Positions 1 through 64,000 of a stretch of DNA of 64,000 nt are shown piece after piece. Source of the stretch: an uncultured Chthonomonas sp. (GTDB lineage: Bacteria; Armatimonadota; Chthonomonadetes; Chthonomonadales; CAJBBX01). Numbering within the stretch: the first letter of the stretch is position 1; each line of letters starts with the position of its first letter. The position numbers were made by a program, and so were the translations under genes. The DNA lies in contig CAISJD010000011.1 of NCBI GenBank assembly GCA_903885605.1, positions 1-64,000 of the forward strand. Direction: 5' to 3'. The notes under the pieces are model-generated. The model had not been told where the DNA came from. It was given only the letters and a program-made list of their open reading frames with translations, and searched no databases.

Positions 1-1071
1 TAGCGGGAGCCCGGATGGGCCGATCACCTTGAGGTGCAGCGACTGGTAGTTGTTGCCCTTGGGGTTTGCGATGTAGTCGGCGAAGGAGCCCGGCACCATG
101 GACCAGAGGCTATTGACGCAGCCGAGGGCCGTGTAGCACTGGGGCTTGGTGTTGACGATGATGCGCACAGCCACCAGGTCGTATATCCGGTCCAGATCCA
201 GGTCCTGGCGAAGCATCTTCTGGTAGATGCTGTAGAGGTGCTTGGGGCGTCCGGTGATGTGCGCGTCCGGGATGCCCTCTTGCGCAAGCCGCTCCTTGAG
301 GATGCGGACGGCCTCCTGGACCTCGCCCACGCGCTCGCCGCGGGTCTGCGCGACGCGGCGGGCGACCTGCTCATAGGCCTCGGGCTCCGAGAACTTGAAG
401 GCCAGGTCCTCCAGCTCCCACTTGATCTGCCAGATGCCGACGCGGTGCGCCAGCGGGGCGAAGATCTCGAGGGTCTCCCGGGCGATGCGCCGTTGGGAGG
501 CGGGCGACATGTGCTGGAGCGTCCGCATGTTGTGTAGCCGGTCCGCGAGCTTGATGACGACCACGCGGAGGTCCTTGGCCATGGCCAGCAGGATGCGGCG
601 CAGGTTGGCCGCGCGCTTGGCGATATCGGCCTGCGTGGCTGCTGCAGGGCTCTCTTCCGGCGGCCTCGCCGCCTCTTTGGCGTCGTCGCCGGGCTCTGCT
701 TCGACCTTCTTCAGGTTCGTGAGGCCGTCGACCAGGCCGGCCACCTCGGAGCCGAAGCGCTGGGTGATGTCCTCGATCTTGGCGGGCGTATCTTCCACCA
801 CGTCGTGCAGCAGGCCCGCCGTGATGGTGGCGACATCCACTTCCAGGTCGGCAAGGATGCGGCCCACGGCCAGCGGGTGAGCGATGTAGGGGTCGCCGGA
901 GGCGCGCGCCTGGTCGCCGTGCTGCTCGACGGCGTAGGCGTAGGCCTTGCGCACCGGCTCCAGGTCATCGTCGGGGCGATGGTGCTGCAGGGCGCGGAGC
1001 AACTCCTCGAACTGCTGTGCCGGGTCGGCTTCGCCCGGCGCCGAAGGGGCCAGCACGGTGTCCATGGTCAT
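1..1071 (-). CDS. spoT: (p)ppGpp synthetase/hydrolase, RelA/SpoT family (C-terminal part beyond window)
   Basis: Bifunctional enzyme of the stringent response, making and degrading (p)ppGpp in the cytoplasm. The 357 visible codons carry the HD hydrolase domain (HPLAVGRIL, then GLLHDVVEDT near residues 65-75, and KLADRLHNMRTL near 180) and the beginning of the synthetase domain (YDLVAVRIIV and NNYQSLHLKV). The intact HDVVEDT motif suggests hydrolase activity. An insert rich in Ala, Pro, Glu and Asp lies between DGLTNLKK and AANLRRILLAMAKD, where relatives are shorter. The ATG overlaps the recJ stop as ATGA, so the two are probably translationally coupled. The ORF track missed it because it has no stop inside the window. 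The TGS and ACT regions would lie to the left of position 1. Confidence 0.95.
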   Translation of the reverse strand, partial: MTMDTVLAPSAPGEADPAQQFEELLRALQHHRPDDDLEPVRKAYAYAVEQHGDQARASGDPYIAHPLAVGRILADLEVDVATITAGLLHDVVEDTPAKIEDITQRFGSEVAGLVDGLTNLKKVEAEPGDDAKEAARPPEESPAAATQADIAKRAANLRRILLAMAKDLRVVVIKLADRLHNMRTLQHMSPASQRRIARETLEIFAPLAHRVGIWQIKWELEDLAFKFSEPEAYEQVARRVAQTRGERVGEVQEAVRILKERLAQEGIPDAHITGRPKHLYSIYQKMLRQDLDLDRIYDLVAVRIIVNTKPQCYTALGCVNSLWSMVPGSFADYIANPKGNNYQSLHLKVIGPSGLPL

Positions 1072-2816
1072 GGGCGCCTCCCCGATGGCTCGGCGGTCTG
1101 CGGCCGGATGTCCCGCAGCACGAACTGCACGTTCTCGCGCTCGTCGTACCTGTTCACCTGCAGGCGACAGCAGATGTCCACCAGGTCGCCCGGCTTCAGC
1201 TCCGCCGCATGCTCGGCCATGCTCCACCAGACGCCGTCACGGACCGTGTGCCTGGCGGTGCGGAACCGCAGCTTCAGGTGGTTGCGCTCCTTGCCGATGC
1301 GGAAGCAGTCCGTGATCTCCAGTCCGCGCACCACGCAGAGGGGATCCTCGTTGCCGGAGCCCCAGGGCTGCATGCGGGATAGCTCGGCCACGCCGGGCAC
1401 GGTGAGCTCATCGGCATCGACCTCAAGATCGGCCTGCAGCGAAGGGACCAGGTCCTCGGCTTGGAGTGACCGCCCAGCGTTCTCGACCATGGCGGCTCGG
1501 AACCGTCCGATGCGGTCGGCCTCAAGCGAGAAGCCCGCCGCGGCGCTGTGGCCTCCGAAGTCGCGCAGGTGCTCGGCTCCCGTGGAGATGGCCTGGTGGA
1601 GGTCGAAGCCGGGAATGGAGCGCGCTGAGCCGCGGGCAGTATTGGCGCCCTTCTCGATGGCGATCATGGCGGTGGGGCGCCAGTAGCGCTCGGCGATCCG
1701 GTTGGCGACGATGCCCACGATGCCGCGATGCCATTCGGTCGAGGAGACGACGATGAATGGCTGCTGGTGATAGCCTGCCGCTTCGATCTTCTCGATTGCA
1801 TCTTCGAGTATCCGAAGCTCGGTGGTGCGGCGGCTGATGTTGGCGTGGTTCAGCTCCTCCGCGAGCGCTTCAGCTTCGGCCATCTCGCGCGTCAGCATGA
1901 GGTCCAGCGCCGTGCGTGCGTCGCCGATGCGGCCGATGGCGTTGATGCGGGGGCCGATGCCGAACCCGATGTCATCCGAGACGAGCGGGCGGGCGGGCGG
2001 AATGCTGCTTACCGCGAGCAGGGCCTGGAGCCCGACCTTCTGCGTCGACCGCAGAGACTGCAGTCCCTGATGGACGATGACGCGGTTGTCGCTGAGCAGG
2101 GGCATCACATCGGTGACCGTGCCGATGGCGGCCAGGTCGGAATATGCGCGCCGGTACCCGGCCACAGACATGCCCAGCCGCTCCACGAGCGCCTCGCCCA
2201 AGCGGAAGGAGACGCCGACGCCTGCCAGGTCGGCGAACGGGTACTTCGAGTCACGGCGGTGCGGGTTCACCACGGCGCATGCGGGCGGCAGTTCGTCGCC
2301 GGGCTCATGGTGATCGGTCACGACGACGTCAATGCCGAGGCCCGCGGCGTACCGCACCTCCTCGGCGCGGCGAATGCCGCAGTCGCAGGTGATGATGAGC
2401 CGCGCGCCCTCTGATCTCGCCCGGTCGACGAAGGCGGGACGCATGTCGTAGCCGTCATTGCAGCGGTGGGGAACATGGACCCGGACATCGGCGCCGAGCT
2501 TCGTCAGGAGCCGGAACCAGAGGGCGGCCGAGGAGACGCCGTCGCTGTCGTAGTCCCCGTGGATCAGGATCAGCTCACGGTCGCGGATCGCGGCGCCGAT
2601 GCGGGTGACGGCCTTGTCGGCGTCCGGGAGGAGGAGCGCGTCGGGCAGCTGGTCGTAGGACGGCGAGAGGAAGCGTTCGGCGCTCTCGATGGTGCGGTAG
2701 CCTCGAGCGGCCAGGAGGTCTCCGAGGAGGCGGCCGCACCCAAGCTCACGCGCAAGTGCGTACCCGCCCGAGATGACCGGGCGGAGTTTCCACTGATAGC
2801 GCGGGAGGGCTTGCAT
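1068..2816 (-). CDS. recJ: Single-stranded-DNA-specific exonuclease RecJ
   Basis: A 5'-3' single-strand DNA exonuclease of recombination and mismatch repair, DHH phosphoesterase superfamily. The 582-residue protein has the expected length and shows the metal-binding motifs LIHGDYDSDGVSSAAL (about residues 80-100), TCDCGIRR and VTDHHEPGDELP (the DHH motif), then GIGPRINAIGRIGDA of the DHHA1 side and FGGHSAAAGFSLE. A C-terminal OB-type region follows. Position 2 of the DYDADG motif is Ser (DYDSDG), a mild variant. It lies upstream of spoT with a 4-base overlap. Confidence 0.96.
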   Translation of the reverse strand: MQALPRYQWKLRPVISGGYALARELGCGRLLGDLLAARGYRTIESAERFLSPSYDQLPDALLLPDADKAVTRIGAAIRDRELILIHGDYDSDGVSSAALWFRLLTKLGADVRVHVPHRCNDGYDMRPAFVDRARSEGARLIITCDCGIRRAEEVRYAAGLGIDVVVTDHHEPGDELPPACAVVNPHRRDSKYPFADLAGVGVSFRLGEALVERLGMSVAGYRRAYSDLAAIGTVTDVMPLLSDNRVIVHQGLQSLRSTQKVGLQALLAVSSIPPARPLVSDDIGFGIGPRINAIGRIGDARTALDLMLTREMAEAEALAEELNHANISRRTTELRILEDAIEKIEAAGYHQQPFIVVSSTEWHRGIVGIVANRIAERYWRPTAMIAIEKGANTARGSARSIPGFDLHQAISTGAEHLRDFGGHSAAAGFSLEADRIGRFRAAMVENAGRSLQAEDLVPSLQADLEVDADELTVPGVAELSRMQPWGSGNEDPLCVVRGLEITDCFRIGKERNHLKLRFRTARHTVRDGVWWSMAEHAAELKPGDLVDICCRLQVNRYDERENVQFVLRDIRPQTAEPSGRRP

Positions 2817-2874
2817 GCCTGCCAGATTACCTCTGCGTGTCCACAGCTGTCACGGGGGCGGGTCCCAAAAGAAG

Positions 2875-2908
2875 GAACCTGCGGCGCCCGGTAAGGCGCC
2901 GCAGGTTC
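2875..2908 (-). terminator. Rho-independent terminator after secDF
   Basis: A perfect 14-bp stem (GAACCTGCGGCGCC / GGCGCCGCAGGTTC) with a 6-base loop. Read on the minus strand it is followed by CTTCTTTTGG, a U-rich tail. It sits just after the secDF stop and before recJ, so recJ-spoT probably have their own promoter. Confidence 0.8.
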
Positions 2909-2936
2909 ATGGCTCGTCTGGAGCGCTCAGGCGCTC

Positions 2937-5330
2937 CTACATGCGGCGACCGCGCCGCTTGGCCTTCAGCTTGGCTGCGGCTGCCGCCGAATCGGTCGAC
3001 GGTTCGCCGCCGCTGGCAGCCGGGGTCGGTACGGGCTTGCTCGGAGCCGCAGGGCGGGCGCCGCCGCCGGCGTAGGCCGGAACGGCCTCGGCAGCGTGGT
3101 TTCGGACCGCGATGCGGCGCCACAGCACCAATAGCGGGCTGGCATTGAAGATAGACGAGTAGGTGCCGGAGACGACGCCCATGAGCAGCGCCGCGACGAA
3201 GACGCGGACCACCGGGCCGCCCAGGATGAGCAGGGCCACCAGGGTCAGCACCACAGTCAGGGAGGTGTTCACCGACCGGGCGAAGGACTGCTCAATGCTC
3301 CTGTCCACCACCTCGTCGAACGTCTCACCCCTGGCCTTATGGCGCAAGTTCTCGCGAATCCGGTCGAAGATGACGATGGTATCGTGGGTCGAGAAGCCGA
3401 TGACCGTCAGCATGGCGGTGACGTAGAGGCTGTCGACCTGCCAATGGAGGAGCATGCCCAGGATGGCGAAGAGGCCCCAGAGCACGACCACGTCATGCAG
3501 CGTGGCCGCGATGGCGCAGACGCCGAACTTGAGGCCCTCGCCGATGCCGCCGATCGCGAACCGGATGGTGAGGTAGCAGACGATCAGGATCGAGGAGATC
3601 AGAACCGCAAGCAGGGCGTTGCGGCGAAGCTCCTCGCTGATGGCGCCCGAGATGGACGAGACCGAGCTGACCTCGGCGTTCATCCCGCGGACGATCTGCT
3701 CGGCCTTGGCCTGGTCTTCGGGGGAGAGGCGCGGCGTCGTCACGTAGACGAAATTACCTTCGGCCATCAGGACGCGGACCTCACGGAAGCCTGCGCCGGC
3801 CATGGCCCGGCTGATCTGGTCGACGTTAGGGCGCGAGCTGAACTGCGCGCCGATCTCGGTGCCGCCCAGGAACTCGATGCTGTACTTCGTGCCGCCCGCC
3901 ACCATGGCCAGGAGGCCGGGGATGATGATGGCTCCTGAAAGGATGAACCAGAATTTCATGCGCTTGGTGACGCCCAGCTTCGGGTGGACGCCTCGGTGCA
4001 GCATGTAGAGGTTGTCGTTCTGGCCCAGCGCGGTGCCGGAGAGCATCAGCAGGAAGGTGCGGGAGCAGGTGATGGCGGTGAACATGGAGATCAGCACGCC
4101 GATGAGCAGCGTGACGGCGAAGCCGCGGACGGAGCCGGTGCCGAAGTGGTACAGGATCAGGCAGGTGATCACCGTACACATGTTCGAGTCGAAGATGGCG
4201 CTGAAGGCCCGCTTGAAGCCGGCCTCGATGGCGGCGCGGATCGACTTGCCTGCCAGGCGTTCTTCCTTAAGGCGCTCGAAGATGAGCACGTTGGCGTCGA
4301 CGGCCATACCGATGGAAAGGATGAACCCGGCGATGCCCGGCACCGTGAGGGTGACGCCGGGGAAGCCGAGCCACTCCATGGAGCCCACGAAGACGCCGAA
4401 GGTGAAGAGCGAGTAGAGCAGGAGGGCCAGGTTGGCCAGGATGCCCGGCATGCCGTACCAAGCCAGCATGAAGATGAGCACCGCGGCGAGGCCCACGACG
4501 CCGGCGAGGGCGGTCTGGCGCATGGCCTTGCGGCCGAGCGTGGCCTCCACGTTCTGCTGCTGCTGCATCTCAAGGGAGACGGGCAGGGCGCCGGCGTTGA
4601 GCTGGCTGGCCAGCGTCCGCGCCTGATCGGGGCTGAAGGAGCCCTTAATGATGCCGATGCCGGGGATCACGTCTTCGATGATGGGTGCACTGATGAGCTT
4701 CTTATCAAGGAAGATGGCAAGGGGCTTCTTCAGGTGCGATCGGGTGAACTGCTCGAAGACGCGCTTCGACTCGCCCTTGAACTCGAAGTGGATGACCGTA
4801 CCGTCAGGCCCGATATCCGGCCTGGAATTCGGCATCAGCTCATCGCCGGCGAGCACCGGAGGCTTGGAGAAGACCTTGGCGTCGAGCTCCTCCATGGTCA
4901 CCGTGCCGTTGGGGCCGGTGATGTCGGCGAAGCCGGTCTCCTTGTTGGGTTCGCTGCGCCACTCGCCCTCAAGCTCGGGGACGGCGCGGAACTCCAGCCG
5001 GGCGGTGGTCTGGATGGCATCGAGGGCCTGCTGCTTGTCGCGCACGCCCGGGAGCTCGACGATGATCTGGTCCTGGTCAGGCCGCGTCACGATGACGGGC
5101 TCGGAGACGCCGAGGGAGTCGACACGTCGACGGATGATGTCGGCGATGGTCTCCAGGTTCTCCTTCTTCCAGGTTCCGTTGCGCAGTTCTTCTTTCTTTG
5201 CGCGCAGGACCACCCGCATGCCGCCCTGAATGTCAAGGCCCAGCCGGGGGCGCTTCGTGGCGACCACGTAAGCGGAATAGGCGGTCAGCAGTACTATGAG
5301 CGCGAGCAGTTGCAGATGGACGTTTCTCAC
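2937..5330 (-). CDS. secDF: Protein translocase subunit SecDF (fused SecD-SecF)
   Basis: Membrane component that uses the proton gradient to help SecYEG export proteins. The 797-residue chain joins SecD and SecF. The SecD half starts with one membrane segment (LQLLALIVLLTAYSAYVV), then GLDIQGGMRVVLRAK, the periplasmic P1 region (QIIVELPGVRDKQQA) and six membrane helices including GIGMAVDANVLIFERLKEE. The SecF half begins near residue 450, with FIGSTEIG-like FLGGTEIGAQF and GFSTHDTIVIFDRIRENLR. The C-terminal tail is Ala/Pro-rich and ends in a basic stretch (KAKRRGRR). Fusion is common in several phyla. Confidence 0.96.
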   Translation of the reverse strand: MRNVHLQLLALIVLLTAYSAYVVATKRPRLGLDIQGGMRVVLRAKKEELRNGTWKKENLETIADIIRRRVDSLGVSEPVIVTRPDQDQIIVELPGVRDKQQALDAIQTTARLEFRAVPELEGEWRSEPNKETGFADITGPNGTVTMEELDAKVFSKPPVLAGDELMPNSRPDIGPDGTVIHFEFKGESKRVFEQFTRSHLKKPLAIFLDKKLISAPIIEDVIPGIGIIKGSFSPDQARTLASQLNAGALPVSLEMQQQQNVEATLGRKAMRQTALAGVVGLAAVLIFMLAWYGMPGILANLALLLYSLFTFGVFVGSMEWLGFPGVTLTVPGIAGFILSIGMAVDANVLIFERLKEERLAGKSIRAAIEAGFKRAFSAIFDSNMCTVITCLILYHFGTGSVRGFAVTLLIGVLISMFTAITCSRTFLLMLSGTALGQNDNLYMLHRGVHPKLGVTKRMKFWFILSGAIIIPGLLAMVAGGTKYSIEFLGGTEIGAQFSSRPNVDQISRAMAGAGFREVRVLMAEGNFVYVTTPRLSPEDQAKAEQIVRGMNAEVSSVSSISGAISEELRRNALLAVLISSILIVCYLTIRFAIGGIGEGLKFGVCAIAATLHDVVVLWGLFAILGMLLHWQVDSLYVTAMLTVIGFSTHDTIVIFDRIRENLRHKARGETFDEVVDRSIEQSFARSVNTSLTVVLTLVALLILGGPVVRVFVAALLMGVVSGTYSSIFNASPLLVLWRRIAVRNHAAEAVPAYAGGGARPAAPSKPVPTPAASGGEPSTDSAAAAAKLKAKRRGRRM

Positions 5331-5445
5331 CGTGGCGAGTCCTTCCGGAGGTTGTGGCGCGGCGCCGACCGTCTAGCGGGCGTGGGTCCGCACATTTCGG
5401 GCGCAACAAAGGCTGCGGCTTGGAGCCTACAGCCGCGGGTACGTG

Positions 5446-5451
5446 ATTATA
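5446..5451 (-). promoter_or_regulatory. Probable -10 box (TATAAT) for secDF
   Basis: On the minus strand the spacer upstream of secDF contains a consensus TATAAT preceded by GG, about 115 bases before the ATG. No good -35 box is seen at 16-18 bases. Confidence 0.45.
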
Positions 5452-5483
5452 CCATCAGGTCGGGCAGGTACCGGGCGGGGCTT

Positions 5484-6395
5484 TCACGGGGCCCGTCGTG
5501 CGAGTTGCGCCATGGCGAAGATCGCGTCGGCCACCCTGGGGCCCGGACGCACGGCGTCGTAGCCCATGGGGAAGACGCGGCCCGTGCGGACCGCCTGCAT
5601 CTGCGCCCATCCCGGCCGGTCCTTCAGGTCCTTCAGGGGTATCTGGCTCGTGAAGAGCACGTCCGGACGGAGGGCGATGGCGCGCTCAAGGGGCATCGAG
5701 CAGAAGCCCTTGCCCAGCGGAGCCGCCACATTTTGCAGCCCCGCGCGCTGCATCAGGTCGTCCATGAAGTTCCGTGAGCCGACCACCCAGAGGGGCGGCT
5801 GTTGCACCACGAAGAGCGCTCGGATCGGTCGGCTCCCCGGACCCGCGGCAACCCTTCGTGCAGCGGCGAGCGTGGCTTCCATTCGCTTGACCACGGCCTC
5901 GGCGACGGGCGCGGAGCCCGTGAGTGCGCCGATGGAGCGGATGTCGCGGAGGAGGTTGCCGACGTTCTGCGGATCGACGGCGAAGATCGGGGCCTGGGCC
6001 GTCTGCGCCAGGCGCTCAAGGCGCTCCAACGCAGAGCGGTTTCCCGAGGAGCTGGCCAGGATCAGGTCGGGGCGGAGGGCGAGCACCTTCTCGATGGAGG
6101 TGTTCAGGTCGCCTATCTTGGTGATGGACCTGGCCTCGTGCGGGTAGTCGCAGTAGGTCGTCACCCCCACAACGCGCTTGCCCAGGCCGAGCGCGAAGGC
6201 GATCTCGGTGTTGGCCGGGATCAGCGAGACGATCCGCCGAGGCGGTGCGCCAAGCGTCACGCGCTTCCCGCGGGCATCGACCGCCGTCAGTGGGGTCGCG
6301 ATGGCGCCGGACCCGGCCACGACCGTCATGGCGGTGGTGATCGTGAGGTAGAGGTTGCGTGCCGGACATGCCCCGGCCAGGCCTCGCATCGACAA
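5484..6395 (-). CDS. BtuF-like periplasmic helical-backbone metal/cofactor-binding protein
   Basis: Substrate-binding protein of the cobalamin/iron-siderophore ABC type, expected to deliver a corrinoid or metal complex outside the cytoplasmic membrane. It shows the family opening RIVSLIPANTEIAFALGLGKRVVGVT, then YPHEARSITKIGDLNTSIEKVLALRPDLIL, which matches BtuF-type folds, and a C-terminal lobe with LKDRPGWAQMQAVRTGRVF. The N-terminus has a hydrophobic export-like stretch, but no convincing lipobox. TTG at 6395 has the better-spaced AGGA; ATG at 6389 is an alternative. No permease or ATPase gene adjoins it, so its transporter is elsewhere or it acts alone. Confidence 0.85.
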   Translation of the reverse strand: MSMRGLAGACPARNLYLTITTAMTVVAGSGAIATPLTAVDARGKRVTLGAPPRRIVSLIPANTEIAFALGLGKRVVGVTTYCDYPHEARSITKIGDLNTSIEKVLALRPDLILASSSGNRSALERLERLAQTAQAPIFAVDPQNVGNLLRDIRSIGALTGSAPVAEAVVKRMEATLAAARRVAAGPGSRPIRALFVVQQPPLWVVGSRNFMDDLMQRAGLQNVAAPLGKGFCSMPLERAIALRPDVLFTSQIPLKDLKDRPGWAQMQAVRTGRVFPMGYDAVRPGPRVADAIFAMAQLARRAP

Positions 6396-6509
6396 TGTTA
6401 GGTTCCTGATCTTCGCGTCGTCGCCCGTCGGTCGGGCTGGCGCATTCTACCCCTCGCGCGACCATGGCAGCGGAACCTCGACCGTCGGCCCGGCGTAAGA
6501 GGCCTTATC

Positions 6510-7049
6510 ATGAGACCTACGCGACTGACGCAGATCGTACCGGCGCTGGCGGCGGCAACGCTGCTGCTCCTTCCCGCAATTGAGGCGGCCTCCCAGCGGA
6601 AGCCGTTAGCGACCGGGGCCGCGAAAGGAAAGAAGATGAGCCGCGACCTGCCCAAGACCGAGGAGGAGTGGCGTAAGGCGCTCACGCCGGAGCAGTACCG
6701 GGTGCTGCGGCAAAAGGGGACCGAGCGCGCCTTCACAGGCAAGTACTGGGACCACCATGCCGACGGCTCCTACTCCTGCGCCGGCTGTGGCCAGGTGCTG
6801 TTCCGTTCGACGGAGAAGTTCGACAGCGGCTGCGGGTGGCCCAGCTTCTTTGAGGCGGCCGACAGCACTGCGGTTAAGTACCACGAGGACAACACGCTGG
6901 GCATGCGGCGCACCGAGGTGACCTGCGCGCGTTGCGGCGGCCATCTTGGACACATCTTCGATGACGGTCCGAACCCCACCGGCAAGCGGTACTGCATCAA
7001 CTCTGCCAGTATCGAGTTCGGCGCCAGGGAGAAGGCTCCGCGGAAGTAG
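6510..7049 (+). CDS. msrB: Peptide-methionine (R)-S-oxide reductase, exported
   Basis: Reduces methionine-R-sulfoxide in damaged proteins. The catalytic domain (about residues 45-172) has two zinc-binding CxxC pairs (CAGC and CARC), the substrate motif GCGWPSF and the catalytic [11 protein letters not shown] near the end. The first 28 residues look like a signal peptide (hydrophobic [23 protein letters not shown]), so this copy is probably periplasmic or membrane-attached. A start at the internal ATG near 6636 would make a cytoplasmic form; the longer start is preferred because of the signal sequence. No msrA neighbour. Confidence 0.93.
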
Positions 7050-7134
7050 GCCTGATCATCGCCTGCCCGGCCTTGTGAGCCCTGCCTGTTGGTGGTAACC
7101 TTCCGCGTAAGTCAGACCGGCGGGGGATAGGGCC

Positions 7135-8328
7135 ATGGCAGTGCTGTTCGGGGTGGACCACGCGGCGACCGATCGCGCCGCGCTGGTGCAGGGGAAGCGC
7201 ATCGCGCTACTGACCAATGATGCGGCCACGACCGCCGCGTTCCCGTATCCCTGCGTGGCATCGCGCGTGGCACTGGCCGGAGCAGGGGCGCGTCTCGTGC
7301 GCCTCTTCAGTCCCGAGCATGGCCTCGGCGCGGCGGCGGCGGACGGCCGCAAGGTGGGCGACCAGGTCGATCCGCTGACCGGCGCGCCTGTGGTCAGCCT
7401 CTACGGCTCCGGCGTCGCGCCCAGGCCCGAGCATCTGGCCGATATCGACCTCGTGGTCTGCGACCTGCAGGACGTGGGCGTCCGGTTCTACACCTACGCA
7501 TGGACGATGACCCATGTAATCGACGCCTGCGCGGCGGCCTCCGTGCCTGTGGTGGTGCTGGACCGTCCGAACCCGCTGGGAGGCGACCTCGCGGCGGCCG
7601 AGGGGCCCATCCTCGACGAGACGATCACCGAGAGCCTCGTGGGCCGCCACTCGATTCCTGTGCGCCACAGCCTCACGCTGGGCGAGTTAGCCCGGCTCTG
7701 GGTGCGTGAGCGATGCACTTCGGCGCGCCTTAGCGTGGTCACGATGACGGGCTGGCGCCGGCGTATGCACTGGCCGCAACTGGGGCTGCCCTTTGTTCCC
7801 TCGTCGCCCGCCATGCCCGCCTACGACACGGCGATCGTCTATCCCGGCGCCTGTTTCCTTGAGGGCACCAACCTGTCGGAAGGACGCGGCACCTCGTTCC
7901 CGTTCCGCGTGGCCGGCGCGCCCTGGCTCGATGCCGTGCAGGTGGCGGACCGGCTGAACGCGGCGGCATTGCCGGGCTTTCGGGCTCGACCGGTGGAGTT
8001 CCAGCCCACCGCAAGCAAGTTTGCTGATATGAGCTGCCGGGGCGCCATGCTGCACGTCACCGACGCCGCCCGCTTCCGCCCGGTGGCGGCAGGGCTGCAT
8101 CTGATCTGCGCGATCCGGGGAGCGCACCCGTCGCAGTTCGCGTGGGGGCCCTACCCGCGCGCCGACGACCCGCGCTCCGGTAGCCATTTCGACCGGCTCG
8201 TCGGGTCCAAGTCCGTTCGACGCAGCATTCAGGATGACCCGACGGCGGCCGCGGCCCTGGTCGAGCAGTGGACCGAGGCGCCCGGATGGGCGCGTCGCGT
8301 GGCGCCGATCCTGCTCTATCCGCGCTGA
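7135..8328 (+). CDS. DUF1343 / NamZ-like exo-beta-N-acetylmuramidase (GH171)
   Basis: The 397-residue protein matches the DUF1343 family, whose characterised members (NamZ, GH171) release N-acetylmuramic acid from the non-reducing end of peptidoglycan fragments. Diagnostic segments are LTNDAA near the start, LFSPEHGLGA, DLQDVGVRFYTYAWTM and DRPNPLGG, then EGTNLSEGRGTSFPF and an AWGPYP-like end. No signal peptide is visible, which suggests action on imported muropeptides in the cytoplasm. It is followed after about 40 bases by a secreted DUF1080 protein, possibly in one operon. Confidence 0.88.
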   Translation: MAVLFGVDHAATDRAALVQGKRIALLTNDAATTAAFPYPCVASRVALAGAGARLVRLFSPEHGLGAAAADGRKVGDQVDPLTGAPVVSLYGSGVAPRPEHLADIDLVVCDLQDVGVRFYTYAWTMTHVIDACAAASVPVVVLDRPNPLGGDLAAAEGPILDETITESLVGRHSIPVRHSLTLGELARLWVRERCTSARLSVVTMTGWRRRMHWPQLGLPFVPSSPAMPAYDTAIVYPGACFLEGTNLSEGRGTSFPFRVAGAPWLDAVQVADRLNAAALPGFRARPVEFQPTASKFADMSCRGAMLHVTDAARFRPVAAGLHLICAIRGAHPSQFAWGPYPRADDPRSGSHFDRLVGSKSVRRSIQDDPTAAAALVEQWTEAPGWARRVAPILLYPR

Positions 8329-8367
8329 GTGGCGCAGAGGCGCCTGCAATGGGAGGAAGGAAGCGAG

Positions 8368-9585
8368 ATGATGCGATGGTTGGCACTGGCAACGGCCCTT
8401 CTGGCAACGGGCTCCGCGGCCTTGGCGCAGCGCCAGACGGCCGCGGCGCGCAATCAGGCTGAGGCCCCGCCTAACGCCCTTACCGCGGCCGAGGTGGCTG
8501 ACGGCTGGGTGCTGCTCTTCGATGGCGAGTCGCCGTTCGGCTGGTCGAGCCGGGGTGACGCTGTCTGGACCGAGGGCGGCGGCATGATCGAGGCGCGGCA
8601 GGGCGGCATGGGGTCGCTGGCGACCACGACGTCGTTCGCGAACTACCTTCTGCGCGGCGAGGTGTGGGTCAGCGCCGAGGCCGCTGCCGGCGTGGCCGTA
8701 CGTGCACCCGGCCAGGGCTCAGCCACGCAGGAGAACAGCTACCTCGTGCGCTTCCAGGACGGCCACCCGCGCTGGCCGACCGGCAGCGTGGTCGGGCTGG
8801 CTCCGGGGCGGGCGCGCCGGGCAACGGTGGGTCGCTGGACGCCGTTCGCCGTTCGGGCGGAGGGCGACCGGGTCTCCGTTGAGGTCGATGGTCGGCCCTG
8901 TGCATCGGTCCGTGACGCAAAGTTCCAGGCGGGCTGTGTGGCGCTGACCTACGGCGGCGCCGGCATCGTCCGCTTCCGAAGCCTCCGGCTGCAGCCCCTG
9001 GGCGCCAAGCCCCTCTTCAACGGTAAGGACCTGCAGGGCTGGACCGTAGTGCCCGGGCACCCGTCGGTCTACTCCGTGACGCGCGAGGGCTGGCTGAACG
9101 TGCGGGGCGGCAACGGCGACATCCAGACCACGAGTTCGCACGGCGACTTCGTCTTGCAGCTGGACGTGATCTCCAACGGCGTCCACCTGAACAGCGGCGT
9201 CTTCTTCCGTGCCAACGCGGGCGTCTTCTGGAGCGGGTACGAGGCGCAGATTCGAAACCAGTGGCAGGGCGAGGAGCGGGCCAAGCCGGTGGACTTCGGC
9301 ACCGGGGGGCTCTACAATCGCCAGCCCGCCCGCAAGGTGGTCTCTACTGACCGACAGTGGTTCACCATGACCGTGGTGGCTGTGGGGATGCACCTCTCGA
9401 CATGGGTTGACGGCATCCAGGTGACGGACTTCACAGACCAGCGCCCGGTGGACCAGGGCAATGCGCGCAACGGGGCGCGCTCGGCGGCCGGTGTCATCAC
9501 TCTGCAGGGACATGACCCCACCACGGACCTGAGCTTCCGGTCCATACGGGTCGCCGACTACCCGGCGCCGCCGGCGCCGAAGTAG
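8368..9585 (+). CDS. Secreted double DUF1080 (3-keto-disaccharide hydrolase-like) protein
   Basis: DUF1080 proteins have a concanavalin-like jelly-roll fold; some hydrolyse 3-keto-glycosides. After a clear signal peptide (MMRWLALATALLATGSAALAQ) this 405-residue protein has two such units: one from DGWVLLFDGESPFGW (about residues 38-210) and a second from KPLFNGKDLQGWTVV (about 213-400), the latter with FFRANAGVFWSGYEAQI and GGLYNRQPARK. The track starts it at GTG 8329, but ATG 8368 follows GGGAGGAAGG at good spacing and gives the signal peptide. The exact substrate cannot be read from sequence. Confidence 0.88.
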   Translation: MMRWLALATALLATGSAALAQRQTAAARNQAEAPPNALTAAEVADGWVLLFDGESPFGWSSRGDAVWTEGGGMIEARQGGMGSLATTTSFANYLLRGEVWVSAEAAAGVAVRAPGQGSATQENSYLVRFQDGHPRWPTGSVVGLAPGRARRATVGRWTPFAVRAEGDRVSVEVDGRPCASVRDAKFQAGCVALTYGGAGIVRFRSLRLQPLGAKPLFNGKDLQGWTVVPGHPSVYSVTREGWLNVRGGNGDIQTTSSHGDFVLQLDVISNGVHLNSGVFFRANAGVFWSGYEAQIRNQWQGEERAKPVDFGTGGLYNRQPARKVVSTDRQWFTMTVVAVGMHLSTWVDGIQVTDFTDQRPVDQGNARNGARSAAGVITLQGHDPTTDLSFRSIRVADYPAPPAPK

Positions 9586-9604
9586 GCAGGTGAACCAGGG
9601 CCCT

Positions 9605-9622
9605 GGGGGCGGCGACGCCCCC
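9605..9622. terminator. GC hairpin between convergent genes
   Basis: Perfect 7-bp stem GGGGGCG / CGCCCCC closed by a GCGA (GNRA-type) tetraloop, between the DUF1080 gene and the convergent Dabb gene. No T-run, so termination is likely but not certain. Confidence 0.5.
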
Positions 9623-9623
9623 T

Positions 9624-9935
9624 TCAGTCCTCGATCTCGTAGTCGATGGCCAGCGAGTCAGCTCGGATGGCGTTGATGAGCCCATCCACGACGGCGCGAT
9701 GGGCCGGGTGCGGGCTATAGGCGTCCAGGGCCGCCCGGTTGGTGAAGCGGACCATGAGCGCGGTGTCGAAGCCCTGCGACCGGGCGCAGAAGTTGCGGCC
9801 GGCATGGAGCTCCACGATGCCCGGTATGGACTTCAGGCCGCGAAGGCCGTCCAGTACCGCGGCGATCTGTTCGTCGCGGGCATCGCCCTTCCACTTGAAG
9901 AGCACAAGATGCATGATCTGCGGTCCGTTGCTCAT
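9624..9935 (-). CDS. Dabb (stress-responsive A/B barrel) family protein
   Basis: Small dimeric ferredoxin-like barrel protein of 103 residues. It has the family pattern IMHLVLFKWK, then LRGLKSIPGIVELHAGRNF, ALMVRFTNRAALDAYSPHPAHRAVV. The family includes plant stress proteins and olivetolic acid cyclase-like folds; the bacterial role is usually unknown. The start at 9935 follows GGAGG and overlaps the Rrf2 gene stop as ATGA, so it is translated from the regulator's mRNA and may be part of the same stress response. Confidence 0.88.
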   Translation of the reverse strand: MSNGPQIMHLVLFKWKGDARDEQIAAVLDGLRGLKSIPGIVELHAGRNFCARSQGFDTALMVRFTNRAALDAYSPHPAHRAVVDGLINAIRADSLAIDYEIED

Positions 9936-10387
9936 GTCGTCGCTACCTCCCTGGCGCCAAAGGTGCACGGCGTCGCCGACCCACCGCCCGCGGCGGTCCC
10001 GGTGAGCAGTTCGCTCAGGGGCGTGCTGCGGAATGCCTGCTCGGTGCGGGCGGCCGCCTCATCGAGCCGGCGGTGGAGGGGGCAGAGCTCCGGATGGTGC
10101 TCCGGCCGGCCCAGCGGACAGCCCTGCACACGCTCGATGGGGTCCACCGCCTGCACGATATCAAGTACAGAGGTCTGGTCGGGCGGGCGCATCAGCGTGA
10201 AGCCGCCGCGCTTGCCCATTTGCGAGGTAACAACCCCCGCCCTCGCCAGCGTGCTGAGCACCTTGGCCAGGTAGGGAACCGGTACGCCGACGCTCTCCGA
10301 TACGATCTGCACGGTGGTCGGCGCAGGATAGGCTGTCGCCAGCGTCACGGCTGCACGTAGCGCATACTCGGCGGTCTGTGAGATCAA
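9932..10387 (-). CDS. Rrf2 family transcriptional regulator
   Basis: Winged-helix regulator of the Rrf2/IscR/NsrR group. The 151 residues begin with the family signature MISQTAEYALRAAVTLA, followed by VPVPYLAKVLSTLARAGVVTSQMGKRGGFTL. Two cysteines in GCPLG and ELCPLH lie where IscR and NsrR hold an iron-sulfur cluster, and a third (TPCTF) is near the C-terminus, so cluster binding is plausible. It is divergent from a cupin gene and its own promoter overlaps a palindrome, which suggests autoregulation. Confidence 0.92.
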   Translation of the reverse strand: MISQTAEYALRAAVTLATAYPAPTTVQIVSESVGVPVPYLAKVLSTLARAGVVTSQMGKRGGFTLMRPPDQTSVLDIVQAVDPIERVQGCPLGRPEHHPELCPLHRRLDEAAARTEQAFRSTPLSELLTGTAAGGGSATPCTFGAREVATT

Positions 10388-10423
10388 TCTCCGGCCTCCT
10401 GCAACTTTCGGATATCAAGGTCC

Positions 10424-10444
10424 AGTATACCTATCGGTGATACT
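10424..10444. promoter_or_regulatory. Candidate Rrf2-family operator overlapping the regulator's promoter
   Basis: A 21-base element with inverted arms AGTAT ... ATACT lies between the divergent Rrf2 and cupin genes. On the minus strand it contains the -10 box TATACT, with a weak TTGCGG 18 bases upstream (10448-10453). Placement over the -10 box fits a repressor site; binding is inferred. Confidence 0.45.
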
Positions 10445-10471
10445 CAGCCGCAAGAAGGGAGAACCCGTCAC

Positions 10472-10804
10472 ATGGATCGATGTGTCTATCTGCCCAGCCT
10501 GACCGCGCAGGTCGATGTGCCCGACAACGGCATCCTCAGCCGCACCGTCTACGAGGACACACTGCTGAAGGTGGTTCTGTTCGGCTTCGACACGGGCCAG
10601 CTACTCTCGGAGCATACCGCCTCCGTGCCCGCCATCATCCAGATTCTGGAAGGCGAGGCTGAACTGCGCCTCGGCGACGAAGTGGTGCAGGCTGGACCGG
10701 GCGCCTGGGCAAGCATGGAGGCCAACCTGCCCCACGCCGTCATCGCCAAGACACCGCTGAAGATGGCCCTTACCATGCTGCACGGCGCCAAGCCCGGGGC
10801 CTGA
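10472..10804 (+). CDS. Small cupin-domain protein
   Basis: Single-domain cupin of 110 residues. The conserved barrel features are GFDTGQLLSEHTA, the turn IQILEGEAELRLGDE and AGPGAWASMEANLPHAV. It keeps His and Glu residues typical of a metal site. Cupins of this size often bind metal or act in redox and stress metabolism, but the ligand is not evident. Divergent from the Rrf2 gene with a shared regulatory spacer, so it is a likely regulon member. Confidence 0.88.
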   Translation: MDRCVYLPSLTAQVDVPDNGILSRTVYEDTLLKVVLFGFDTGQLLSEHTASVPAIIQILEGEAELRLGDEVVQAGPGAWASMEANLPHAVIAKTPLKMALTMLHGAKPGA

Positions 10805-10824
10805 CGCGCGCAATCGGACGGGTC

Positions 10825-10857
10825 GCGGCCGCCCGGGTCCCGTGACAGGGCGGCCGC
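10825..10857. terminator. Bidirectional terminator hairpin (cupin / sigma factor)
   Basis: Perfect 10-bp stem GCGGCCGCCC / GGGCGGCCGC around a 13-base loop, between two convergent genes. No T-run on either side. Confidence 0.55.
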
Positions 10858-10884
10858 ACCGGACCGGTGTGGGGTGGGGTCCGC

Positions 10885-11490
10885 CTAGGCGGCGATGGGC
10901 CTTACGGTAGCACGACGACGAGCGGCAGGCCGGCCGGTGAGCGCGCTCCGCATGATGACCCGGGCTCGGTGAAGCCTGGAGCGGATGGTGCCCACCGCGC
11001 ATCCGAGCACCTCCGCCGCCTCGTCGTAGGACATCCCCTCAATATCGGTAAGGAGAACGGTCTGCCTGAACACCGAGGGCAGGTTGTTCAGCGCCGATTG
11101 GATGCGCTCGTCCATCACGCCCCGCATGAGGATGCGCGAGGGATCTGCCTCTTCATCGGGGATCTCACTAAAGAGCGAATCGCCGTCATTGCCCTCGTAG
11201 GGAGTATCCAGCGAAAGCGGCGCCTGCTTGGGCCGGGCTCGTAGCCGATCTACGAAGAGGTTGGCCACAATGCGGAAGAGCCAGCGGTCGAACGGCCTGC
11301 CTGGATCGTACCTGTCAAACGCGCGGAACGCCCTGACGAACGCCTCCTGCGTGAGGTCCTCGGCGTCTTCCTTGTTGCCGGAAAGCCTATAGGCGAACGA
11401 GTAGGCCTTGCGGTAGTGCTCCTGCATCAGGCGGTTGAAGAACACCGCGGACGTGCGCTGGACCCCGGTGTCGCAGGCGGTAGTGCTCAT
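10885..11490 (-). CDS. RNA polymerase sigma factor, ECF (sigma-70 family)
   Basis: The 201-residue protein has region 2 (LMQEHYRKAYSFAYRLSGNKEDAEDLTQEAFVRAF with FDRWLFRIVANLFVD) and region 4 (LPSVFRQTVLLTDIEGMSYDEAAEVLGCAVGTIRSRLHRAR). Regions 1 and 3 are missing, as in ECF factors. The track begins it at 11748, but ATG 11490 has AGGAGG six bases upstream and starts just before region 2. No anti-sigma factor gene is next to it. Its own promoter is of the housekeeping type, not an ECF-type autoregulated promoter. Confidence 0.93.
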   Translation of the reverse strand: MSTTACDTGVQRTSAVFFNRLMQEHYRKAYSFAYRLSGNKEDAEDLTQEAFVRAFRAFDRYDPGRPFDRWLFRIVANLFVDRLRARPKQAPLSLDTPYEGNDGDSLFSEIPDEEADPSRILMRGVMDERIQSALNNLPSVFRQTVLLTDIEGMSYDEAAEVLGCAVGTIRSRLHRARVIMRSALTGRPAARRRATVRPIAA

Positions 11491-11579
11491 GGTGCGCCTC
11501 CTTTTCAGGATGTCGGCTCGCCCATCCCAGGGGCGACGCCTAGAGTGGCAGAACCGGCTGGTGCCACCGGCAGTATTGA

Positions 11580-11592
11580 TTAGTTGGACTAA
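11580..11592. promoter_or_regulatory. Perfect inverted repeat at the sigma-factor transcription start
   Basis: TTAGT-TGG-ACTAA is a perfect 5-bp inverted repeat with a 3-base centre, located where transcription from the adjacent promoter should begin. A repressor site or a small mRNA 5' stem are both possible. Confidence 0.35.
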
Positions 11593-11593
11593 G

Positions 11594-11622
11594 AGTATAC
11601 GGGCGCCGCCGGTCGCTGTCAA
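11594..11622 (-). promoter_or_regulatory. Sigma70-type promoter of the ECF sigma factor gene
   Basis: On the minus strand TTGACA (11617-11622), a 17-base spacer and TATACT (11594-11599) form a near-consensus promoter about 100 bases upstream of the ATG. Confidence 0.8.
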
Positions 11623-11693
11623 CAGGTCGTCGAGCTTTCTCGATGGATCAGGCCGCGTTGTTCGCCGGGGAGTGAACCGGCACCTCCGGCGCG

Positions 11694-11723
11694 TTGACGG
11701 CTTGCCCGGCATGGGCGTAGAAT
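11694..11723 (+). promoter_or_regulatory. Promoter of the UroD-like gene
   Basis: TTGACG, an 18-base spacer and TAGAAT end about 43 bases before the ATG at 11767. Confidence 0.6.
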
Positions 11724-11766
11724 ACAGAAGCGGGGCCGAGCCGCGCACCCACCATAGGAGCTCCCA

Positions 11767-12726
11767 ATGCCGTCACTCGACGATCGTTACCGTGCCATGC
11801 TGTTCGAGACCCCGGAGTGCATCCCTGTGAGCGTCGGCATCCTGCCGGCGGCGTGGATGAAGTACCGGGAGGAGCTTGAGGCCATCACGGCCAGGCATCC
11901 GGCGCTCTTCGGGCAGTCGGGCTCACGCGACTTCGACGCGGTTGGCGGGACCTACGTGGCCGGCGATCACGTGGATGCCTGGGGATGTGTCTGGCAGAAC
12001 ATCCGCACCGGGTGCGAATCGATCGTGACGGGCCACCCCGTGGCCCGGCGAGAGGATGTGCGCTCCCTGCACATGCCGACGACTGACATCGGCTTCCCTC
12101 ACGGCTTCATGTACCTGCGCCTGCAGGACCTGCGCGGCTTTGAGGAGCTCATGGTTGACTTCGCCGAGGAGCCCGAGGAGCTGGGCATGCTGGTCGACCT
12201 CGTCCTCCAGTACAACCTGCGCCAGGTAGCCCGCCACCTGCCTGCGATCCAGGCCGAAGGACAGATCATCGGCTTCGGCGACGACCTGGGGATGCAGTTG
12301 TCGCTGCCCATGAGCCCGGCGAAGTGGCGCAAGTACCTCAAGCCCTGTTTTGAAGCCATCTACAGGCCCTACCGCGACGCCGGGCACTACGTGTATATGC
12401 ACACTGACGGCCACATATGGGAGATTATCCCGGATCTCGCCGAGTGCGGCGTCAACGTGGTGAACCCGCAGGTGCGGGCCAACGGCCTCGACAACCTGGC
12501 CCGCGTCTGCAAGGGCAAGGTCTGTGTTTCGCTGGATCTGGACAGGCAGCTCTTTCCCTTCTGCACTCCCGCAGAGATCGACGCGCACGTCCGCGAGTCG
12601 GTCAAGACGCTGGGGAGCAAGCAGGGCGGCCTGTGGCTGGTTGCCGAGATCGGCGACGATGTGCCGCTGGAGAACTGCGAGGCCATCTTCACGGCGCTGG
12701 AGCGCTACCGCGGCTACTTCAGTTGA
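11767..12726 (+). CDS. Uroporphyrinogen decarboxylase-superfamily protein (methyltransferase-like)
   Basis: A 319-residue TIM-barrel protein of the UroD/MtaA/CmuA superfamily. Visible pieces include GFMYLRLQDLRGFEELMVDFAEEPE, GFGDDLGMQLSLPMSPAKWRKYLKP and YVYMHTDGHIWEIIPDLAECGVNVVNP, the last being the family's usual barrel segment. The haem-type enzyme is unlikely because no other haem genes are near, and such proteins are very abundant in glycan-degrading bacteria. Members of this superfamily can move methyl groups on corrinoids, but the substrate here is unknown. A second paralogue lies at 33.2-34.2 kb. Confidence 0.8.
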   Translation: MPSLDDRYRAMLFETPECIPVSVGILPAAWMKYREELEAITARHPALFGQSGSRDFDAVGGTYVAGDHVDAWGCVWQNIRTGCESIVTGHPVARREDVRSLHMPTTDIGFPHGFMYLRLQDLRGFEELMVDFAEEPEELGMLVDLVLQYNLRQVARHLPAIQAEGQIIGFGDDLGMQLSLPMSPAKWRKYLKPCFEAIYRPYRDAGHYVYMHTDGHIWEIIPDLAECGVNVVNPQVRANGLDNLARVCKGKVCVSLDLDRQLFPFCTPAEIDAHVRESVKTLGSKQGGLWLVAEIGDDVPLENCEAIFTALERYRGYFS

Positions 12727-12763
12727 GGGGCGCGGGGCGGTCGGGCTGAGGAGGTAGGGGACC

Positions 12764-14041
12764 ATGTGGGCGCAGCTGAAGACGGCCATGCATCCAGACG
12801 CCGTCCGCTTGATCATCGTGCTCTTCCTGTCGTTCCTCATCGGCCTGGAGCGCGAGGAGCACCAGTCGCAGGAGAAGGGCTACAGTTTCGGCGGCGTCCG
12901 CACGTTCCCGCTGATCGGCATCCTGGGGTTCGGCGTCGCGCTCATTTCGGTGGGGCAGGTGATGCCGATCGCCATCGGCCTGGCGGTGCTCGCCTCGTTC
13001 CTGGTGCCTTCGTACCTGCACAAGATGAAGGGCGATCCGTGCGCCGGCATCACCACGGAGGTCTCAGCCCTGGGCACCTACGTGGTGGGCGTCCTGGTCC
13101 AGCAAGACCAGTATTGGACCGCCACCGCCATGGTGGTGGTGAGCCTCTTCTTGCTGGAGCTGAAGTCGGGGCTGGAGGGATTGGCGCGGCGCGTGTCGGC
13201 GGCAGACATCGTCACGTTCACCAAGTTCCTGCTCGTGGCCGCGGTGATCCTTCCCGTTGTCCCCAACCAGCCTGTGTCGCAGTTCCGCATCAACCCGCTC
13301 ACGGTCTGGTATGTGGTGGTGGCGGTGAGCCTCATCTCCTATGCGGGCTACCTGCTGCAGCGGGCCATAGGCGGACGCGGCGGTTTCGTCGCCGGCGCGC
13401 TGGTGGGCGGCGCATACTCCTCGACGGCGGCAACCGTTGCGATGGCGCGGGCCGCTTCCACGGGCGGGGCCGGCGGGTCCCAACTGGCCGGGGGCGTCCT
13501 CATGGCCTCTGCCATGGCGCTTCCGCGGTGGCTGATCCTCGTGGCGCTCGCGTCGCCGCCGCTGGCCGCCAGGCTGGCGCCATGGATGCTGGGCATCATG
13601 GTTCTCTCCTGCGCGGCGGGCCTCACGCTGGCGGTGCGGTCGCCGGAGCCTGCCGATGCGGGTGACCGCGTCGGCCCGAGGGGCAATCCGCTTGAGCTGC
13701 GCGTCGCCTTCGCGTTCGCGGCGCTGTTCGTGGCGACGCTGGTGATCACCCAGCTGGTGTCGGGCGCGCTGGGCAGCAACGGGGTGCTCGGCCTCGCCGC
13801 CGTCGTAGGGGTCACGGACATCACGCCCTTTGTGGTGGGCATCGCGGGAAGCGCGGCGACGGGGCTGGCCCTGCACACGGCGGCGGCGGCGATCCTCATC
13901 GCAGGGGCCTCCAACGCGGCGGCCAAGGGGTTCTACGCGCTGGGTTTCGCGGGGCGAGCCGCGGGGCGGGCCGCATGCGCCTGGCAACTGGGCATGGCGT
14001 CCCTTCTGCTGGCAGCCGCGTGGCTCGCCTCGGCGTCCTGA
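12764..14041 (+). CDS. MgtC/SapB and DUF4010 domain membrane protein
   Basis: Polytopic protein of 425 residues. The N-terminal third has the MgtC/SapB signature LSFLIGLEREEHQSQ and GVRTFPLIGILGFG; the C-terminal two-thirds is DUF4010 (LISYAGYLLQRAIGGRGGFVAGALVGGAYSSTAATVAMA, and SNAAAKGFYALGFAGR at the end). About 12 hydrophobic segments can be read. MgtC proteins affect magnesium stress and ATP synthase in pathogens, but the function of the DUF4010 form is not established. It follows the UroD-like gene by 37 bases and may share its transcript. Confidence 0.88.
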   Translation: MWAQLKTAMHPDAVRLIIVLFLSFLIGLEREEHQSQEKGYSFGGVRTFPLIGILGFGVALISVGQVMPIAIGLAVLASFLVPSYLHKMKGDPCAGITTEVSALGTYVVGVLVQQDQYWTATAMVVVSLFLLELKSGLEGLARRVSAADIVTFTKFLLVAAVILPVVPNQPVSQFRINPLTVWYVVVAVSLISYAGYLLQRAIGGRGGFVAGALVGGAYSSTAATVAMARAASTGGAGGSQLAGGVLMASAMALPRWLILVALASPPLAARLAPWMLGIMVLSCAAGLTLAVRSPEPADAGDRVGPRGNPLELRVAFAFAALFVATLVITQLVSGALGSNGVLGLAAVVGVTDITPFVVGIAGSAATGLALHTAAAAILIAGASNAAAKGFYALGFAGRAAGRAACAWQLGMASLLLAAAWLASAS

Positions 14042-14073
14042 CCGGGCGTTACGCGCCGCCGGGAAGGCTCAGG

Positions 14074-14079
14074 TATAAT
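14074..14079 (+). promoter_or_regulatory. Probable -10 box (TATAAT) of the rpsF operon
   Basis: Consensus TATAAT preceded by AGG lies 87 bases before the rpsF start. No clear -35 box is seen. Confidence 0.5.
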
Positions 14080-14166
14080 GCCCGAGTCGGGGCGCCAGCC
14101 TGTAGGCGTCCTTCTTCCCGCTCCGGGACAGACCGGGGCCAATGACCGAGGGGAGGTACTACCCTA

Positions 14167-14640
14167 TTGCGTCGCTATGAGGCGATGTACATCATCGTGC
14201 CGGATCGTCCCGATGAGGACGTGCCGGGGATCATCGAGCGCTACAGCAAGGTCGTCACCGACGGTGGCGGTGTTGTATTGAGCGCGGACCCGTGGGAAGG
14301 CGGCCGGCGACGGCTTGCGTACCCCATCGCGGGCCGACACGAAGGCATCTACATCCTGATGCAGTTCGAGTCCGGTCCTGACATCCCGAAGGAGCTGGAG
14401 CGTGTCTTCGGCATCAGCGACGACATCATGCGCAGCATGGTCGTCCGCGCTGAAGAGGTCGGCCCGGTGGAGCCCAAGCTTACCGTGACGCCGGCGCCTG
14501 CGCCAGAGCCCGAGCCCGCCCCTGTCGTCGAGCCCGTCGCTGAGCCCGCCCCCGTTCCTGAGCCGGCCACTGAGCCTGCCGCGGAGCCCGTGGCCGAGCC
14601 TGCCGTCGAACCGGCGCCGGAGCCCACACCCGAGGCATAG
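14167..14640 (+). CDS. rpsF: 30S ribosomal protein S6 with Pro/Glu-rich C-terminal tail
   Basis: Component of the small-subunit platform that pairs with S18. The S6 core (residues 1 to about 95) shows RRYEAMYIIVPDRPDEDV, GGRRRLAYPIAGRHEGIYILMQF and ELERVFGISDDIMRSMVVR. After it comes a tail of about 55 residues built from Pro-Glu, Ala-Glu-Pro and similar repeats (PEPEPAPVVEP). S6 is normally 95-135 residues. The start is TTG with GGGGAGG about 10 bases upstream; the next ATG is inside the first beta strand. First gene of rpsF-ssb-rpsR. Confidence 0.94.
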   Translation: MRRYEAMYIIVPDRPDEDVPGIIERYSKVVTDGGGVVLSADPWEGGRRRLAYPIAGRHEGIYILMQFESGPDIPKELERVFGISDDIMRSMVVRAEEVGPVEPKLTVTPAPAPEPEPAPVVEPVAEPAPVPEPATEPAAEPVAEPAVEPAPEPTPEA

Positions 14641-14727
14641 GGCCCCGAGTGAGGCCATGAGCCATCTTCCGCGCGTCCCCCGTTGCCCTCGAGCGGCACG
14701 GGCGATGCGCGGCAGGAGGACGACACC

Positions 14728-15195
14728 ATGCTGAACCGCATCGTTCTTATCGGTCGTCTCACGCGGGATCCGGAGCAGTCCTACGCCACCAGCGGCGTCG
14801 CCATCGCGAAGTTCACTGTGGCTGTGGACCGTCCGCTTCGCAACGAGAACGGCGAGCGCGATACCGACTTCATCGACTGCGTAGCCTTCAAGCAGCGGGC
14901 CGAGTTCCTGCACAAGTATGTGCATAAGGGGCGGCTCGTGGCGGTCGAAGGTCGGCTGCAGATTCGCCAGTGGCAGGCGCAGGACGGGAGCAAGAGGCGG
15001 TCGGCCGAGGTCCTGGTCGACAGCGTCGATCCGTTGGACCGGCCGCGCGAGACGGGTGATGAGGACGGAGCCGGTGCAGCGGGCGGCTACGGCGGACCCG
15101 CGGGCGGCTTCGGCCAGTCTTCGGCTCCGCGGCAGCCCATGGCGCCTCCGCCCACTTCGATCGGTGATCATCCCGACCCGTTCGGTGACGAGTAG
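14728..15195 (+). CDS. ssb: Single-stranded DNA-binding protein
   Basis: Coats single-stranded DNA in replication and repair. The OB-fold is typical ([61 protein letters not shown]), followed by a Gly/Pro-rich linker and the acidic tip DHPDPFGDE that recruits partner proteins. 155 residues. ATG 14728 follows AGGAGGACGACACC; the track start at 14683 adds an unrelated leader. Confidence 0.96.
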
Positions 15196-15215
15196 AGTCA
15201 CGAAAGGAACCCAAT

Positions 15216-15470
15216 ATGCCACCACCTCCACCCAGAAGGCGCGGCCCCGGCAAATGGAAGCGGCCGCGGCGTAAGGTCTGCCAGTTCTGCGTTGATAAGG
15301 CCAAGGCCATCAACTACAAGAGCGCGGCCCGCCTGCGGAAGTACCTGACCGAGCGCGGCAAGATGGTGCCGCGCCGCACCAGCGGCACCTGCTCCAGCCA
15401 CCAGCGCATGCTCAGCACCGCCATCAAGCGGGCGCGGCACATGGCGCTGATGATTTTCGTGGCGGAGTAG
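15216..15470 (+). CDS. rpsR: 30S ribosomal protein S18
   Basis: Partner of S6 on the 30S platform. The 84 residues include [31 protein letters not shown] and [19 protein letters not shown], the S18 signature. CQFC with a further Cys (GTCSSH) may bind zinc. Third gene of the operon. The usual next gene, rplI (L9), is absent: a hairpin and an unrelated ABC gene follow. Confidence 0.97.
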
Positions 15471-15492
15471 ACCGAAAGCGCTGCAACCCCGG

Positions 15493-15516
15493 CGGGGCGG
15501 AGTCACATCCGCCCCG
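15493..15516 (+). terminator. Hairpin closing the rpsF-ssb-rpsR operon
   Basis: Perfect 9-bp stem CGGGGCGGA / TCCGCCCCG with a 6-base loop, just after the rpsR stop. The sequence after it (TCTGTACATG) is only weakly T-rich. Confidence 0.6.
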
Positions 15517-15544
15517 TCTGTACATGAGGGCTGACCTGCGCCGG

Positions 15545-15573
15545 TTGACTTCGGACGCGTGCCAGACTATAAT
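15545..15573 (+). promoter_or_regulatory. Strong sigma70-type promoter of the MalK-type ATPase gene
   Basis: TTGACT, exactly 17 bases, then TATAAT, ending 44 bases before the ATG at 15618. Confidence 0.85.
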
Positions 15574-15617
15574 CGCAGGCAATAGGGCAGTAGTCCGACC
15601 AGAAGGGGAACCACCGC

Positions 15618-16766
15618 ATGGCGAGCGTCACTCTGCGCGACCTGACCAAAGAGTTCAAAGAGGTCGTTGCCGTGAACAAGCTGAACCTCGAGATCCGCGA
15701 CAAGGAGTTCCTTGTCCTCGTGGGTCCGTCCGGCTGCGGCAAGACCACCGCGCTTCGCATGGTGGCCGGGCTTGAGGAGTCCACCTCCGGCGAAATCTTG
15801 ATCGGCGATCGGGTCGTGAACGACGTGTCGCCCAAGGACCGGGACATCGCCATGGTGTTCCAGAATTACGCGCTTTATCCCCACATGTCGGTCTACGACA
15901 ACATGAGCTTCGGCCTCCGCCTGAAGCGGACGCCCACCGGCAAGCCATGGCCCTTCAACGCGACGCGGACCTTCTCCAAGCAGGAGATTGATCGCCGCGT
16001 GAACGAGGCGGCCAGGCTACTGGGCATGGAGACCCTGCTGCAGCGCAAGCCCAAGCAGCTCTCCGGCGGCCAGCGCCAGCGCGTCGCGCTGGGTCGTGCG
16101 ATCGTGCGGGAGCCCAAGGTCTTCCTGATGGACGAGCCGCTCTCCAACCTGGACGCCAAGCTTCGAGTGCAGACCCGCGCCGAGCTGATCAAGCTTCACC
16201 GGCGGCTGGGGATCACCACGATTTATGTCACGCATGACCAGGTCGAGGCCATGACCATGGGCGACCGCATCGCCGTCATGAACGCCGGCCTCATGCAGCA
16301 GTGCGACACGCCGCTGAACCTCTACAACCATCCCGCCAACGTCTTTGTCGCGGGATTCATCGGCTCACCTGCCATGAACTTCGTGCCTGTCACGGTCAAG
16401 GCCGAAGGCGACACGGTCAAGCTCGATGCGGGCTCGTTCAGCGTGGCGCTCCCCGCGGACAAGGCGGCTGTGGCGAAGGCCAAGGTCGGCTCCGAGTGCA
16501 CGCTCGGCATCCGGCCCGAGGACATCTACGACGCGCAGTTGGCCGGTCTGGTCAAGCCCACGCCCGGCAATACCGTGAAGGTCGGCGTGGACGTTGTGGA
16601 GCCCCTGGGCAACGACGTGGAGATGTACCTGACGGCAGGTCCGCACGCGCTCATCGCCATGATCAACAACAAGACCGCGGCCAAGGCCGGCGACCAGGTC
16701 GATGTCGTCTTCGACATGGACAAGAGCCACCTCTTCGACAAGGCCACCGAGGCCGCCATCTACTAG
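15618..16766 (+). CDS. ABC transporter ATP-binding protein, MalK/UgpC/MsmX type
   Basis: Energising subunit for sugar or glycerol-phosphate import. It has Walker A (GPSGCGKTT), Q-loop (VFQNYALYPHMSV), signature LSGGQRQRVALGRA, Walker B (VFLMDEPLSNLDA) and switch His (IYVTHDQVEAMTMGD), followed by the C-terminal TOBE/MalK regulatory domain. 382 residues, with an unusual insert after FGLRLKR (TPTGKPWPFNATRTFSKQEI). It has its own promoter and no permease beside it, so it may serve several CUT1 importers, like MsmX. Glycerol kinase follows after 45 bases, which favours a UgpC-like role. Confidence 0.94.
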   Translation: MASVTLRDLTKEFKEVVAVNKLNLEIRDKEFLVLVGPSGCGKTTALRMVAGLEESTSGEILIGDRVVNDVSPKDRDIAMVFQNYALYPHMSVYDNMSFGLRLKRTPTGKPWPFNATRTFSKQEIDRRVNEAARLLGMETLLQRKPKQLSGGQRQRVALGRAIVREPKVFLMDEPLSNLDAKLRVQTRAELIKLHRRLGITTIYVTHDQVEAMTMGDRIAVMNAGLMQQCDTPLNLYNHPANVFVAGFIGSPAMNFVPVTVKAEGDTVKLDAGSFSVALPADKAAVAKAKVGSECTLGIRPEDIYDAQLAGLVKPTPGNTVKVGVDVVEPLGNDVEMYLTAGPHALIAMINNKTAAKAGDQVDVVFDMDKSHLFDKATEAAIY

Positions 16767-16811
16767 TCAGGTCATCGGGCAGGCGCCTGACCGGCGGCCT
16801 GCGGTGCAGAT

Positions 16812-18629
16812 ATGGCTCAAGCCGTCCTTGCGCTGGACCAGGGCACAACAAGCTCAAGAGCCGTCGTCTACTCAGGCGACGGCTCGGTGCTGTCTGTCGC
16901 CCAGCGCGAGTTCCCCCAGCGTTTCCCACATCCCGGCTGGGTCGAGCACGATCCCGAGGAGATCTGGCAGTCGCAGGTCGACGCCGCCCAGGAGGCCCTG
17001 GCCGTGGCGCGCATGGACGCGGACCAGCTCAGCGGCATCGGCATCGCCAACCAGCGCGAGACCACCGTCGTCTGGGAGCGGCGCACCGGCAGGCCTGTCT
17101 GCCCGGCCATCGTATGGCAGGATCGGCGCACGGCCGAGGTCTGCGCCGAGCTGCGCGCTCAGGGATGCTCACCGCAGGTGCGGGAGATCACCGGGCTGGA
17201 GATCGACCCCTACTTCTCTGGTGTGAAGCTACGCTGGCTGTTGGACCAGGACCCCGAACTGGCCCGCCGCGCCGCCCGAGGCGAACTGGCCTTCGGCACC
17301 GTGGACGCGTGGCTCATCTATCGCCTGACGGGTGGCCGACGGCATGTCACGGATGTCTCCAACGCCTCGCGGACGCTGTTGCTCGACCTCGCGAGCCTGA
17401 CGTGGTCCCAGCCCATGCTTGACCTGCTGGGGATCCCGCGCGAGATGCTGCCCGAGATCTGCCCGAGTTCCGGCCTGATCGATGAGACAGATCACGGCAT
17501 CCTCGGCGGTTCGGCGCCGATCCGGGGCGTGGCGGGCGACCAGCAGGCCGCCCTGTTCGGGCAAGGCTGCGTGCGCCCCGGCCAGGCCAAGTGCACTTAC
17601 GGCACGGGCTGCTTCCTGTTGGCCAACACAGGGGCGGCGCCCGTGGGCTCCCACAGCCGTCTGCTGACCACGGTGGCGTGGAGCATCGGACCCAATACAG
17701 CCTACGCGCTGGAGGGGAGCGTCTTCATGGGCGGCGCCGCCGTCCAGTGGCTCCGCGATGGGCTGGGCGTCATCCCCAGCTCATCAGAGGTGGAGCGACT
17801 GGCGGCTTCAGTGCCGGACTCGGCGGGTGTGGTGGTTGTGCCGGCCTTCACGGGCCTTGGGGCGCCGCACTGGGATCCCGATGCGCGCGGCGCCATCCTC
17901 GGCCTCACGAGGGGATCGACGTCAGCCCACATCGCCCGGGCCACGCTGGAGGGCATCGCCCACCAGGTTGCCGACGTAGTGGAGGCCATGGCCGATGATC
18001 GGGGCGCGCCATTGAACGAGATCCGCGTGGACGGCGGGGCGGCGGCGAATGACCTGCTGATGCAGATGCAGGCCGACCTGACGCAACTGCCGGTGGTGCG
18101 TCCCGCCGATCTGGAGACCACCGCACGCGGCGCGGCGATGCTGGCGGGGATGGCGCCGTCGGACGGCCCTGGCCCCGGCGCTGCGCTGTTTGAGCCAGAT
18201 CTCCCATCGGCTGTAGCGACCTCCGCTCGGGCGCGGTGGCGGATCGCAGTGGGGCGCTCAAGCGGGCTTCCTGCTGTGGTCGGCTATATTGCGCAGGGGG
18301 GCTCGGTGCGTAAGAAGGAGAACGCGCGCGCGGTAGCGTATTTAGGTGCAGGTTCGTGCAGTCGCGCTGATCACCGAGTGGCGTGTGCGCTCGGTGTTCT
18401 GCCACGGAAGGAGGGCGCATTGAAGGGCGGAATAGAGATACCGCCGCCGGTGGCCGCGGCCATCATCGTGGTGCTGGTGCTGGTAGTCGGGTTCTTCATC
18501 TACCGCTCGGCGGGGCCGAAGCCGCTGGCCAAGATGGACAACTCGCAGATGATGAAGGCGTATGGGGCGTCCATGGGCAGTCGCCCGGGTACGCCCGGTC
18601 CGGGTGGCATGCAGGGCCAACCCCGTTAG
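16812..18629 (+). CDS. glpK: Glycerol kinase, open reading frame continuing into a membrane-anchored tail
   Basis: Phosphorylates glycerol to sn-glycerol 3-phosphate in the cytoplasm. FGGY-kinase features are complete: [86 protein letters not shown] and the ending [13 protein letters not shown] near residue 485. Normal glycerol kinases stop there at about 500 residues. Here no in-frame stop occurs and the frame continues for about 115 more codons, through a low-similarity linker and then a membrane segment. The extra part is likely a separate small gene that shares the frame (see the nested entry); the linker may be untranslated leader or a real fusion. Confidence 0.9.
18420..18629 (+). CDS. 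Small single-pass membrane protein preceding the prepilin-like gene (nested in the glpK frame)
   Basis: A TTG at 18420 follows AAGGAGGGCGCA, a good ribosome binding site inside what the track reads as the glpK tail. The 69-residue product is one membrane helix ([20 protein letters not shown]) plus a Gly/Pro/Met-rich hydrophilic tail ([17 protein letters not shown]). It stands 72 bases upstream of the pilin-like gene, so it may be a pilus/secretion accessory protein. Its function is unknown. If glpK really reads through, this sequence would tether the kinase to the membrane. Confidence 0.6.
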
Positions 18630-18701
18630 GCCCGCCTTCGGGCGGCATCCTGAGAGCCGTTCAGACAGGCCGGATTGGATCCGGCCGGGGAGGAAAGAAG
18701 C

Positions 18702-19490
18702 ATGAAGAACCGTCGTGGATTCACCCTGATTGAGCTGCTGGTCGTGATCGCGATCATCGCGATTCTGGCCGCCATCCTGTTCCCGGTCTTCGCTCGCGCT
18801 CGCGCCATGGCGCGCAAGACCTCCTGCTTGTCCAACCTCAAGAACATCAACATGGGCATGCAGATGTACACGCAGGACTACGACGAGCGGTTCCCGTTCT
18901 GGAACTGGGGCAACCGAGCCGCTACGCCCAGCAGCACCTTCTGGGCACCGGCCATCATGCCGTACGTCAAGAACCTCGCGGTCTTCCAGTGCCCGGATGA
19001 CGTGCTCGAGTGGAACACGCCCGCCGACTGGACGCGCGACGTGGTAGACGGCGGCGCGGGCGACCCGTTCCGCACGCCGGCCGGCTGCAACTTCTGGGAT
19101 CGCTGCAACCCGAAGTTCAACTCCTACGCCTACAGCGAGCCGCTGGTCTGGAAGGGCAAGATCGCCGGCGTGACCAATGTTGCCGGCACCGTCATGGTCG
19201 GCGAGGGCGCCATCCCGCTGATCGACCCGTGGTCCGACCAGGCGGGCAAGGTCGTCGCCCGCGCCGCCTTCGCCGCCCAGCGCGAGGGCTGCTGCATGAT
19301 GTGGGGCAACCTGGCAAACGGTAGCGGCGGTTGGTGGACCCCGCAGGAGTGGATCAACAGCTACGGCCAGGCCAAGTGCGACGATTCCACCCGCCACAAT
19401 CCGGGCGCGAACATGACCTACGTCGACGGCCATGCCAAGTTCATCCGCTGGCAGGATATGACCGCCGACAAGATGAACCCGACCAGCTAG
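18702..19490 (+). CDS. Type IV pilin-like protein with DUF1559-type C-terminal region
   Basis: Prepilin with class III leader: [16 protein letters not shown], where cleavage is expected between Gly and Phe, and Glu at +5. The helix continues to [24 protein letters not shown]. The 262-residue protein ends with the DUF1559-like motif [20 protein letters not shown]. It has several Cys (CPDD, CNFWDRC, GCCMMW) that could form disulfides outside the cell. ATG 18702 follows GGGGAGGAAAG; the track start TTG 18675 lacks support. No pilus assembly gene adjoins, as is usual for this expanded family, whose members are thought to be surface pseudopilins. Confidence 0.93.
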
Positions 19491-19517
19491 CCTCCATCGC
19501 ATCGCTTCGATGCACTC

Positions 19518-19557
19518 CGGCCGGCCCCGCCCTCGGCGACGAGGGATGGGCCGGCCG
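19518..19557 (+). terminator. Terminator after the prepilin-like gene
   Basis: Perfect 10-bp stem CGGCCGGCCC / GGGCCGGCCG with an inner CTCGgcgaCGAG mini-hairpin, followed by TTCTGGTCTC. Confidence 0.65.
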
Positions 19558-19625
19558 TTCTGGTCTCAGACGCCCAAAATGCAACTCGGGTCGCGGATTG
19601 ACGGCGGGGCGGGGTAGGCCGCAGG

Positions 19626-19631
19626 TATAAT
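19626..19631 (+). promoter_or_regulatory. Probable -10 box (TATAAT) of the acyl-CoA synthetase/GNAT gene
   Basis: Consensus TATAAT preceded by AGG. TTGACG lies upstream but with a 22-base spacer, too long for a standard -35. An ATG occurs 10 bases downstream (19642), so a leaderless longer form cannot be excluded. Confidence 0.45.
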
Positions 19632-19725
19632 CTGTCGCGGCATGCGCCATAGAAAGACGCGTAGAGCCGTTCGCCCCGGGGTTGCCCGAGGACGACGGTT
19701 CATGCGCAAGCAATTAGGAGCAAGC

Positions 19726-22476
19726 ATGAAACCGTCCGGCAAGCCCACCACAGAGACCGCGCACGACATTCTGCACCAGCGCGAACGCCCCCTGGGCGCC
19801 TTCTTCAACCCCAAGTCCGTCGCCGTCATCGGAGCTACCGAAGAGCACGGCAGCGTTGGCCGCACGATCCTCTGGAACCTCGTCAGCAACCCGTTCGGCG
19901 GCACCGTCTTTCCGGTGAACCCCAAGCGTTCGGGTGTGCTGGGCGTGAAGGCGTACCCCAATATAGCCTCGGTTCCCGAGCAGGTCGACCTGGCCGTGGT
20001 GGTTACCCCTGCGCGCGTCGTTCCGCAGGTGATCGAGGAGTGCGGGCAGGCGGGCATCAAGGCGGCCATCGTGATTTCCGCCGGGTTCCGCGAGGTGGGA
20101 GCGCCGGGCATCGAGCTGGAGCGGCAGCTGCTGGCCAACGCGAAGCGGCACGGGATGCGCATCGTCGGCCCAAACTGCCTGGGCCTCATGTCGCCGCCGT
20201 CCGGCGTCAACGCCACGTTTGCGTCCGCCATGGCGCGGCCCGGCACCGTGGGCTTCCTCAGCCAGAGCGGCGCCCTCTGTACCTCGGTGCTCGATTGGAG
20301 CCTCCACGAGCAGGTCGGCTTCAGCGCGTTCGTCTCCATCGGCGCCATGGCCGATGTGGGTTGGGGCGACCTGATCGACTATCTGGGTGACGATCCGCAT
20401 ACCCGCAGCATCGTCATCTACATGGAGTCCATCGGCGACGCCCGGGCATTCCTCTCCGCCGCCCGCGAGGTGGCCCTGACCAAGCCCATCATCGTGATCA
20501 AGGCCGGCCGCACCGAGCAGGCCGCCAAGGCCGCGGCAAGCCACACCGGCAGCCTCACGGGTAGCGACGAGGTGCTGGACGCCGCATTCCGGCGGTCAGG
20601 CGTCCTGCGGGTGGAGCGCATCTCAGACCTCTTCTACATGGCCGAGGTGTTGGCCCGCCAGCCGCGCCCCAAGGGCCCGAGGCTCACGATCCTCACCAAC
20701 GCCGGCGGCCCCGGCGTGCTGGCCACCGATACGCTGGTCACCGGCGGCGGCGAACTGGCCCAGATCTCCGACGAGACGATCGCCGCGCTGAATGAGGTGC
20801 TCCCCGCCGCGTGGAGCCACGCCAACCCGATCGACATCCTGGGCGACGCGCCGCCTTCGCGCTACGCCAAGGCAGTGGAGATTGCTGCAAAGGACCCGAA
20901 CAGCGACGGGCTCCTGGTCGTCCTCACTCCGCAGTCCATGACCGATCCGACCCAGACGGCCGAGCACCTGCGCCCCTACGCGCACCTGGAGGGCAAGCCC
21001 CTCCTGGCGAGCTGGATGGGCGGGGCAGACGTCGTGGCGGGCGATTCAATCCTGAACCACGCCAGCATCCCCACGTTCCCGTATCCCGACAGCGCCACGC
21101 GTGCGTTCAACTTCATGTGGCAGTACAGCTACAACATCCGCGGCCTCTATGAGACGCCCATGGCCGTTACGGATGCGGACGGCGCCGGCATCGACCGCGC
21201 CGCAGCGGCCACCATCCTCAAAGAGGTCCGCGACTCGGGACGCACCATCCTGACCGAGTACGAGTCGAAGAAGCTGCTCGAAGCCTACGGCATCCCCACG
21301 GTCGAGACCGGCCTGGCCGAGAGTGCCGACGAGGCCGTCAAGGCGGCCGATGAGCTGGGGTATCCCATTGTCCTGAAGCTCCACTCCTTCACCATCACCC
21401 ACAAGACCGATGTGGGCGGCGTAAAGCTGAACCTTCGCGACGCCGATGCCGTGCGCCGGGCCTACGCCGAGATCGAGGCGTCGGTGAACGAGATTGCCGG
21501 CGCGGGGCACTTCAACGGCGTCACCGTGCAGCGTATGGCCAAGCTCGACGGCTACGAAGTGATCCTCGGCAGTAGTGTCGATCCCCAGTTCGGCCCGGTC
21601 CTGCTATTCGGAACAGGCGGGCAGCTCGTCGAGGTCTTCAAGGACCGCGCCCTGGGCCTCCCGCCGCTCACCACCACGCTGGCCCGCCGCATGATGGAGC
21701 AGACCAAGATCCTCAAGGCCCTCAAGGGCGTGCGCGGCCGCAAGCCCGTGGACGTGGATGCCCTGGAGCAGCTCATGGTTCGCTTCAGCTACCTGGTTGT
21801 GGAGAACCGCACGATCAAGGAACTGGATATCAATCCGCTGCTGGCGTCGCCGGAGGGCATCATCGCACTGGATGCCCGCGTCGTCGTCTTCGACCAGAGC
21901 GTGGCCGATGCCGACCTGCCCAGGCTCGCGATCCGTCCGTACCCGGTCCAGTACATCGACACCTGGGAGATCGGTGGCGGCGGTTCCGTCACCATTCGGC
22001 CGATCCAGCCGGAGGATGAGCCGCTGGTGGCGAAGTTCCACGAGACGCTGTCCGACCAGAGCGTCTACTTGCGCTTCTTCCACGCCATGAAGCTGAGCCA
22101 GCGCGTGGCGCACGACCGTATGGTCCGCATCTGCTTCAACGACTATGACCGCGAGATCGCGCTCGTCGGCGAGATCCAGGACCCGCGGACCGGTGAGCCG
22201 ATGATCGCGGGCGTGGCGCGCCTGAGCCGCCTTCCGGGCACCGCCGACTCCGAGTTCTCGCTGCTCGTCAGTGACGAGTACCACGGCAGGGGTCTGGGCA
22301 CGGAGCTGCTGAAGCGCCTGATCCAGGTTGCCAGGGACGAGAAGATCGAGCGCATCCTGGCCGACATCCTGCCGGAGAACTACGTCATGCAGCATGTCTG
22401 CGAGAAGGTGGGCTTCGTGCTTCAGCGCATTGTGGATGAGCCCATGGTGAAGGCCACGTTCATCGTTGGAGCCTAG
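19726..22476 (+). CDS. ADP-forming acyl-CoA synthetase fused to GNAT acetyltransferase (Pat/AcdA-like)
   Basis: A 916-residue fusion. Domains in order: CoA-binding ([20 protein letters not shown]), Succ-CoA-ligase-like region with the phospho-His motif [19 protein letters not shown]-grasp ([56 protein letters not shown]) and a C-terminal GNAT ([37 protein letters not shown]). Proteins of this plan are either acetate/acyl-CoA ligases (ADP-forming) or protein lysine acetyltransferases like Salmonella Pat. The conserved His and intact ATP-grasp favour catalytic ligase activity, with GNAT possibly regulating targets. Start ATG 19726 follows TTAGGAGCAAGC. Confidence 0.9.
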
Positions 22477-22648
22477 CGCGTCGTCGTCGCGGATGGGGAT
22501 CAAGGGGGGAGATGCCGGCAGATCGGCTTCTCCCCCTTCCCGTGAGGCGCAGGCGCCTGATTTTGGGGCTAGACTGATGGCGGAAGCACGGTCGGACTAC
22601 CCGGGCCGCGCAGGCCAAGGGCAGAGCCCGGCCCAACCAGGGGACCAC

Positions 22649-24031
22649 ATGAACACAAACGAGACCGGAACCACGAGTCGGCGCGAATTCCTCCGTAACG
22701 GCGGCGGGGTCGCCGCGCTATCGGCGCTGGGCGGCATAGAGCTACCAACGGCGCACGTGCAGGGGAGCGACCTGATCCAGGTGGCGATTGTCGGTTGCGG
22801 CGGGCGTGGCAGCGGGGCTGCCGTGCAGGCCCTGAACACCCAGAGCGGGCCGATTAAGCTGATTGCCATGGCGGACGCGTACGCCGACCGGCTGAACGGC
22901 AGCTTCAACTCCATCAGCAAAGAGGCCGGCGCCAAGGTGGACGTGCCGGAGTCGCGCCGGTTCGTTGGCTTCGATGCCTATAGGAAGGCCATGGATTGCC
23001 TGAAGCCCGGCGATGTGGTGATCCTGACCACGCCGCCCGCGTTTCGGTGGGTCCACTTCCAGTACGCCATCGAGAAGAAGCTGCATGTGTTCATGGAGAA
23101 GCCCATCACCGTGGACGGCCCGACCAGCAAGAGGATGCTGACGCTGGCGGCCGACTCGGTGGCAAAGAACCTGAAGGTCGGCGTGGGCCTCATGTCGCGC
23201 CATGCCCGCCCGCTGCAGCAGTTGCATGATCGCGTCCGGAGCGGCGAACTGGGCGAAATCCTCCTCATGCGGGGCTACCGCATGCACGGCCCCGGCGGCT
23301 ACTTCGAGTCTCCCGCCAAGCCGGCCGACATCAGCGACCTCGACTATCAGGTTCGGCGCTTTCACAGCTTCCTCTGGGCCAGCGGCGGCAACTTCAGCGA
23401 CTTCTACATCCACGTGATCGACCACTGCTGCTGGATGAAGGACGCGTGGCCCGTGAAGGCGCAGGCCCTGGGCGGCCGCCACTATAAGAACTGCCCGAAC
23501 GGCGCTCCGGCTGTCGACCAGAACTTCGACACCTACTCGGTGGAGTACACCTTCGCGGATGGGACCAAGTTCCTCTTCGATGGACGGTGCATGAACGGCG
23601 CGCAGGTCATCTACTCCAGCTACCTGCACGGCACCAAGGGGCTGGCTATCGCCTCGCGCGCCAACGACTGCGGCGGCCCGTCGGCCATCTACCGCGGCCA
23701 GAACGCCGATCCGGCCAACCTGCAGTGGCAGTCCACCGACCGGTCCAACCCGTACCAGAACGAGTGGGATGCGTTGATCGAGGCGATCCGCAAGGACAAG
23801 CCCTACAACGAGGCCAAGCGCGGCATCGAGGCGAGCCTGGTGACCAGCATGGGCCGCATGGCGGCGCACACGGGCCAGGAGATCACCTACGACCAGATCC
23901 TGAACTCCGACCACGAGTTCGCGCCGGGCCTGGACAAGCTGACCTCGGAGACGCCTGCGCCACTCCAGCCCGGCCCCGACGGCCGCTACCCGACCCCGAA
24001 ACCGGGCATCGTCATCGCACGCGAGTTCTGA
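22649..24031 (+). CDS. Gfo/Idh/MocA family oxidoreductase, Tat-exported
   Basis: NAD(P)-dependent sugar oxidoreductase family. The N-terminus has a twin-arginine signal (TTSRREFLRNGGGVAALSALGG), so the folded enzyme with cofactor is exported. Rossmann domain begins QVAIVGCGGRGSGAAVQAL; EKPITVD supplies the conserved catalytic-pocket Lys. The C-terminal domain (HVIDHCCWMKDAWPVKAQALGGR) is of the type abundant in Planctomycetes and Armatimonadetes. 460 residues. Such exported members may use non-dissociable cofactor in glycan cleavage by oxidation, as proposed for 3-keto-glycoside chemistry. ATG 22649 follows AGGGGACCAC. Confidence 0.9.
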   Translation: MNTNETGTTSRREFLRNGGGVAALSALGGIELPTAHVQGSDLIQVAIVGCGGRGSGAAVQALNTQSGPIKLIAMADAYADRLNGSFNSISKEAGAKVDVPESRRFVGFDAYRKAMDCLKPGDVVILTTPPAFRWVHFQYAIEKKLHVFMEKPITVDGPTSKRMLTLAADSVAKNLKVGVGLMSRHARPLQQLHDRVRSGELGEILLMRGYRMHGPGGYFESPAKPADISDLDYQVRRFHSFLWASGGNFSDFYIHVIDHCCWMKDAWPVKAQALGGRHYKNCPNGAPAVDQNFDTYSVEYTFADGTKFLFDGRCMNGAQVIYSSYLHGTKGLAIASRANDCGGPSAIYRGQNADPANLQWQSTDRSNPYQNEWDALIEAIRKDKPYNEAKRGIEASLVTSMGRMAAHTGQEITYDQILNSDHEFAPGLDKLTSETPAPLQPGPDGRYPTPKPGIVIAREF

Positions 24032-24064
24032 CAGGCCGGCTCGCACCGCACAACAGACGCCACG

Positions 24065-24103
24065 GGGCCCCTCGCCGACCTTTGCCGGTCCGGCGAGGGG
24101 CCC
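24065..24103. terminator. Bidirectional terminator between convergent genes
   Basis: Perfect 13-bp stem GGGCCCCTCGCCG / CGGCGAGGGGCCC around a 13-base loop, between the Gfo/Idh gene and the GxGYxYP gene. Confidence 0.7.
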
Positions 24104-24115
24104 TGCTGCATGGCG

Positions 24116-26218
24116 CTACGGCTTGCGGCTCTGCTTGTAGAGGTCGGCGAGCGTCTCGGGCATCACCACCTCCACGCCGTCGGCGATCAGGCGGTCGGCC
24201 AGCTCGCGGTACTGGTCGGCGTTCAGGCCCCAGTTGCCGATGAAGACGTGCAGGAAGAGAGGCCGCACGCCTTTGTCCATCACCTGGCGCACATCGCGGT
24301 AGACGTCGTCCTTATCCACCATGCGGCTCACCGAGTGGAACGCCACGGCATCGCCCACGGGTTCGGCGGTCCTGGCGGGGTCGGTGGTCTCGCGGCCGTA
24401 GCCGCCCATCAAGGCGACGCAGTTGCGCAGTCCGGCGTAGTCCTTCAGCCTCGCCGAGCCTGGGCCGCCGTAGTCCATGATCCAGTTCCACCGCTCGCCC
24501 GCGTGGCCGAGGTAGGCGGAGGTCTGGGCGATGTAGTCCTGCACTACGCGGCCGCGGTCCTTGCCGAAGTTGTCGCCATAGGCCGACATGTACATGTAGC
24601 CGACCCCGGAGACCGCGCCGCCCACGCTGTCCTGTGGCTCCAGATGCGTCTTCAGCATGGAGAACGCGACCGGGTTGAGGTCCACGATGTTCGGTCCCAT
24701 GGTGTAGGAGACGGCGAAGCCGCGCGGGCCCTTCTCGCGCATCCGGCGCATGTAGTCGAGCATGAAGGAGCCGGGACCGTTCCAGAGGCACTGATTGTCG
24801 CCGTCCGACAGCACCAGCGAGGCGTAGACCTTGCCGCGGTCCAGCGGCACCTTGCGCACGGGCGGCATGGTGAACGTGCCGCGCGCGCTGGGGAAGGCCG
24901 AGAGGAGCGACATGTTGCCCATGTGGTCGGCCGGGACCAGGTACTTGCCGCACCGCGAGAAGAGGGCCACGCCGCGGTTCTCGCCGATGCCGTCAGAGGG
25001 CTCCACCTGCGGGTACCCAAGGATGGGGATATTCACCGGGAAGTCGCGGGACAGGGTCCGCTCGAACCACTCCTCCTCGGCCCACCGGTCGGCGCCGGGC
25101 TTGTCGGCGTCGGTGCCGCCCACGATCCAGAAGGTGAAGGTGCGGTGCGCCATGGCGTAGTCATACAGCCCCGGGCGCTTGGTGGGCGCGGAGAGGACCA
25201 GCGTGCGACGGTTGAAGCGCGCCTTGTAACGGGCGGTGAGCTCCTTGTACCCGTCCAGCGTCCGCTTCCAGCGGCCACGCAGGTCCATGCGCACGCGTAG
25301 CCCGTGGCGCTGCACCAACTCGGGGTGGGCGACGACCCAGCCCTCCATGCTCCCGATGATGACCGCCAGGTTCTCCGAGCCGTGGAGCGCCGGATCGTAG
25401 ACCACGGCGTCGCGGCGCGGGTAGCGGCGGAAGAGGGCCGCGGCGTCGGGAATGGTCTCCACGCCGTCGATGCGCCCCTGGCGAAGCATCTCGCGCGACA
25501 TGCCGTTTCGGTCGGCGATAAGGAGTTCGTTGCGGGTGCGGTTCACCAGCCCCTGGAGCGTGCGGAAGAGGATCGACTCCTCGGCGCTGCATCCCTCGGC
25601 GGCGAAGTGGTAGAGGCGGCGCTCGGGTGGCGCCAGCCGGGCATACAGGTGGTCGCGTCGGGGCAGGAAGAGGGGCCTGATGTCGGCTATGCGCCCGATG
25701 GGGGCGTTCCGGAAGGCGCCGGTGACGGTGACCTGGTGGATCTTGCCGCCCCAGCCGTCGTCCGGCTTGCCGTCGCCCACCCGCAGGTAGACGAACCCGC
25801 CCTTCCGCGTGTAGGGGGACAGGTCGAGCGTCAGGGGTTCGCCGCTGTCGCGGGTGTACATGCCGGCCGGGTCGAAGCGCTCGCCGTCGCTGGAGAGATC
25901 CACCTTGAACTGGGCGGTGATGCGCATCGCCAGCGAGGCCCGCGTATTGGGCCTGAAGGCGAAGCGATAGACGATGTAGGAGCCGCCGTCCTGGAACCGT
26001 GTGCGCTCCGACTCGATCTCCTGCGAACCCAGGTTGCGGTAGATGAACTGCCGCTCCACTGCGCTGAGCGGGAGGAACTTGATGGTGCGCACGGCCTGTG
26101 CCGGCTTGGGCGCGGGCTGCGGAGAGGCGGCCGACGATGCCGACGGGAGCAGTGCGGTTGGCGCCGCGGCTGCCAGGGCGGCGAGCGCCGTGCGGCGCAG
26201 AGATGGCAAAATGGGCAT
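24116..26218 (-). CDS. Secreted GxGYxYP-family putative glycoside hydrolase
   Basis: A 700-residue exported protein. Signal peptide: LRRTALAALAAAAPTALLPSASSAASP. Then an N-terminal domain with beta-sandwich character (about residues 50-190) and the GxGYxYP body: EESILFRTLQGLVNRTRNELLI, VYASLVLSDGDNQCLWNG, RGFAVSYTMGPNIVDLNPV and the eponymous segment SGVGYMYMSAYGDN, in which the last Pro is replaced. No catalytic activity has been fixed for the family in general; polysaccharide hydrolysis is inferred. The true start is ATG 26218 after GAGGTATCC; the track's 26728 start would overlap the divergent DUF4838 gene. Pairs divergently with that gene. Confidence 0.85.
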   Translation of the reverse strand: MPILPSLRRTALAALAAAAPTALLPSASSAASPQPAPKPAQAVRTIKFLPLSAVERQFIYRNLGSQEIESERTRFQDGGSYIVYRFAFRPNTRASLAMRITAQFKVDLSSDGERFDPAGMYTRDSGEPLTLDLSPYTRKGGFVYLRVGDGKPDDGWGGKIHQVTVTGAFRNAPIGRIADIRPLFLPRRDHLYARLAPPERRLYHFAAEGCSAEESILFRTLQGLVNRTRNELLIADRNGMSREMLRQGRIDGVETIPDAAALFRRYPRRDAVVYDPALHGSENLAVIIGSMEGWVVAHPELVQRHGLRVRMDLRGRWKRTLDGYKELTARYKARFNRRTLVLSAPTKRPGLYDYAMAHRTFTFWIVGGTDADKPGADRWAEEEWFERTLSRDFPVNIPILGYPQVEPSDGIGENRGVALFSRCGKYLVPADHMGNMSLLSAFPSARGTFTMPPVRKVPLDRGKVYASLVLSDGDNQCLWNGPGSFMLDYMRRMREKGPRGFAVSYTMGPNIVDLNPVAFSMLKTHLEPQDSVGGAVSGVGYMYMSAYGDNFGKDRGRVVQDYIAQTSAYLGHAGERWNWIMDYGGPGSARLKDYAGLRNCVALMGGYGRETTDPARTAEPVGDAVAFHSVSRMVDKDDVYRDVRQVMDKGVRPLFLHVFIGNWGLNADQYRELADRLIADGVEVVMPETLADLYKQSRKP

Positions 26219-26351
26219 GGATACCTCGCGTGGGCCCAGGGCCGATGGTTGCCATAGTGTAGCGCGAAGCCCTCGAAGCGCGATGTGGGGTAAGACTACG
26301 GTGACGCCGCTGATCCACTGTGGGCGGTCGACACATAGACGGGGGATACGC

Positions 26352-28703
26352 ATGGCACTCGGGATCCTGGCTGCACTCTCCGTACTGCTGCTCCCGGCCG
26401 CGGAGGCCGACTTCGTGCTGGTGAAGGAGGGCAAGCCCACCGCGTCGATCGTTGTGGACGCCGCCTGCCTGGCGACGGCGCCCGGACCCGAGGCCGCCAA
26501 GCGGCGCGCTGCGGCCCTGGACCTGCAGGACGTGATCCGGAGGATGTCGGGCGCCCTGTTGCCCATCGCATCGGCCGATGCGGCTCCTGCGGGCCGCCTC
26601 ATCCTGGTCGGGCCGAGCGCGGCCGCCGAACGAGCCGGTGTCGCGATCCCGTCGGGCCTGACGCCAGATCGGAAGGAGGAGGGGTTTGTCCTCCATTGCA
26701 CGGCGGACAGGCTGCTGCTGGCCGGCAACGACGCGGGGCCCTACCACGGCACCGAGTACGCCGTCTACAGCCTGCTCCACCGCCTCGGCGCCCGCTGGTT
26801 CATGCCCGGTCCGTATGGGGAGTACCTGCCCTCGACGCCCGACCTGAGCCTGCCGCCGGTGAGTGATCGCCAGACGCCCTCGTTCCGCCTCCGCAACTGG
26901 TGGCTGCACACCAACGCTGAGATGGCCGTGCAGGAACGGATCTGGAAGCTGCGCAACGGCATGAGCCCCGAGACGCCCATCGCGATCCCCGGCGATTCGT
27001 CCGTCCGTGGCGTGGTCGCCGACGCTGCGCTGGCCGCAACGAAGCCCGAGCTCTTCGCCAAGAACGCCGACGGTACGCCCAACCTGTCGCTGCCCAACCT
27101 GACCGGCGCCGAGGCCCGTCAGTTGGCGGCCGACAAGATCAAGGCCATCTTCCGGGCGGACCCCAACGTGGCCTCGCACGGGATCGCGCCGGACGACGGG
27201 CTGCCGCGCGACTTCGGCGCCGAGACCCGCAAGCTGAACCAGAACTTCGTGCAACTGGGCGGCCGCGAGGGCGAGCCCGCCGAGGTGAGCACCAGCGAGG
27301 AGTGGTTCTCCTTCGTCAACGCCGTCACCCGCGAGGTGAACAAGGAGTTCCCGGACCGGATCGTCGTGACGAACGGCTACGCCAACCGAGACCTGCCGCC
27401 CTTCGGCGTGGCCATCGACCCGCACATCAGCGTGATGTATGCCGCCATCTGGTCGGATACGCTCCACGCCTACGACGACGCGAAGAGCTGGCAAGCCGTG
27501 CGGCAGGGCCAGAACCTGCGCCGCTGGGCGGGAATGTGCGACAAGGTGTGGGTCTACGGTTACGACTACACGATGCTCACCACCGGGCTCACGCCCGTGC
27601 CGGTGACGCGCAAGCTGGCGCGCGACCTGCCGCTGATGCAGAAGTGGGGGGTCATCGGCTTCCACAGCGAGTCGCGCAACGTCTGGATGGAGAGCGGCAT
27701 ACTCACCCGCTACCTGCGCGCCCGCCTGCAGTGGAACACGGCCCTTGACGTCAAGGGCGCCGCCCAGGACTTCCACAGCCGCTGGTACGGCGCTGCCGCC
27801 GCGCCCGCCGCGGCGTTCTGGGATGCCATCGAGCAGGTGATCGAGGGCACGCACATGCTGGGGCACGAGGACCGCGTGTTGCCGTATGTGTACACCCCTG
27901 AACTGATCGCGGCCCTCGACGGGCATGTGACCGAGGCCGAGCGTCTCGCCGCCGACGATCGATCTAAGGTCCACGTGCGGGCCGATCGCCTCATCCTCGA
28001 CCATCTGAAGGCATACATGGCCATGAACCAGGCCGAGTTCGACGGCAAGTTTCTCGAAGCCGCCCGCCAGGCCGACGCCATGATGGCCTGCCGCAAGCAG
28101 CTCAATGCCATCAACCCGCTCTACTGCCTCGCCGACGAGCAGCGGTACGACTCCGGCGTCTGGTACTGGGGCGCCCTGGACCGCGCCGCCTACTACCGCA
28201 AGCTGGCCGACCAGACGGAAGGGCGCACCGGGGATCTGGTGGCGCTTCTGCCCGAGAGGACGGCGTTTCGAACCGATCCCACAGACACGGGCCGCTTCTC
28301 CGGCTGGTATGAGCCCTCCCTCAACGCGGCGGCATGGCCCACGGTGGCAACCACCAAGCCCTTCTACGCCCAGGGCTTCATGTCGGGTGACGGCTATCCC
28401 TACACGGGCGCCGCCTGGTACCGGTTCACTGCTGACGTGCCCGCCTGGGCCAAAGGGCGGAAGGTGCGCCTCTTCGCGCCGGCCGTCGAGACCGAGGCGT
28501 GGGCCTGGGTGAACGGCCGCTACGTCGGACACAGGGCCTACCGCGAGGCCTACGAGCGGCCCAACGAGCTTTCGTTGGATATCTCGGATGCCCTGAAGCC
28601 CGGCGCGCGCAACGAGGTGGCCATCCGCGTCCATACGAGCCTGAACCCCGCCGCGGCGGGAGGCGGGCTTGTTTCGCGTGTGATGCTGATCGCGGACAAG
28701 TAG
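26352..28703 (+). CDS. Secreted DUF4838 glycoside hydrolase-like protein
   Basis: A 783-residue exported protein. Signal peptide: MALGILAALSVLLLPAAEA. An N-terminal alpha-glucuronidase-like domain (KRRAAALDLQDVIRRMSGALLPI) is followed by the typical GTEYAVYSLLHRLGARWFMPG, the DUF4838 barrel (HGIAPDDGLPRDFG, FVNAVTREVNKEFPDRIVVTNGYAN, GVIGFHSESRNVWMESGILTRYL) and a C-terminal jelly-roll (WYRFTADVPAWAKGRKVRLFAP, EAWAWVNGRYVGHR). The catalytic residues are not defined by me. ATG 26352 follows GGGGGA and gives a clean signal peptide; the track start at 26043 is antisense to the divergent gene. Together they suggest secreted glycan breakdown. Confidence 0.87.
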   Translation: MALGILAALSVLLLPAAEADFVLVKEGKPTASIVVDAACLATAPGPEAAKRRAAALDLQDVIRRMSGALLPIASADAAPAGRLILVGPSAAAERAGVAIPSGLTPDRKEEGFVLHCTADRLLLAGNDAGPYHGTEYAVYSLLHRLGARWFMPGPYGEYLPSTPDLSLPPVSDRQTPSFRLRNWWLHTNAEMAVQERIWKLRNGMSPETPIAIPGDSSVRGVVADAALAATKPELFAKNADGTPNLSLPNLTGAEARQLAADKIKAIFRADPNVASHGIAPDDGLPRDFGAETRKLNQNFVQLGGREGEPAEVSTSEEWFSFVNAVTREVNKEFPDRIVVTNGYANRDLPPFGVAIDPHISVMYAAIWSDTLHAYDDAKSWQAVRQGQNLRRWAGMCDKVWVYGYDYTMLTTGLTPVPVTRKLARDLPLMQKWGVIGFHSESRNVWMESGILTRYLRARLQWNTALDVKGAAQDFHSRWYGAAAAPAAAFWDAIEQVIEGTHMLGHEDRVLPYVYTPELIAALDGHVTEAERLAADDRSKVHVRADRLILDHLKAYMAMNQAEFDGKFLEAARQADAMMACRKQLNAINPLYCLADEQRYDSGVWYWGALDRAAYYRKLADQTEGRTGDLVALLPERTAFRTDPTDTGRFSGWYEPSLNAAAWPTVATTKPFYAQGFMSGDGYPYTGAAWYRFTADVPAWAKGRKVRLFAPAVETEAWAWVNGRYVGHRAYREAYERPNELSLDISDALKPGARNEVAIRVHTSLNPAAAGGGLVSRVMLIADK

Positions 28704-28775
28704 GCCGGCTTGCCCAACGCGCCGCGCCGGCGTGCAATGCGTGTGACGCTGGACGCTGCATGAGGGGGATCCGGC

Positions 28776-29191
28776 ATGGCGCGCGATCAGGTCCGGAAGG
28801 AGCCGCTGCACGAGTATCTACCGGAGTTCGTAGGGCTGTTCCTGCCGCGCATCGCTGAGCAGATCGACTTTTAGCGCCTGCAGTTCCTGGAGAAGGAGGT
28901 CTTCACCGACCTGCGGCTCACCGAAGCGCAGGAGGCCAGGCTGGAAAGGCTGATCCGGGAGACGGGCGCGGAGGAGGTGGCGAAAATGGTGAACGTATAC
29001 GAAGAGAAGGGCATGCAGCGTGGACTGCTTCAGGCGACTGAGCTTGGGCTCGAACTGCGGTTCGGCTCTGCGGCTCTGAGCCAGATGGATGCCATCCGCA
29101 CCGTGAGTAGCGTGGACGTGCTGGGGGCGTGAAGGACTCCCAGAAGGTGGTGCAGTCGCCCGAGGAGCTCCGCTCGTACTACACGGAATAG
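28776..29191 (+). pseudogene. Decayed Rpn-family (PD-(D/E)XK, DUF4351) nuclease/transposase-like gene
   Basis: Translation from ATG 28776 gives PLHEYLPEFVGLFLPRIAEQIDF, then TAG at 28872-28874, then in the same frame RLQFLEKEVFTDL, the normal start of this family. The central nuclease core is missing: the frame jumps to NVYEEKGMQRGLLQATELGLELRFGSAAL, the family's C-terminal tail. A TGA at 29130 and a shift to another frame finish the family end (SPEELRSYYTE). Thus there is an in-frame stop, an internal deletion and a frameshift. The family comprises recombination-promoting nucleases, often multi-copy. This and a terminator hairpin explain the 578-base gap. Confidence 0.8.
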
Positions 29192-29220
29192 CCGGGCCAG
29201 GCACATGCCGCCATGTGATC

Positions 29221-29256
29221 GAAGGCCCGGCAGGGATCGCTCCCGGCCGGGCCTTC
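29221..29256. terminator. Terminator hairpin
   Basis: Perfect 11-bp stem GAAGGCCCGGC / GCCGGGCCTTC between the decayed gene and the convergent Gfo/Idh gene; it probably closes the minus-strand operon. Confidence 0.65.
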
Positions 29257-29281
29257 GTCGTGTACCTGCCGCTCGGATCGC

Positions 29282-30403
29282 CTACCCGATGGTCATCGGG
29301 TCGCCGTGGATCGGCGGCAGCGGGTGTGGGCGGACCATGATGCCGCCCTGCTCGTAGCTCTCCATGACCGCCCAGGTGTACTCGAGCGCGGCCAGGGCGT
29401 CGCGGCCGGAGGCGCGGACGTTCTCGAAGTAGACCTGATTCTCCACATCCTCCAGGAAGGCGTGGATGCGGCGGGGGAAGGTCTCGCCGAAGTCCGTGAT
29501 CCCGGTGTTCATCGTCTCGGGCTCGTTGGAGCCGCCGCCGGGCTTGTCGGCGGAGCCGGCCGCCTCGCTGCCGGGCGCGGGCCAGAACGTGATCTTCTCG
29601 ATGCAGTTCTCGATGCAGAAGGTGCCCCTGGTGCCGGCCACCTCGATGCTCCACCAGCCGCCCAGGCCGTAGGTGGCGTCGCCGCGCTGGCTGAGCAGAA
29701 CGCCGACGCAGTCGTTGGCGAACTTCACGTTGACGCTCACCGAGGAGAGCATGACATCGCTGGCGCTGCGGCGGCAGCCGGGCCGGTTGGCGAAGGCCTG
29801 GACGTGCGTGACGTCGCCGCAGAAGTAGCGCATCACGCTGAACGGGTGCGACAGGAAGGCCTTGAGGTGGGCATACGGGAAGCCCCACCAGCGGGAGTCC
29901 TTCATCGGCGCATAGGTGGGCTCGCCGGCGGAGAAGCCCATCTTGTGCAGGCAGTAGACCATCTCGCCGATGCGGCCATCCTTGATGTACTGCATGGCCT
30001 TCTCGGCGGGCGGCGTGAAGTAGTGGTTCAGGTTGCAGCCCAGCCGGACGCCCTTCTCGGCGGCCTTGGCGACCAGCTGCCGGGCCTCGCCCACGTCGTT
30101 GCAGAGCGGCTTCTCGACCAGCACGTTCTTGCCGGCCTCGACGGCCTCCATGGCCGGCTCGAAGTGCCAACTGCCGTTCTCGTAGCCGCCGGTGGTCACG
30201 TCGACCATGTCCAGGTCTTCGTTGCGCAGCATGTCCGTCAGGCTGTAGTAGGCTCGGACGCCCATCTTCTCGGCCGCTTCATCGGCGCGGGCCTTAACGA
30301 CGTCGCAGACCGCCACGAAGTCGCTCAGGGGGTCGGCCTTGTGCGCGTTGGCGTGGCCCATGCCGATGCCGCGCATGCCCACGATCCCTACCTTGACTGC
30401 CAT
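29282..30403 (-). CDS. Gfo/Idh/MocA family oxidoreductase (cytoplasmic)
   Basis: A 373-residue NAD(P)-binding oxidoreductase. Rossmann start VKVGIVGMRGIGMGHANAH, the conserved EKPLCNDVGEARQLV with its Lys, then NLNHYFTPPAEKAMQYIKDGRIGEMV and the C-terminal alpha/beta domain. No signal peptide, in contrast to the Tat-exported relative at 22.6 kb. Last gene of the minus-strand operon, 27 bases after the sulfatase-like gene. A role in oxidising the sugar or inositol-like compound imported by the operon is inferred from context. Confidence 0.9.
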   Translation of the reverse strand: MAVKVGIVGMRGIGMGHANAHKADPLSDFVAVCDVVKARADEAAEKMGVRAYYSLTDMLRNEDLDMVDVTTGGYENGSWHFEPAMEAVEAGKNVLVEKPLCNDVGEARQLVAKAAEKGVRLGCNLNHYFTPPAEKAMQYIKDGRIGEMVYCLHKMGFSAGEPTYAPMKDSRWWGFPYAHLKAFLSHPFSVMRYFCGDVTHVQAFANRPGCRRSASDVMLSSVSVNVKFANDCVGVLLSQRGDATYGLGGWWSIEVAGTRGTFCIENCIEKITFWPAPGSEAAGSADKPGGGSNEPETMNTGITDFGETFPRRIHAFLEDVENQVYFENVRASGRDALAALEYTWAVMESYEQGGIMVRPHPLPPIHGDPMTIG

Positions 30404-30430
30404 CTGTCTTGGTCCTTTCCTAGCCGGCCG

Positions 30431-31837
30431 CTACTTGCGGGCCTCGGCCTGCAGCCGGGCGGCCTGGCCCGGGTCGCCGATATGCAGCGTGTCGTACGCC
30501 TGCTGCGATGACGTGAACGGCCCAACGCCCTCGTACCCGTGCCAGTCGCCCTGGGTGAGCATGGGGTTGGCGGCGCCGGTCTCGGCCTCGCGCCTGGCGA
30601 TCCACGCCTCCATGCGGCCCTTCAGGCAGGCCACCACGTCGGGGTAGGTCTCGGCGAGGTTGTTGTACTCCTCGGGATCCTGTACGAGGTTGTAGAGCTC
30701 CACCGGCGGCTTGAAGTGGAAGTCCGGCTCCAGCGCGACCATGAGCTTCCACTCGGGGGTCCGCCAGCCGTGCTTCCGCATCCAGGTGCACTCGGTGATG
30801 TAGATCTCGGTCTCGTGGGAGGCCGCCTCGCCGCGTACCATGTCCATGAGGCTCTTGCCGTCGAACTCATGGCCCGGCGTCTCGATCCCCGTGAGCTCGA
30901 GCAGCGTGGGGACGAGGTCCTTGTGCTGGTTGTAGCCGGTGATCCGCTTGCCCGCGGGCACCTTGCCGGGGTACTTGATAATCAGCGGCACGTGCAGCGT
31001 GCAGTCGTACATGCCATGGTGATCGAACCAGCAGTCGTGGTCGTAGAGCGTCTCGCCGTGGTCCGAGGTGATGACGACGATGGTCTCATCCTCGATGCCC
31101 AGCTTCTCAAGGCTGGTGAAGATCGCCTGGATGGCGGAGTCCATGTAGGCTACCGCGCCGTCGTATTGGGCGACGACGTAGTCCTTGTCCGAGCAGCCCA
31201 CGGGGAGCCACGCCGCGAAGTAGTCGCAAAAGGGCTTGAAGGTCATCACCGGCTCCATGGACTGGTTGGCCGGATCGCACTCGTCGCCGTGGTAGAAGAT
31301 GCGCTCGAAGGGCGCCGGCGGCAGGTACGGGGTATGCGGGTCCATGTGGCGGAGGAAGAGCAGGAAGGGCTGGTCCTGCTCGGCCAGGCGCTTCAGCTCG
31401 GGGATCGCCACGGCGTTCAGGTTCTCGGCCTTCGGGCTCTTGCCGTCCTTCTCGGCGCCCCAGCCGGAGAAGTCCAGGTAGGTGTCGAAGCCGCGGGAGG
31501 CCGGGTTGCCGGTGAAGCCGACGCAGGTGGTGGTGTAGCCGTTCTCGCGCAGGATCTCGGCGAGCGTCTTCACTCCGTCGCGGAGGCCGCCTCGGTGGCG
31601 GAGGGCCACGACGGAGGTGCCGAAGCAGTCCATGCCGGTCAGCATGTTGGAGTAGCCGCTGGTGGTCGGTATGTGGGCGCTGATGGCGTGCTCGAACAGG
31701 GTGGCTTCGGCCGCGAGCTTGTCCATGTGCGGCGTGGTGTTCAGCGGATAGCCATAGCAGCTCATGTGGTCGGCCCGGAGGGAGTCGATCCCCAGGAGTA
31801 GGATGTTGGGCTTGCGCCCGGTGCAGCAGGTGCTCAT
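30431..31837 (-). CDS. Sulfatase-like hydrolase (alkaline phosphatase superfamily) with Thr at the nucleophile position
   Basis: A 468-residue enzyme with the sulfatase fold: metal-ligand region NILLLGIDSLRADHMSCYGY (Asp18), later VITSDHGETLYDH and the family end YNLVQDPEEYNNLAE. The formylglycine motif C/S-x-P-S-R-x-x-x-x-T-G is replaced: the aligned stretch is TTSGYSNMLTG (Thr58). Thr nucleophiles occur in phosphodiesterase and phosphatase branches of the superfamily, so this is probably not a classical sulfatase. No signal peptide is seen; the protein starts MSTCCTGRKPN. It sits between the toroid-like and Gfo/Idh genes of the operon. The substrate is unknown. Confidence 0.85.
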   Translation of the reverse strand: MSTCCTGRKPNILLLGIDSLRADHMSCYGYPLNTTPHMDKLAAEATLFEHAISAHIPTTSGYSNMLTGMDCFGTSVVALRHRGGLRDGVKTLAEILRENGYTTTCVGFTGNPASRGFDTYLDFSGWGAEKDGKSPKAENLNAVAIPELKRLAEQDQPFLLFLRHMDPHTPYLPPAPFERIFYHGDECDPANQSMEPVMTFKPFCDYFAAWLPVGCSDKDYVVAQYDGAVAYMDSAIQAIFTSLEKLGIEDETIVVITSDHGETLYDHDCWFDHHGMYDCTLHVPLIIKYPGKVPAGKRITGYNQHKDLVPTLLELTGIETPGHEFDGKSLMDMVRGEAASHETEIYITECTWMRKHGWRTPEWKLMVALEPDFHFKPPVELYNLVQDPEEYNNLAETYPDVVACLKGRMEAWIARREAETGAANPMLTQGDWHGYEGVGPFTSSQQAYDTLHIGDPGQAARLQAEARK

Positions 31838-31930
31838 TGTACGCGTGTCCTCAAGGAAAGTGTGGTGCTTCTGGGCGTTGTTTGACAGCGGGCAGGCGTT
31901 TTCCTGCCCTGTGGCCGCACAATCGGCGGT

Positions 31931-33199
31931 TCAGGTCAATCGGCGTGCGGCGCGCACCGCCACGAGCTGGGCGGGAAGGCAATAGGGTGCGGCGGGCGCC
32001 CCCGCGGGCAGCGTGACCTGCTCGTAGGCGGTCATGTGGCCCTCGGCCTGGTGGTAGAGGATGTGGCCCCAGAGGCAGTAGCGGACCTCGCTCCTGAGCT
32101 TGAGGCGCCACATCCCGTCGAGCAGGTCCGCCATGGGCCAATCGTCGGCGCGGTCGAGGAAACGGGTCATGCCGAGCCACTGGCCGCCGCCCGCCAGCCG
32201 CGCCGCCACGATGCGGTGGGAGAGGTCCTCCGTCAGGGCGTCGCTGGCCAGCAACTCCGGCCAGTAGCGGTAGTTGGTGTAGGATCCGAGTTCTGTGTCG
32301 GTGACGCGCTCCTTCGGCGCCTCCATGCCGAGGCCTGCGGGCTCCTCTGCGAAGGGCGCCAGCCACCAGGGCGTGCGGGTTGCGCCCCATGTCTCGCGGA
32401 CGGCTCCGTTCAGCGTGAGGCGCAGGCGGAGGGCCGTGCGGGCCGAATCTACCGCATCGCCCGCGAGCCCCAGCTTCTTCTCCGCCAGCCATGCCCAGTC
32501 GCGCAGGCCACGGGAGATCCATGCGGCGTTGTGGAAATAGCGCGCGGGCAGGTGGGCCATGTCGGCTTCGGGCACGCCGGATGGAAGCTCGGGCATGGGC
32601 GCGGGACCGACCACGTCGGCCAGCATCCGCGCGATCCGAAGGAAGGGCGTGCAGTGGAGGCGGACCCACGCCCTCGCGCCGCCCCGTTCGGCCACTCGGC
32701 GGAGCGTGGTCAGGAGCTGGCCGTACTCGCTGAGCGAGGGCGCGTAGTAGTCGACCGTGCCGTCCTGCCGCACGAACCGCCGGGTCCACGCCTCCAGCAG
32801 TTGCTGGGCGCGTTCGGTGAACCCCCAGGCCGTCAGCGCATCGACGGCGGCGATGATGGTGGGCGGGAAGCCGTCGTGCTCCTCGGCGGCGTAGGCGTCG
32901 GCGCCGTACTTGGGCTGGTCGCCCTGGAACGTCAGGTCGATGTGCGCCAGGCCGATGCGAACGGCCTTCTCCATCAGCGGGTGCTCGAACCGAGCGCCTT
33001 CGGGCAGCGCCAGCGCGTCGGCCAGCCGCTTCACACGGCGCGGGTCGAAGGCGGGCTCGCCCTGCAGCGCAGGAGCGCAGCGGCGCATGCGGAGGGCTGT
33101 GCGCTTGCCCGCGGTCAGCAGGTCTGGCCGGTAGGGGTCCTCCAGCGTCTCGAATGGGCCGGGCATGGGCTCCAGAGCCGGCGTCGCCGGATCAGTCAT
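31931..33199 (-). CDS. Hypothetical protein, probable alpha/alpha-toroid (six-hairpin) fold
   Basis: I do not recognise a named family. The 422-residue protein is all-helical with repeating Trp/Tyr-rich helix pairs (GFPPTIIAAVDALTAWGF, FHNAAWISRGLRDWAWLAEKK, WPMADLLDGMWRLKLRSEVRYCLWGHILYHQAEGH), a pattern common in six-hairpin glycosidases and lyases. No signal peptide. It overlaps the UroD-like stop by 8 bases, so it is translationally coupled. A polysaccharide- or oligosaccharide-degrading role is inferred only from fold impression and operon. Confidence 0.7.
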   Translation of the reverse strand: MTDPATPALEPMPGPFETLEDPYRPDLLTAGKRTALRMRRCAPALQGEPAFDPRRVKRLADALALPEGARFEHPLMEKAVRIGLAHIDLTFQGDQPKYGADAYAAEEHDGFPPTIIAAVDALTAWGFTERAQQLLEAWTRRFVRQDGTVDYYAPSLSEYGQLLTTLRRVAERGGARAWVRLHCTPFLRIARMLADVVGPAPMPELPSGVPEADMAHLPARYFHNAAWISRGLRDWAWLAEKKLGLAGDAVDSARTALRLRLTLNGAVRETWGATRTPWWLAPFAEEPAGLGMEAPKERVTDTELGSYTNYRYWPELLASDALTEDLSHRIVAARLAGGGQWLGMTRFLDRADDWPMADLLDGMWRLKLRSEVRYCLWGHILYHQAEGHMTAYEQVTLPAGAPAAPYCLPAQLVAVRAARRLT

Positions 33200-34244
33200 G
33201 GAACACCCGGCTGGCCTTCACGTGCTCGATGAACCGATCCATCATGCTGTCGGGGATGTTGGACGGCATATGGTTGCCCACGGCAAGGATGACCCCGGCG
33301 CACTGCCGCGCGATGCGCAGTGTCTCGTCGATGGTCTCGCGCACCGTCTCCCACGTGCCGAATGAGAGGTCGCGGCAGTCCACGCAGCTCCCGACCAGCG
33401 CCTTGCTCTTGCCCACGCGCTCTGCCATGGCGCCGAACCGGTTGCAGGGCTCGAAGATGAAGCCGTCAGCGCCGGCCTCGGAGAGGTCCTCCACGAACAT
33501 CTCGAACAGCCCGTCGGAGCAGAAGAGGACCTTCTTCCCGGCGGCGTGGAGGGGCTTCCACAGCTCGGCGTAGCGGGGAATGATGATGTCGCGGTAGATT
33601 GAGGGGTTCATGAAGGCGCCGGCGCTCCAGACGAAGTCGTCGTGCTGGATGATGACCTCCACGCTGGTCTGCGCCCAGGCCTTCATATGGTGCAGCGTGA
33701 AGAGGAAGAAGCGGTCCCAGACCGCCTCCATGCGCTTGCGGTTGGCGGCCGCCTCCAGCAGCATGTCCCATCCGAAGGCCTGGATGCCGCCGGAGACGAT
33801 GGTCTTGTAGTAGCCGCCCGTCACAAGCTGGTTGGGCCGCGACTGGAGCGCCGCCGTGACGCCGCGCTGGTAGGCCGCCACCTGCTCGTCGAAGTCCGGC
33901 AGCCCGTACTCGGCTACAGGGTCGAAGGCCCAGACCTCTTCCGGCGAGGTGAAGGGGCAGGTAGCGGGCTGGTGCAGGTCGCTGCCGTCACCGGCGTAGG
34001 CCGCGTGGCCCATGTCGGTGCAGCGGCCGCGGGCGCCCCAGTTGCCGTGGAGGCCGTCGTCGGTGCTCCAGCAGAGGTCGATGCCCCAGTCGTCGTAGAG
34101 TGCGCGCCAGAGGCCGGGGTCGTCCTGCGCCAGACCCAGCCGGGCGGCGGCGTACTCGGGATGGTACTCCAGGCTGTACTCGGTGTGGCCCACCTGGCCG
34201 GTGGGTCTCAGATTGATGATATCAAGGGCCAGTTGGCGGCTCAT
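33192..34244 (-). CDS. Uroporphyrinogen decarboxylase-superfamily protein (second paralogue)
   Basis: A 350-residue UroD/MtaA-like protein. Characteristic parts are DWGIDLCWSTDDGL, VIIQHDDFVWSAGAFMNPSIYRDIIIPRYAELWKPLHAAGKKVLFCSDGLFEMF and GADGFIFEPCNRFGAM, corresponding to the C-terminal barrel half of the family. Its similarity to the 11.8-kb copy is modest. Position inside an import/catabolism operon argues against haem synthesis and for a demethylation or other sugar-derivative role; this is inference. It is 15 bases from the GNAT gene. Confidence 0.8.
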   Translation of the reverse strand: MSRQLALDIINLRPTGQVGHTEYSLEYHPEYAAARLGLAQDDPGLWRALYDDWGIDLCWSTDDGLHGNWGARGRCTDMGHAAYAGDGSDLHQPATCPFTSPEEVWAFDPVAEYGLPDFDEQVAAYQRGVTAALQSRPNQLVTGGYYKTIVSGGIQAFGWDMLLEAAANRKRMEAVWDRFFLFTLHHMKAWAQTSVEVIIQHDDFVWSAGAFMNPSIYRDIIIPRYAELWKPLHAAGKKVLFCSDGLFEMFVEDLSEAGADGFIFEPCNRFGAMAERVGKSKALVGSCVDCRDLSFGTWETVRETIDETLRIARQCAGVILAVGNHMPSNIPDSMMDRFIEHVKASRVFHD

Positions 34245-34259
34245 GGCGTCCTCCGGGGT

Positions 34260-35426
34260 CTAGAAGGAATCATTGGTCCACATGGGCGGGCCCGCGAAGA
34301 AGCGCTCCATGGCAGCGCACTGCGCTTCGTCGTGGACGGTGATGAGGCCGGCCCGGCGCAGCTGGCCCGTCGTCGGGGCGCCGTAGAGGCACTGCGAAAG
34401 CTCGCCGATTTCGATCTCGATGCCCGGATCTGTCGTGGTCGGCGCCACCGAGGCCTCGCCTGAGGCTGCCGTCACAGTCCACGTCCCATCGTTCCACGGC
34501 GCGCTTGGGTCGGCCACGCGCACGATGAAGGAGGCCTCGACGCCGCGTGAGGCGCCCCAGGCCCGGAGCGCGGCGGGAACATCGACGATGCGGCCCTGCG
34601 TCACCGGCGCCGTTCGGGTCTCAAGGTCCCAGTGGCAGAGGTGGCAACGGAGGTCGTCGTCGGCGGGGGCTTCCCACTCGAACCGCGAGACCTGCATGTC
34701 GTGGCGGCGCAGCAGGCCGAGGAGTGCGCGCTTGGCCGCCGGCGTCCGGCAGATTAACTCGCGGAGGTGCGTGCTGTCTCGGCTCCCGCCGCGGTAGGTG
34801 AGGTAGCCCTCCAGCGTCCCATCCGCGGGATAGAGGTAGGTATAGGTGAACTCCTTCTCCGCGTGGCCGAGCATCTGCTTCCACTGCGCCTCGTCGCGGG
34901 CGATGAGGCCCCGGTAGCCTGCGGCGAACCGGCCGTAGAGCTCCTGGACAGCGGCGTGGTCGGCCTCCTCGGCGGCGCGCACGTGGCGGGTCTCGGGGCA
35001 GTTCTGCATCGCGGAGGTGGGAACGCCGTAGCGGCGCTTCTCGCCCACCCACGCCCAGCCCAGGCGCCGGTAGTAGGCCCAGCTGAAGGGGAAGAGCGTG
35101 GAGATCGTCTGGCCCTCGTCGCGCATACCCTCCAGGGCCCTGCGCATGCACATGCCCGCGTAGCCCTTGCCGCGCGCCGTGGGGTGGCAGGCCACGCCGG
35201 CGATGCCTCCCATCTTCATCACGAGGTCGCCGCCCATGTGGCACTCGTAGGGCGCGATGGCCGCCTGCGCCTTCAGCGTGGCTCCCTCGAAGACCCCGTA
35301 GCCGTTCATGGCCTGGGTGGAAGGGTCGCGGATCCACCCGTCGTCCCTGCCTCCGCGCATGAAGGCCTGGGAGATGAGGCCGAAGACCTGGCCCAGGTCG
35401 TCCTCAGTGATGCGGCGAAGCTCCAT
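34260..35426 (-). CDS. Eis-like GNAT N-acetyltransferase
   Basis: A 388-residue protein with the two-GNAT plus sterol-carrier-like layout of the Eis family. N-terminal GNAT motif: GGIAGVACHPTARGKGYAGMCMRRALEGM (acetyl-CoA pyrophosphate loop ARGKGY), then TISTLFPFSWAYYRRLGWAWVG. The second GNAT-like and C-terminal parts (residues about 190-385) are divergent. Eis acetylates aminoglycosides and amines in mycobacteria, but other members have unknown substrates. It sits in the operon between UroD-like and permease genes, so it may acetylate a catabolic intermediate. Confidence 0.85.
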   Translation of the reverse strand: MELRRITEDDLGQVFGLISQAFMRGGRDDGWIRDPSTQAMNGYGVFEGATLKAQAAIAPYECHMGGDLVMKMGGIAGVACHPTARGKGYAGMCMRRALEGMRDEGQTISTLFPFSWAYYRRLGWAWVGEKRRYGVPTSAMQNCPETRHVRAAEEADHAAVQELYGRFAAGYRGLIARDEAQWKQMLGHAEKEFTYTYLYPADGTLEGYLTYRGGSRDSTHLRELICRTPAAKRALLGLLRRHDMQVSRFEWEAPADDDLRCHLCHWDLETRTAPVTQGRIVDVPAALRAWGASRGVEASFIVRVADPSAPWNDGTWTVTAASGEASVAPTTTDPGIEIEIGELSQCLYGAPTTGQLRRAGLITVHDEAQCAAMERFFAGPPMWTNDSF

Positions 35427-35459
35427 CGGTGCGTTTCCTCTGTGATCGGCGCGGTGTCG

Positions 35460-36443
35460 TCAGGCCGTCTCGGTGCGTCCGCCGGACTGCTTGCCCGGCG
35501 CCATGTTGATCAGCACCGCGGTAAGGATCAGCCCACCGCGCACGACGTGCTGCCAGTACTCGTTCACGTTCATCAGCGTCATCCCGTTGACCAGCACGCC
35601 GAGGAAGACGAGACCGATGAGGGTACCACGCACGGAGCCCGCGCCGCCCAGAAGGCTGGTGCCGCCGATGATGACCGCCGAAATGACGTCCAACTCCCAG
35701 CCCTGCGCCGTCGTCGCGGAGCCGGACATGATCTGCGCGGCCTGCAGGATGCCCGCCAGCGCCGAGCAGAAGCCCACGATGGCCATGACCCTGATCTTGA
35801 TGCCGCCCACGTCGAGCCCGCTCAGGCGCGCCGCCTCCACGTTGCCGCCCACGGCGTAGACCGACCTGCCGAACGCGGTCTTGTGCATGACGATATGCAC
35901 GATGACAAAGGTGATGAGGAACAGGATCGCGGGGAAGGGGACGCCCATCCAGTAGCCGCCGCCCAGAAAGTTGAACCAGTCGGGGAAGGGCGTGAGCGGG
36001 AAGCCGTTCGTGATGAGTTCCGACGCGCCCTTGAGTACCGTGAGCCAGGCCAGGGTGGCGATGAAGGTGGGCACACGGAACCGCGACCGCAGGTAGCCGG
36101 TCAGCGCGCCGACGCAGGAGCCCAGCGCCAGGGCGCAGGCCATGCCCACGACGACCGCGGCGACGGGCGGCATATGGCAGCGCTCCATGCCGAACTGGGT
36201 GACCCAGGCCGTGACGCACCCAGCGAAGGCCACGGCGGAGCCCACCGAGAGGTCGATCTCGCCCGCAATGATGGCCGCCGTCATGCCGAAGGCGATGATC
36301 CCCTGCATGGAGACGTTGCGCAGCACGTTGAGCAGGTTTGCCCTGGTGAGGAACCCCTGAACCGAGCAGGCCAGAAGGATGCAGAGCGCCAGGAGGATCA
36401 CCTCCATGACGCTCTGCCGGATGTGGGGGAGCTTGCGCGGCAT
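35460..36443 (-). CDS. Ribose/sugar-type ABC transporter permease (RbsC family)
   Basis: Membrane channel subunit for sugar import. The family signatures are NLLNVLRNVSMQGIIAFGMTAAIIAGEIDLSVGSAVAFAG and YAVGGNVEAARLSGLDVGGIKI, plus ISAVIIGGTSLLGGAGSVRGTLIG near the end; about 9-10 helices. I take ATG 36443, which forms a TGATG overlap with the binding-protein stop; the track start at 36461 would overlap it by 19 bases. There is no RbsA-type ATPase gene next to it, which is unusual. Confidence 0.93.
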   Translation of the reverse strand: MPRKLPHIRQSVMEVILLALCILLACSVQGFLTRANLLNVLRNVSMQGIIAFGMTAAIIAGEIDLSVGSAVAFAGCVTAWVTQFGMERCHMPPVAAVVVGMACALALGSCVGALTGYLRSRFRVPTFIATLAWLTVLKGASELITNGFPLTPFPDWFNFLGGGYWMGVPFPAILFLITFVIVHIVMHKTAFGRSVYAVGGNVEAARLSGLDVGGIKIRVMAIVGFCSALAGILQAAQIMSGSATTAQGWELDVISAVIIGGTSLLGGAGSVRGTLIGLVFLGVLVNGMTLMNVNEYWQHVVRGGLILTAVLINMAPGKQSGGRTETA

Positions 36444-37441
36444 CAGCCGTTCGACATCCATTCCTTGAGCTGCTTCTCGAAGGCCGCGATGCCCGCAGGA
36501 TCATCACGAGAGAGGCAGATGCCGGTCATGGCAACATGCTTCTCCACCGGCTCGCCCTTCATGGCCTTCAGGGCGAACTCCACGGCCGTGCGGCCCACGT
36601 CCACCGGCTTCTGGCTGGTGATGGCCTGCAGGATGCCGTCCGGCGCCTTGAGGAAGCCCACCAGCTGTTCGCTGGAGTCGGTGCCGAAGACGGCGATCTT
36701 GCCGGCCTTGCCCGCGTTCTTCACGGCCATGACGGAGCCGATGGTCCCGCCCTCGTTGGCCGACCAGATCAGGTCGATCTCGGGGTGCGCCGTCAGGATG
36801 TCTCCGGCCTTCTTCACGGCCTGCTCAGGCAGCCAGGCGTCCTGCTCGGCGACGATCTTCACGCCGGGCATGCCCTGGATCTGCTCCTTGAAGCCGTTGG
36901 TGCGGGCGTCGCTCTGCTCGGGGATCAGCGACTTGAAGGCCAGGATGGCGATCGTCGCCTTGCCGCCCATCTTCTGCTCGATATAGGCGCGCGCCTTCTT
37001 GCCGGTCTGCTCACCCAGGTTGAAGGCGTTGCTCTCGATGTAGGCCTTGTGGAAGTTGCCCTCAATGGGCGTGTTGGCCGCGATAATGGTGATGCCCTTG
37101 TCGGCGGCGGGCTTGAGGGCGGCCACGGAGCCCTTGGCGCTGAGCGGCGAGAGGATAATGGCGTCCACGCCCTGCGAGGCGTAGGTGTTGACCAGTTCGG
37201 CTTCCTTCTCGGGCTTGTTGTTGCTGTTGCCCTCCAGAAGCTCCACGTTGTTCTTCTTGGCGGCGTCGCGCATGCCGAAGAGCACCAGCCGGAAGTACTG
37301 GTCTTCCTGGAAGATGATGCCGGCGATGCGCTTCTTGGGTGCGCCGGTGGACGTGGCGGATTGCTTGGGGCTGCGACAGCCGAAGAGTGTGATGCACGCG
37401 ACCACGGTGAGTGCGAACAGAGACGGCCGAAGACGGTTCAT
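36443..37441 (-). CDS. Sugar ABC transporter substrate-binding lipoprotein (RbsB-like)
   Basis: Periplasmic binding protein type I of 332 residues, anchored as a lipoprotein. The signal ends at LFGC (lipobox Cys22 in MNRLRPSLFALTVVACITLFGC). Then AGIIFQEDQYFRLVLFGMRDAAKK, VNTYASQGVDAIILSPL and AANTPIEGNFHKAYIESNAFNLG, LIWSANEGGTIGSVMAVKNAGKAGKIAVFGTDSS. First gene of the seven-gene minus-strand operon. The ligand cannot be assigned. Confidence 0.92.
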   Translation of the reverse strand: MNRLRPSLFALTVVACITLFGCRSPKQSATSTGAPKKRIAGIIFQEDQYFRLVLFGMRDAAKKNNVELLEGNSNNKPEKEAELVNTYASQGVDAIILSPLSAKGSVAALKPAADKGITIIAANTPIEGNFHKAYIESNAFNLGEQTGKKARAYIEQKMGGKATIAILAFKSLIPEQSDARTNGFKEQIQGMPGVKIVAEQDAWLPEQAVKKAGDILTAHPEIDLIWSANEGGTIGSVMAVKNAGKAGKIAVFGTDSSEQLVGFLKAPDGILQAITSQKPVDVGRTAVEFALKAMKGEPVEKHVAMTGICLSRDDPAGIAAFEKQLKEWMSNG

Positions 37442-37604
37442 GGCGTTCCCCCTGGCGCCGGCCCAGCGAGCCGCCGGCGTGGTGGTTAGTTCGCCACGCA
37501 CGGGCGTATGACCTGCCTGCACGGCGCGAGGCGGCACGGCGCAGACGCGGGCCAGGCGCGTCGCCCGTTGAGATACACTCTGTGTAGCCGTAGGAGGAAG
37601 CGCC

Positions 37605-37838
37605 ATGGATGTCAGACTTGCCCGGTGGGACAACAGCCTGGCCGTCCGGGTGCCTCGGTCCCTCGTCGCGGAGCTTGGCCTCGTTGGCGGATCGCCCTTG
37701 GATGTTTCGTTTGAGGCGGGGGCGCTTGTGTTCCGTCCGTCTGATCCCGCCGTGGAATTGGAACGGCTCGTGCAGGCGATCACGCCCTATGACCGGCATG
37801 ACCTGGAGGCGGCTTACGATGACTTTCCGACGGGCTAA
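37605..37838 (+). CDS. Orphan MazE/AbrB-like antitoxin
   Basis: A 77-residue swapped-hairpin DNA-binding protein. It has the MazE pattern DVRLARWDNSLAVRVPRSLVAELGLVGG and ends with an acidic tail (ITPYDRHDLEAAYDDFPTG), which in antitoxins binds the toxin. TAGGAGGAAGCGCC before ATG is a strong ribosome binding site. No PIN, PemK or other toxin follows; instead the next gene overlaps it by 20 bases. It is divergent from the sugar operon, so it could act as a local regulator or be a remnant of a toxin-antitoxin pair. Confidence 0.85.
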   Translation: MDVRLARWDNSLAVRVPRSLVAELGLVGGSPLDVSFEAGALVFRPSDPAVELERLVQAITPYDRHDLEAAYDDFPTG

Positions 37839-39816
37839 GCTTGCTTGCGTCGTTCTCGTGGCCCTGGCTTCGTGGCCGCCGCCGCCGGTCGCGGCTCTGC
37901 AGGGCGATGGTAGGCTCGCGCCGGCTTTCCCCGCCGCTGTCTACCCGCCGGCCAGATCCGGCGCCGCGCCGGTGTCCGAGGTGGCGTTCCGCGAGACGCC
38001 TGAGACGCTGCGCTACGGGTTCAACGTGCCGTTCCCGGCCGCCCGCCGGCGGTCGTTCGCCGTGGATGACTACGGCGCCCGACCCGACGGCAGGACCGAC
38101 TGCACACCCGCCTTCGCTCGGGCCTGGGCCGAGGCGCGCCGTTGCTCGGCGCCTGCGGAACTGCTCTTTCGGCGCACGGGGCGCTACCTGTTCCGTCCCG
38201 ACCCGGCGCTGGGATCCGATGAGTTAGCGATCCTCAACCTGCGCAAGGCGGTCGGCCTGCGGGTTCGCGGACAGGGGCCGGGCACGGTGCTTGTCATGGC
38301 GGACCCGAAGCTAGGCGGCCTCCAGGTGACCGACAGCTCGTGCGTCATGCTCCAGGGCTTCACCGTGGACTACAACCCGCTCCCGTTCTCCCAGGGATCG
38401 GTCACGCAAGTGGACCCGGCCGCGGGCTGGTGTCGCATGCGGTCCGATGCGGGGTACCCCTCTCCGATCGAAACGGCGGCGCGCATCCCCGGCTTCCACG
38501 GCGGATATGTGCTCCAGCAGGCGGACGGCTACCGGTGGTTGCCGATCGGAGGGGTGACGCCACGAACGCCGCCGTCTGCCGAGGGCGCTGAGACCCGCTT
38601 CGATGTGGGCGGCGACGCGGCACGGACGCTCAAGGCCGGCGACCGGTTCGTCTTCGTGGGGCGGCGCATCGCCCAGACGGCCCTCAGCGCCTGCTTCACG
38701 CGGTCGTTCTATGTCAAGGATGTGATCGTCCATGCCTCTCCGACCTGCGGGCTCCTGCTGAACAACGTGGACGGCGCCTGCATCGACGGCTACGCCGACG
38801 AGATTCCAGCCGGGTCGGATCGCTTGCTGGCCACCAACGCCGACGGGCTCTACGTGCATAACGTGCGCGGCGGCATCACCATCCGGAACTGCCGGTTCAT
38901 GGGACAGGGCGATGACTGCATCAACCTCCACACCACCGCATGGGGTAGTCAGTGGTTCCGCCCCGTGGGCGACCGGGATATCGCAATCGCATCGCCGGTC
39001 GACCTCCGCAAGGGCGACACGATCGAGATCATGGACCCGACCGTGGGTAGGATCAAGGGCTCGATCCGCGTCTTGTCTGTGGCTTCCAATGCAGCCCACG
39101 AGGTCACCCGCTGTCGCCTGGCCTCCCCACTGAGCAGCGTCGGCTACGACCCCAAGACCGACGCCGCCTACGTGACCGACCTGGCCGGCTCAAACTTCAA
39201 GATCGTGCGCTGCCGTTTCGGGCAGAACCGTAGCCGCTGTATGCTCATCCAGGCGCGGCATGGCCTGATTCAGGCCAACACCATCGAGAACGCAGAGGGT
39301 TACGGCGTGCTGCTGGGCTACGGCGGCACGGCATGGGCCGAGGGCATCATTCCCGCAGATGTTACGATCCGGGATAATGTCTTTCGCAACGTCACCGGGG
39401 CAGGATTGGCGCCGACCATCGAGGCCGGCGACGGCTCGTCATTCAGGAACCTCCGCCGGATCGTGGTGGAGGGGAACCGGTTCGTGAACCCGAGGAAGAT
39501 GGCGATCTCGGCCGCGGGGGTAGATGGGCTCACGATCTCCGGCAACCGCGTCTCCACCGAGCCGGGCCGCCGCAACACGTGGAACCATCCCCAATGGTAT
39601 CCCGTGGACTGCAGCATCATCCTGCGCAACTGCTCCGGCGTCCTGGTGGATCGTCTCGATCTGGTCGACCGTTCCATCCGTGAGGCGGCGATCACCATCG
39701 GCGCCGACTGCGCGCCGGGCACTGCAGGCGTGACCCTCCGCGGCATCCGTGCCGACCTGGCGCCCGGCGTCCCGGTCGTGAGGGATGATCGGCCGGTGAC
39801 GCCTGGCCGGGGATAG
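37819..39816 (+). CDS. Secreted right-handed beta-helix protein (GH110/GH28-like)
   Basis: A 665-residue exported protein. Signal peptide: FRRAKLACVVLVALASWPPPPVAA. The body is a parallel beta-helix with the opening FAVDDYGARPDGRTDCTPAFARAW typical of pectate-lyase-like enzymes, HASPTCGLLLNNVDGA and the conserved GITIRNCRFMGQGDDCINLHTTAWG, which resembles the catalytic region of GH110 alpha-galactosidases and GH28 (Asp-Asp pair). Repeat coils such as GLTISGNRVS and VTIRDNVFRNV follow. ATG 37819 overlaps the antitoxin gene by 20 bases and gives the signal peptide; the upstream track start 37609 does not. Confidence 0.85.
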   Translation: MTFRRAKLACVVLVALASWPPPPVAALQGDGRLAPAFPAAVYPPARSGAAPVSEVAFRETPETLRYGFNVPFPAARRRSFAVDDYGARPDGRTDCTPAFARAWAEARRCSAPAELLFRRTGRYLFRPDPALGSDELAILNLRKAVGLRVRGQGPGTVLVMADPKLGGLQVTDSSCVMLQGFTVDYNPLPFSQGSVTQVDPAAGWCRMRSDAGYPSPIETAARIPGFHGGYVLQQADGYRWLPIGGVTPRTPPSAEGAETRFDVGGDAARTLKAGDRFVFVGRRIAQTALSACFTRSFYVKDVIVHASPTCGLLLNNVDGACIDGYADEIPAGSDRLLATNADGLYVHNVRGGITIRNCRFMGQGDDCINLHTTAWGSQWFRPVGDRDIAIASPVDLRKGDTIEIMDPTVGRIKGSIRVLSVASNAAHEVTRCRLASPLSSVGYDPKTDAAYVTDLAGSNFKIVRCRFGQNRSRCMLIQARHGLIQANTIENAEGYGVLLGYGGTAWAEGIIPADVTIRDNVFRNVTGAGLAPTIEAGDGSSFRNLRRIVVEGNRFVNPRKMAISAAGVDGLTISGNRVSTEPGRRNTWNHPQWYPVDCSIILRNCSGVLVDRLDLVDRSIREAAITIGADCAPGTAGVTLRGIRADLAPGVPVVRDDRPVTPGRG

Positions 39817-39838
39817 GGAGACCAAGCGGCCACAGGCG

Positions 39839-40123
39839 TCAGCCCGGGCGCGCGGGCTCGTCACCCTTGGAGCCGAGTACCGCCACGATAGGGAACGGCG
39901 TCTTGGCCGGAATTGCCGCACGAGGGTAGTAGCGGGCGATCAGGTCGAAGGCCTCGGCCGGCTGGAATGCCGCATTGACGGCTTGGGTGGCTGTTCGCGC
40001 ATCAAACACGAGGCACATGACAGCGCCGCCGCACAGGAGGACCTCTCCCACTACTCCGCGACCTGCCAACTCCTCATCGAGCGCCCTGAAGGGCGTCCTG
40101 ATCCGGCTCGAGGTCAGCGTCGC
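39839..40123 (-). pseudogene. DUF6036-type nucleotidyltransferase remnant
   Basis: Read from the TAG at 40124, the minus-strand frame gives TPFRALDEELAGRGVVGEVLLCGGAVMCLVFDARTATQAVNAAFQP, the N-terminal part of DUF6036 proteins (normally followed by the Asp of the nucleotidyltransferase site: here NA in place of the usual VDA). It then passes directly to FDLIARYYPRAAIPAKT, which resembles the far C-terminal end. The middle and a usable start are missing, so it is an internally deleted relic of a possible toxin-antitoxin-like gene. It accounts for much of the roughly 500-base gap between neighbours. Confidence 0.6.
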
Positions 40124-40277
40124 CTAGGCCCTGCTCAGGAAGTCGCCCAGCACAAAGATGCCGCGACTGCGGTCATGCCGAGTGGCCTTCGTGCTGCGAC
40201 CTGCGCCGTCACTCCTATGCCCCTTCCGTGAAGCTGGGCATGCGCCATGGCCTATGGTATCCGTAGGCAGGAGTCCC

Positions 40278-40312
40278 GCCCCTCCGCCTCGTATCTGTTG
40301 CGTCGGAGGGGC
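40278..40312 (+). promoter_or_regulatory. Hairpin that sequesters the ribosome binding site of the haem/propeller gene
   Basis: Perfect 9-bp stem GCCCCTCCG / CGGAGGGGC; the right arm contains GGAGGGG, which is the ribosome binding site 7 bases before ATG 40319. Formation would block translation. Also readable as a terminator, but it precedes rather than follows a gene and has no T-run. Confidence 0.5.
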
Positions 40313-40318
40313 TCCCCA

Positions 40319-43300
40319 ATGATGTTCAGGTCCGCATGGTCGGTTCTAGGCGTTCTCGCGGCGGCGGCTCTGGCGGCGCCGGCGGTCGTGGCTTCTATGG
40401 GCGACGATGGGCTGTCGCCCGCCGAGGCGTTGGCGCGCAAGAGCGGCACGCCGCTGGCGGCGCAGCGCTCGTCGGCCTCCGTGGCTCCGTTCGCGGGCTA
40501 CTCAGCGCGCCCCTTCACCTTCGAGTGCCTGGCGCAGGTACGCTCGCGATCAGGTTTCAACATCCTCGTCGCCAACGAGGATAAGCCGTCGGCCACCCAC
40601 TGGGAGCTCTTCACCTGGCCCGATACCGGCGCCCTGACGGCCTATCTGCCCGGCTTCTCTCCGGACCATGTGCGATCGCAGCGCGACATCGGAGACGGGC
40701 GGTGGCACACGATCGGGTTCGTGCTGGAGGACCGCCGCGCGCGCCTCTACGTGGACGGCAAGCTGGAGGCCGACCAGGCCGTTGTGCCGCCCATCCGACC
40801 CGGCGCCGCGGGTCCGCTGGCGTTCGGATCGCTGGTGAACGGCGAGATCGGCTGCAACGGCCTGATCCTGCGCCCCCGGCTCTCGGCCGGGGTTCGCGAG
40901 ATCGCCGGCGTCCCTGCGGAGCCCTGGCAGGCCGATGCCGCCACCATCGGCCTCTGGGACTTCGGCGCGGCCATTGACGGCGGCTTCGCGGACCTCTCCG
41001 CCAACCGCCGCCCGGCCCTCTCCAAGGCCACGCAGGAGAACGGGCTCTGGCCCAACAACTTCCTCGGCGGCGAGACGTCCGAGTTCCGCCCCATGCCGCC
41101 GCGCGTCGCCGTGGCCGCCCAGCGCGCTCTGCTGGGGGGCGCCGTCCGACGCCTGGGCCTGAAGACGGTCTCGGCCGACCGGGTTCGCGACGGCGTCCTG
41201 CGCGACTGGCTGCTCCAGTACCGCCTCAACGGCTCCCGCGAGTACCCCGAGGCCGTCTGGGTCAAACCCGCCGATCTGGCCGGGCAGACGCTGGACGCGC
41301 AGGCCCTCCCGCAGGCGGGCGACACTGGGCCCTTCTCCGTGGCCCTGCGGCGCACGCGGGCGCTGATGAGGAACTTGGCGCGGCCGGGCGGCATTCCACT
41401 GGCCCACGAGGCCGCCGACCTGGACCTCATCGCCGCCGAGCATCGCCGTGCTATGGCTGCCACGGGTAGCGATGAAGACCAGGGCCTCTACCTGGCGCTC
41501 TGCGCCGTGCGCCGCCGCGTGGCCCTGGCCAATCCGCTGCTCGGCGATGCGCCCCTCCTCTTCGCCGCGCGCGGCACCTATGAGGGCTCCGTGCGCTCCA
41601 ACCCGGGCACCAGCGACGTCCAGGGCGGCCACTTCGCCACCCAGTACTTCGGCTTCAACGCCTGGCCTGGCGGCGGGCTCTATCTGGTGAAGGACTTGAA
41701 GTCGCCGACACCGCACATCGTGGACGTGGTCGCCTCATCGGTGGTGCAGAACGGGCGCCTGAAGGGCCGGAAGCTCGCGGGCGGCTCCTTCGCCACGCCG
41801 GACCTCTCGTTCGACGGCAAGACCGTCGTCTTCGCCTGGACGGCCAACAAGGAGCACCGCTGGGCCTTCAACCGCGAGACCTGCTTCCATCTCTTCCGCG
41901 TGAACGTGGACGGCTCGAACCTGATACAGCTCACGGACGGCCCCTTCGATGACTTCGACCCCTGTTGGCTGCCCGACGGCCGGATCGCTTTCGTTTCCGA
42001 ACGGCGCGGCGGCTACATCCGGTGCTTCGGCAACGTGCCCGTGCGGAACTTCACCCTCTTCAGCATCCGGCCCGACGGCACAGGCCTCCTGCCGCTGAGC
42101 TACTTCGAGACTGACGAGTGGAACCCCAGCGTCTCGAACGACGGGCGGCTCTTGTACACGCGGTGGGACTACACCGACCGCGAGAACTGCCTGGGCACGC
42201 GGCTCTGGATCGCCGGCGCCGACGGAACCGACGCCCGGTCGCCGCACGGCAACTACCCGCTTCCCTTCAGCACGCTGGACGGCAACCAGCCCTGGAAGGT
42301 GGTGAACGGCGCTCCGTTGCGTGACAGCCGGCTGGGTTCGCCGCTCGTCGAGATGGGCATGCGCGCCATTCCCGGTTCCCGCAAGATCATCGTCACCGCC
42401 GCTCCGCACCACGGCCAGGCCTTCGGCACGCTCTGCCTGCTGGACCTTTCCGTACCCGATGACGGCCACATGTCGCAGGTCAAGCGCATCACGCCCGACG
42501 AGCTCTTCCCGGAGAGCGAACTGCCCGGCCGACGCCACTACAAGTACGGCACGCCATGGCCGCTGAGCGAGGATTTCTACCTCTGCAACATCTGGGAGGA
42601 CCTCTTCCTGGTGGACCGCTACGGCAATCGGGAACTGCTCTGCGAGATCGACCTGCTGCCCTGTCCGCAGGACGAGCGGCTCAGGCTGGTCGACCCCATC
42701 CCCGTGCGGCAACGGGTCCGTCCGCCGGCGGTTGGGCCGCGCACCCGACCGTTAGCCCCGGCCAAGGCGGCCGCCAAGGCCACCGTGGCCGTGATGAACG
42801 TCTACGACGCCGACCTGCCGCTACCCAAGGGCGCGAAGGTGAAGTGGCTCCGCGTGACGCAGAACATCCTCAAAGAGAACCACCTCATGGGCGCTCCGAT
42901 GATCGGCTACGAGCGCGAGAACACACCGCGCATCCCCCTGGGCGTCGTGCCGGTAGAGGCCGACGGCAGCGTCTACTTTGAGGCGCCGGTAGCCAAGCAG
43001 CTTATCTTCCAGGCGCTGGACGAGAACTATATGGCCCTGCACTCCATGCGGGCCTGCGCATCGGTTCAGCCGGGTGAGCAATTGCGCTGCCAGGGGTGCC
43101 ACGAGAGCCCGCGCAAGGCGCCCAAGCCCTACGGCGTCCCAGCGGCGCTGAGGCGCGCACCCTCCAAGTTGCGGCCGGAGCTGGGCAGCGTGGAGCCGAT
43201 CAGCTACTATCGCCAGATCGCGCCCATCGTCGATCGCTCCTGCGCGCCCTGTCACGCCCGCACCGGCAAGGGGCCGGCGGATATGCGCTACGACGCGCTG

Positions 43301-44479
43301 CGCGACAAGGCGTTCTGGTTCTCCGGCGCCATGTGGACGGATATGAATGGCCCCTACAGCGGCACACACGGCGGCTCGCGCACCATTCCGGGTCGCTTCG
43401 GTGCCCGCGCCTCCATCCTCGGCAAGGCGCTACTCGATGAGACCCACCGCAAGGCGGTGAGTGAGCCGGACCGCCACGCCTTCATCCTCTGGCTCGACTC
43501 CAACTCCCTGCGGCTCGGCGCCTACACCGACGAGGAGCGGCAACTGAAGGGTGATCTCGTGTGGCCCGTGCTGGACGTGGACCCGGCCAACCCGCAGGGC
43601 GTGGAGGGCGCCGGCGCGCCTTTGCGCCGTAACTTCTGGCACGAAAACCACTTCGGACCGTACAAGCTGCTGGTCGCCGAGCATGCCCACGACCGCGTCG
43701 TCCTGATGGACGAGGCCGGGGCCGTTAAGCGTGAGTGGAAGGTGCCGCACCCGCAGGATGCCTGGCTGCTGCCCAACGGCAACCTCATCACTACCCACGT
43801 CCGCGGCGTCCGCGAACTGCGCCCCGACGGCTCGCTGGTCTGGGAGTACAAGGTGGAGGCGCCCAACGAGGTGCCGTCGCTGCAGGTGCTGCCCAACGGC
43901 AACGCGCTCATCGGGGTGGTGGGCCTCTGCCGCCTTCTGGAGGTGGAGAGGCCGTCGGGCCGCATCGTCCACACGGTCCAGCTGTCGACGTCGGTTGCAG
44001 AGCCGCACGCCCAGTTCCGTATGTGCCGTCAGACGCCCGAGGGTACCTATCTGGTCCCGTTCACCGCTGAGGGGATCGTGCGCGAGGTGGACCGGGGCGG
44101 TAAGGTCCTACGCGAGTGGCCGCCGGCGCCCATGCCCGTCTGCGCCCTTCGCTTGCCCAACGGCAACACGCTCATCAGCGCCGCCGGCGCCGTCACCGAG
44201 TACGCCCCGGACCTGGCCATCGTTTGGCGTGTGGACAAGGAGTGGCTGGCCGACATCGACGTGGCCGTCCCGGCGGGCATCCAGCGTCTACCCAACGGCA
44301 ACACAGTGATATGCAACTGGAACACGCAGGGCGCCGGGGGCAAGGACACGGCGCACATCATCGAGGTGACGCCGGACAAGCGCGTGGTCTGGCAGGTGGT
44401 CGATCCCGCCCTGGGCCAGGTGGCGCAGTGCCAGCTACTCGACAACCGCTGGCTGCCGCGGACGGACCCGATCCGGTAG
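40319..44479 (+). CDS. Secreted LamG / PD40 / dihaem cytochrome c / propeller fusion (hydrazine synthase alpha-like)
   Basis: A 1386-residue exported protein. Signal peptide: FRSAWSVLGVLAAAALAAPAVVAS. Domains: LamG-like sandwich (about 35-220: FTFECLAQVRSRSGFNILV, GRWHTIGFVLEDRRARLYVDGK); TolB/PD40 propeller (about 430-620: FDGKTVVFAWTANKEHRW, DGSNLIQLTDGPFDDFDPCWLPDGRIAFVSERRGG, WNPSVSNDGRLLYTRWDY); two haem-c motifs CQGCH (924-928) and CAPCH (975-979); and a second propeller (about 1090-1386) with repeated LPNGN blocks. The PD40 and haem middle part resembles the hydrazine synthase alpha-like family of uncharacterised planctomycetal proteins. A periplasmic electron-transfer or oxidative glycan role is inferred; there is no evidence for anammox. 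Confidence 0.85.
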   Translation: MMFRSAWSVLGVLAAAALAAPAVVASMGDDGLSPAEALARKSGTPLAAQRSSASVAPFAGYSARPFTFECLAQVRSRSGFNILVANEDKPSATHWELFTWPDTGALTAYLPGFSPDHVRSQRDIGDGRWHTIGFVLEDRRARLYVDGKLEADQAVVPPIRPGAAGPLAFGSLVNGEIGCNGLILRPRLSAGVREIAGVPAEPWQADAATIGLWDFGAAIDGGFADLSANRRPALSKATQENGLWPNNFLGGETSEFRPMPPRVAVAAQRALLGGAVRRLGLKTVSADRVRDGVLRDWLLQYRLNGSREYPEAVWVKPADLAGQTLDAQALPQAGDTGPFSVALRRTRALMRNLARPGGIPLAHEAADLDLIAAEHRRAMAATGSDEDQGLYLALCAVRRRVALANPLLGDAPLLFAARGTYEGSVRSNPGTSDVQGGHFATQYFGFNAWPGGGLYLVKDLKSPTPHIVDVVASSVVQNGRLKGRKLAGGSFATPDLSFDGKTVVFAWTANKEHRWAFNRETCFHLFRVNVDGSNLIQLTDGPFDDFDPCWLPDGRIAFVSERRGGYIRCFGNVPVRNFTLFSIRPDGTGLLPLSYFETDEWNPSVSNDGRLLYTRWDYTDRENCLGTRLWIAGADGTDARSPHGNYPLPFSTLDGNQPWKVVNGAPLRDSRLGSPLVEMGMRAIPGSRKIIVTAAPHHGQAFGTLCLLDLSVPDDGHMSQVKRITPDELFPESELPGRRHYKYGTPWPLSEDFYLCNIWEDLFLVDRYGNRELLCEIDLLPCPQDERLRLVDPIPVRQRVRPPAVGPRTRPLAPAKAAAKATVAVMNVYDADLPLPKGAKVKWLRVTQNILKENHLMGAPMIGYERENTPRIPLGVVPVEADGSVYFEAPVAKQLIFQALDENYMALHSMRACASVQPGEQLRCQGCHESPRKAPKPYGVPAALRRAPSKLRPELGSVEPISYYRQIAPIVDRSCAPCHARTGKGPADMRYDALRDKAFWFSGAMWTDMNGPYSGTHGGSRTIPGRFGARASILGKALLDETHRKAVSEPDRHAFILWLDSNSLRLGAYTDEERQLKGDLVWPVLDVDPANPQGVEGAGAPLRRNFWHENHFGPYKLLVAEHAHDRVVLMDEAGAVKREWKVPHPQDAWLLPNGNLITTHVRGVRELRPDGSLVWEYKVEAPNEVPSLQVLPNGNALIGVVGLCRLLEVERPSGRIVHTVQLSTSVAEPHAQFRMCRQTPEGTYLVPFTAEGIVREVDRGGKVLREWPPAPMPVCALRLPNGNTLISAAGAVTEYAPDLAIVWRVDKEWLADIDVAVPAGIQRLPNGNTVICNWNTQGAGGKDTAHIIEVTPDKRVVWQVVDPALGQVAQCQLLDNRWLPRTDPIR

Positions 44480-44500
44480 GCGCGCCGGTTCATGACAGGC

Positions 44501-44535
44501 GATGGCCCGGCTCCTGTGAACGGGACCGGGCCATC
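44501..44535. terminator. Bidirectional terminator between convergent giant genes
   Basis: Perfect 10-bp stem GATGGCCCGG / CCGGGCCATC with a 15-base loop, followed on the plus strand by TTTGC. Confidence 0.65.
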
Positions 44536-44557
44536 TTTGCGCCGGTGGCTCGGTGCG

Positions 44558-47500
44558 TCAGTTGATGGTCAGGGTGCCGGTGGCTGATGAGCCTGCGAAG
44601 GCGGCGTCGGCCTCGAAGGTGGCTGTGAACGGCCACGCCCCCGCGCTACCTGCCGGAGCGGTGAACGAGGCCCGCGCCGACCCATCGGCGCCGGTGGTCA
44701 CCGACGTCCGGGCCAACAACCCCGGAGCCTCGAAGACCACCCGCTTGGATGCGAGGGGCGCCAACGCTCCGTTTGGATGCTGTCGGTAGAGGATCGCGAC
44801 CAGGGTGGCAGTAGTGCCGGCCTTCGCCGTCCGGTTGGTAGTCCAAAGGTAGGTCTTGGCGTATGCCAGGACCGTGAAGGCGACCGCTGAGGTCGATGGA
44901 GCCCACGCGGCGTCCCCGGCGAACGCGGTGGTCTGGGTATGAGCCCCGATGCTGAGCCCGTCGGGCACGATCCATGCCAGCCGGGCGATGCCGTTGCTCG
45001 CGGTCACCGCTGAACCCAGCGCGCTGCCGTCCAGGGCGAACGCCAGCGACTTACCGCCCACGCCCGTGTACCCAGATGACCCGCTGAAGAGGTATGCGCT
45101 CAGGGTCACCTGATCGCCTGCCGCGCCCGACGCCGGCATCCCTGCGACCCTGGTGCGGGCTGCCACGGTCAGCTTGCCGGCGCCTGAGCTTGCGGCGTAC
45201 TGGCTATCGCCGGTGAAGTCGGCGGTGATGGCCTGCTCACCCAGGGAAGCAGCGGCAGGTATTGCGTAGGCTCGCGTCGCCTTGCCCGATGCGTCCGTCA
45301 GGCCGCCGCCTGCGGCCGTCCCGTTGACGCGGAATGCCACGGATGCGCCGGAAACGGGGCCGGCCGCAGAGGTAAGCGTCGCGGCGAGCATGACGGTGTC
45401 GCCTGCGGCGCCTGCCGCACTCGCGGCCACCAGCGTTGTCGCCATGGTCGTCACCGTCAGGACGCCTGAGCCCTCAGCCGGCGACCATTCAGACCCGGAG
45501 CCGGCGAAAGACGCGCCGATGGGGTAGCCGGCGCTCTGCGCAGTGGCCGGGATGGCGTATGCGCACCTAGCGGCGCCCGAGGCGTCCGTGGAGGCCGATC
45601 CCGCCGCGACACCCGACACTGTGAACGAAACGACAACAGCCGGGGCCGGTGCGCCGAAGGATGAGTCGGTGAGGAGAGCGGTAAGGTCAACCGTACGCCC
45701 CGCCGGAGACGAGAGGCTCGCCACCGTGAGGCCCGAAGCCCGGCTATAGACGCGCACGCTCGCCGATGCACCGGCGGCCACGAGATCGGCGCCGCCCACG
45801 AAGGTGACGGTGAGCGGCTTCACCCCTGCGGCCTCGCTTGCCGGAATGAGCCACGACGTGGCGGCTTGCCCCGTGGCGTCGGTGGTGGCTGATGCCGTCC
45901 ATCCTGCCACGCGGAAGGTGAGCGTCTTGCCGGCGACGGCCGCACCGTCGCACTGTCGCGTCAACCGGGCTGTGAGCGCGACGGATTTGCCGACACATCC
46001 CCACGTGTCTGAAGCCTCGATGGCTCCAGCAGGCACGATGCTCCAGGCCCTGGAGCCGGTCGATGGGTTGGTTGTCGAGTTGCCGGCGAACTGGGCGGCA
46101 ACACTCACGGGCCCGACGGCGGCGCCGGAGATCGTCACCGCCCTGGCCGCTCGTCCCGACAGGTTGGTGACCGCACTTCCGACACTCGTGCCGGCCAGGC
46201 TGAACCGGAGGGTTGCCGCGGCCAGCGCACGCAACGAGCCTGCAGGACCGATGCGGTAGAGGTAGGCAGTCAGGGTGGCCGGCGCGCCCGCGTTGGCGTT
46301 GCCCGACGGGACCCAGACCAGGCTGTCGGCCTTGGCGTAGACGGTCAGGGTGGCGGTGGCCGACGAGGAGGCGTAGATGCCGTCGCCGGCGAACGAGGCA
46401 TCAATGGCCTGCGTGGCGTCGGCTTCGGCAGGCGGGATGGCGTAGCTGAGCGCCGCCCGGCCGTCGCCGTCCGTGGGGCCGGCCTTCGCGAGGGCGGTGC
46501 CGTCGATGCCGAACGTCAAGGTCCTGTAGGCGATCCCGGCCCCGTCCTCCTCGCGGATCAGGTACGCCGCCAATGTGGCCTTGGCGCCGGCCCAGGCCGT
46601 GGCGTCGGGCAGGACGATCAGGCTGGCGTCCGCGGGACGCGTCCGGAGGCGCGCCACGAACGCATCGCCGTTGCCGGCCGGCGTTGTCTGTGCTGCCCAT
46701 GGAGTGGTCGGGAAGGCGCCAGACTGGCTGACGCCCGCGACGACGGCGTCTCCGCCGGGCGCCGGCGCCACGGCGTAGGCGGCGTCGAGGCCGAGGCCCC
46801 CCAGGTAGGTCGCGTGCTGCAGGGCGCCCGCCTCGTCCAACAGGGCCACGAACGCGTCGCCGCTACCGGCCGCTCCGGGCATCACGGCGTCGGCGGTGGT
46901 GGGAAGGTCGCTTGAGGCCGTGGCGCCGCAGATGGCCGCCATGCCCGACGTGAGGACCGCTACACCGTTGCCTGTGTCGTTGCCCGAGCCGCCGATGTAG
47001 CTGCCATAGAGCAGGGCGCCAACGTCCGGCGGTAGGTGCGCGATGAATGCGTCGCGGGTCGCAGGCGCCGCGGACGCATTGGACGACTGGAGGCAGCCGG
47101 AGGTGGTCGGCAGGTCGGCGGAGGTTGCGCTTCCGGTGATCCAGATCGAGCCGTCTGCTGCCAACGCCAGGCCCGTGGCCTCATCCATGCCTGAACCGCC
47201 CAGCAGGCTCGCGCCGGAGAGGACCGCGCAGTCGGCTCCGAGCCGGGCGATGAAGGCGTCCGAAACGCCCTTGAGCGTGGCCTGGAGGGCGCCTGCGGCG
47301 GCGGGGAAGTCGGCGGAGGAGGTGCGGCCCGCCACGACGATGCGCCCCTGGCTGTCAACAGCCACCCCACCCGCCGAGTCGCCTCCGGCGCCTCCGAGGT
47401 AGGTGGACGCGAGCAGCGTCGCGCCGGCGGCTGAGAGCCTCGTGACGCAGGCGTCGTACTCGTTGTACAGGAAGTCGGACCTGTTGGCCGTCTGGAACGC

Positions 47501-48730
47501 CGCCGGGGTGACAGGGTAATCGGTCGATGAGGTCGATCCGGCCACCACGACGGCGCCCGAAGGATCGATCGCCACCGAGTTCATCTGCTCGTCGGAGGAC
47601 CCGCCGAGGTAGGTGCCGAAGCCCAGGGCCGAGCCCCCTGCGCTGAGCTTGACGACGAAACCGTCGGTGGCGCCGCTGGGGCCCGTCGTGCGCAGGGCGC
47701 CGGCCGTGGTGGGCAGGTCCGGCGAGTCGGTGACACCGGTTGCGTAGGCGCAACCATCGGCGTCGATCGCCAGCCCTAGGATGCGGTCCGTTCCCGTTCC
47801 GCCATAGTACGTGGCATATACGATGCCGGCGCCGTCAGGTGTCAGCTTGGCGACGAAGCCGTCCTGGCAGCCTCCGGCCGACCGTTCGGGCTGCATGCCC
47901 TCGGTGGTGCCGGGGAGGTTGGCGGAGTAGGTCCAACCGGCGACGTAGGTGTTGCCCGCCGCATCGGTCGCGACGGCGCGGGCCTCATCCTGGGCCGACC
48001 CGCCGAGCAGTGATGAGTACTCCAGCGCAGGGTCGATGACGAGGGTGGCGCGCGGATCATGCCGACCGACCCGGAAGGCGACCTTCGTCTGCCCGGCGCC
48101 CGCCGGCGTCAGGACATAGCGGCACGGGACGGGCGTCCGTCTGCCGGCGCGCTCGGCATAGGCGACCGGCTTGCGCCAGTTGAGGGCGCCCGCGCTTGTG
48201 GCCAGCGTTAAGCCGCCTGCGCGCGTGAGGATGGCGTCGCCGCCCGTCAGGTGGAGGGCAGCGCGGCGGGCGGCGGCTCCGGGGCGCACGACAAAGTCGT
48301 ACTCAAGCGTGCGGCCGCCGTCGCGGAAGACGAGGTCTATGCCCGGCGCCACGTTCCTCCGCCGGGCCCGTGCGAAGAGCGGCGCCCCGGTGACCCAGCG
48401 CGTTCGGTCGGCGCCGACCAGGCTGTTGACTGCTCCGCCGGTGGCCTGTTCGCCGCACCATGTGCCGTTTGCGGCGGCTCCCGGCACCGCCATGCGCACG
48501 GTGGCGGGAACCTGCCCGGGTCGGCCGAAGACGAGGGTCATATCGGCGGCCCGCAGCAGGAGCGCGTACCCGCGTCCCCGAGCGGCCATCTGCACATCCG
48601 GCGTCGCCTGGCCAAGGTTCTTCTCGAACAGCACGGGCGGGCCCGCGTGCGCCCGGCGCGGCGCCGAGCCGCCTGCCAGGGCTCCCGCAGCAGCGCCGAG
48701 GGTGAGGAGCAGTCGTGATCTGTTCATCAT
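44558..48730 (-). CDS. Giant SBBP-repeat and Ig-like-repeat surface protein
   Basis: A 1390-residue secreted protein. Signal peptide: RLLLTLGAAAGALAGGSAPRRAHA. The N-terminal DUF7948-like region (FEKNLGQATPDVQMAARGRGYALLL) leads into about nine SBBP repeats (YSSLLGGSAQDEARAVATDAAGNTYVAGWT, then similar blocks with VDSQGRIVVAGRTSSADFP). After residue about 690 there are seven bacterial Ig-like repeats, each with GATLTAYL- or SFAGD-type strands, ending in ATGTLTIN. No sortase or PEP-CTERM signal is visible. Probable adhesin or structural surface protein. ATG 48730 follows AAGGAACC; the track start 49168 is inside the SGNH gene. Confidence 0.88.
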   Translation of the reverse strand: MMNRSRLLLTLGAAAGALAGGSAPRRAHAGPPVLFEKNLGQATPDVQMAARGRGYALLLRAADMTLVFGRPGQVPATVRMAVPGAAANGTWCGEQATGGAVNSLVGADRTRWVTGAPLFARARRRNVAPGIDLVFRDGGRTLEYDFVVRPGAAARRAALHLTGGDAILTRAGGLTLATSAGALNWRKPVAYAERAGRRTPVPCRYVLTPAGAGQTKVAFRVGRHDPRATLVIDPALEYSSLLGGSAQDEARAVATDAAGNTYVAGWTYSANLPGTTEGMQPERSAGGCQDGFVAKLTPDGAGIVYATYYGGTGTDRILGLAIDADGCAYATGVTDSPDLPTTAGALRTTGPSGATDGFVVKLSAGGSALGFGTYLGGSSDEQMNSVAIDPSGAVVVAGSTSSTDYPVTPAAFQTANRSDFLYNEYDACVTRLSAAGATLLASTYLGGAGGDSAGGVAVDSQGRIVVAGRTSSADFPAAAGALQATLKGVSDAFIARLGADCAVLSGASLLGGSGMDEATGLALAADGSIWITGSATSADLPTTSGCLQSSNASAAPATRDAFIAHLPPDVGALLYGSYIGGSGNDTGNGVAVLTSGMAAICGATASSDLPTTADAVMPGAAGSGDAFVALLDEAGALQHATYLGGLGLDAAYAVAPAPGGDAVVAGVSQSGAFPTTPWAAQTTPAGNGDAFVARLRTRPADASLIVLPDATAWAGAKATLAAYLIREEDGAGIAYRTLTFGIDGTALAKAGPTDGDGRAALSYAIPPAEADATQAIDASFAGDGIYASSSATATLTVYAKADSLVWVPSGNANAGAPATLTAYLYRIGPAGSLRALAAATLRFSLAGTSVGSAVTNLSGRAARAVTISGAAVGPVSVAAQFAGNSTTNPSTGSRAWSIVPAGAIEASDTWGCVGKSVALTARLTRQCDGAAVAGKTLTFRVAGWTASATTDATGQAATSWLIPASEAAGVKPLTVTFVGGADLVAAGASASVRVYSRASGLTVASLSSPAGRTVDLTALLTDSSFGAPAPAVVVSFTVSGVAAGSASTDASGAARCAYAIPATAQSAGYPIGASFAGSGSEWSPAEGSGVLTVTTMATTLVAASAAGAAGDTVMLAATLTSAAGPVSGASVAFRVNGTAAGGGLTDASGKATRAYAIPAAASLGEQAITADFTGDSQYAASSGAGKLTVAARTRVAGMPASGAAGDQVTLSAYLFSGSSGYTGVGGKSLAFALDGSALGSAVTASNGIARLAWIVPDGLSIGAHTQTTAFAGDAAWAPSTSAVAFTVLAYAKTYLWTTNRTAKAGTTATLVAILYRQHPNGALAPLASKRVVFEAPGLLARTSVTTGADGSARASFTAPAGSAGAWPFTATFEADAAFAGSSATGTLTIN

Positions 48731-48758
48731 GGTTCCTTCGTGCCCGACGCGCCGGCGA

Positions 48759-50018
48759 CTAGAAGGCGACGAGCTGGTAGTACTGCTGCTTGGGCTGCGC
48801 CAGCGACCAGACCCGCTGTGCCAGTTCGGTCTCCACGTCGTCCATCGCCGTGGCCGCCCGGTCCATGGTCGGTTGGCTGACCACGGGTGACAGCGCATAC
48901 TCCAGGGCCCGCCAGCGTGAGCGGAAGAGGGCCGCCCGGGCCTGGACCGCCTGGTAGACCTGCCAGGCTTGCTTGTACATAGGCGTCGTGGAGTACCGTG
49001 CGAGGTTGACGCCGGCGCCGAGCTGGGCGGGCGTGAAGTCACCCACATAGGAGGTGCCGATGAACAGGTGGTAGCGCGACGCCGGCAGGTTGCTGATCTG
49101 AAGCCGCTCCATGTTGAGGTTGTCCATGAAACCCGAGTAGGTGGCGGCCAGGTCGCTACCCCTGTCACCCCAGTTCACGGGGTAGGGCAGGCAGGTGTCG
49201 GTCTGGTACCACTTGAGGGTGGTGGCGGTGGCGACGACGCCGGTCAATGAGGCATTGACAGATGCTGTCACCGTGCCTGAAGCGCTGAGCCGGACATCGG
49301 TGACGGTTCCCGGTGCATTCCAGCCGGTTAGCACGGCGCCTGCCATGGCGAGGCTCATTCCCTCACCGGGGTGGATGCGGTCGCCGATAAGGAGCTTGGC
49401 CCAGGCGGCGTCCACCGGCAGCACGGCCTTCAGGGCATCGACCATGGGCGTGTTCATATCGACCGAGCGATGGCCTTGCGCGGCCGCCAGGTTCGTGACG
49501 TAGGCGCCGTAGGTCTGCATGACCCCGTTGTAGCCACCGGCAAACGAGGGCTCGCGCGTCACGTCGTCATAGGCCGGCGGCGTGCTCAGGGTGAACCGGA
49601 CGCCCGGGCACGCGTAGCTCATCTTTGCCAGCAGGTTTCGATAGCCCGTCGTGAATGCCGAGAAGCGGTCGGCGGAGAACGCGACATAGCCGCCGTCGTT
49701 CGACCCCAACAGGATTGCGATGACGTCGGGCAGACGCGGCGCCACGTCCCGGTTGATGCGTGTGTCGATGGTGCCGCCGGCGCTCCGCCATGTGGTTTCG
49801 CCTGACCACGCCACGTTGAAGAAGCGGCATCGGTGCGCCGGGAGGCGCGTTGCGACGAAGGTCTCAAGCACAAGTGGCCACTTGTCCAGCTCTGTGATGC
49901 TATCACCGTACAGGACTACCCTGTCGCTGGGTTGGAGGAAGAACTGGCCTGAACACGGGTGCGGCCACAACGCGAACGTGACCGCGGCAAGCCATACCAA
50001 AGGTCTCAGTTTCGGCAT
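48759..50018 (-). CDS. Secreted SGNH/GDSL hydrolase
   Basis: Ester hydrolase fold of 419 residues. Signal peptide: LRPLVWLAAVTFALWPHPCSGQ. The SGNH blocks are present: Ser in VVLYGDSITELDKW, Gly/Asn region VAWSGETTWRS, GSNDGG, and the Asp-His dyad in LLIGDRIHPGEGMSLAM. A C-terminal region (about residues 250-419) is unlike the usual short GDSL enzymes and ends in PKQQYYQLVAF. Possible de-acetylation or de-esterification of polysaccharide. 28 bases upstream of the giant repeat gene, probably one transcript. ATG 50018 follows GAGGTGTGGG. Confidence 0.88.
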   Translation of the reverse strand: MPKLRPLVWLAAVTFALWPHPCSGQFFLQPSDRVVLYGDSITELDKWPLVLETFVATRLPAHRCRFFNVAWSGETTWRSAGGTIDTRINRDVAPRLPDVIAILLGSNDGGYVAFSADRFSAFTTGYRNLLAKMSYACPGVRFTLSTPPAYDDVTREPSFAGGYNGVMQTYGAYVTNLAAAQGHRSVDMNTPMVDALKAVLPVDAAWAKLLIGDRIHPGEGMSLAMAGAVLTGWNAPGTVTDVRLSASGTVTASVNASLTGVVATATTLKWYQTDTCLPYPVNWGDRGSDLAATYSGFMDNLNMERLQISNLPASRYHLFIGTSYVGDFTPAQLGAGVNLARYSTTPMYKQAWQVYQAVQARAALFRSRWRALEYALSPVVSQPTMDRAATAMDDVETELAQRVWSLAQPKQQYYQLVAF

Positions 50019-50065
50019 TCCCACACCTCGGTAGCTTCTGCATGAACGGCTCGAGGCCGGTAGCG

Positions 50066-50100
50066 GCACCCCTGCCGGCCGGAGAGGCGGGCAGGGGTGC
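50066..50100 (-). terminator. Hairpin after the exported monohaem protein gene
   Basis: Perfect 11-bp stem GCACCCCTGCC / GGCAGGGGTGC with a 13-base loop. It may terminate or attenuate transcription into the SGNH gene. Confidence 0.5.
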
Positions 50101-50110
50101 ACGTATCAGC

Positions 50111-51115
50111 CTAGTCGAGGGCGAAGAACTCCAGGGTCCTGCCCGTGTTGTCCTTGCCTGCGGTCAGCACGAGGAAGCCCCAGGTCTTGCCGTCCTTGGG
50201 ATCGAGGCCGTAGGCGACGTCGAGCACCGTGCCTGCCAGCTTGGGGCTGGTCCAGATCGGCTTCAGCGAGCCGGCGGCGATGGCTGCCATATCGGTGACC
50301 ACGATCTTGGCGTCAGCGCCCTCACCCATGACGACCCACGCGGAGAGGGTATTGTCCGCCCGCGCATCGACCAGGCCGAAGATGCCTGTCTTGATCAGGT
50401 CGCTAGGCCAGCCCAGGGCAGCCAGGGCCTCCACTGGCAACCTTGCCGTCAGCCAGGTATAGGTTCCCGCGCCCTGGTCGGGCATCACCATCGAGGGGCC
50501 GTACCCGAGGCCGTCGGCGGCGTCCGGTTTCACGGTCCAGACGGACGGCTGGCCGGCGCCGTCGAAGAAGAAGGCGCACTCCACTCCGTCGGTGAAGCGG
50601 ACGCTGCCGGTGATGGCCTCCACGGAGGGTGACGCGATCTTGGTGTAGGCGTCGCCCTTCTTCACGAAGACGGCGCCTGGCACGACGATGGAACCGCCGG
50701 CACTGGCGCCTGAGAAGGAGCCGGCGACGAACTGGGAGGCCTTGGGGCCCAGGTCAACCGTGGTATCGGTTACCGCCTTGCCGTCCGCAATCTTGTGGAG
50801 CGTCAGCGTCGTGCCCGCACCCAAGGTGGCGACGCGCATGCTGTGCTTGCCGTCGGCGTCGACCAGGGCGGCCCGGCGGGCGTCGGCCGGCGCCTCGACG
50901 CGCCACGAGGAGACGTAGGCCGGCGGCAGTCCTGCCAGGCTGAGTTTGTGGGCCTTGTAGTAGGCGCCCTTGGTGTTCAGCTTCACGCTGTCAGCGGAGA
51001 CGTGGCAGTAGGTGCACGCCTTCTTCTCTTTGGCTGCGTACTTGGCAGTCGCCCAGGCGGGCGTTGTAGCGGCTAGGCTTGCCGCAACCAGTGCGGCCGC
51101 TGCCCATCGTACCAT
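50111..51115 (-). CDS. Exported protein with a single haem-c motif
   Basis: A 334-residue protein with signal peptide (VRWAAAALVAASLAATTPAWA) and CTYCH at residues 34-38 in KKACTYCHVSADSVKLNTKGAYY, which looks like a c-type haem site right after the signal. The remaining 290 residues form a repetitive beta-rich region with no recognised family (GSIVVPGAVFVKKGDAY, LDVAYGLDPKDGKTWGF). It may be a periplasmic electron carrier or sensor. ATG 51115 follows GAGGAGAAGCC; the track start 51154 adds an improbable leader. Operon partner of the CoA-binding gene 35 bases upstream. Confidence 0.8.
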   Translation of the reverse strand: MVRWAAAALVAASLAATTPAWATAKYAAKEKKACTYCHVSADSVKLNTKGAYYKAHKLSLAGLPPAYVSSWRVEAPADARRAALVDADGKHSMRVATLGAGTTLTLHKIADGKAVTDTTVDLGPKASQFVAGSFSGASAGGSIVVPGAVFVKKGDAYTKIASPSVEAITGSVRFTDGVECAFFFDGAGQPSVWTVKPDAADGLGYGPSMVMPDQGAGTYTWLTARLPVEALAALGWPSDLIKTGIFGLVDARADNTLSAWVVMGEGADAKIVVTDMAAIAAGSLKPIWTSPKLAGTVLDVAYGLDPKDGKTWGFLVLTAGKDNTGRTLEFFALD

Positions 51116-51150
51116 TGGCTTCTCCTCGACCTCTCGGGTCTGGGTCGTGT

Positions 51151-51597
51151 TCACTTACGGAAACGAGTGGCTACCGCCACCATGACGCAGGGGCCTCCGT
51201 AGACGGCCTGCATGCCGTGGGCGCGGGCCAGGTTGACCGCGGCTTCGGATTCCGAGCCGGGCTGCATCCAGACGATGCGGATGCCCGCATCTCCCGCCGC
51301 GGGCAGGGCGTGCTCGGTGGCGGCGGGCGGCGTCACTGTGACCAGCAAGTCGGGCTTCACTGGCAGGCAGTCGAGCTGAGGGTAGACCGGGTCGCCGTCA
51401 ATCTCGTCTGCATTGGGGTTCACGGCGTAGACCTGGTACCCGGCGCGCTTCATGGAGGTGTAGACCTTGTGCCCGTACTTCGCCGCGTCTCGCGACGCGC
51501 CGAGCACGGCGACGGAGCGGGCGCCCAGCGCCGCGTCGATCACGTGCCTGAACGTCGCCGCGGTCTCATTGCCGGGCCGTGTTGCATCTTCGCGCAT
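51151..51597 (-). CDS. CoA-binding domain protein (YccU-like)
   Basis: A 148-residue single CoA-binding Rossmann domain: ARSVAVLGASRDAAKYGHKVYTSMKRAGYQVYAVNP, YPQLDCLPVKPDLLVTVTPPA, GIRIVWMQPGSESEAAVNLARAHGMQAVYGGPCVMV. Short members of this family are widespread with unknown cellular role. The final Cys in GGPCVMV is the usual family end. It is divergent from rnpB. Confidence 0.9.
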   Translation of the reverse strand: MREDATRPGNETAATFRHVIDAALGARSVAVLGASRDAAKYGHKVYTSMKRAGYQVYAVNPNADEIDGDPVYPQLDCLPVKPDLLVTVTPPAATEHALPAAGDAGIRIVWMQPGSESEAAVNLARAHGMQAVYGGPCVMVAVATRFRK

Positions 51598-51667
51598 ACG
51601 ATCCTCTTCCAGCCCGCAATCGCGAGCGACTCACCTGCCCATATTCTACCGGTTGGACCTGCCGTGC

Positions 51668-51673
51668 TACAAT
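51668..51673 (+). promoter_or_regulatory. Probable -10 box of rnpB
   Basis: TACAAT lies 7 bases before the first paired base of the RNA. No good -35 box at 16-18 bases. Confidence 0.5.
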
Positions 51674-51680
51674 CACCAAC

Positions 51681-52016
51681 GGCAGAGGGTTGGGTGGCCG
51701 CTCCGGCGCTTGCCGGGGAGGAAAGTCCGGGCTCCACAGGGCACGATGCCGGATAACGTCCGGGCGGGGCGACCCGACGGAAAGTGGCACAGAAAAGACA
51801 CAGCCGCTTCGGCGGCAACGGTGAAATGGTGCGGCAAGAGCGCACCGGCGGCCGGGAGACCGGTCGGCCTGCCAAACCCCATTGGGAGCAAGGCTCGATA
51901 GGAGGGTGTGAAGCTGCCCGCTGACCCTCCGGGTGAGCCGCTTGAGGCCGCGAGCAATCGCGCGTCCCAGACAGATGGCCACACAAAGACAGAACCCGGC
52001 TTATAGACCCTCTGCC
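51681..52016 (+). ncRNA. rnpB: RNase P RNA, bacterial type A
   Basis: Catalytic RNA that trims tRNA 5' ends. Conserved blocks are plain: GAGGAAAGTCCGGGCTCC, ACAGAAA, GCCAAACCCC, GAGCAAGG and ACAGAACCCGGCTTATAG. The 5' end (GGCAGAGGGT) pairs with the 3' end (ACCCTCTGCC), which fixes the boundaries to within a few bases. The length (about 336) is normal. The ORFs in this stretch on both strands are artefacts. Confidence 0.96.
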
Positions 52017-52052
52017 ACCACCGTCCGCACCATACCCCTCGGCGCCGATCGT

Positions 52053-52081
52053 TTGACTCGGCCGTAGGGGTCTGGTATACT
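52053..52081 (+). promoter_or_regulatory. Sigma70-type promoter of infC
   Basis: TTGACT, 17 bases and TATACT, ending 40 bases before the infC start. The promoter lies within an imperfect palindrome (52029-52076) that could end rnpB transcription. Confidence 0.75.
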
Positions 52082-52121
52082 TGACCCCGTTCGAGTCGAG
52101 TACCACACTGGGGGTCCATCC

Positions 52122-52652
52122 ATCAACAAAGATTTCCGCGTCAATGAGCAGATCCTGCGCTTCTCCCGGGAGTACCCGCGGGTGCGGGACGTACGCCTGA
52201 TCGGTGAAGACGGCGAGCAGCTCGGTATCATCGAAGTTCGGCAGGCCCTGGCAATGGCCAAGGAGCGTGGCCTCGACCTGATCGAGGTGGCTCCTCAGGC
52301 TGCGCCTCCTGTCTGCCGCGTCATGGACTACGGCCGCTACAAGTACGAGCAAGGCAAGCGTGACAGGGAATCCCAGAAGAAACAGAAGGGTGGCGACCTG
52401 AAGGGGCTCTTCCTCAGGCCGGGCACCGACGACCATGACCTTGAGTTCAAGCTCAAGAACACCATGAAGTTTCTTCAGGATGGGGACAAGGTGAAGGTGA
52501 CCGTCAGGTTCCGGAGCCGCGAGATCACCCATCCCGAGTTCGGAAGGCGACTTCTGGACCGGGTTGTGGAGGCCTCGGTGGACGTGGCAGTCGTTGAGAA
52601 GCCACCGTCGATGGAAGGCCGGACCATGACGATGATTCTCGCACCCAAGTAA
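52122..52652 (+). CDS. infC: Translation initiation factor IF-3, with a non-canonical ATC start
   Basis: Binds the 30S subunit and proofreads initiation. The essential N-terminal region INKDFRVNEQI lies upstream of every ATG, GTG or TTG in the frame; the track begins at GTG 52182, inside the protein. The only sensible start is ATC 52122, with GGGGG 7 bases upstream. Non-AUG starts are known for infC and serve autoregulation by IF-3. Domains: IF3-N (QLGIIEVRQALAMAKERGLDLIEVAPQAAPPVCRVMDYGRYKYEQ) and IF3-C (HDLEFKLKNTMKFLQDGDKVKVTVRFRSREITHPEFGRRLL). 176 residues. Confidence 0.95.
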   Translation: MNKDFRVNEQILRFSREYPRVRDVRLIGEDGEQLGIIEVRQALAMAKERGLDLIEVAPQAAPPVCRVMDYGRYKYEQGKRDRESQKKQKGGDLKGLFLRPGTDDHDLEFKLKNTMKFLQDGDKVKVTVRFRSREITHPEFGRRLLDRVVEASVDVAVVEKPPSMEGRTMTMILAPK

Positions 52653-52763
52653 CTCGACGGGTCCATCGGATTGGATGTGGCGGCGACGGCCCGCTCGCGG
52701 GTCGTCGCCCGTTCGTTCGTGTACGGCTTGGCGGACCTAACCGCCACGCCTCGAGGTGACAGG

Positions 52764-52964
52764 ATGCCGAAGCAGAAGACGCGTAAGACCGTGGCCAAGC
52801 GGTTCAAGATCACCGGTACCGGCAAGCTCATGCGCCGTTCAACCGGTATGAACCACCTGATGCGGAAGAAGACCAACTCCCAGAAGCGCGTGCTCACCAA
52901 GGGCACCGAGCTCTTCAAGGGTGACAAGTCCCGCATCGTCCGCATGCTTGCCGGAATCAACTAA
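52764..52964 (+). CDS. rpmI: 50S ribosomal protein L35
   Basis: Small basic protein of the large subunit: MPKQKTRKTVAKRFKITGTGKLMRR, then HLMRKKTNSQKRVL, 66 residues, as expected. ATG 52764 follows GAGGTGACAGG. Second gene of infC-rpmI-rplT. Confidence 0.96.
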   Translation: MPKQKTRKTVAKRFKITGTGKLMRRSTGMNHLMRKKTNSQKRVLTKGTELFKGDKSRIVRMLAGIN

Positions 52965-53048
52965 CCCAAGTCCCAGCCGCATGGCGGCGCTCGAGCACGG
53001 GAACCCGAAGTGGGCCCCAGGCCCCTCCCGTCTATGAGGAGAGTATGA

Positions 53049-53414
53049 ATGGCTAGAGTCAAACGTGGCATGATGGTCCACAAGCGCCACAAGAAGGTGC
53101 TTGAGGCCGCAAGCGGCTATTTCGCCGGCAAGAGGTCGCTCTTCAAGACCGCTAACGAGCAGATCCAGAAGAGCGGCAACTACGCGTATCGCGACCGGCG
53201 CAACAAGAAGCGCAACTTCCGCCGCCTCTGGATCACCCGCATCAACGCCGCCTGCCGCATGAACGGGATGCCGTACAACCGCTTCATGGAGGGCCTGCGC
53301 AAGGGTGGCGTGATGATTGATCGGAAGGTCCTGGCCGATCTGGCAGTGCACGATCCGGCGACGTTTGCGAAGATCGTGGCCCAGGCGGCGAGCGGGCTTA
53401 CGGTCACCGAGTAG
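53049..53414 (+). CDS. rplT: 50S ribosomal protein L20
   Basis: Early-assembly 23S rRNA binding protein of 121 residues: [62 protein letters not shown], and [34 protein letters not shown]. Ribosome binding site GAGGAGAG before ATG. L20 often represses its own operon in other bacteria; no leader structure was resolved here. Confidence 0.97.
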
Positions 53415-53451
53415 CCGGCGTCTCAGTTCGAACATCTGTCAGGCAAAGCTT

Positions 53452-53495
53452 ACGCCCCGCTCGCAGGCTCTTCCGGGAGCTTGCACGCGGGGCGT
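53452..53495 (+). terminator. Terminator or attenuator between rplT and pheS
   Basis: Perfect 9-bp outer stem ACGCCCCGC / GCGGGGCGT with an inner GCAGGCTC/GAGCTTGC helix, followed by TTTGTG. Its place upstream of pheST allows termination or attenuation; no T-box consensus was recognised. Confidence 0.7.
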
Positions 53496-53528
53496 TTGTG
53501 CGAGGGGCGTAGGTCAGGGGGCGACGGC

Positions 53529-54509
53529 ATGGATGATCTGGCACGGTTGGTGGCGGAGGCGGAGGCCGAGGTGGCAGCGGCCGGCTCCACGGCGGGGTTG
53601 GCCCGGGTGGAGGCCGCCTACCTGGGCGGCAAGGGCGCGCTGCAGGCGCAGCTGAAGACCATCGGGTCGCTGCCCAAGGAGGATCGGCCAGGTTTCGGCG
53701 CGCGTCTGAACGCAGCCAAGGCGACCGTGCTTGCCGCCATCGAGGCCCGCCGCAGCGATCTGGCGGCGGCCGAGGCCCGCCGGCGCCTGGCCGCCGAGTC
53801 CATCGATGTCACGCTTCCCGGCGCGCCGCCGCTTCTCGGCCGCATCCATCCGCTGACGCGTACGATCCAGCAGGTGAAGTCGGTCCTCATCGGCCTCGGC
53901 TTCCGGATCGTTGATGGTCCCGAGTTGGAGGACTACGCCTTCAACTTCGCCGCCCTGAACTACCCCGAGGACCATCCTGCCTTCGATGAGCAGATGACCT
54001 TCTACGTCGATGACACGCGGCTGCTCCGCACCCAGACCACCGCGCTCCAGGGGCGTACGCTACGCGGCGCCCAGCTTCCGTTGCGCTGCGCCACGGTGGG
54101 TCGGTGCTTCCGGTACGAGGCCGTCGACGCCACGCACCACCACACCTTCCACCAGGTCGATGTCTTCATGGTGGACGAGGGCGTCTCCATGGCCGACCTG
54201 AAGGGCGCCCTGAAGCAGTTCGCAGGAGCCATGTTCGGCGGCGATGTGCAGGTGCGCTTCCGGCCCGACTACTTCCCGTTTGTCGAGCCGGGCGTCGATT
54301 ACTCCATCTACTGGCAGGGCCGCTGGCTCGAGCTGGGCGGCGCCGGGCTCATCCACCCCAACATCCTGGAGAGCCACGGCATCGACTCGGAGCGGTATAG
54401 CGGCTTCGCGTTCGGCCTGGGCATCGAGCGGATCCACATGATCCAGAACGGCGTCTCCGACCTGCGCTGGTACCTGGCCAACGACCTGCGTTTCCTGCGC
54501 CAGTTCTAG
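53529..54509 (+). CDS. pheS: Phenylalanyl-tRNA synthetase alpha subunit
   Basis: Catalytic subunit that charges tRNA-Phe. The 326 residues have an N-terminal coiled coil (DDLARLVAEAEAEVA) and class II motifs: HPLTRTIQQVKSVLIGLGFRIVDGPELEDYAFNF, FRYEAVDATHHHTFHQVDVFMVDEG and motif 3 GFAFGLGIERIHMIQNGVSDLR. ATG 53529 is preceded by AGGGGG. pheT follows after 39 bases. Confidence 0.97.
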   Translation: MDDLARLVAEAEAEVAAAGSTAGLARVEAAYLGGKGALQAQLKTIGSLPKEDRPGFGARLNAAKATVLAAIEARRSDLAAAEARRRLAAESIDVTLPGAPPLLGRIHPLTRTIQQVKSVLIGLGFRIVDGPELEDYAFNFAALNYPEDHPAFDEQMTFYVDDTRLLRTQTTALQGRTLRGAQLPLRCATVGRCFRYEAVDATHHHTFHQVDVFMVDEGVSMADLKGALKQFAGAMFGGDVQVRFRPDYFPFVEPGVDYSIYWQGRWLELGGAGLIHPNILESHGIDSERYSGFAFGLGIERIHMIQNGVSDLRWYLANDLRFLRQF

Positions 54510-54548
54510 AGCGCGCCTCACGATGAGCCGGATGAACGGAGTGACCCC

Positions 54549-56594
54549 ATGAGACTCTCGCTTGAGTGGCTGGACCAGCACGCCCCCACGGGGATGACCG
54601 CCGACGAAGCCGCGACCACGCTGACCATGGCCGGGCTTGAGGTGGAGGAGACGGAGGAGTCCGACCTGGGGCCCGTCCTCAACATCAAGGTGACGCCGAA
54701 CCGGGGCGACTGCCTCTCGGTGGTGGGCCTGGCCCGCGAGATGGCCGCTGCGGCGCGGAAGCCGTTCATCGATGCCGTCGCCGCCGACACCCCGATCGGC
54801 GGCGAGGCGGCGGACCTGATCCAGGTCACCATCGAGGCCCCCGACCTCTGCCCGCGCTACGCGGCCCGCGTGGTGCGGAACGTGACCATCGGCACGTCGC
54901 CGGAGTGGATGCAGCGACGCCTCTCCGCTGCGGGTATGCGGCCCATCAACAGCGTGGTTGATGTCACCAACTACGTCATGTTGGAGCTCGGCCAGCCGCT
55001 CCACGCCTTCGACCTCCCGCTAGTGCGCGGTTCCGCGATCCGGGTGCGGCGCTCGGCGCCGGGCGAGGCCATCACGACGCTGGACGGCGCCGAACGGCCT
55101 CTGGCAGAGGGCCTGCTCATCATCGCCGATGCCGAGCGGCCCGTGGCTGTGGCAGGCGTGATGGGTGGCGCCGATACCGAGGTCGGGCCACGGACGACGA
55201 CGATCCTGCTGGAGTCCGCGCACTTCGACCGAAAGGCCGTGCGCCGGTCGTCGAAGGCGCTGGGGCTACAGACCGAGGCCTCGTACCGCTTCGAGCGCAT
55301 CGTGGACCCCGACGGCGTGGTGCGAGCCCTGAACCGCGCGTGCGACCTGATCGCCGAACTGGGCGCCGGCGCACTGGTGGAGGGCGTCGTGGATGTCTAT
55401 CCCGGAGCGGCTCCCGCGCGGACCGTGACGCTGCGGCTGGCCCGCGTCTCCCAGATGCTCGGCTTCGACCTGTCGGTCGACGAGGTGCGCACGAGCCTGC
55501 AAGCGCTCGGCTTCGAGGTGACTGAGTGCGAGGGTGAGGCCCTGGCCGTGCAGACGCCGTCGTGGCGGCCCGACGTGGTGCGGGAGATCGACCTGATCGA
55601 GGAGGTCGGCCGCGTGGTGGGCTACGAGCGGATGCCCGAGAAGCTGCCCTCCGGCGCCACGACCCAGGGCGGCGACAGCGACCTTGGGCGGCAGACGACG
55701 CTGGCGCGCGAGGTGCTGGTGGGTGCAGGCCTCACCGAGGTGGTGGGCCACTCGCTGGTCGCCGCGACACCTCTGGACGAGGACGGCGGGGAGCGGGTCG
55801 CCATCCGCACCGCGCTTTCATCGGAGCTATCCGGCCTGCGCCGGAGCCTCCTGCCGGGCCTCGCCGATGTCCTCGCCCGGTCCGTGCGGCGCGGGCAGCC
55901 GCAGGTGGCGCTGTTTGAGGTGGCCCGCGTGTTCCACGAGGCCCCGGGCGGCCACACCGAGACCCTCTCCATTGGCGCGCTGTTGCACGGCGCTCCGTCC
56001 ACCGATGCCTGGAGGTCTGCAGACCGACCGGCTCCGGCCGATTACTACACGGTCGCCGGCCTGGCCCAGGCGCTCTGCGCGGCATTCAAGACCGAGCCGC
56101 CGGTGCTGCGCCGCACCGCCGACGCACGCTTCCATCCCGGCCGTAGCGCCGAGGTTGTGGTCGGCGGTGAGGTCCTCGGCGTCGCCGGCGAGCTGCACCC
56201 CACCGTGGCGGCCGACCTGGGCCTGCGCGAGCGCGCCGTGGCGCTGGAGCTCTCACTGGCGGGCCTCGTTGCCGCCGGGCGACGGACCATGGGGTTCATC
56301 GAGCCCAGCGCGTTCCCCGGCGTCATCCGCGACCTGGCTCCGCGCATCGCCGCCGACACGCCCTACCAGGCGGTGCGGCAGGCGGCCCTGGACGCGGCTC
56401 CGGCCACGTTGGAGGCCCTGGCCCTGACCGATGTCTACTCCGGTCCCAACCTGCCCGCCGGAAGCCGGAGCCTGACGCTCTCCTTCACCTTCCGTGCGCA
56501 GGACCGCACGCTGACCGACGACGAGGTTGAGGCAGCCATGGCCGCCATTCGCGCGTCACTGGAGCGGGAGTGTGGGGCGACCTTCGTCGTCTGA
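54549..56594 (+). CDS. pheT: Phenylalanyl-tRNA synthetase beta subunit, short form without the EMAP-like domain
   Basis: Second subunit of the enzyme, with B1, B3/B4 editing, B5 and C-terminal FDX-ACB regions. The sequence passes directly from LTMAGLEVEETEES to DLGPVLNIKVTPNRGDCLSVVGLAREMAA; the tRNA-binding OB domain (about 110 residues in most bacterial PheT) is missing. The rest is complete: PINSVVDVTNYVMLELGQPLHAFDL, RSSKALGLQTEASYRFERIVDP, SWRPDVVREIDLIEEVGRV and RDLAPRIAADTPYQAV. Length is 681, against about 800 normally. The deletion has clean edges, so it is a natural short form. Confidence 0.95.
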   Translation: MRLSLEWLDQHAPTGMTADEAATTLTMAGLEVEETEESDLGPVLNIKVTPNRGDCLSVVGLAREMAAAARKPFIDAVAADTPIGGEAADLIQVTIEAPDLCPRYAARVVRNVTIGTSPEWMQRRLSAAGMRPINSVVDVTNYVMLELGQPLHAFDLPLVRGSAIRVRRSAPGEAITTLDGAERPLAEGLLIIADAERPVAVAGVMGGADTEVGPRTTTILLESAHFDRKAVRRSSKALGLQTEASYRFERIVDPDGVVRALNRACDLIAELGAGALVEGVVDVYPGAAPARTVTLRLARVSQMLGFDLSVDEVRTSLQALGFEVTECEGEALAVQTPSWRPDVVREIDLIEEVGRVVGYERMPEKLPSGATTQGGDSDLGRQTTLAREVLVGAGLTEVVGHSLVAATPLDEDGGERVAIRTALSSELSGLRRSLLPGLADVLARSVRRGQPQVALFEVARVFHEAPGGHTETLSIGALLHGAPSTDAWRSADRPAPADYYTVAGLAQALCAAFKTEPPVLRRTADARFHPGRSAEVVVGGEVLGVAGELHPTVAADLGLRERAVALELSLAGLVAAGRRTMGFIEPSAFPGVIRDLAPRIAADTPYQAVRQAALDAAPATLEALALTDVYSGPNLPAGSRSLTLSFTFRAQDRTLTDDEVEAAMAAIRASLERECGATFVV

Positions 56595-56643
56595 GCGCCT
56601 GCCCGCCAGGCCACCGTTGCCGCAGGCTGAGCGGGCCTGGCGC

Positions 56644-58251
56644 ATGGCGCTGGCGCTCGTTGTCGTGGCGGCTCTGGCGCTGCGGCTCTGGGGCATCACC
56701 TGGTCGTTGCCGGCCGGCGAGCGCCTGCTGACCTACCACCCGGACGAGGGCGTCAACCTCGTCTCCGGCGTGCTGCAGGAGGGCAGGCTTCGGCCGCACC
56801 TCGACCTGGGCTTCTACAACTACGGCACGCTCTACTTCTACGTCTGGCAGGCGGCGGCGGCCGTCAACAGCGCGTATGGGCTGGTCTCGTGGCCCTCGCC
56901 GCCGGCCGGACCCAGCACCGATAGCGCCGGCGCGCTCATCCTGGTGGGCCGCCTGATATCCGTCCTGTCCGCGGCCCTCACCGTGCTGCTGTGCGGGCTC
57001 ATCGGGCGTCGGCTGCATGGCCGCAGGGGCTCCCTCGTGGCCGCCGCCGCCGTGGCCGTCGCGCCGCTGGCCGTCATCCACAGCCGCTTCGCCACCGTGG
57101 ACGCCTTTGCCACGCTGCTTACCACCGCCGCGCTCTGGGCCTCGGTTCAGGCTTCACGGGAAGCCCGGGCAGGGCTCTGGTTGGCCGTGGCGGGCGGCCT
57201 TGCGGGGCTCGCCGGCGCCGCCCGGTACAACGCGGTCCTCGCGCTGGCGGCGCCGCTGGCGGCCGCGCTCTGCCTCCAGTTCCCGTGGCGCCGCCGGGCC
57301 CTCATCGCCCTGGGGGCGGCCGCGGCTTGCGTTGCCTTCTTCCTGCTGGCCTGCCCCGGCGTCTACCTGAACTGGCCTCGCTTCAGCGCGGACCTGATCT
57401 TCGAGATGCAGAAGTCGCGAACGGGCATGGGACTGCTCTTCGCGCAGACCGGCAACGGCTGGTGGTACCACTTCGCCACCTCGCTCCGGCTGGCGATGGG
57501 CTGGCCGTTGCTGGCGGCTTGCCTCGCGGGCTGGGTTCTCATGGCCCGGCGCGGCGCGCGCGAGGCGGCTCCCGTGGCGGCGTTCGGCCTCGTGACCTAC
57601 CTGCTGATCGGATCTGCGGCCGTCCGCTTCTGGCGCTACGTCATGCCACTGCTTCCGGTCCTGGCCCTGGGCGCCTCGGCCCTGGCAGCCTGTTGCGGCG
57701 ATCCTGGCCGCCGGTTCCGGGCGGCCGGGCTGGGCCGAACGCTTGTGGCTGTGGGGCTGGCCTACGCCGCGTGGCTCTCGCCGGCCTACACGAGCCTGAT
57801 GGTGTCGGCCGATCCGCGCGACCAGGCCGCCGCCGCCGTCCGCGCCGCCGGTCCCCAGGCCACCGTGGCGTTCGCCACCACGCCGTGGTACTGGTCGCCG
57901 CCGCTGGCGCCCGAGTTCGGCCTGCCTTCGTCGGGGGCCTCGCGCCGTCGCGCCATCCTCGCCTCGGAGGCCGGCGCCCGCTTGCGCCTTCCCGCCGAGG
58001 AGACCGAGTGGGACCTCTCGGCCCTGAACCCGTCGCCCACGGTCGTAGCCGTCAGCGATTTGGAGAGCCAGGACGCCCTGAGGCTACGGGTAGAGAGCGT
58101 CATGGCCTTCATGTCGGCGCTGAAGCCGCGCCGTGAGCAGATGTTCGAAGGGCGAGCAGATGCGCTGGGGATGTCCCTTCGCAAGGAGCCGACGCTGCCG
58201 AACGACCTGCTCTACATCTGGCCCCGCGTCACGCTCTACTGGAGCCGCTGA
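56644..58251 (+). CDS. Glycosyltransferase family 39 (ArnT/PMT-like) membrane protein
   Basis: Lipid-linked sugar transferase with about 10-11 membrane helices. First helix ALALVVVAALALRLWGITW is followed by the family's acidic motif YHPDEGVNLVSGV, then FYNYGTLYFYVWQ, PLAVIHSRFATVDAFATLLTTAALW and RFWRYVMPLLPVLALGA. The soluble C-terminus (about 130 residues) faces outside. Start is uncertain: ATG 56644 begins in the first helix; TTG 56617 or GTG 56573 (overlapping pheT) add a short basic leader. TGATG overlap with the recombinase gene. Confidence 0.88.
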   Translation: MALALVVVAALALRLWGITWSLPAGERLLTYHPDEGVNLVSGVLQEGRLRPHLDLGFYNYGTLYFYVWQAAAAVNSAYGLVSWPSPPAGPSTDSAGALILVGRLISVLSAALTVLLCGLIGRRLHGRRGSLVAAAAVAVAPLAVIHSRFATVDAFATLLTTAALWASVQASREARAGLWLAVAGGLAGLAGAARYNAVLALAAPLAAALCLQFPWRRRALIALGAAAACVAFFLLACPGVYLNWPRFSADLIFEMQKSRTGMGLLFAQTGNGWWYHFATSLRLAMGWPLLAACLAGWVLMARRGAREAAPVAAFGLVTYLLIGSAAVRFWRYVMPLLPVLALGASALAACCGDPGRRFRAAGLGRTLVAVGLAYAAWLSPAYTSLMVSADPRDQAAAAVRAAGPQATVAFATTPWYWSPPLAPEFGLPSSGASRRRAILASEAGARLRLPAEETEWDLSALNPSPTVVAVSDLESQDALRLRVESVMAFMSALKPRREQMFEGRADALGMSLRKEPTLPNDLLYIWPRVTLYWSR

Positions 58252-59150
58252 TGCCGCCCACGGGCCCGCTGTCGGAGTGGATCGCCCGCTACCGCGACCA
58301 CCTCGCCTCCGAGCGCGGCCTGAGCAAGCAGACCGTGGCGGCCTATCTGAGCGACCTTAGGCAGTTCGAGACGGGTCTGCGCGATCGATCAGGCAGTGTC
58401 GGCCCGCCCTTCGGTGCGCCGGAGATGCGGCTCCACCTGGCCCGGCTCCGGCGAGATGGGCTCAAGGAGGCGTCGCTGGCCCGCAAGCAGGCGGCGCTGC
58501 GCATGTTCGCCCGTTTCCTCCACGGCGAGGGCGCCCTGCCCAGCGATCCGAGCGACCTCGTGGAGAGCGGCCATGTCCGCCGCAAGCTACCCGTCGTCCT
58601 CTCGCCGTCGGCCGTGCGCCGTCTGCTGTCTGCGGGGCAGACCGTGACGGCCGAGGGGTTGCGCGACCGGGCCTTGCTGGAGTTGCTCTACTCCTCCGGC
58701 CTTCGGGTCAGCGAGGCCGTGGCCCTGCGCTGGCGCGACATCGACCCCGAGGCACGGACCGTGACCTGCTTCGGCAAGGGCGGTAAGGAGCGTGTGGTCC
58801 CCGTGGGTCGGCAAGCGTTGACGTGGCTGGAGGCGCATCTCCGACGGTCGCGCGCGGGCACGGCGCGTCCCGCTGATCCAGTCTTCGCCGGCCGCGCCGG
58901 CCGCCCGCTGACGCGCTTCCGGGCGTGGCAGGTGGTGAAGGAGGCGTCCCGCGCCTCAGGTATCGAGGCGACGCCGCACCGGTTCCGCCACTCCTTCGCC
59001 ACGCACCTGCTGGCCGGCGGCGCGGACCTGCGGGCCATCCAGGAGATGCTGGGCCATGCCCGCGTCACCACCACTGAGATCTATACCCACGTCGAGACCT
59101 CGCGCCTGCGCGGCGTCTACGATGCGGCGCATCCGAGGGCGAAGCGATGA
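58251..59150 (+). CDS. xerD: Tyrosine site-specific recombinase XerC/XerD
   Basis: Resolves chromosome dimers at dif with FtsK. The 299-residue protein has the SAM-like N-terminal domain (YRDHLASERGLSKQTVAAYLSDLRQF) and all catalytic residues: Arg152 (SSGLRVSEAV), Lys176 (FGKGGKER), His243/Arg246 (PHRFRHSFA), His269 (LGHARVTTTEIYTHV) and Tyr278. XerC and XerD cannot be separated reliably by eye; I use xerD tentatively. No integrase-associated att or phage genes adjoin, so it is the chromosomal type. It overlaps deoB as ATGA. Confidence 0.9.
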   Translation: MPPTGPLSEWIARYRDHLASERGLSKQTVAAYLSDLRQFETGLRDRSGSVGPPFGAPEMRLHLARLRRDGLKEASLARKQAALRMFARFLHGEGALPSDPSDLVESGHVRRKLPVVLSPSAVRRLLSAGQTVTAEGLRDRALLELLYSSGLRVSEAVALRWRDIDPEARTVTCFGKGGKERVVPVGRQALTWLEAHLRRSRAGTARPADPVFAGRAGRPLTRFRAWQVVKEASRASGIEATPHRFRHSFATHLLAGGADLRAIQEMLGHARVTTTEIYTHVETSRLRGVYDAAHPRAKR

Positions 59151-60310
59151 CCTTTTCGCGCGTGGCGGTCGTGGTGCTGGACGGCGTGGGATGCGGCGAA
59201 CTGCCCGATGCGGACGCCTACGGCGACGAGGGCAGCAGCACGCTCGCCAACCTGGCGCGTGCCGTGGGTGGCCTTCGTGTGCCCTGCCTGGCCTCGCTGG
59301 GGCTCGGGTGCATCTCGCCTGTCGACGGTGTGCCGCCCGCCGCCTCGCCCCGAGGCGACTACGGCCGCATGTCGGAGACCTCGCCCGGCAAGGACTCGAT
59401 CTCCGGCCATTGGGAGCTGATGGGCGTCAGCCCGGCGCCCGCCATGCCGACCTATCCCCATGGCTTCCCGCAGGAGGTGCTGGACGCCCTGGCGCCGCTG
59501 GTCCCGAGCGGCCTCCTCGGCAACGAGGTCGCGTCCGGGACGGAGATCATCCAGCGGCTCGGCGAGGCGCACCTGCGCACCGGCAATCCGATCCTCTACA
59601 CATCGGCCGACAGCGTGCTGCAGATCGCGGCGCATCAGGCTGTGTTGCCGCAGGCGGAGCTGCATGCCCTCTGTGCGGCCGTCAGAGCCGCCCTGACGGG
59701 CCGCCACGCCGTGGGGAGGGTCATCGCCCGTCCATTCGCAGGCGAGCCCGGCAGCTTTGCCCGAACGCGCGGCCGCCGGGACTATCCGCTGCCGCCGCCG
59801 CTGAACCTGCTCGACGCGCTGGCCGCGGCGGGCGTTCGCGTGGGCGCGGTGGGGAAGATCGCCGAGTACTTCTCCGGCCGTGGCATCGCCGTGTCGGACC
59901 CGGTAGAGGGGACCGTGGGCCAGGTGGCGGCGCTACGGCGAATGCTCCTCGACCCGTCGCTGGGTTTCGTCTTCGCCAACATCGAGGACTTCGATATGCT
60001 CTACGGGCACCGCAACGACGCGCCGGGCTTTGCCGCGCATCTGGCGGAGTTCGACGCGATGCTGGCCGACCTACTGCCGGTAGTTCCACCCGACGTGCTC
60101 CTCCTGCTTGTCAGCGACCATGGCAATGATCCCACGACGCCCTCAACGGACCACAGCCGCGAGCACGCACTCCTGCTCTCCTACCCGGGAACGGGCAGGG
60201 ACCTGGGCGTCAGGGCCACGTTCGCGGATGTGGCCGCCACCGTGGCCGAGACGCTGGGTGTCACCTGCAATCTGGGCGTCAGCCGGTCGTTCCGTGCCCC
60301 TTGCCCGTGA
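59147..60310 (+). CDS. deoB: Phosphopentomutase
   Basis: Interconverts (deoxy)ribose 1- and 5-phosphates in nucleoside salvage. The alkaline-phosphatase-superfamily features are all there: VAVVVLDGVGCGELPDADAYGD, GKDSISGHWELMG, NEVASGTEIIQRLGEAH, YTSADSVLQIAAH, VGKIAEYFSGRGI, ANIEDFDMLYGHRND and LLLLVSDHGNDPTTPSTDHSREHALL. 387 residues, as expected. Its 3' end overlaps the convergent membrane-protein gene by 32 bases. Confidence 0.95.
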   Translation: MTFSRVAVVVLDGVGCGELPDADAYGDEGSSTLANLARAVGGLRVPCLASLGLGCISPVDGVPPAASPRGDYGRMSETSPGKDSISGHWELMGVSPAPAMPTYPHGFPQEVLDALAPLVPSGLLGNEVASGTEIIQRLGEAHLRTGNPILYTSADSVLQIAAHQAVLPQAELHALCAAVRAALTGRHAVGRVIARPFAGEPGSFARTRGRRDYPLPPPLNLLDALAAAGVRVGAVGKIAEYFSGRGIAVSDPVEGTVGQVAALRRMLLDPSLGFVFANIEDFDMLYGHRNDAPGFAAHLAEFDAMLADLLPVVPPDVLLLLVSDHGNDPTTPSTDHSREHALLLSYPGTGRDLGVRATFADVAATVAETLGVTCNLGVSRSFRAPCP

Positions 60311-61148
60311 TGTAGTTGTACTCCGAGCCGAAAATGCTGTGCGGGACCAGGAAGATAGCGAGTGTGGCCATACCTGCGACAAGCACCGACCAGCGGTCGC
60401 GGCGCTCGCCCCGGTTGCGCCAGAGGGCCACGAGCCAGAATGCCAGCTCCACCACCACCTTGTTGTCGGTCCAGTCGTAGCCATAGGGGAAGCCCGACCA
60501 GAGTACGCCGAAGGCATACCATTGCACGATCGGACCCAGCACAAAGCCGCCCACCAGCAGCAGCGCCAGCGTCCAGCGGAGGAGGGCCTTCAACGGGCCG
60601 TCGCCCAGGGCCGCCAGGGCCGTGCGCATTGCCACGAGCAGTGAGGCGAAAATGGCGAGGATGTGCAGGGCCAGCACCGGCCCCGGCACCGGCGCCTTGT
60701 AACGGGCGTAGATGGGTTTGTCGCCCGTAGCGGAGACCTTAGGGCCACCGCCCATGACGTCCACGAAGTACTCGTACTTACCCGCTCGCTCGCGCAGGCT
60801 GGGAAGCTCAACGCCCAGGCCCCGGACCACCCGTTGCCGGCCCCGCCGTGTCATGGAGAACTCGCCGCGCTGCATCGCCACCGTGCTCCACTCGTCGTTT
60901 GATCGGTAGCGTCGATAGCGGACCTGCGCTGACACACCCGGCGGGACGGGGTCCACCAGCATCACCTTCAACGACGTGCCGATGGTCTCGCTCCGCAGGA
61001 AGATGCCGTGGACAGGCCCGGCGGCCGTAGAGAGCGAGACCTCCAGCGGGTAGGTGGGCCCGGTCTTGTCCTGATAGGCCATGGTGCCGAGCGTCAGAAG
61101 CGCCGCGGCGACCCAGGGCAGGGCCCGGCGCAGGAGGGACGGTTTCAT
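60279..61148 (-). CDS. Hypothetical membrane protein
   Basis: No family recognised. The 289-residue protein has an N-terminal signal anchor (LLRRALPWVAAALLTLGTMAY), an extracytoplasmic domain of about 120 residues (SLKVMLVDPVPPGVSAQVRYRRYRSNDEWSTV, GKYEYFVDVMGGGP, resembling a small beta-sandwich), then four or five helices (PGPVLALHILAIFASLLVAMRTAL, WTLALLLVGGFVLGPIVQWYAFG, FWLVALWR, LVAGMATLAIFLVPH). ATG 61148; the track's 61241 start lies inside the divergent radC region. It converges on deoB and overlaps it. Confidence 0.8.
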   Translation of the reverse strand: MKPSLLRRALPWVAAALLTLGTMAYQDKTGPTYPLEVSLSTAAGPVHGIFLRSETIGTSLKVMLVDPVPPGVSAQVRYRRYRSNDEWSTVAMQRGEFSMTRRGRQRVVRGLGVELPSLRERAGKYEYFVDVMGGGPKVSATGDKPIYARYKAPVPGPVLALHILAIFASLLVAMRTALAALGDGPLKALLRWTLALLLVGGFVLGPIVQWYAFGVLWSGFPYGYDWTDNKVVVELAFWLVALWRNRGERRDRWSVLVAGMATLAIFLVPHSIFGSEYNYITGKGHGTTG

Positions 61149-61213
61149 GGTAACGGTTCCTGGAGCGCCCCGAACCTGCGGGCGCAGGCGCATCATACCC
61201 GCACGACGGACCC

Positions 61214-61942
61214 ATGGGGTACAGTAGCGCAACCGTGGCACCCAGCACCGAACCAGGCGACTATTCCGTCCGCATCACGGACCTGCCGGCCCAGGACAGG
61301 CCGCGTGAACGGCTTCGCGACAAAGGCGCCGGCAGCTTATCCAACGCCGAGTTGCTGGCCATCCTGGTGCGGACGGGGTCGAAGGGCCGTAGCGCCCTCC
61401 ATGTGGCTCAAAAGCTGCTGGAGAACCGGGACCTGCACGGCCTTGTGCGCTCGAGTATCGCCGACCTGAAGCGCGTGCCGGGGGTGGGCGACGCCAAGGC
61501 CACCGAGATCGCCGCTGCCATCGAACTCGGTAAGCGCATCGCGGCGCTCGCCCCCGAGGCCCGGCCCGTGGTGAACGCACCCGAGGACGCGGTGAACCTT
61601 CTGATGCCGGATATGCGTTTCCTCGTGGTGGAGGAGTTCCGCATGGTGATGCTGGACAGCCGCAACAACGTGTTGGGTGTGGAGCACGTCTCCACCGGCA
61701 CGGCGGACAGCAGCATGGCGCACCCGCGGGATGTGTTCCGGCCGGCCATCGCGGCCAATGCGGTGGCCGTCATCGTGGCGCACAACCACCCGGGCGGCAG
61801 CGCCGAGCCCAGCGCCGAGGATCGCTCCGTAACGCGTCGCCTCGCCGACGCCGGCGCGCTGATCGGCATCGACGTACTCGACCACATCATCATAGGAGAT
61901 GGGCGATGGACCAGCATGAAACGCATCAAGGCCATGGGTTGA
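61214..61942 (+). CDS. radC: DNA repair protein RadC family (JAMM)
   Basis: A 242-residue RadC-like protein: helix-hairpin-helix part (DLKRVPGVGDAKATEIAAAIELGKR) followed by the JAB1/MPN metal-binding motif (VAVIVAHNHPGGSAEPSAEDRSVTRRLADAG). The family role is unsettled, probably a metalloenzyme in DNA or protein processing. Start is unclear: ATG 61214 lacks a ribosome binding site, and GTG 61235 lies 10 bases after TACAGT, allowing a leaderless start. The end overlaps the translin-like gene by 37 bases. Confidence 0.93.
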   Translation: MGYSSATVAPSTEPGDYSVRITDLPAQDRPRERLRDKGAGSLSNAELLAILVRTGSKGRSALHVAQKLLENRDLHGLVRSSIADLKRVPGVGDAKATEIAAAIELGKRIAALAPEARPVVNAPEDAVNLLMPDMRFLVVEEFRMVMLDSRNNVLGVEHVSTGTADSSMAHPRDVFRPAIAANAVAVIVAHNHPGGSAEPSAEDRSVTRRLADAGALIGIDVLDHIIIGDGRWTSMKRIKAMG

Positions 61943-62571
61943 TCGCCCTGGACGCCATCGCCGCCCGACTGCGCGAGGCGTTGGACCAGAAGAACGCCGC
62001 CCGCGAGGCCGCCTTGAGGCTCTGCCGCGAGACGATCCGCATCTCGTCACGGGCCATCCGCGCCGTCCATCGCCTGGAGTTCGAGGCAGCCCGGGGCCTG
62101 ATCGACGAAGCCCGCGCCACGGTGGAACGCGCCAAGGAGGCCCTCGTAGGGCATCCCGACCTCTTCTTCGCGGGCTACGTGCACGATTCGCAGAAGGAGT
62201 ATGTCGAGGCCGAGGCCGTCTACGCCATGGTTCGGAATATGCCCCTCCCCGATCCCGCCGAGTTGGGCGTGGAGCCAGCAGCCTACCTCAACGGCCTCGC
62301 CGAAGCCGGTTCTGAGTGCCGCCGCTTCGTGCTGGACCGCCTCCGCGAGGGGAGCACCGAGGGCGCGGACGCCGTCATGCGCGCCATGGACGACATCTAC
62401 TATGAACTCGTCACGTTCGACTACCCCGACGCCATCACCGGTGGCCTGAGGCGCACGACCGACGCCTTCCGGGCCGTCCTCGAGCGCACGCGCGGCGACC
62501 TGACGCTCACCGTGCAGAACAACGCCTTGCGTGAGGCCCTGCGGCAGGCTGCCGAGGCGAAGGGCGGCTAG
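61906..62571 (+). CDS. Translin family RNA/DNA-binding protein
   Basis: A 221-residue all-helical protein with the translin pattern: REAALRLCRETIRISSRAIRAVHRLEFEAARGLIDEARATV, HPDLFFAGYVHDSQKEYVEAEAVYAMV, ELGVEPAAYLNGLAEAGSECRRFVLDRL, AVMRAMDDIYYELVTFDYPDAITGGLRRTTDAFRAVLERTRGDLTL. Translin and TRAX bind single-stranded RNA/DNA and form C3PO in eukaryotes; archaeal and some bacterial members exist, often mis-called haloacid dehalogenase. The start overlaps radC and follows GGAGATGGGCG. Nucleic acid processing is inferred from family. Confidence 0.88.
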   Translation: MDQHETHQGHGLIALDAIAARLREALDQKNAAREAALRLCRETIRISSRAIRAVHRLEFEAARGLIDEARATVERAKEALVGHPDLFFAGYVHDSQKEYVEAEAVYAMVRNMPLPDPAELGVEPAAYLNGLAEAGSECRRFVLDRLREGSTEGADAVMRAMDDIYYELVTFDYPDAITGGLRRTTDAFRAVLERTRGDLTLTVQNNALREALRQAAEAKGG

Positions 62572-63278
62572 TGGCCGATCCAGCGCGCCGTCCGAAGCTA
62601 TCCGTCCTGATGCCCCTCTACAACGAGGCCGCCACGCTGCCCTTGCTGCTTCAGCGCGTGTCGGCGGTGCCTGTGGAGATGCAGATCGTCATGGTCGACG
62701 ATGCCTCCACCGACGGCACGCGAGAGGTGCTGGCCTCCGAGGCCCAGGCGCGGGGCGACGCCGTCACGGTGGTGCTGCTGCCCGCCAACGGCGGCAAGGG
62801 CGCGGCCATCCGGGCGGGATTGCCGCACGCCGTGGGCGAGTACGTCATCATCCAGGACGGCGACCTGGAGTACGACCCGGCCGACTATGTGAAGCTCCTT
62901 GCCGCCGCCGAGGAGACCGGGGCGCCCGTCGTCTACGGAACGCGCTTCAGCCGGGGCTGGCCCGCCATGCGGCTACCGAACAAGATCGTCAACTGGCTGC
63001 TCGCCGCCATGGTGCGCGCGCTCTACGGCGCCCGGCTCACCGATGAGGCCACCTGCTACAAGCTCTTCCGGCGCGAGGTCCTCGTCTCGTTGCCGCTGGT
63101 ATGCCGGCGCTTCGAGTTCTGCCCGGAGGTGACGGCGAAGGCCTTGCGCCGCGGGCATCGCATCGTCGAGGCGCCGATCAGCTATCAGGCGCGAGGGTTC
63201 GCCGAGGGGAAGAAGATACGCTGGACCGACGGCGTGCAGGCCATCTGGACGCTGCTTCGGTACCGATTCTGGCGCTGA
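62571..63278 (+). CDS. Glycosyltransferase family 2 (polyprenyl-phosphate sugar synthase-like)
   Basis: A 235-residue GT2 enzyme of the dolichol-phosphate mannosyltransferase type: LSVLMPLYNEAATLPLLLQRV, VMVDDASTDGTREVL, NGGKGAAIRAGLPHAVGEYVIIQDGDLEYDPADYVKLL (nucleotide/metal site), then YGTRFSRGW and SYQARGFAEGKKIRWTDGVQAIWTLLRYR. No membrane tail is present. The GTG start shares one base with the preceding TAG (TAGTG). It could provide the lipid-linked sugar used by the GT39 enzyme at 56.6 kb. Confidence 0.9.
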   Translation: MADPARRPKLSVLMPLYNEAATLPLLLQRVSAVPVEMQIVMVDDASTDGTREVLASEAQARGDAVTVVLLPANGGKGAAIRAGLPHAVGEYVIIQDGDLEYDPADYVKLLAAAEETGAPVVYGTRFSRGWPAMRLPNKIVNWLLAAMVRALYGARLTDEATCYKLFRREVLVSLPLVCRRFEFCPEVTAKALRRGHRIVEAPISYQARGFAEGKKIRWTDGVQAIWTLLRYRFWR

Positions 63279-63298
63279 GCGCCGCGGAGGACCGTACC

Positions 63299-63508
63299 AT
63301 GGCTTCACAGACCTTTACCTGCCCTGCCATCCACTGCGAGGGGTGCGCGGGCTCGATTCGCCGCTCGTTGGGCAAGCTGCGCGGCGTTACCGCTGTGGAC
63401 GTGGCCGTGGCGACGACGGCCGTCACGGTGCAGTATGACGAGGCGGTCACCGACGGTGCAGCCATTGCCGCACGGCTTGCGGCCGCGGGCTTCCCGTCGG
63501 AGCCGTGA
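63299..63508 (+). CDS. Heavy-metal-associated (HMA) domain protein
   Basis: A 69-residue CopZ-like metallochaperone: ferredoxin-like fold with metal site CEGC in IHCEGCAGSIRRSL, then LRGVTAVDVAVATTAVTVQYDE and AARLAAAGF. Binds copper or another soft metal. ATG 63299 follows GCGGAGGACCGTACC; the track start at 63101 is inside the previous gene. Its stop overlaps the next start as GTGA. Confidence 0.9.
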   Translation: MASQTFTCPAIHCEGCAGSIRRSLGKLRGVTAVDVAVATTAVTVQYDEAVTDGAAIAARLAAAGFPSEP

Positions 63509-64000
63509 CGAACGACCGCATCGCGCCGCCGCGCCTTCGGCCCGGCGATACCATCGCCGTCGTCTCGCCCTCCAGCGCGGTCCGGACCAAGCGCTTCTCC
63601 GCCGGCGTTCGCGCCATCGAGGCCAGGGGATACCGTGTGCGCGTGTATCCCCACGCCCACGACTGCCTTGGCTACCTTGCCGGTGACGATGAGGCCCGTA
63701 CCCGTGACCTGCAGGCGGCGCTCACCGACCCGGGCATCGCCATGGTCCTCTGCAGCCGCGGCGGGTACGGCGCGTGCCGCCTGCTGGACCGCGTCGACTG
63801 GGATGCCGTCGCCGCCGCGCCGCGCCTCTTCTCGGGCTACAGCGACATCACATCCCTGCACCTCGCCTTCGCCGCCCGAACTCGCGTGCCCACGCTGCAC
63901 GGGCTGATGGCCGCCAGCCTGGGCGATCGGCTCGCCCCTGAGCCCCTGGACTGCTTCTGGGCGATGGTGGAGGGCTTCGAGCCACCCTACATGATGCCGT
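63505..64000 (+). CDS. LD-carboxypeptidase (peptidase S66), C-terminus beyond window
   Basis: Cuts L,D bonds in muropeptides (cytosolic in cell-wall recycling). The frame begins at GTG 63505 overlapping the previous stop: VTNDRIAPPRLRPGDTIAVVSPSSAV, then AGDDEARTRDLQAALTDPGIAMVLCSRGGYGACRLLDRVDWDAV, whose Ser in CSRGGYG is the nucleophile, and GYSDITSLHLAFAART. It runs off the right edge, so the catalytic Glu and His are not visible. The ORF track missed it because it lacks a stop. About 165 residues are seen. Confidence 0.93.
   Translation, partial: MTNDRIAPPRLRPGDTIAVVSPSSAVRTKRFSAGVRAIEARGYRVRVYPHAHDCLGYLAGDDEARTRDLQAALTDPGIAMVLCSRGGYGACRLLDRVDWDAVAAAPRLFSGYSDITSLHLAFAARTRVPTLHGLMAASLGDRLAPEPLDCFWAMVEGFEPPYMMP

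Follow-up and report, generated by a model that had tools for sequence, protein, structure and literature searches.

The window analysed here (the whole stretch of DNA, 64,000 nucleotides) belongs to a Chthonomonadales-like metagenome-assembled genome of Armatimonadota from a lake, which is 100% complete and comprises 5.6 Mb in 211 contigs. Seven open reading frames lie in a row on the minus strand between positions 29282 and 37441, each present with the limits given below, and Pfam families are confirmed for six of the seven proteins; the fifth (P0003, the "toroid" protein) is without a family. The row, its leader and its two neighbours are as follows.

37972..39816, plus strand: right-handed beta-helix protein, divergent neighbour (Beta_helix E 1.4e-15; syntenic in the genus)
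37442..37500, minus strand: leader before RbsB, the best-conserved stretch adjoining RbsB in the divergent intergenic region, three species aligned
36443..37441, minus strand: P0007, RbsB-like sugar-binding lipoprotein (Peripla_BP_4 E 2e-46; lipobox LFGC)
35460..36461, minus strand: P0006, RbsC-like CUT2 permease (BPD_transp_2 E 1.2e-37)
34260..35426, minus strand: P0005, Eis-like GNAT acyltransferase (Acetyltransf_9, Acetyltransf_17 and SCP2_2)
33192..34244, minus strand: P0004, UroD-superfamily protein (URO-D E 2.4e-14)
31931..33199, alternative start 33166, minus strand: P0003, "toroid" protein (no Pfam or NCBIfam match; structure model)
30431..31837, minus strand: P0002, alkaline-phosphatase-superfamily hydrolase or "sulfatase" (Sulfatase E 1.9e-50, SGSH_C)
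29282..30403, minus strand: P0001, Gfo/Idh/MocA dehydrogenase (GFO_IDH_MocA E 7.5e-24; EKP motif)
26352..28703, plus strand: DUF4838 glycosidase-like protein, convergent neighbour (E 2e-33 on the longer frame 26043-28703)

The row is tightly packed, with gaps of 15-93 bp apart from overlaps. The RbsB and RbsC genes overlap by 19 bp, and the gaps measure 33 bp (RbsC–GNAT), 15 bp (GNAT–UroD), 93 bp (toroid–sulfatase) and 27 bp (sulfatase–Gfo). The UroD–toroid junction is an 8-bp overlap if the toroid gene starts at 33199 and a 25-bp gap if it starts at 33166, the start that a codon-usage gene predictor favours. A reading of this DNA made from its sequence alone had described seven minus-strand genes with short gaps or overlaps, and that description stands. 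Moreover, dN/dS relative to the sister species (L046) is 0.013-0.156 for all seven genes; values this low identify them as selected coding genes rather than chance open reading frames, under purifying selection. The row includes no regulator gene, and the promoter and terminator scan gave nothing above chance, a sigma-70-like promoter not being found. RNase P was the sole match in the Rfam search, and PADLOC gave no matches for five of the proteins.

The divergent intergenic region also carries a solitary MazE-like antitoxin gene (37605-37838, plus strand; PF04014 E 7.5e-6). In the sister species, a MazF/PemK toxin gene (L046:6677-7021; PF02452 E 1e-22), missing in the window, occupies the antitoxin site. 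Elsewhere on the plus strand are an exo-beta-N-acetylmuramidase NamZ followed by a 3-keto-disaccharide hydrolase (7135-9585), and a 1360-aa protein (40397-44479) with laminin-G, a hydrazine-synthase-alpha middle-domain match and PD40 repeats. The literature search returned no relevant paper on DUF4838, MmpH, UroD-like clusters or 3-keto/DUF1080.

Conservation of the gene order

The complete order occurs in three species of one genus only: that of the window, G003 (L018/L046) and G002, where a contig break interrupts the locus (L017/L047) and it continues in L222. The flanks are also syntenic in the genus, with the beta-helix gene upstream (its relatives adjoin RbsB in L046 and L222) and the DUF4838 and GxGYxYP genes downstream. 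Since general synteny in the genus is high, conservation of the order there says little by itself. The sequence-only reading had made conservation beyond this genome its test; the order is kept in three species but is absent beyond the genus. In 20 genomes of other genera, the UroD orthologues (49-66% identity) have no neighbouring genes in common, and the idea of a whole operon conserved via UroD orthologues was discarded on these loci. The UroD, GNAT and Gfo genes of the row are the only close copies that the genus has of genes distributed across the phylum or the order, and their orthologues in relatives are usually located away from one another, which makes a single dedicated pathway less likely. 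The proposal of an unrecognised pathway therefore holds in that no named pathway fits, and is weakened by the genus-limited order and the usual separation of these three genes elsewhere.

Outside the genus, the row splits into three separately conserved pieces: RbsBC, GNAT–UroD–toroid and "sulfatase"–Gfo/Idh. This pattern bears on the possibility that the row is incidental, its widely conserved and functionally unrelated genes having been joined in the genus ancestor with only a promoter in common. In many relatives, a genome holds a single close orthologue each of UroD, GNAT and Gfo, at unrelated places, and the order is limited to a genus in which synteny is high anyway; both features are what such an origin would leave behind. 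However, the phosphoesterase–Gfo pair recurs in 16 genomes, RbsBC occurs with Gfo in G010, toroid, UroD and GNAT genes occur together in sister genera, and genes in the row overlap. On balance we regard an incidental row as rather unlikely, and we favor a catabolic operon assembled from these pieces, the parts of which are considered below.

Importer genes and the orphan RbsA

The nearest solved relatives of P0007 are CUT2 ribose/allose-type binding proteins, while P0006 scores under all equivalog cut-offs. The importer predicted from the sequence is accordingly present as a binding protein and a permease, both with Pfam support, but none of the seven row genes encodes the RbsA double ATPase. 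In CUT2 importers of the RbsABC, AraFGH and MglBAC type, a lipoprotein and a BPD_transp_2 permease likewise head a catabolic row; the present row differs in lacking the ATPase gene, a function for which many pairs probably depend on a single RbsA elsewhere.

The genome has 13 RbsC matches (E below 1e-20) and four RbsA-type ATPases, three of which are part of longer frames or adjoin permeases of their own. The sole unfused RbsA is on another contig (C75:96682-98160; L233, L236), the listed genes of which include no RbsC; 0.47 kb separate its end from that of the contig, so one side is only partly visible. Its orthologue is found in 29 of the 31 genomes of the order, 64-97% identical and mostly unlinked to RbsC. 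In G018, a single contig, the orthologue is located at 1.29 Mb and separated by hundreds of kb from each of the RbsC genes listed; in G029 it adjoins an RbsC. These gene counts suggest that one orphan RbsA probably serves many RbsBC pairs in trans. A precedent is the MsmK-type ATPase, which is common to several streptococcal sugar importers (PMC4519317). There, too, one ATPase serves several importers; the difference is that MsmK belongs to streptococcal importers, whereas the ATPase considered here is of the RbsA type (CUT2), in Armatimonadota, and its sharing is deduced from gene counts only.

Other genera of the order, and also G216, have RbsB–RbsC homologues (45-72%). In G010 (L212) these stand in one same-strand row with a Gfo orthologue (79%), which links the dehydrogenase to the importer independently. 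The G010 row also includes two family-less TIM-barrel-like proteins of 463 and 499 aa (L212:8386-9777 and L212:4810-6309), which flank RbsBC in several Chthonomonadales genomes.

Proteins encoded downstream of the importer

P0003 matches nothing in the Pfam or NCBIfam profile libraries, and its sequence profile retrieved nothing useful from the PDB. Its structure was modelled from an alignment of 29 relatives (A1) with pLDDT 95 and pTM 0.94. Foldseek searches with this model return (alpha/alpha)6 glycosidases, including MmpH (7qsj; TM 0.59/0.69, 13% identity), dextran dextrinase, glucodextranase, GH63 enzymes, a fungal rhamnosidase and GH116. As judged from the model, the fold is of the (alpha/alpha)6 glycosidase type and nearest to GH63/GH15-like enzymes; one divergent relative matches PF22422 (MGH1-like) with E 0.0024, below the cut-off. 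In the GH63-type glucosylglycerate hydrolase, Asp182 is the acid, Glu419 the base and Asp43 binds the substrate (PMC6608630). The modelled loops alpha1-2, alpha5-6 and alpha11-12 of P0003 carry D98, E200/D202 and E382 (numbering starts at the ATG of 33166); 27-28 of the 29 aligned sequences retain each of these residues. We infer that E200 or D202 may act as the acid and E382 as the base, a GH63-like assignment by loop order and not by superposition. The exception to this conservation is a degenerate-looking protein of G028 (L052:10072-11274) on a very long branch, which has lost E200 and D202, has Asp for E382 and is a possible pseudoenzyme. P0003 resembles the GH63/MGH1-like mannosylglycerate/glucosylglycerate hydrolases and M. 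hassiacum MmpH in its (alpha/alpha)6 fold and, going by loop order, may have its acids in the corresponding loops. It differs from them in its 12-14% identity, a TM of about 0.6-0.7, the lack of a profile match and its own family motifs, SYTNYRYWPELL and TAYEQ.

Judged by record titles, relatives of the toroid protein occur in at least seven phyla (Armatimonadota, Planctomycetota, Verrucomicrobiota, Kiritimatiellota, Chloroflexota, Chlorobiota and Poribacteria), with 41-57% identity to the window protein in most phyla sampled. The window protein clusters with Chthonomonadales in the tree, and several relatives have twin-arginine-like leaders, as read from the alignment. In sister genera (G007-G009), a DUF4838-type protein has the toroid as its C-terminal half: the fusion L050:9236-11596 matches PF16126 (E 1.2e-10), and L048:8316-10625 and L049:10001-12373 were assigned by sequence similarity. 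Together with the DUF4838 gene that adjoins the operon, these fusions constitute a Rosetta-stone link. Toroid neighbours elsewhere include GH2, GH106, GH116 and GH42-like genes. In G007, G008, G009 and G010, which are all four toroid-bearing genomes of family f1 outside the genus, one or two UroD-like genes lie within 2 kb of the toroid gene, compared with 6% of control genes having UroD nearby; this control is rough, with non-random loci and profiles seeded with neighbours, and the signal is clade-limited. An Eis-type GNAT adjoins the toroid gene in three of these four genomes. The UroD and GNAT proteins concerned belong to subfamilies other than those of P0004 and P0005, and outside f1 the link fades, UroD being found within 5 kb at few toroid loci.

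P0004 is predicted (pLDDT 92.5) to adopt a UroD/MtaA-type fold, and the Pfam URO-D match covers only residues 165-344. Its family is phylum-wide, with the invariants H201-D202-D203, D244, E265-P266 (FEP) and G323-N324-H325. P0004 thus shares the fold and a C-terminal Pfam match with the UroD/MtaA superfamily, without the signatures of haem-UroD or CoM methyltransferases: the N-terminal MRQAGR-type motif of haem-UroD is absent from all 21 sequences of the alignment (A2), and the HxC...C zinc ligands of MtaA/MtbA are not conserved there, the corresponding segment reading F/Y-C/I/T-S/A-D-G/A with only D244 invariant. Against the PDB, its sequence profile gave only marginal HemE matches. A CoM-methyltransferase/corrinoid route was rejected on the missing zinc motif and an empty motif scan for B12 proteins. 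Related to this is the proposal that P0004 is a methyltransferase stripping methyl groups from a methylated sugar. O-demethylation of this kind is favoured by a fold resembling that of the M. mazei methyltransferase 4ay8 (TM 0.68-0.70) and a weak profile match to methylcobalamin:CoM methyltransferase; the unconserved zinc ligands, the lack of a corrinoid-binding protein in the motif scan of the window and of the surroundings of UroD orthologues, and the phylum-wide, unlinked distribution of the family all argue against it, and we consider it improbable. Another UroD-like protein is encoded at 11767-12726 (plus strand; PF01208 E 9e-10), and such genes are abundant in the phylum.

P0005 has the tripartite GNAT–GNAT–SCP2 architecture of Eis-type acetyltransferases. 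Its family carries an invariant C-terminal WxNDxF, Phe being the final residue. Of the 31 genomes of the order, 29 have the orthologue, and the copies examined sit at other places.

P0002 has the Sulfatase fold family and the DHG metal residues, with D259 and H260 invariant. T58-T-S-G-Y replaces the CxPxR motif, so that Thr58 aligns with the formylglycine Cys/Ser; Thr58 is kept in every relative that covers the site, and neither P0002 nor its close relatives have the P and R of CxPxR. Phosphoethanolamine transferases, phosphoglycerol transferases and nucleotide pyrophosphatases use Thr as their nucleophile; like P0002, these members of the superfamily combine Thr at that position with an intact DHG. 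P0002 differs from them in its soluble-looking sequence and in scoring closest to true sulfatases. The comparison suggests that P0002 is more likely a phosphoesterase than a sulfatase. The earlier designation as sulfatase-like is therefore right as to the Pfam match and fails at the formylglycine motif, which makes a true formylglycine sulfatase unlikely. Utilisation of a sulfated glycan, with P0002 as a true sulfatase, would fit the Sulfatase and SGSH_C matches and the presence of sulfatases among its best solved relatives. Thr58, the missing P and R, and the lack of an apparent signal peptide (sequence read by eye, no predictor) speak against such an operon, and we find it very improbable. 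A second Thr-type "sulfatase" copy in the same genome (G000:C192:57508-58908; L202), 77% identical, has no Gfo partner.

The partner of P0002 in the row, P0001, has the Rossmann domain and EKP motif of its family and scores 86.5 bits against the IolG (inositol 2-dehydrogenase) equivalog, short of the cut-off of 355. Of the 38 genomes with orthologues of both, 16 have them side by side; these span seven families (f1, f4, f9, f15, f40, f41 and f45), and the two genes are mostly 20-170 bp apart. Xylose-isomerase-like TIM barrels often adjoin the P0002 orthologues.

A proposed route for glycoside breakdown

An import pair combined with cytoplasmic carbohydrate-type enzymes in a single transcription-unit-like row fits no named pathway, in agreement with the sequence-only reading. 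That reading had also suggested a modified saccharide as substrate; the interpretation of the "sulfatase" as a phosphoesterase and the glycosidase-type fold predicted for the toroid protein both fit a modified glycoside and give this suggestion partial support. The genes and their order, the folds, the motifs present or missing, the conserved modules and the lack of a local ATPase are results of the analysis, and the route built on them is a proposal. We propose that the row serves the catabolism of a small glycoside as an operon specific to the genus, in which three parts that also occur separately in the phylum were joined, with RbsA supplied in trans and breakdown in the cytoplasm; we consider this about as likely to be right as wrong.

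In the order of steps that we infer, secreted glycosidase-like neighbours would release the small glycoside, RbsB would capture it outside the cell and RbsC would import it, with the shared orphan RbsA as the presumed ATPase. The imported glycoside is possibly phosphorylated. In the cytoplasm, P0003 would cleave an alpha-type glycosidic linkage hydrolytically, with inversion as in GH63, and P0002 would remove a phospho or, less likely, a sulfo group, assuming the phosphoester chemistry suggested above. P0001 would oxidise a sugar or inositol-like product, while P0004 and P0005 might modify side groups, on either the substrate or the product, by methyl or acyl transfer. A further-reaching proposal, which we put forward tentatively and think less probable than the operon itself, is that the toroid protein founds a new GH family in at least seven phyla and acts alongside the UroD-like and Eis-like proteins and the phosphoesterase–dehydrogenase pair; together they would process a modified alpha-glycoside, phosphorylated or methylated, by a route not yet described. 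The novelty would lie mainly in the toroid family and the gene combination, the parts being relatives of known kinds.

If one CUT2 ATPase does serve many importers, incomplete RbsBC loci in such genomes would have to be read differently. The model would also provide a testable function for a widespread and highly conserved toroid family that has no Pfam or NCBIfam model, as well as for a UroD subfamily and a phosphoesterase–dehydrogenase pair kept across a little-studied phylum.

Follow-up and report, generated by a model that had tools for sequence, protein, structure and literature searches.

The window analysed here, a 64,000-nucleotide stretch of DNA from an uncultured Chthonomonas sp., contains a gene encoding a predicted secreted protein of 1386 residues (P0001), read from the ATG at 40319 within an open frame of 1410 codons that starts at 40247; an orthologue with 92% identity is present in a Chthonomonas MAG. 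The features of the gene and of its upstream neighbour are as follows.

37609..39816, + strand: upstream neighbour, right-handed beta-helix protein with a glycan-lyase-like fold (PF13229, 2.6e-15)
40319..44479, + strand: whole gene (P0001), 1386 aa, predicted secreted LamG - PD40 propeller - HZS_alpha - cytochrome c - Mala_s_1-like propeller
40319..40393, + strand: signal-peptide-like N-terminus, residues 1-25 (MMFRSAWSVLGVLAAAALAAPAVVA), judged from sequence alone
40505..40870, + strand: LamG / concanavalin-A-like domain (Laminin_G_3), residues 63-184 (PF13385, 1.6e-9, over cut-off)
41441..42724, + strand: region collinear with the HzsA N-terminal propeller, residues about 375-802 (hhalign; Foldseek to 5C2V and TolB)
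42878..43105, + strand: hydrazine synthase alpha middle domain, residues 854-929 (PF18582, HZS_alpha, 2.2e-16, over cut-off)
43088..43102, + strand: haem 1 site CQGCH, residues 924-928, equivalent of HzsA haem alpha-I, with no Tyr at +4
43241..43255, + strand: haem 2 site CAPCH, residues 975-979, equivalent of HzsA haem alpha-II
43445..43447, + strand: His1043, proposed distal ligand of haem 2, 15 residues ahead of a WLD motif, as in HzsA
43772..44320, + strand: C-terminal Mala_s_1-like propeller, residues 1152-1334 (PF22701, 7.4e-22, over cut-off; PDB 3NO2, 2.1e-23)

A sequence-only reading of this locus had described an N-terminal LamG unit, a PD40-type propeller and a second propeller with LPNGN repeats, with two CxxCH motifs between the propellers, and all of these elements were recovered: the LamG domain, a PD40 repeat (residues 537-566, 3.9e-8) and the C-terminal propeller score over the Pfam cut-offs, LPNGN occurs four times (residues 1151, 1191, 1279 and 1324), and the CxxCH motifs start at residues 924 and 975, just as described. 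When P0001 was shuffled 20,000 times, a single CxxCH arose in 0.7% of the shuffled sequences and a pair in none. The HzsA-collinear propeller region (residues about 375-802) also contains the motifs TRWDYxDR and APHHG. The HMMER search for a haem-domain match, which that reading had proposed as a check, returned HZS_alpha over cut-off, and a cytochrome CBB3 match around the CxxCH at residue 975 that stayed below it (0.046); Pfam recognised no known catalytic domain in P0001.

Regarding homology to the alpha subunit of hydrazine synthase (HzsA), the plan suggested by the sequence-only reading was borne out by several searches. The PF18582 score of P0001 is 60.6 bits against a cut-off of 26.6, and a profile built from 19 family members gave 5C2V_A as its top match in the PDB (E 1.1e-15); phmmer with P0001 alone against the PDB missed HzsA, and the profile was required. 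Alignment by hhalign of the family profile with a profile of 11 genuine HzsA sequences, collected from planctomycete genomes, was collinear over 583 columns (99.6% probability, E 1.8e-23), pairing P0001 from residue 375 on with nearly full-length HzsA at an identity of about 23%. Two AlphaFold models were built with 9 sequences, with a mean pLDDT of 58 and mostly below 50 in the haem-2 region, so that their fold matches were used and not their haem geometry. Foldseek against the PDB returned HzsA 5C2V as the top match for both (3.7e-16 and 4.1e-17), a result that speaks for an HzsA-type fold and not for a single propeller, while 3NO2 paired with the C-terminal propeller and TolB was also matched. 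Membership of TolB itself was rejected (TIGR02800, 21.4 bits against 343). Judged from profiles and predicted folds, P0001 has the same three-domain order as HzsA, namely a propeller, a haem-bearing middle domain and a cytochrome-c domain, and its homology and architecture are nearly certain. Homologues of HZS-alpha outside anammox bacteria have been published previously (PMC12758564).

This collinearity across almost the whole length of HzsA could be read as the signature of a true hydrazine synthase alpha subunit, or of a close functional equivalent that makes hydrazine, but the remaining evidence makes that very improbable. On the NCBIfam equivalog model for HzsA (NF052339), P0001 reaches 29.7 bits, where the cut-off is 800 and genuine full-length HzsA scores 1518-1606. 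The haem alpha-I motif reads CSGCHxGSYRGR in HzsA and CQGCHESPRKAP in P0001, where the iron ligand Tyr591 is missing, and the residue of P0001 aligned with the zinc ligand Cys303 is Tyr646. Cys303 is not universal even among anammox bacteria, and the published non-anammox homologues of HZS-alpha also have neither Tyr591 nor Cys303 (PMC12758564). In a tree of 50 cores, HzsA forms a separate clade on a long branch. The sequence-only reading had noted no other hydrazine synthase or anammox gene, and searches by tblastn with HzsB, HzsC, HAO and six beta-gamma-like queries likewise gave nothing significant within the window. Membership of HzsA was therefore rejected, on the equivalog score, Tyr591, Cys303 and the lack of adjacent beta and gamma genes.

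Regarding the haem sites, the aligned cores comprised 18 paralogues of the source genome, 27 other homologues and 5 HzsA sequences, and both CxxCH motifs are present in all 50; in each of the 45 rows that are not HzsA the HZS_alpha domain carries CxGCH and is followed by the second CxxCH, and the CxGCH[ED] surroundings of haem 1 are invariant in all of these homologues, which represent several phyla. H1043 of P0001 precedes W1058-L-D by 15 residues, the same spacing as that of the distal His772 in HzsA, and most homologues have a histidine 15 or 16 residues before the tryptophan. The equivalence of H1043 and His772 rests on this spacing, because MAFFT places the two residues one column apart. 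In an orthologue from genome G554, outside the 50-core alignment, the second CxxCH and the histidine equivalent to H1043 are both lost, a joint loss that amounts to a natural experiment and agrees with a role of H1043 as the second haem 2 ligand. His772 has been reported absent from clade I homologues (PMC12758564), so that either the family differs in this respect or the alignments are shifted by one residue. A further histidine pair, H697-H698 in the APHHG motif, is kept in most homologues and is missing in HzsA. The genome also encodes cytochrome c assembly proteins (two matches to PF01578).

Regarding the count of homologues in Armatimonadota that the sequence-only reading had called for, PF18582 is present in just 31 of 251 sampled genomes, with 18 copies in the source genome, 18 in each of two congeners, and a maximum of 26 in a genome of another family. 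At least 10 of the 18 paralogues of the source genome carry carbohydrate-binding-type modules, and some carry a C-terminal sulfatase-type domain, all over cut-off, as follows.

LamG: P0001, L029, L035, L041
F5/8C: L034, L040, L043
NPCBM: L032, L037
PL4 CBM-like: L036
C-terminal FGE-sulfatase domain: L029, L032, L033

The occurrence of 18 HZS_alpha paralogues in one genome, at least 10 of them with such modules, is a new observation. LamG and F5/8C domains can also bind proteins. In the tree of 50 cores, a quick tree with SH-aLRT values and no bootstrap, the paralogues of the source genome are dispersed and therefore old. P0001 and eight relatives with a C-terminal propeller form one clade (SH-aLRT 100), which covers Armatimonadota and the Kiritimatiellota group and has LamG proteins with no C-terminal propeller as its sisters; a single gain of the C-terminal propeller is the simplest reading of this topology. 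P0001 can be described as an HZS-alpha scaffold to which a front end of sugar-binding type and a further propeller have been added.

The surroundings of the gene fit glycan use. On the upstream side, the beta-helix gene is accompanied by genes for a sugar-type ABC transporter, a sulfatase and GFO/IDH/MocA dehydrogenases; on the downstream side there are a GDSL hydrolase and, in convergent orientation, an SBBP/Ig-repeat protein. Synteny is limited to the genus, linkage to the beta-helix gene being kept in one further congener (G001), and, apart from beta-gamma-like genes in some cases, no neighbours are conserved around distant orthologues, so that the sugar-related neighbours say little about P0001 itself. 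A sugar ABC-transporter pair near one orthologue (L098) was set aside as too weak and isolated. Elsewhere in the window, a protein with a single CxxCH (50111-51154) yielded no convincing match in Pfam, NCBIfam or the PDB and could not be tied to P0001, and a PHROGs search gave no matches. Regarding the LamG unit, units with 42-44% identity occur on ThuA-LamG-PQQ dehydrogenase-type proteins of the same bacterial order, and a related unit is found on a TIM-barrel/HEAT/cytochrome protein of a Gemmataceae; since related units sit on PQQ-dehydrogenase and cytochrome proteins, this analogy supports LamG as a putative tether for extracellular redox proteins. The proposal of an extracellular redox enzyme acting on or bound to polysaccharide gains indirect support from the modules on the paralogues (LamG, F5/8C, NPCBM and PL4-CBM), from LamG on PQQ dehydrogenase-type proteins and from the sugar-type neighbours, but loses from the lack of conservation of those neighbours in distant orthologues, and stands at about even chances.

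Genes encoding beta-gamma-like proteins, consisting of a propeller and a dihaem CCP/MauG, were detected beside several relatives. In two orthologues of the Kiritimatiellota group such a gene lies directly downstream, a few bases after the full-length alpha-like gene (L022, 13760-15574, NF052342 E 1.3e-44; L122 of G554, 11172-13004), which is a new observation, and further examples adjoin relatives in Spirochaetales (L025, L026), in G142 and G123, and one other paralogue on contig C117 of the source genome. Together with the published co-location of alpha and beta-gamma homologues (PMC12758564), this pattern raises the possibility that P0001 is a subunit of a three-part HZS-like complex with a beta-gamma-like protein, carrying out redox chemistry on a small molecule, perhaps a nitrogen or peroxide compound, with LamG merely as an anchor. 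We consider this possible but doubtful, as no beta-gamma-like gene was found in the examined flanks of the Armatimonadota propeller-bearing orthologues, several of which lie on short contigs, nor near the copy in the window, and the source genome has 18 alpha-like genes against a single CCP_MauG match, which adjoins another paralogue. No such gene was found beside the third Kiritimatiellota-group orthologue (L123). The partners themselves lack the third haem-linking Cys of HzsC, and their residue at gamma-His144 is Trp or another residue. From this partner pattern, the protein of the window probably acts with no beta-gamma partner, or with one encoded elsewhere.

The reading that we prefer, at roughly balanced probability, is that P0001 may be an extracellular, glycan-tethered dihaem protein for redox chemistry or electron transfer, built on the HZS-alpha scaffold. 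What follows on haem occupancy, the ligands, attachment to a glycan, the path of electrons and the substrate is inferred. The N-terminal LamG domain would hold the protein to a glycan or to the cell surface, and the C-terminal propeller would provide a surface for docking or for binding substrate. Of the two haems, the one in the HZS-alpha middle domain (haem 1) is the better candidate for the reactive site; it would be attached through an ordinary histidine (H928), where HzsA uses a tyrosine and zinc. Haem 2, for which bis-histidine ligation by H979 and H1043 is probable, would transfer electrons to or from a partner. P0001 would then probably contribute to oxidation or electron transfer outside the cell when polysaccharides are used. 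Alternatively, the propellers and LamG could form a non-catalytic adhesion or scaffold molecule in which the CxxCH haems are structural or vestigial. Three binding-type domains, the loss of haem 2 in G554, and the lack of any catalytic domain known to Pfam would suit such a molecule, but the invariance of the haem 1 motif and its CxGCH[ED] flank in non-HzsA homologues of several phyla, and the retention of the haem 2 motif in nearly all homologues, make it unlikely. Conservation at such a level is unusual for vestigial haem sites.

To our knowledge, none of the relatives of hydrazine synthase alpha has a known function. The HZS_alpha family, which reaches 26 copies per genome and carries sugar-binding-type modules, would make the ancestral chemistry of the scaffold accessible to ordinary biochemical methods, and would add a class of redox proteins to bacterial glycan use. 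We tentatively suggest, as a possibility with the balance against it, that Armatimonadota and PVC bacteria may have a large class of dihaem oxidoreductases, so far unrecognised, in the HZS-alpha-type proteins, which would be secreted and directed to glycans and would have diversified through swaps of carbohydrate-binding modules. Hydrazine synthase would then be a derived member that took the scaffold over for nitrogen chemistry.

Compared with known systems, P0001 resembles HzsA (5C2V/5C2W; NF052339; PF18582) in the succession of a propeller, HZS_alpha with CxxCH and a C-terminal cytochrome domain with CxxCH, and in the spacing of H1043, which is that of the distal histidine of haem alpha-II; it differs in having no Tyr at H+4 and no zinc Cys, in the distance between the haem motifs (51 residues against 102 in HzsA), in the added LamG and C-terminal propeller, and in having no adjoining beta or gamma genes. 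The non-anammox HZS-alpha homologues of clades I-IV (Hagglund et al., 2025; PMC12758564) share with P0001 the HZS_alpha domain and the lack of Tyr591 and Cys303, and some are co-located with beta-gamma-like genes; however, neither Armatimonadota nor LamG is mentioned in the text of that paper, and His772 is reported absent from clade I, whereas P0001 and most of its relatives have a histidine at that spacing. Similarly, the planctomycete-specific cytochrome (PSCyt) proteins that carry carbohydrate-binding modules (He et al., 2017; PMC5615132), a parallel known from Verrucomicrobia and proposed to have a role in carbohydrate use, occur as many paralogues per genome and have a c-type haem domain, LamG or NPCBM modules and sulfatase neighbours, but the core of P0001 is HZS_alpha, and membership of PSCyt/PSD was rejected, as PSCyt1-3 and PSD1-5 gave no Pfam match up to E 1. 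Finally, the Mala_s_1-like protein BACCAC_01654 (PDB 3NO2) is homologous to the C-terminal propeller of P0001 (E 2.1e-23), but is a standalone protein with no assigned function, the matched chain corresponding to the propeller only.

Two of the other genes in the window lie downstream of the gene for the LamG-bearing HZS_alpha protein (40319-44479, plus strand):

44558-48733, minus strand, large secreted DUF7948 / SBBP-propeller / Ig-repeat (Big_3_5) protein
50111-51154, minus strand, single-CxxCH protein of 347 aa with the motif CTYCHV

The former is oriented convergently to the HZS_alpha gene. The latter is conserved in both congeners (G001 and G002) and had no convincing match in Pfam, NCBIfam or the PDB.

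L073 and L074, which are ThuA - LamG - PQQ-dehydrogenase fusions of >1300 aa from the same order, share a related LamG with the window protein. Among the paralogues encoded in the window protein's own genome (G000), L029, L032 and L033 have C-terminal FGE-sulfatase (formylglycine-generating-enzyme-like) domains on HZS_alpha dihaem cores, an unexpected pairing.

This genome also contains a second hydrazine synthase-like pair:

contig C117, L040:5454-10219, beta-gamma-like gene and HZS_alpha paralogue

The paralogue bears F5/8C and has the beta-gamma-like gene immediately upstream, the product of which consists of a propeller and a dihaem MauG-type domain. No other CCP_MauG match occurs in this genome. 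Genes of both types are also found in G142:

L101 (G142:C14), cluster of 3-4 HZS_alpha homologues and one beta-gamma-like gene, within 12 kb

One member of this cluster is of the LamG type and related to the window protein. The full-length orthologue in G554 (L122 / L118) has lost its second CxxCH together with the corresponding distal histidine, but its beta-gamma neighbour is retained.
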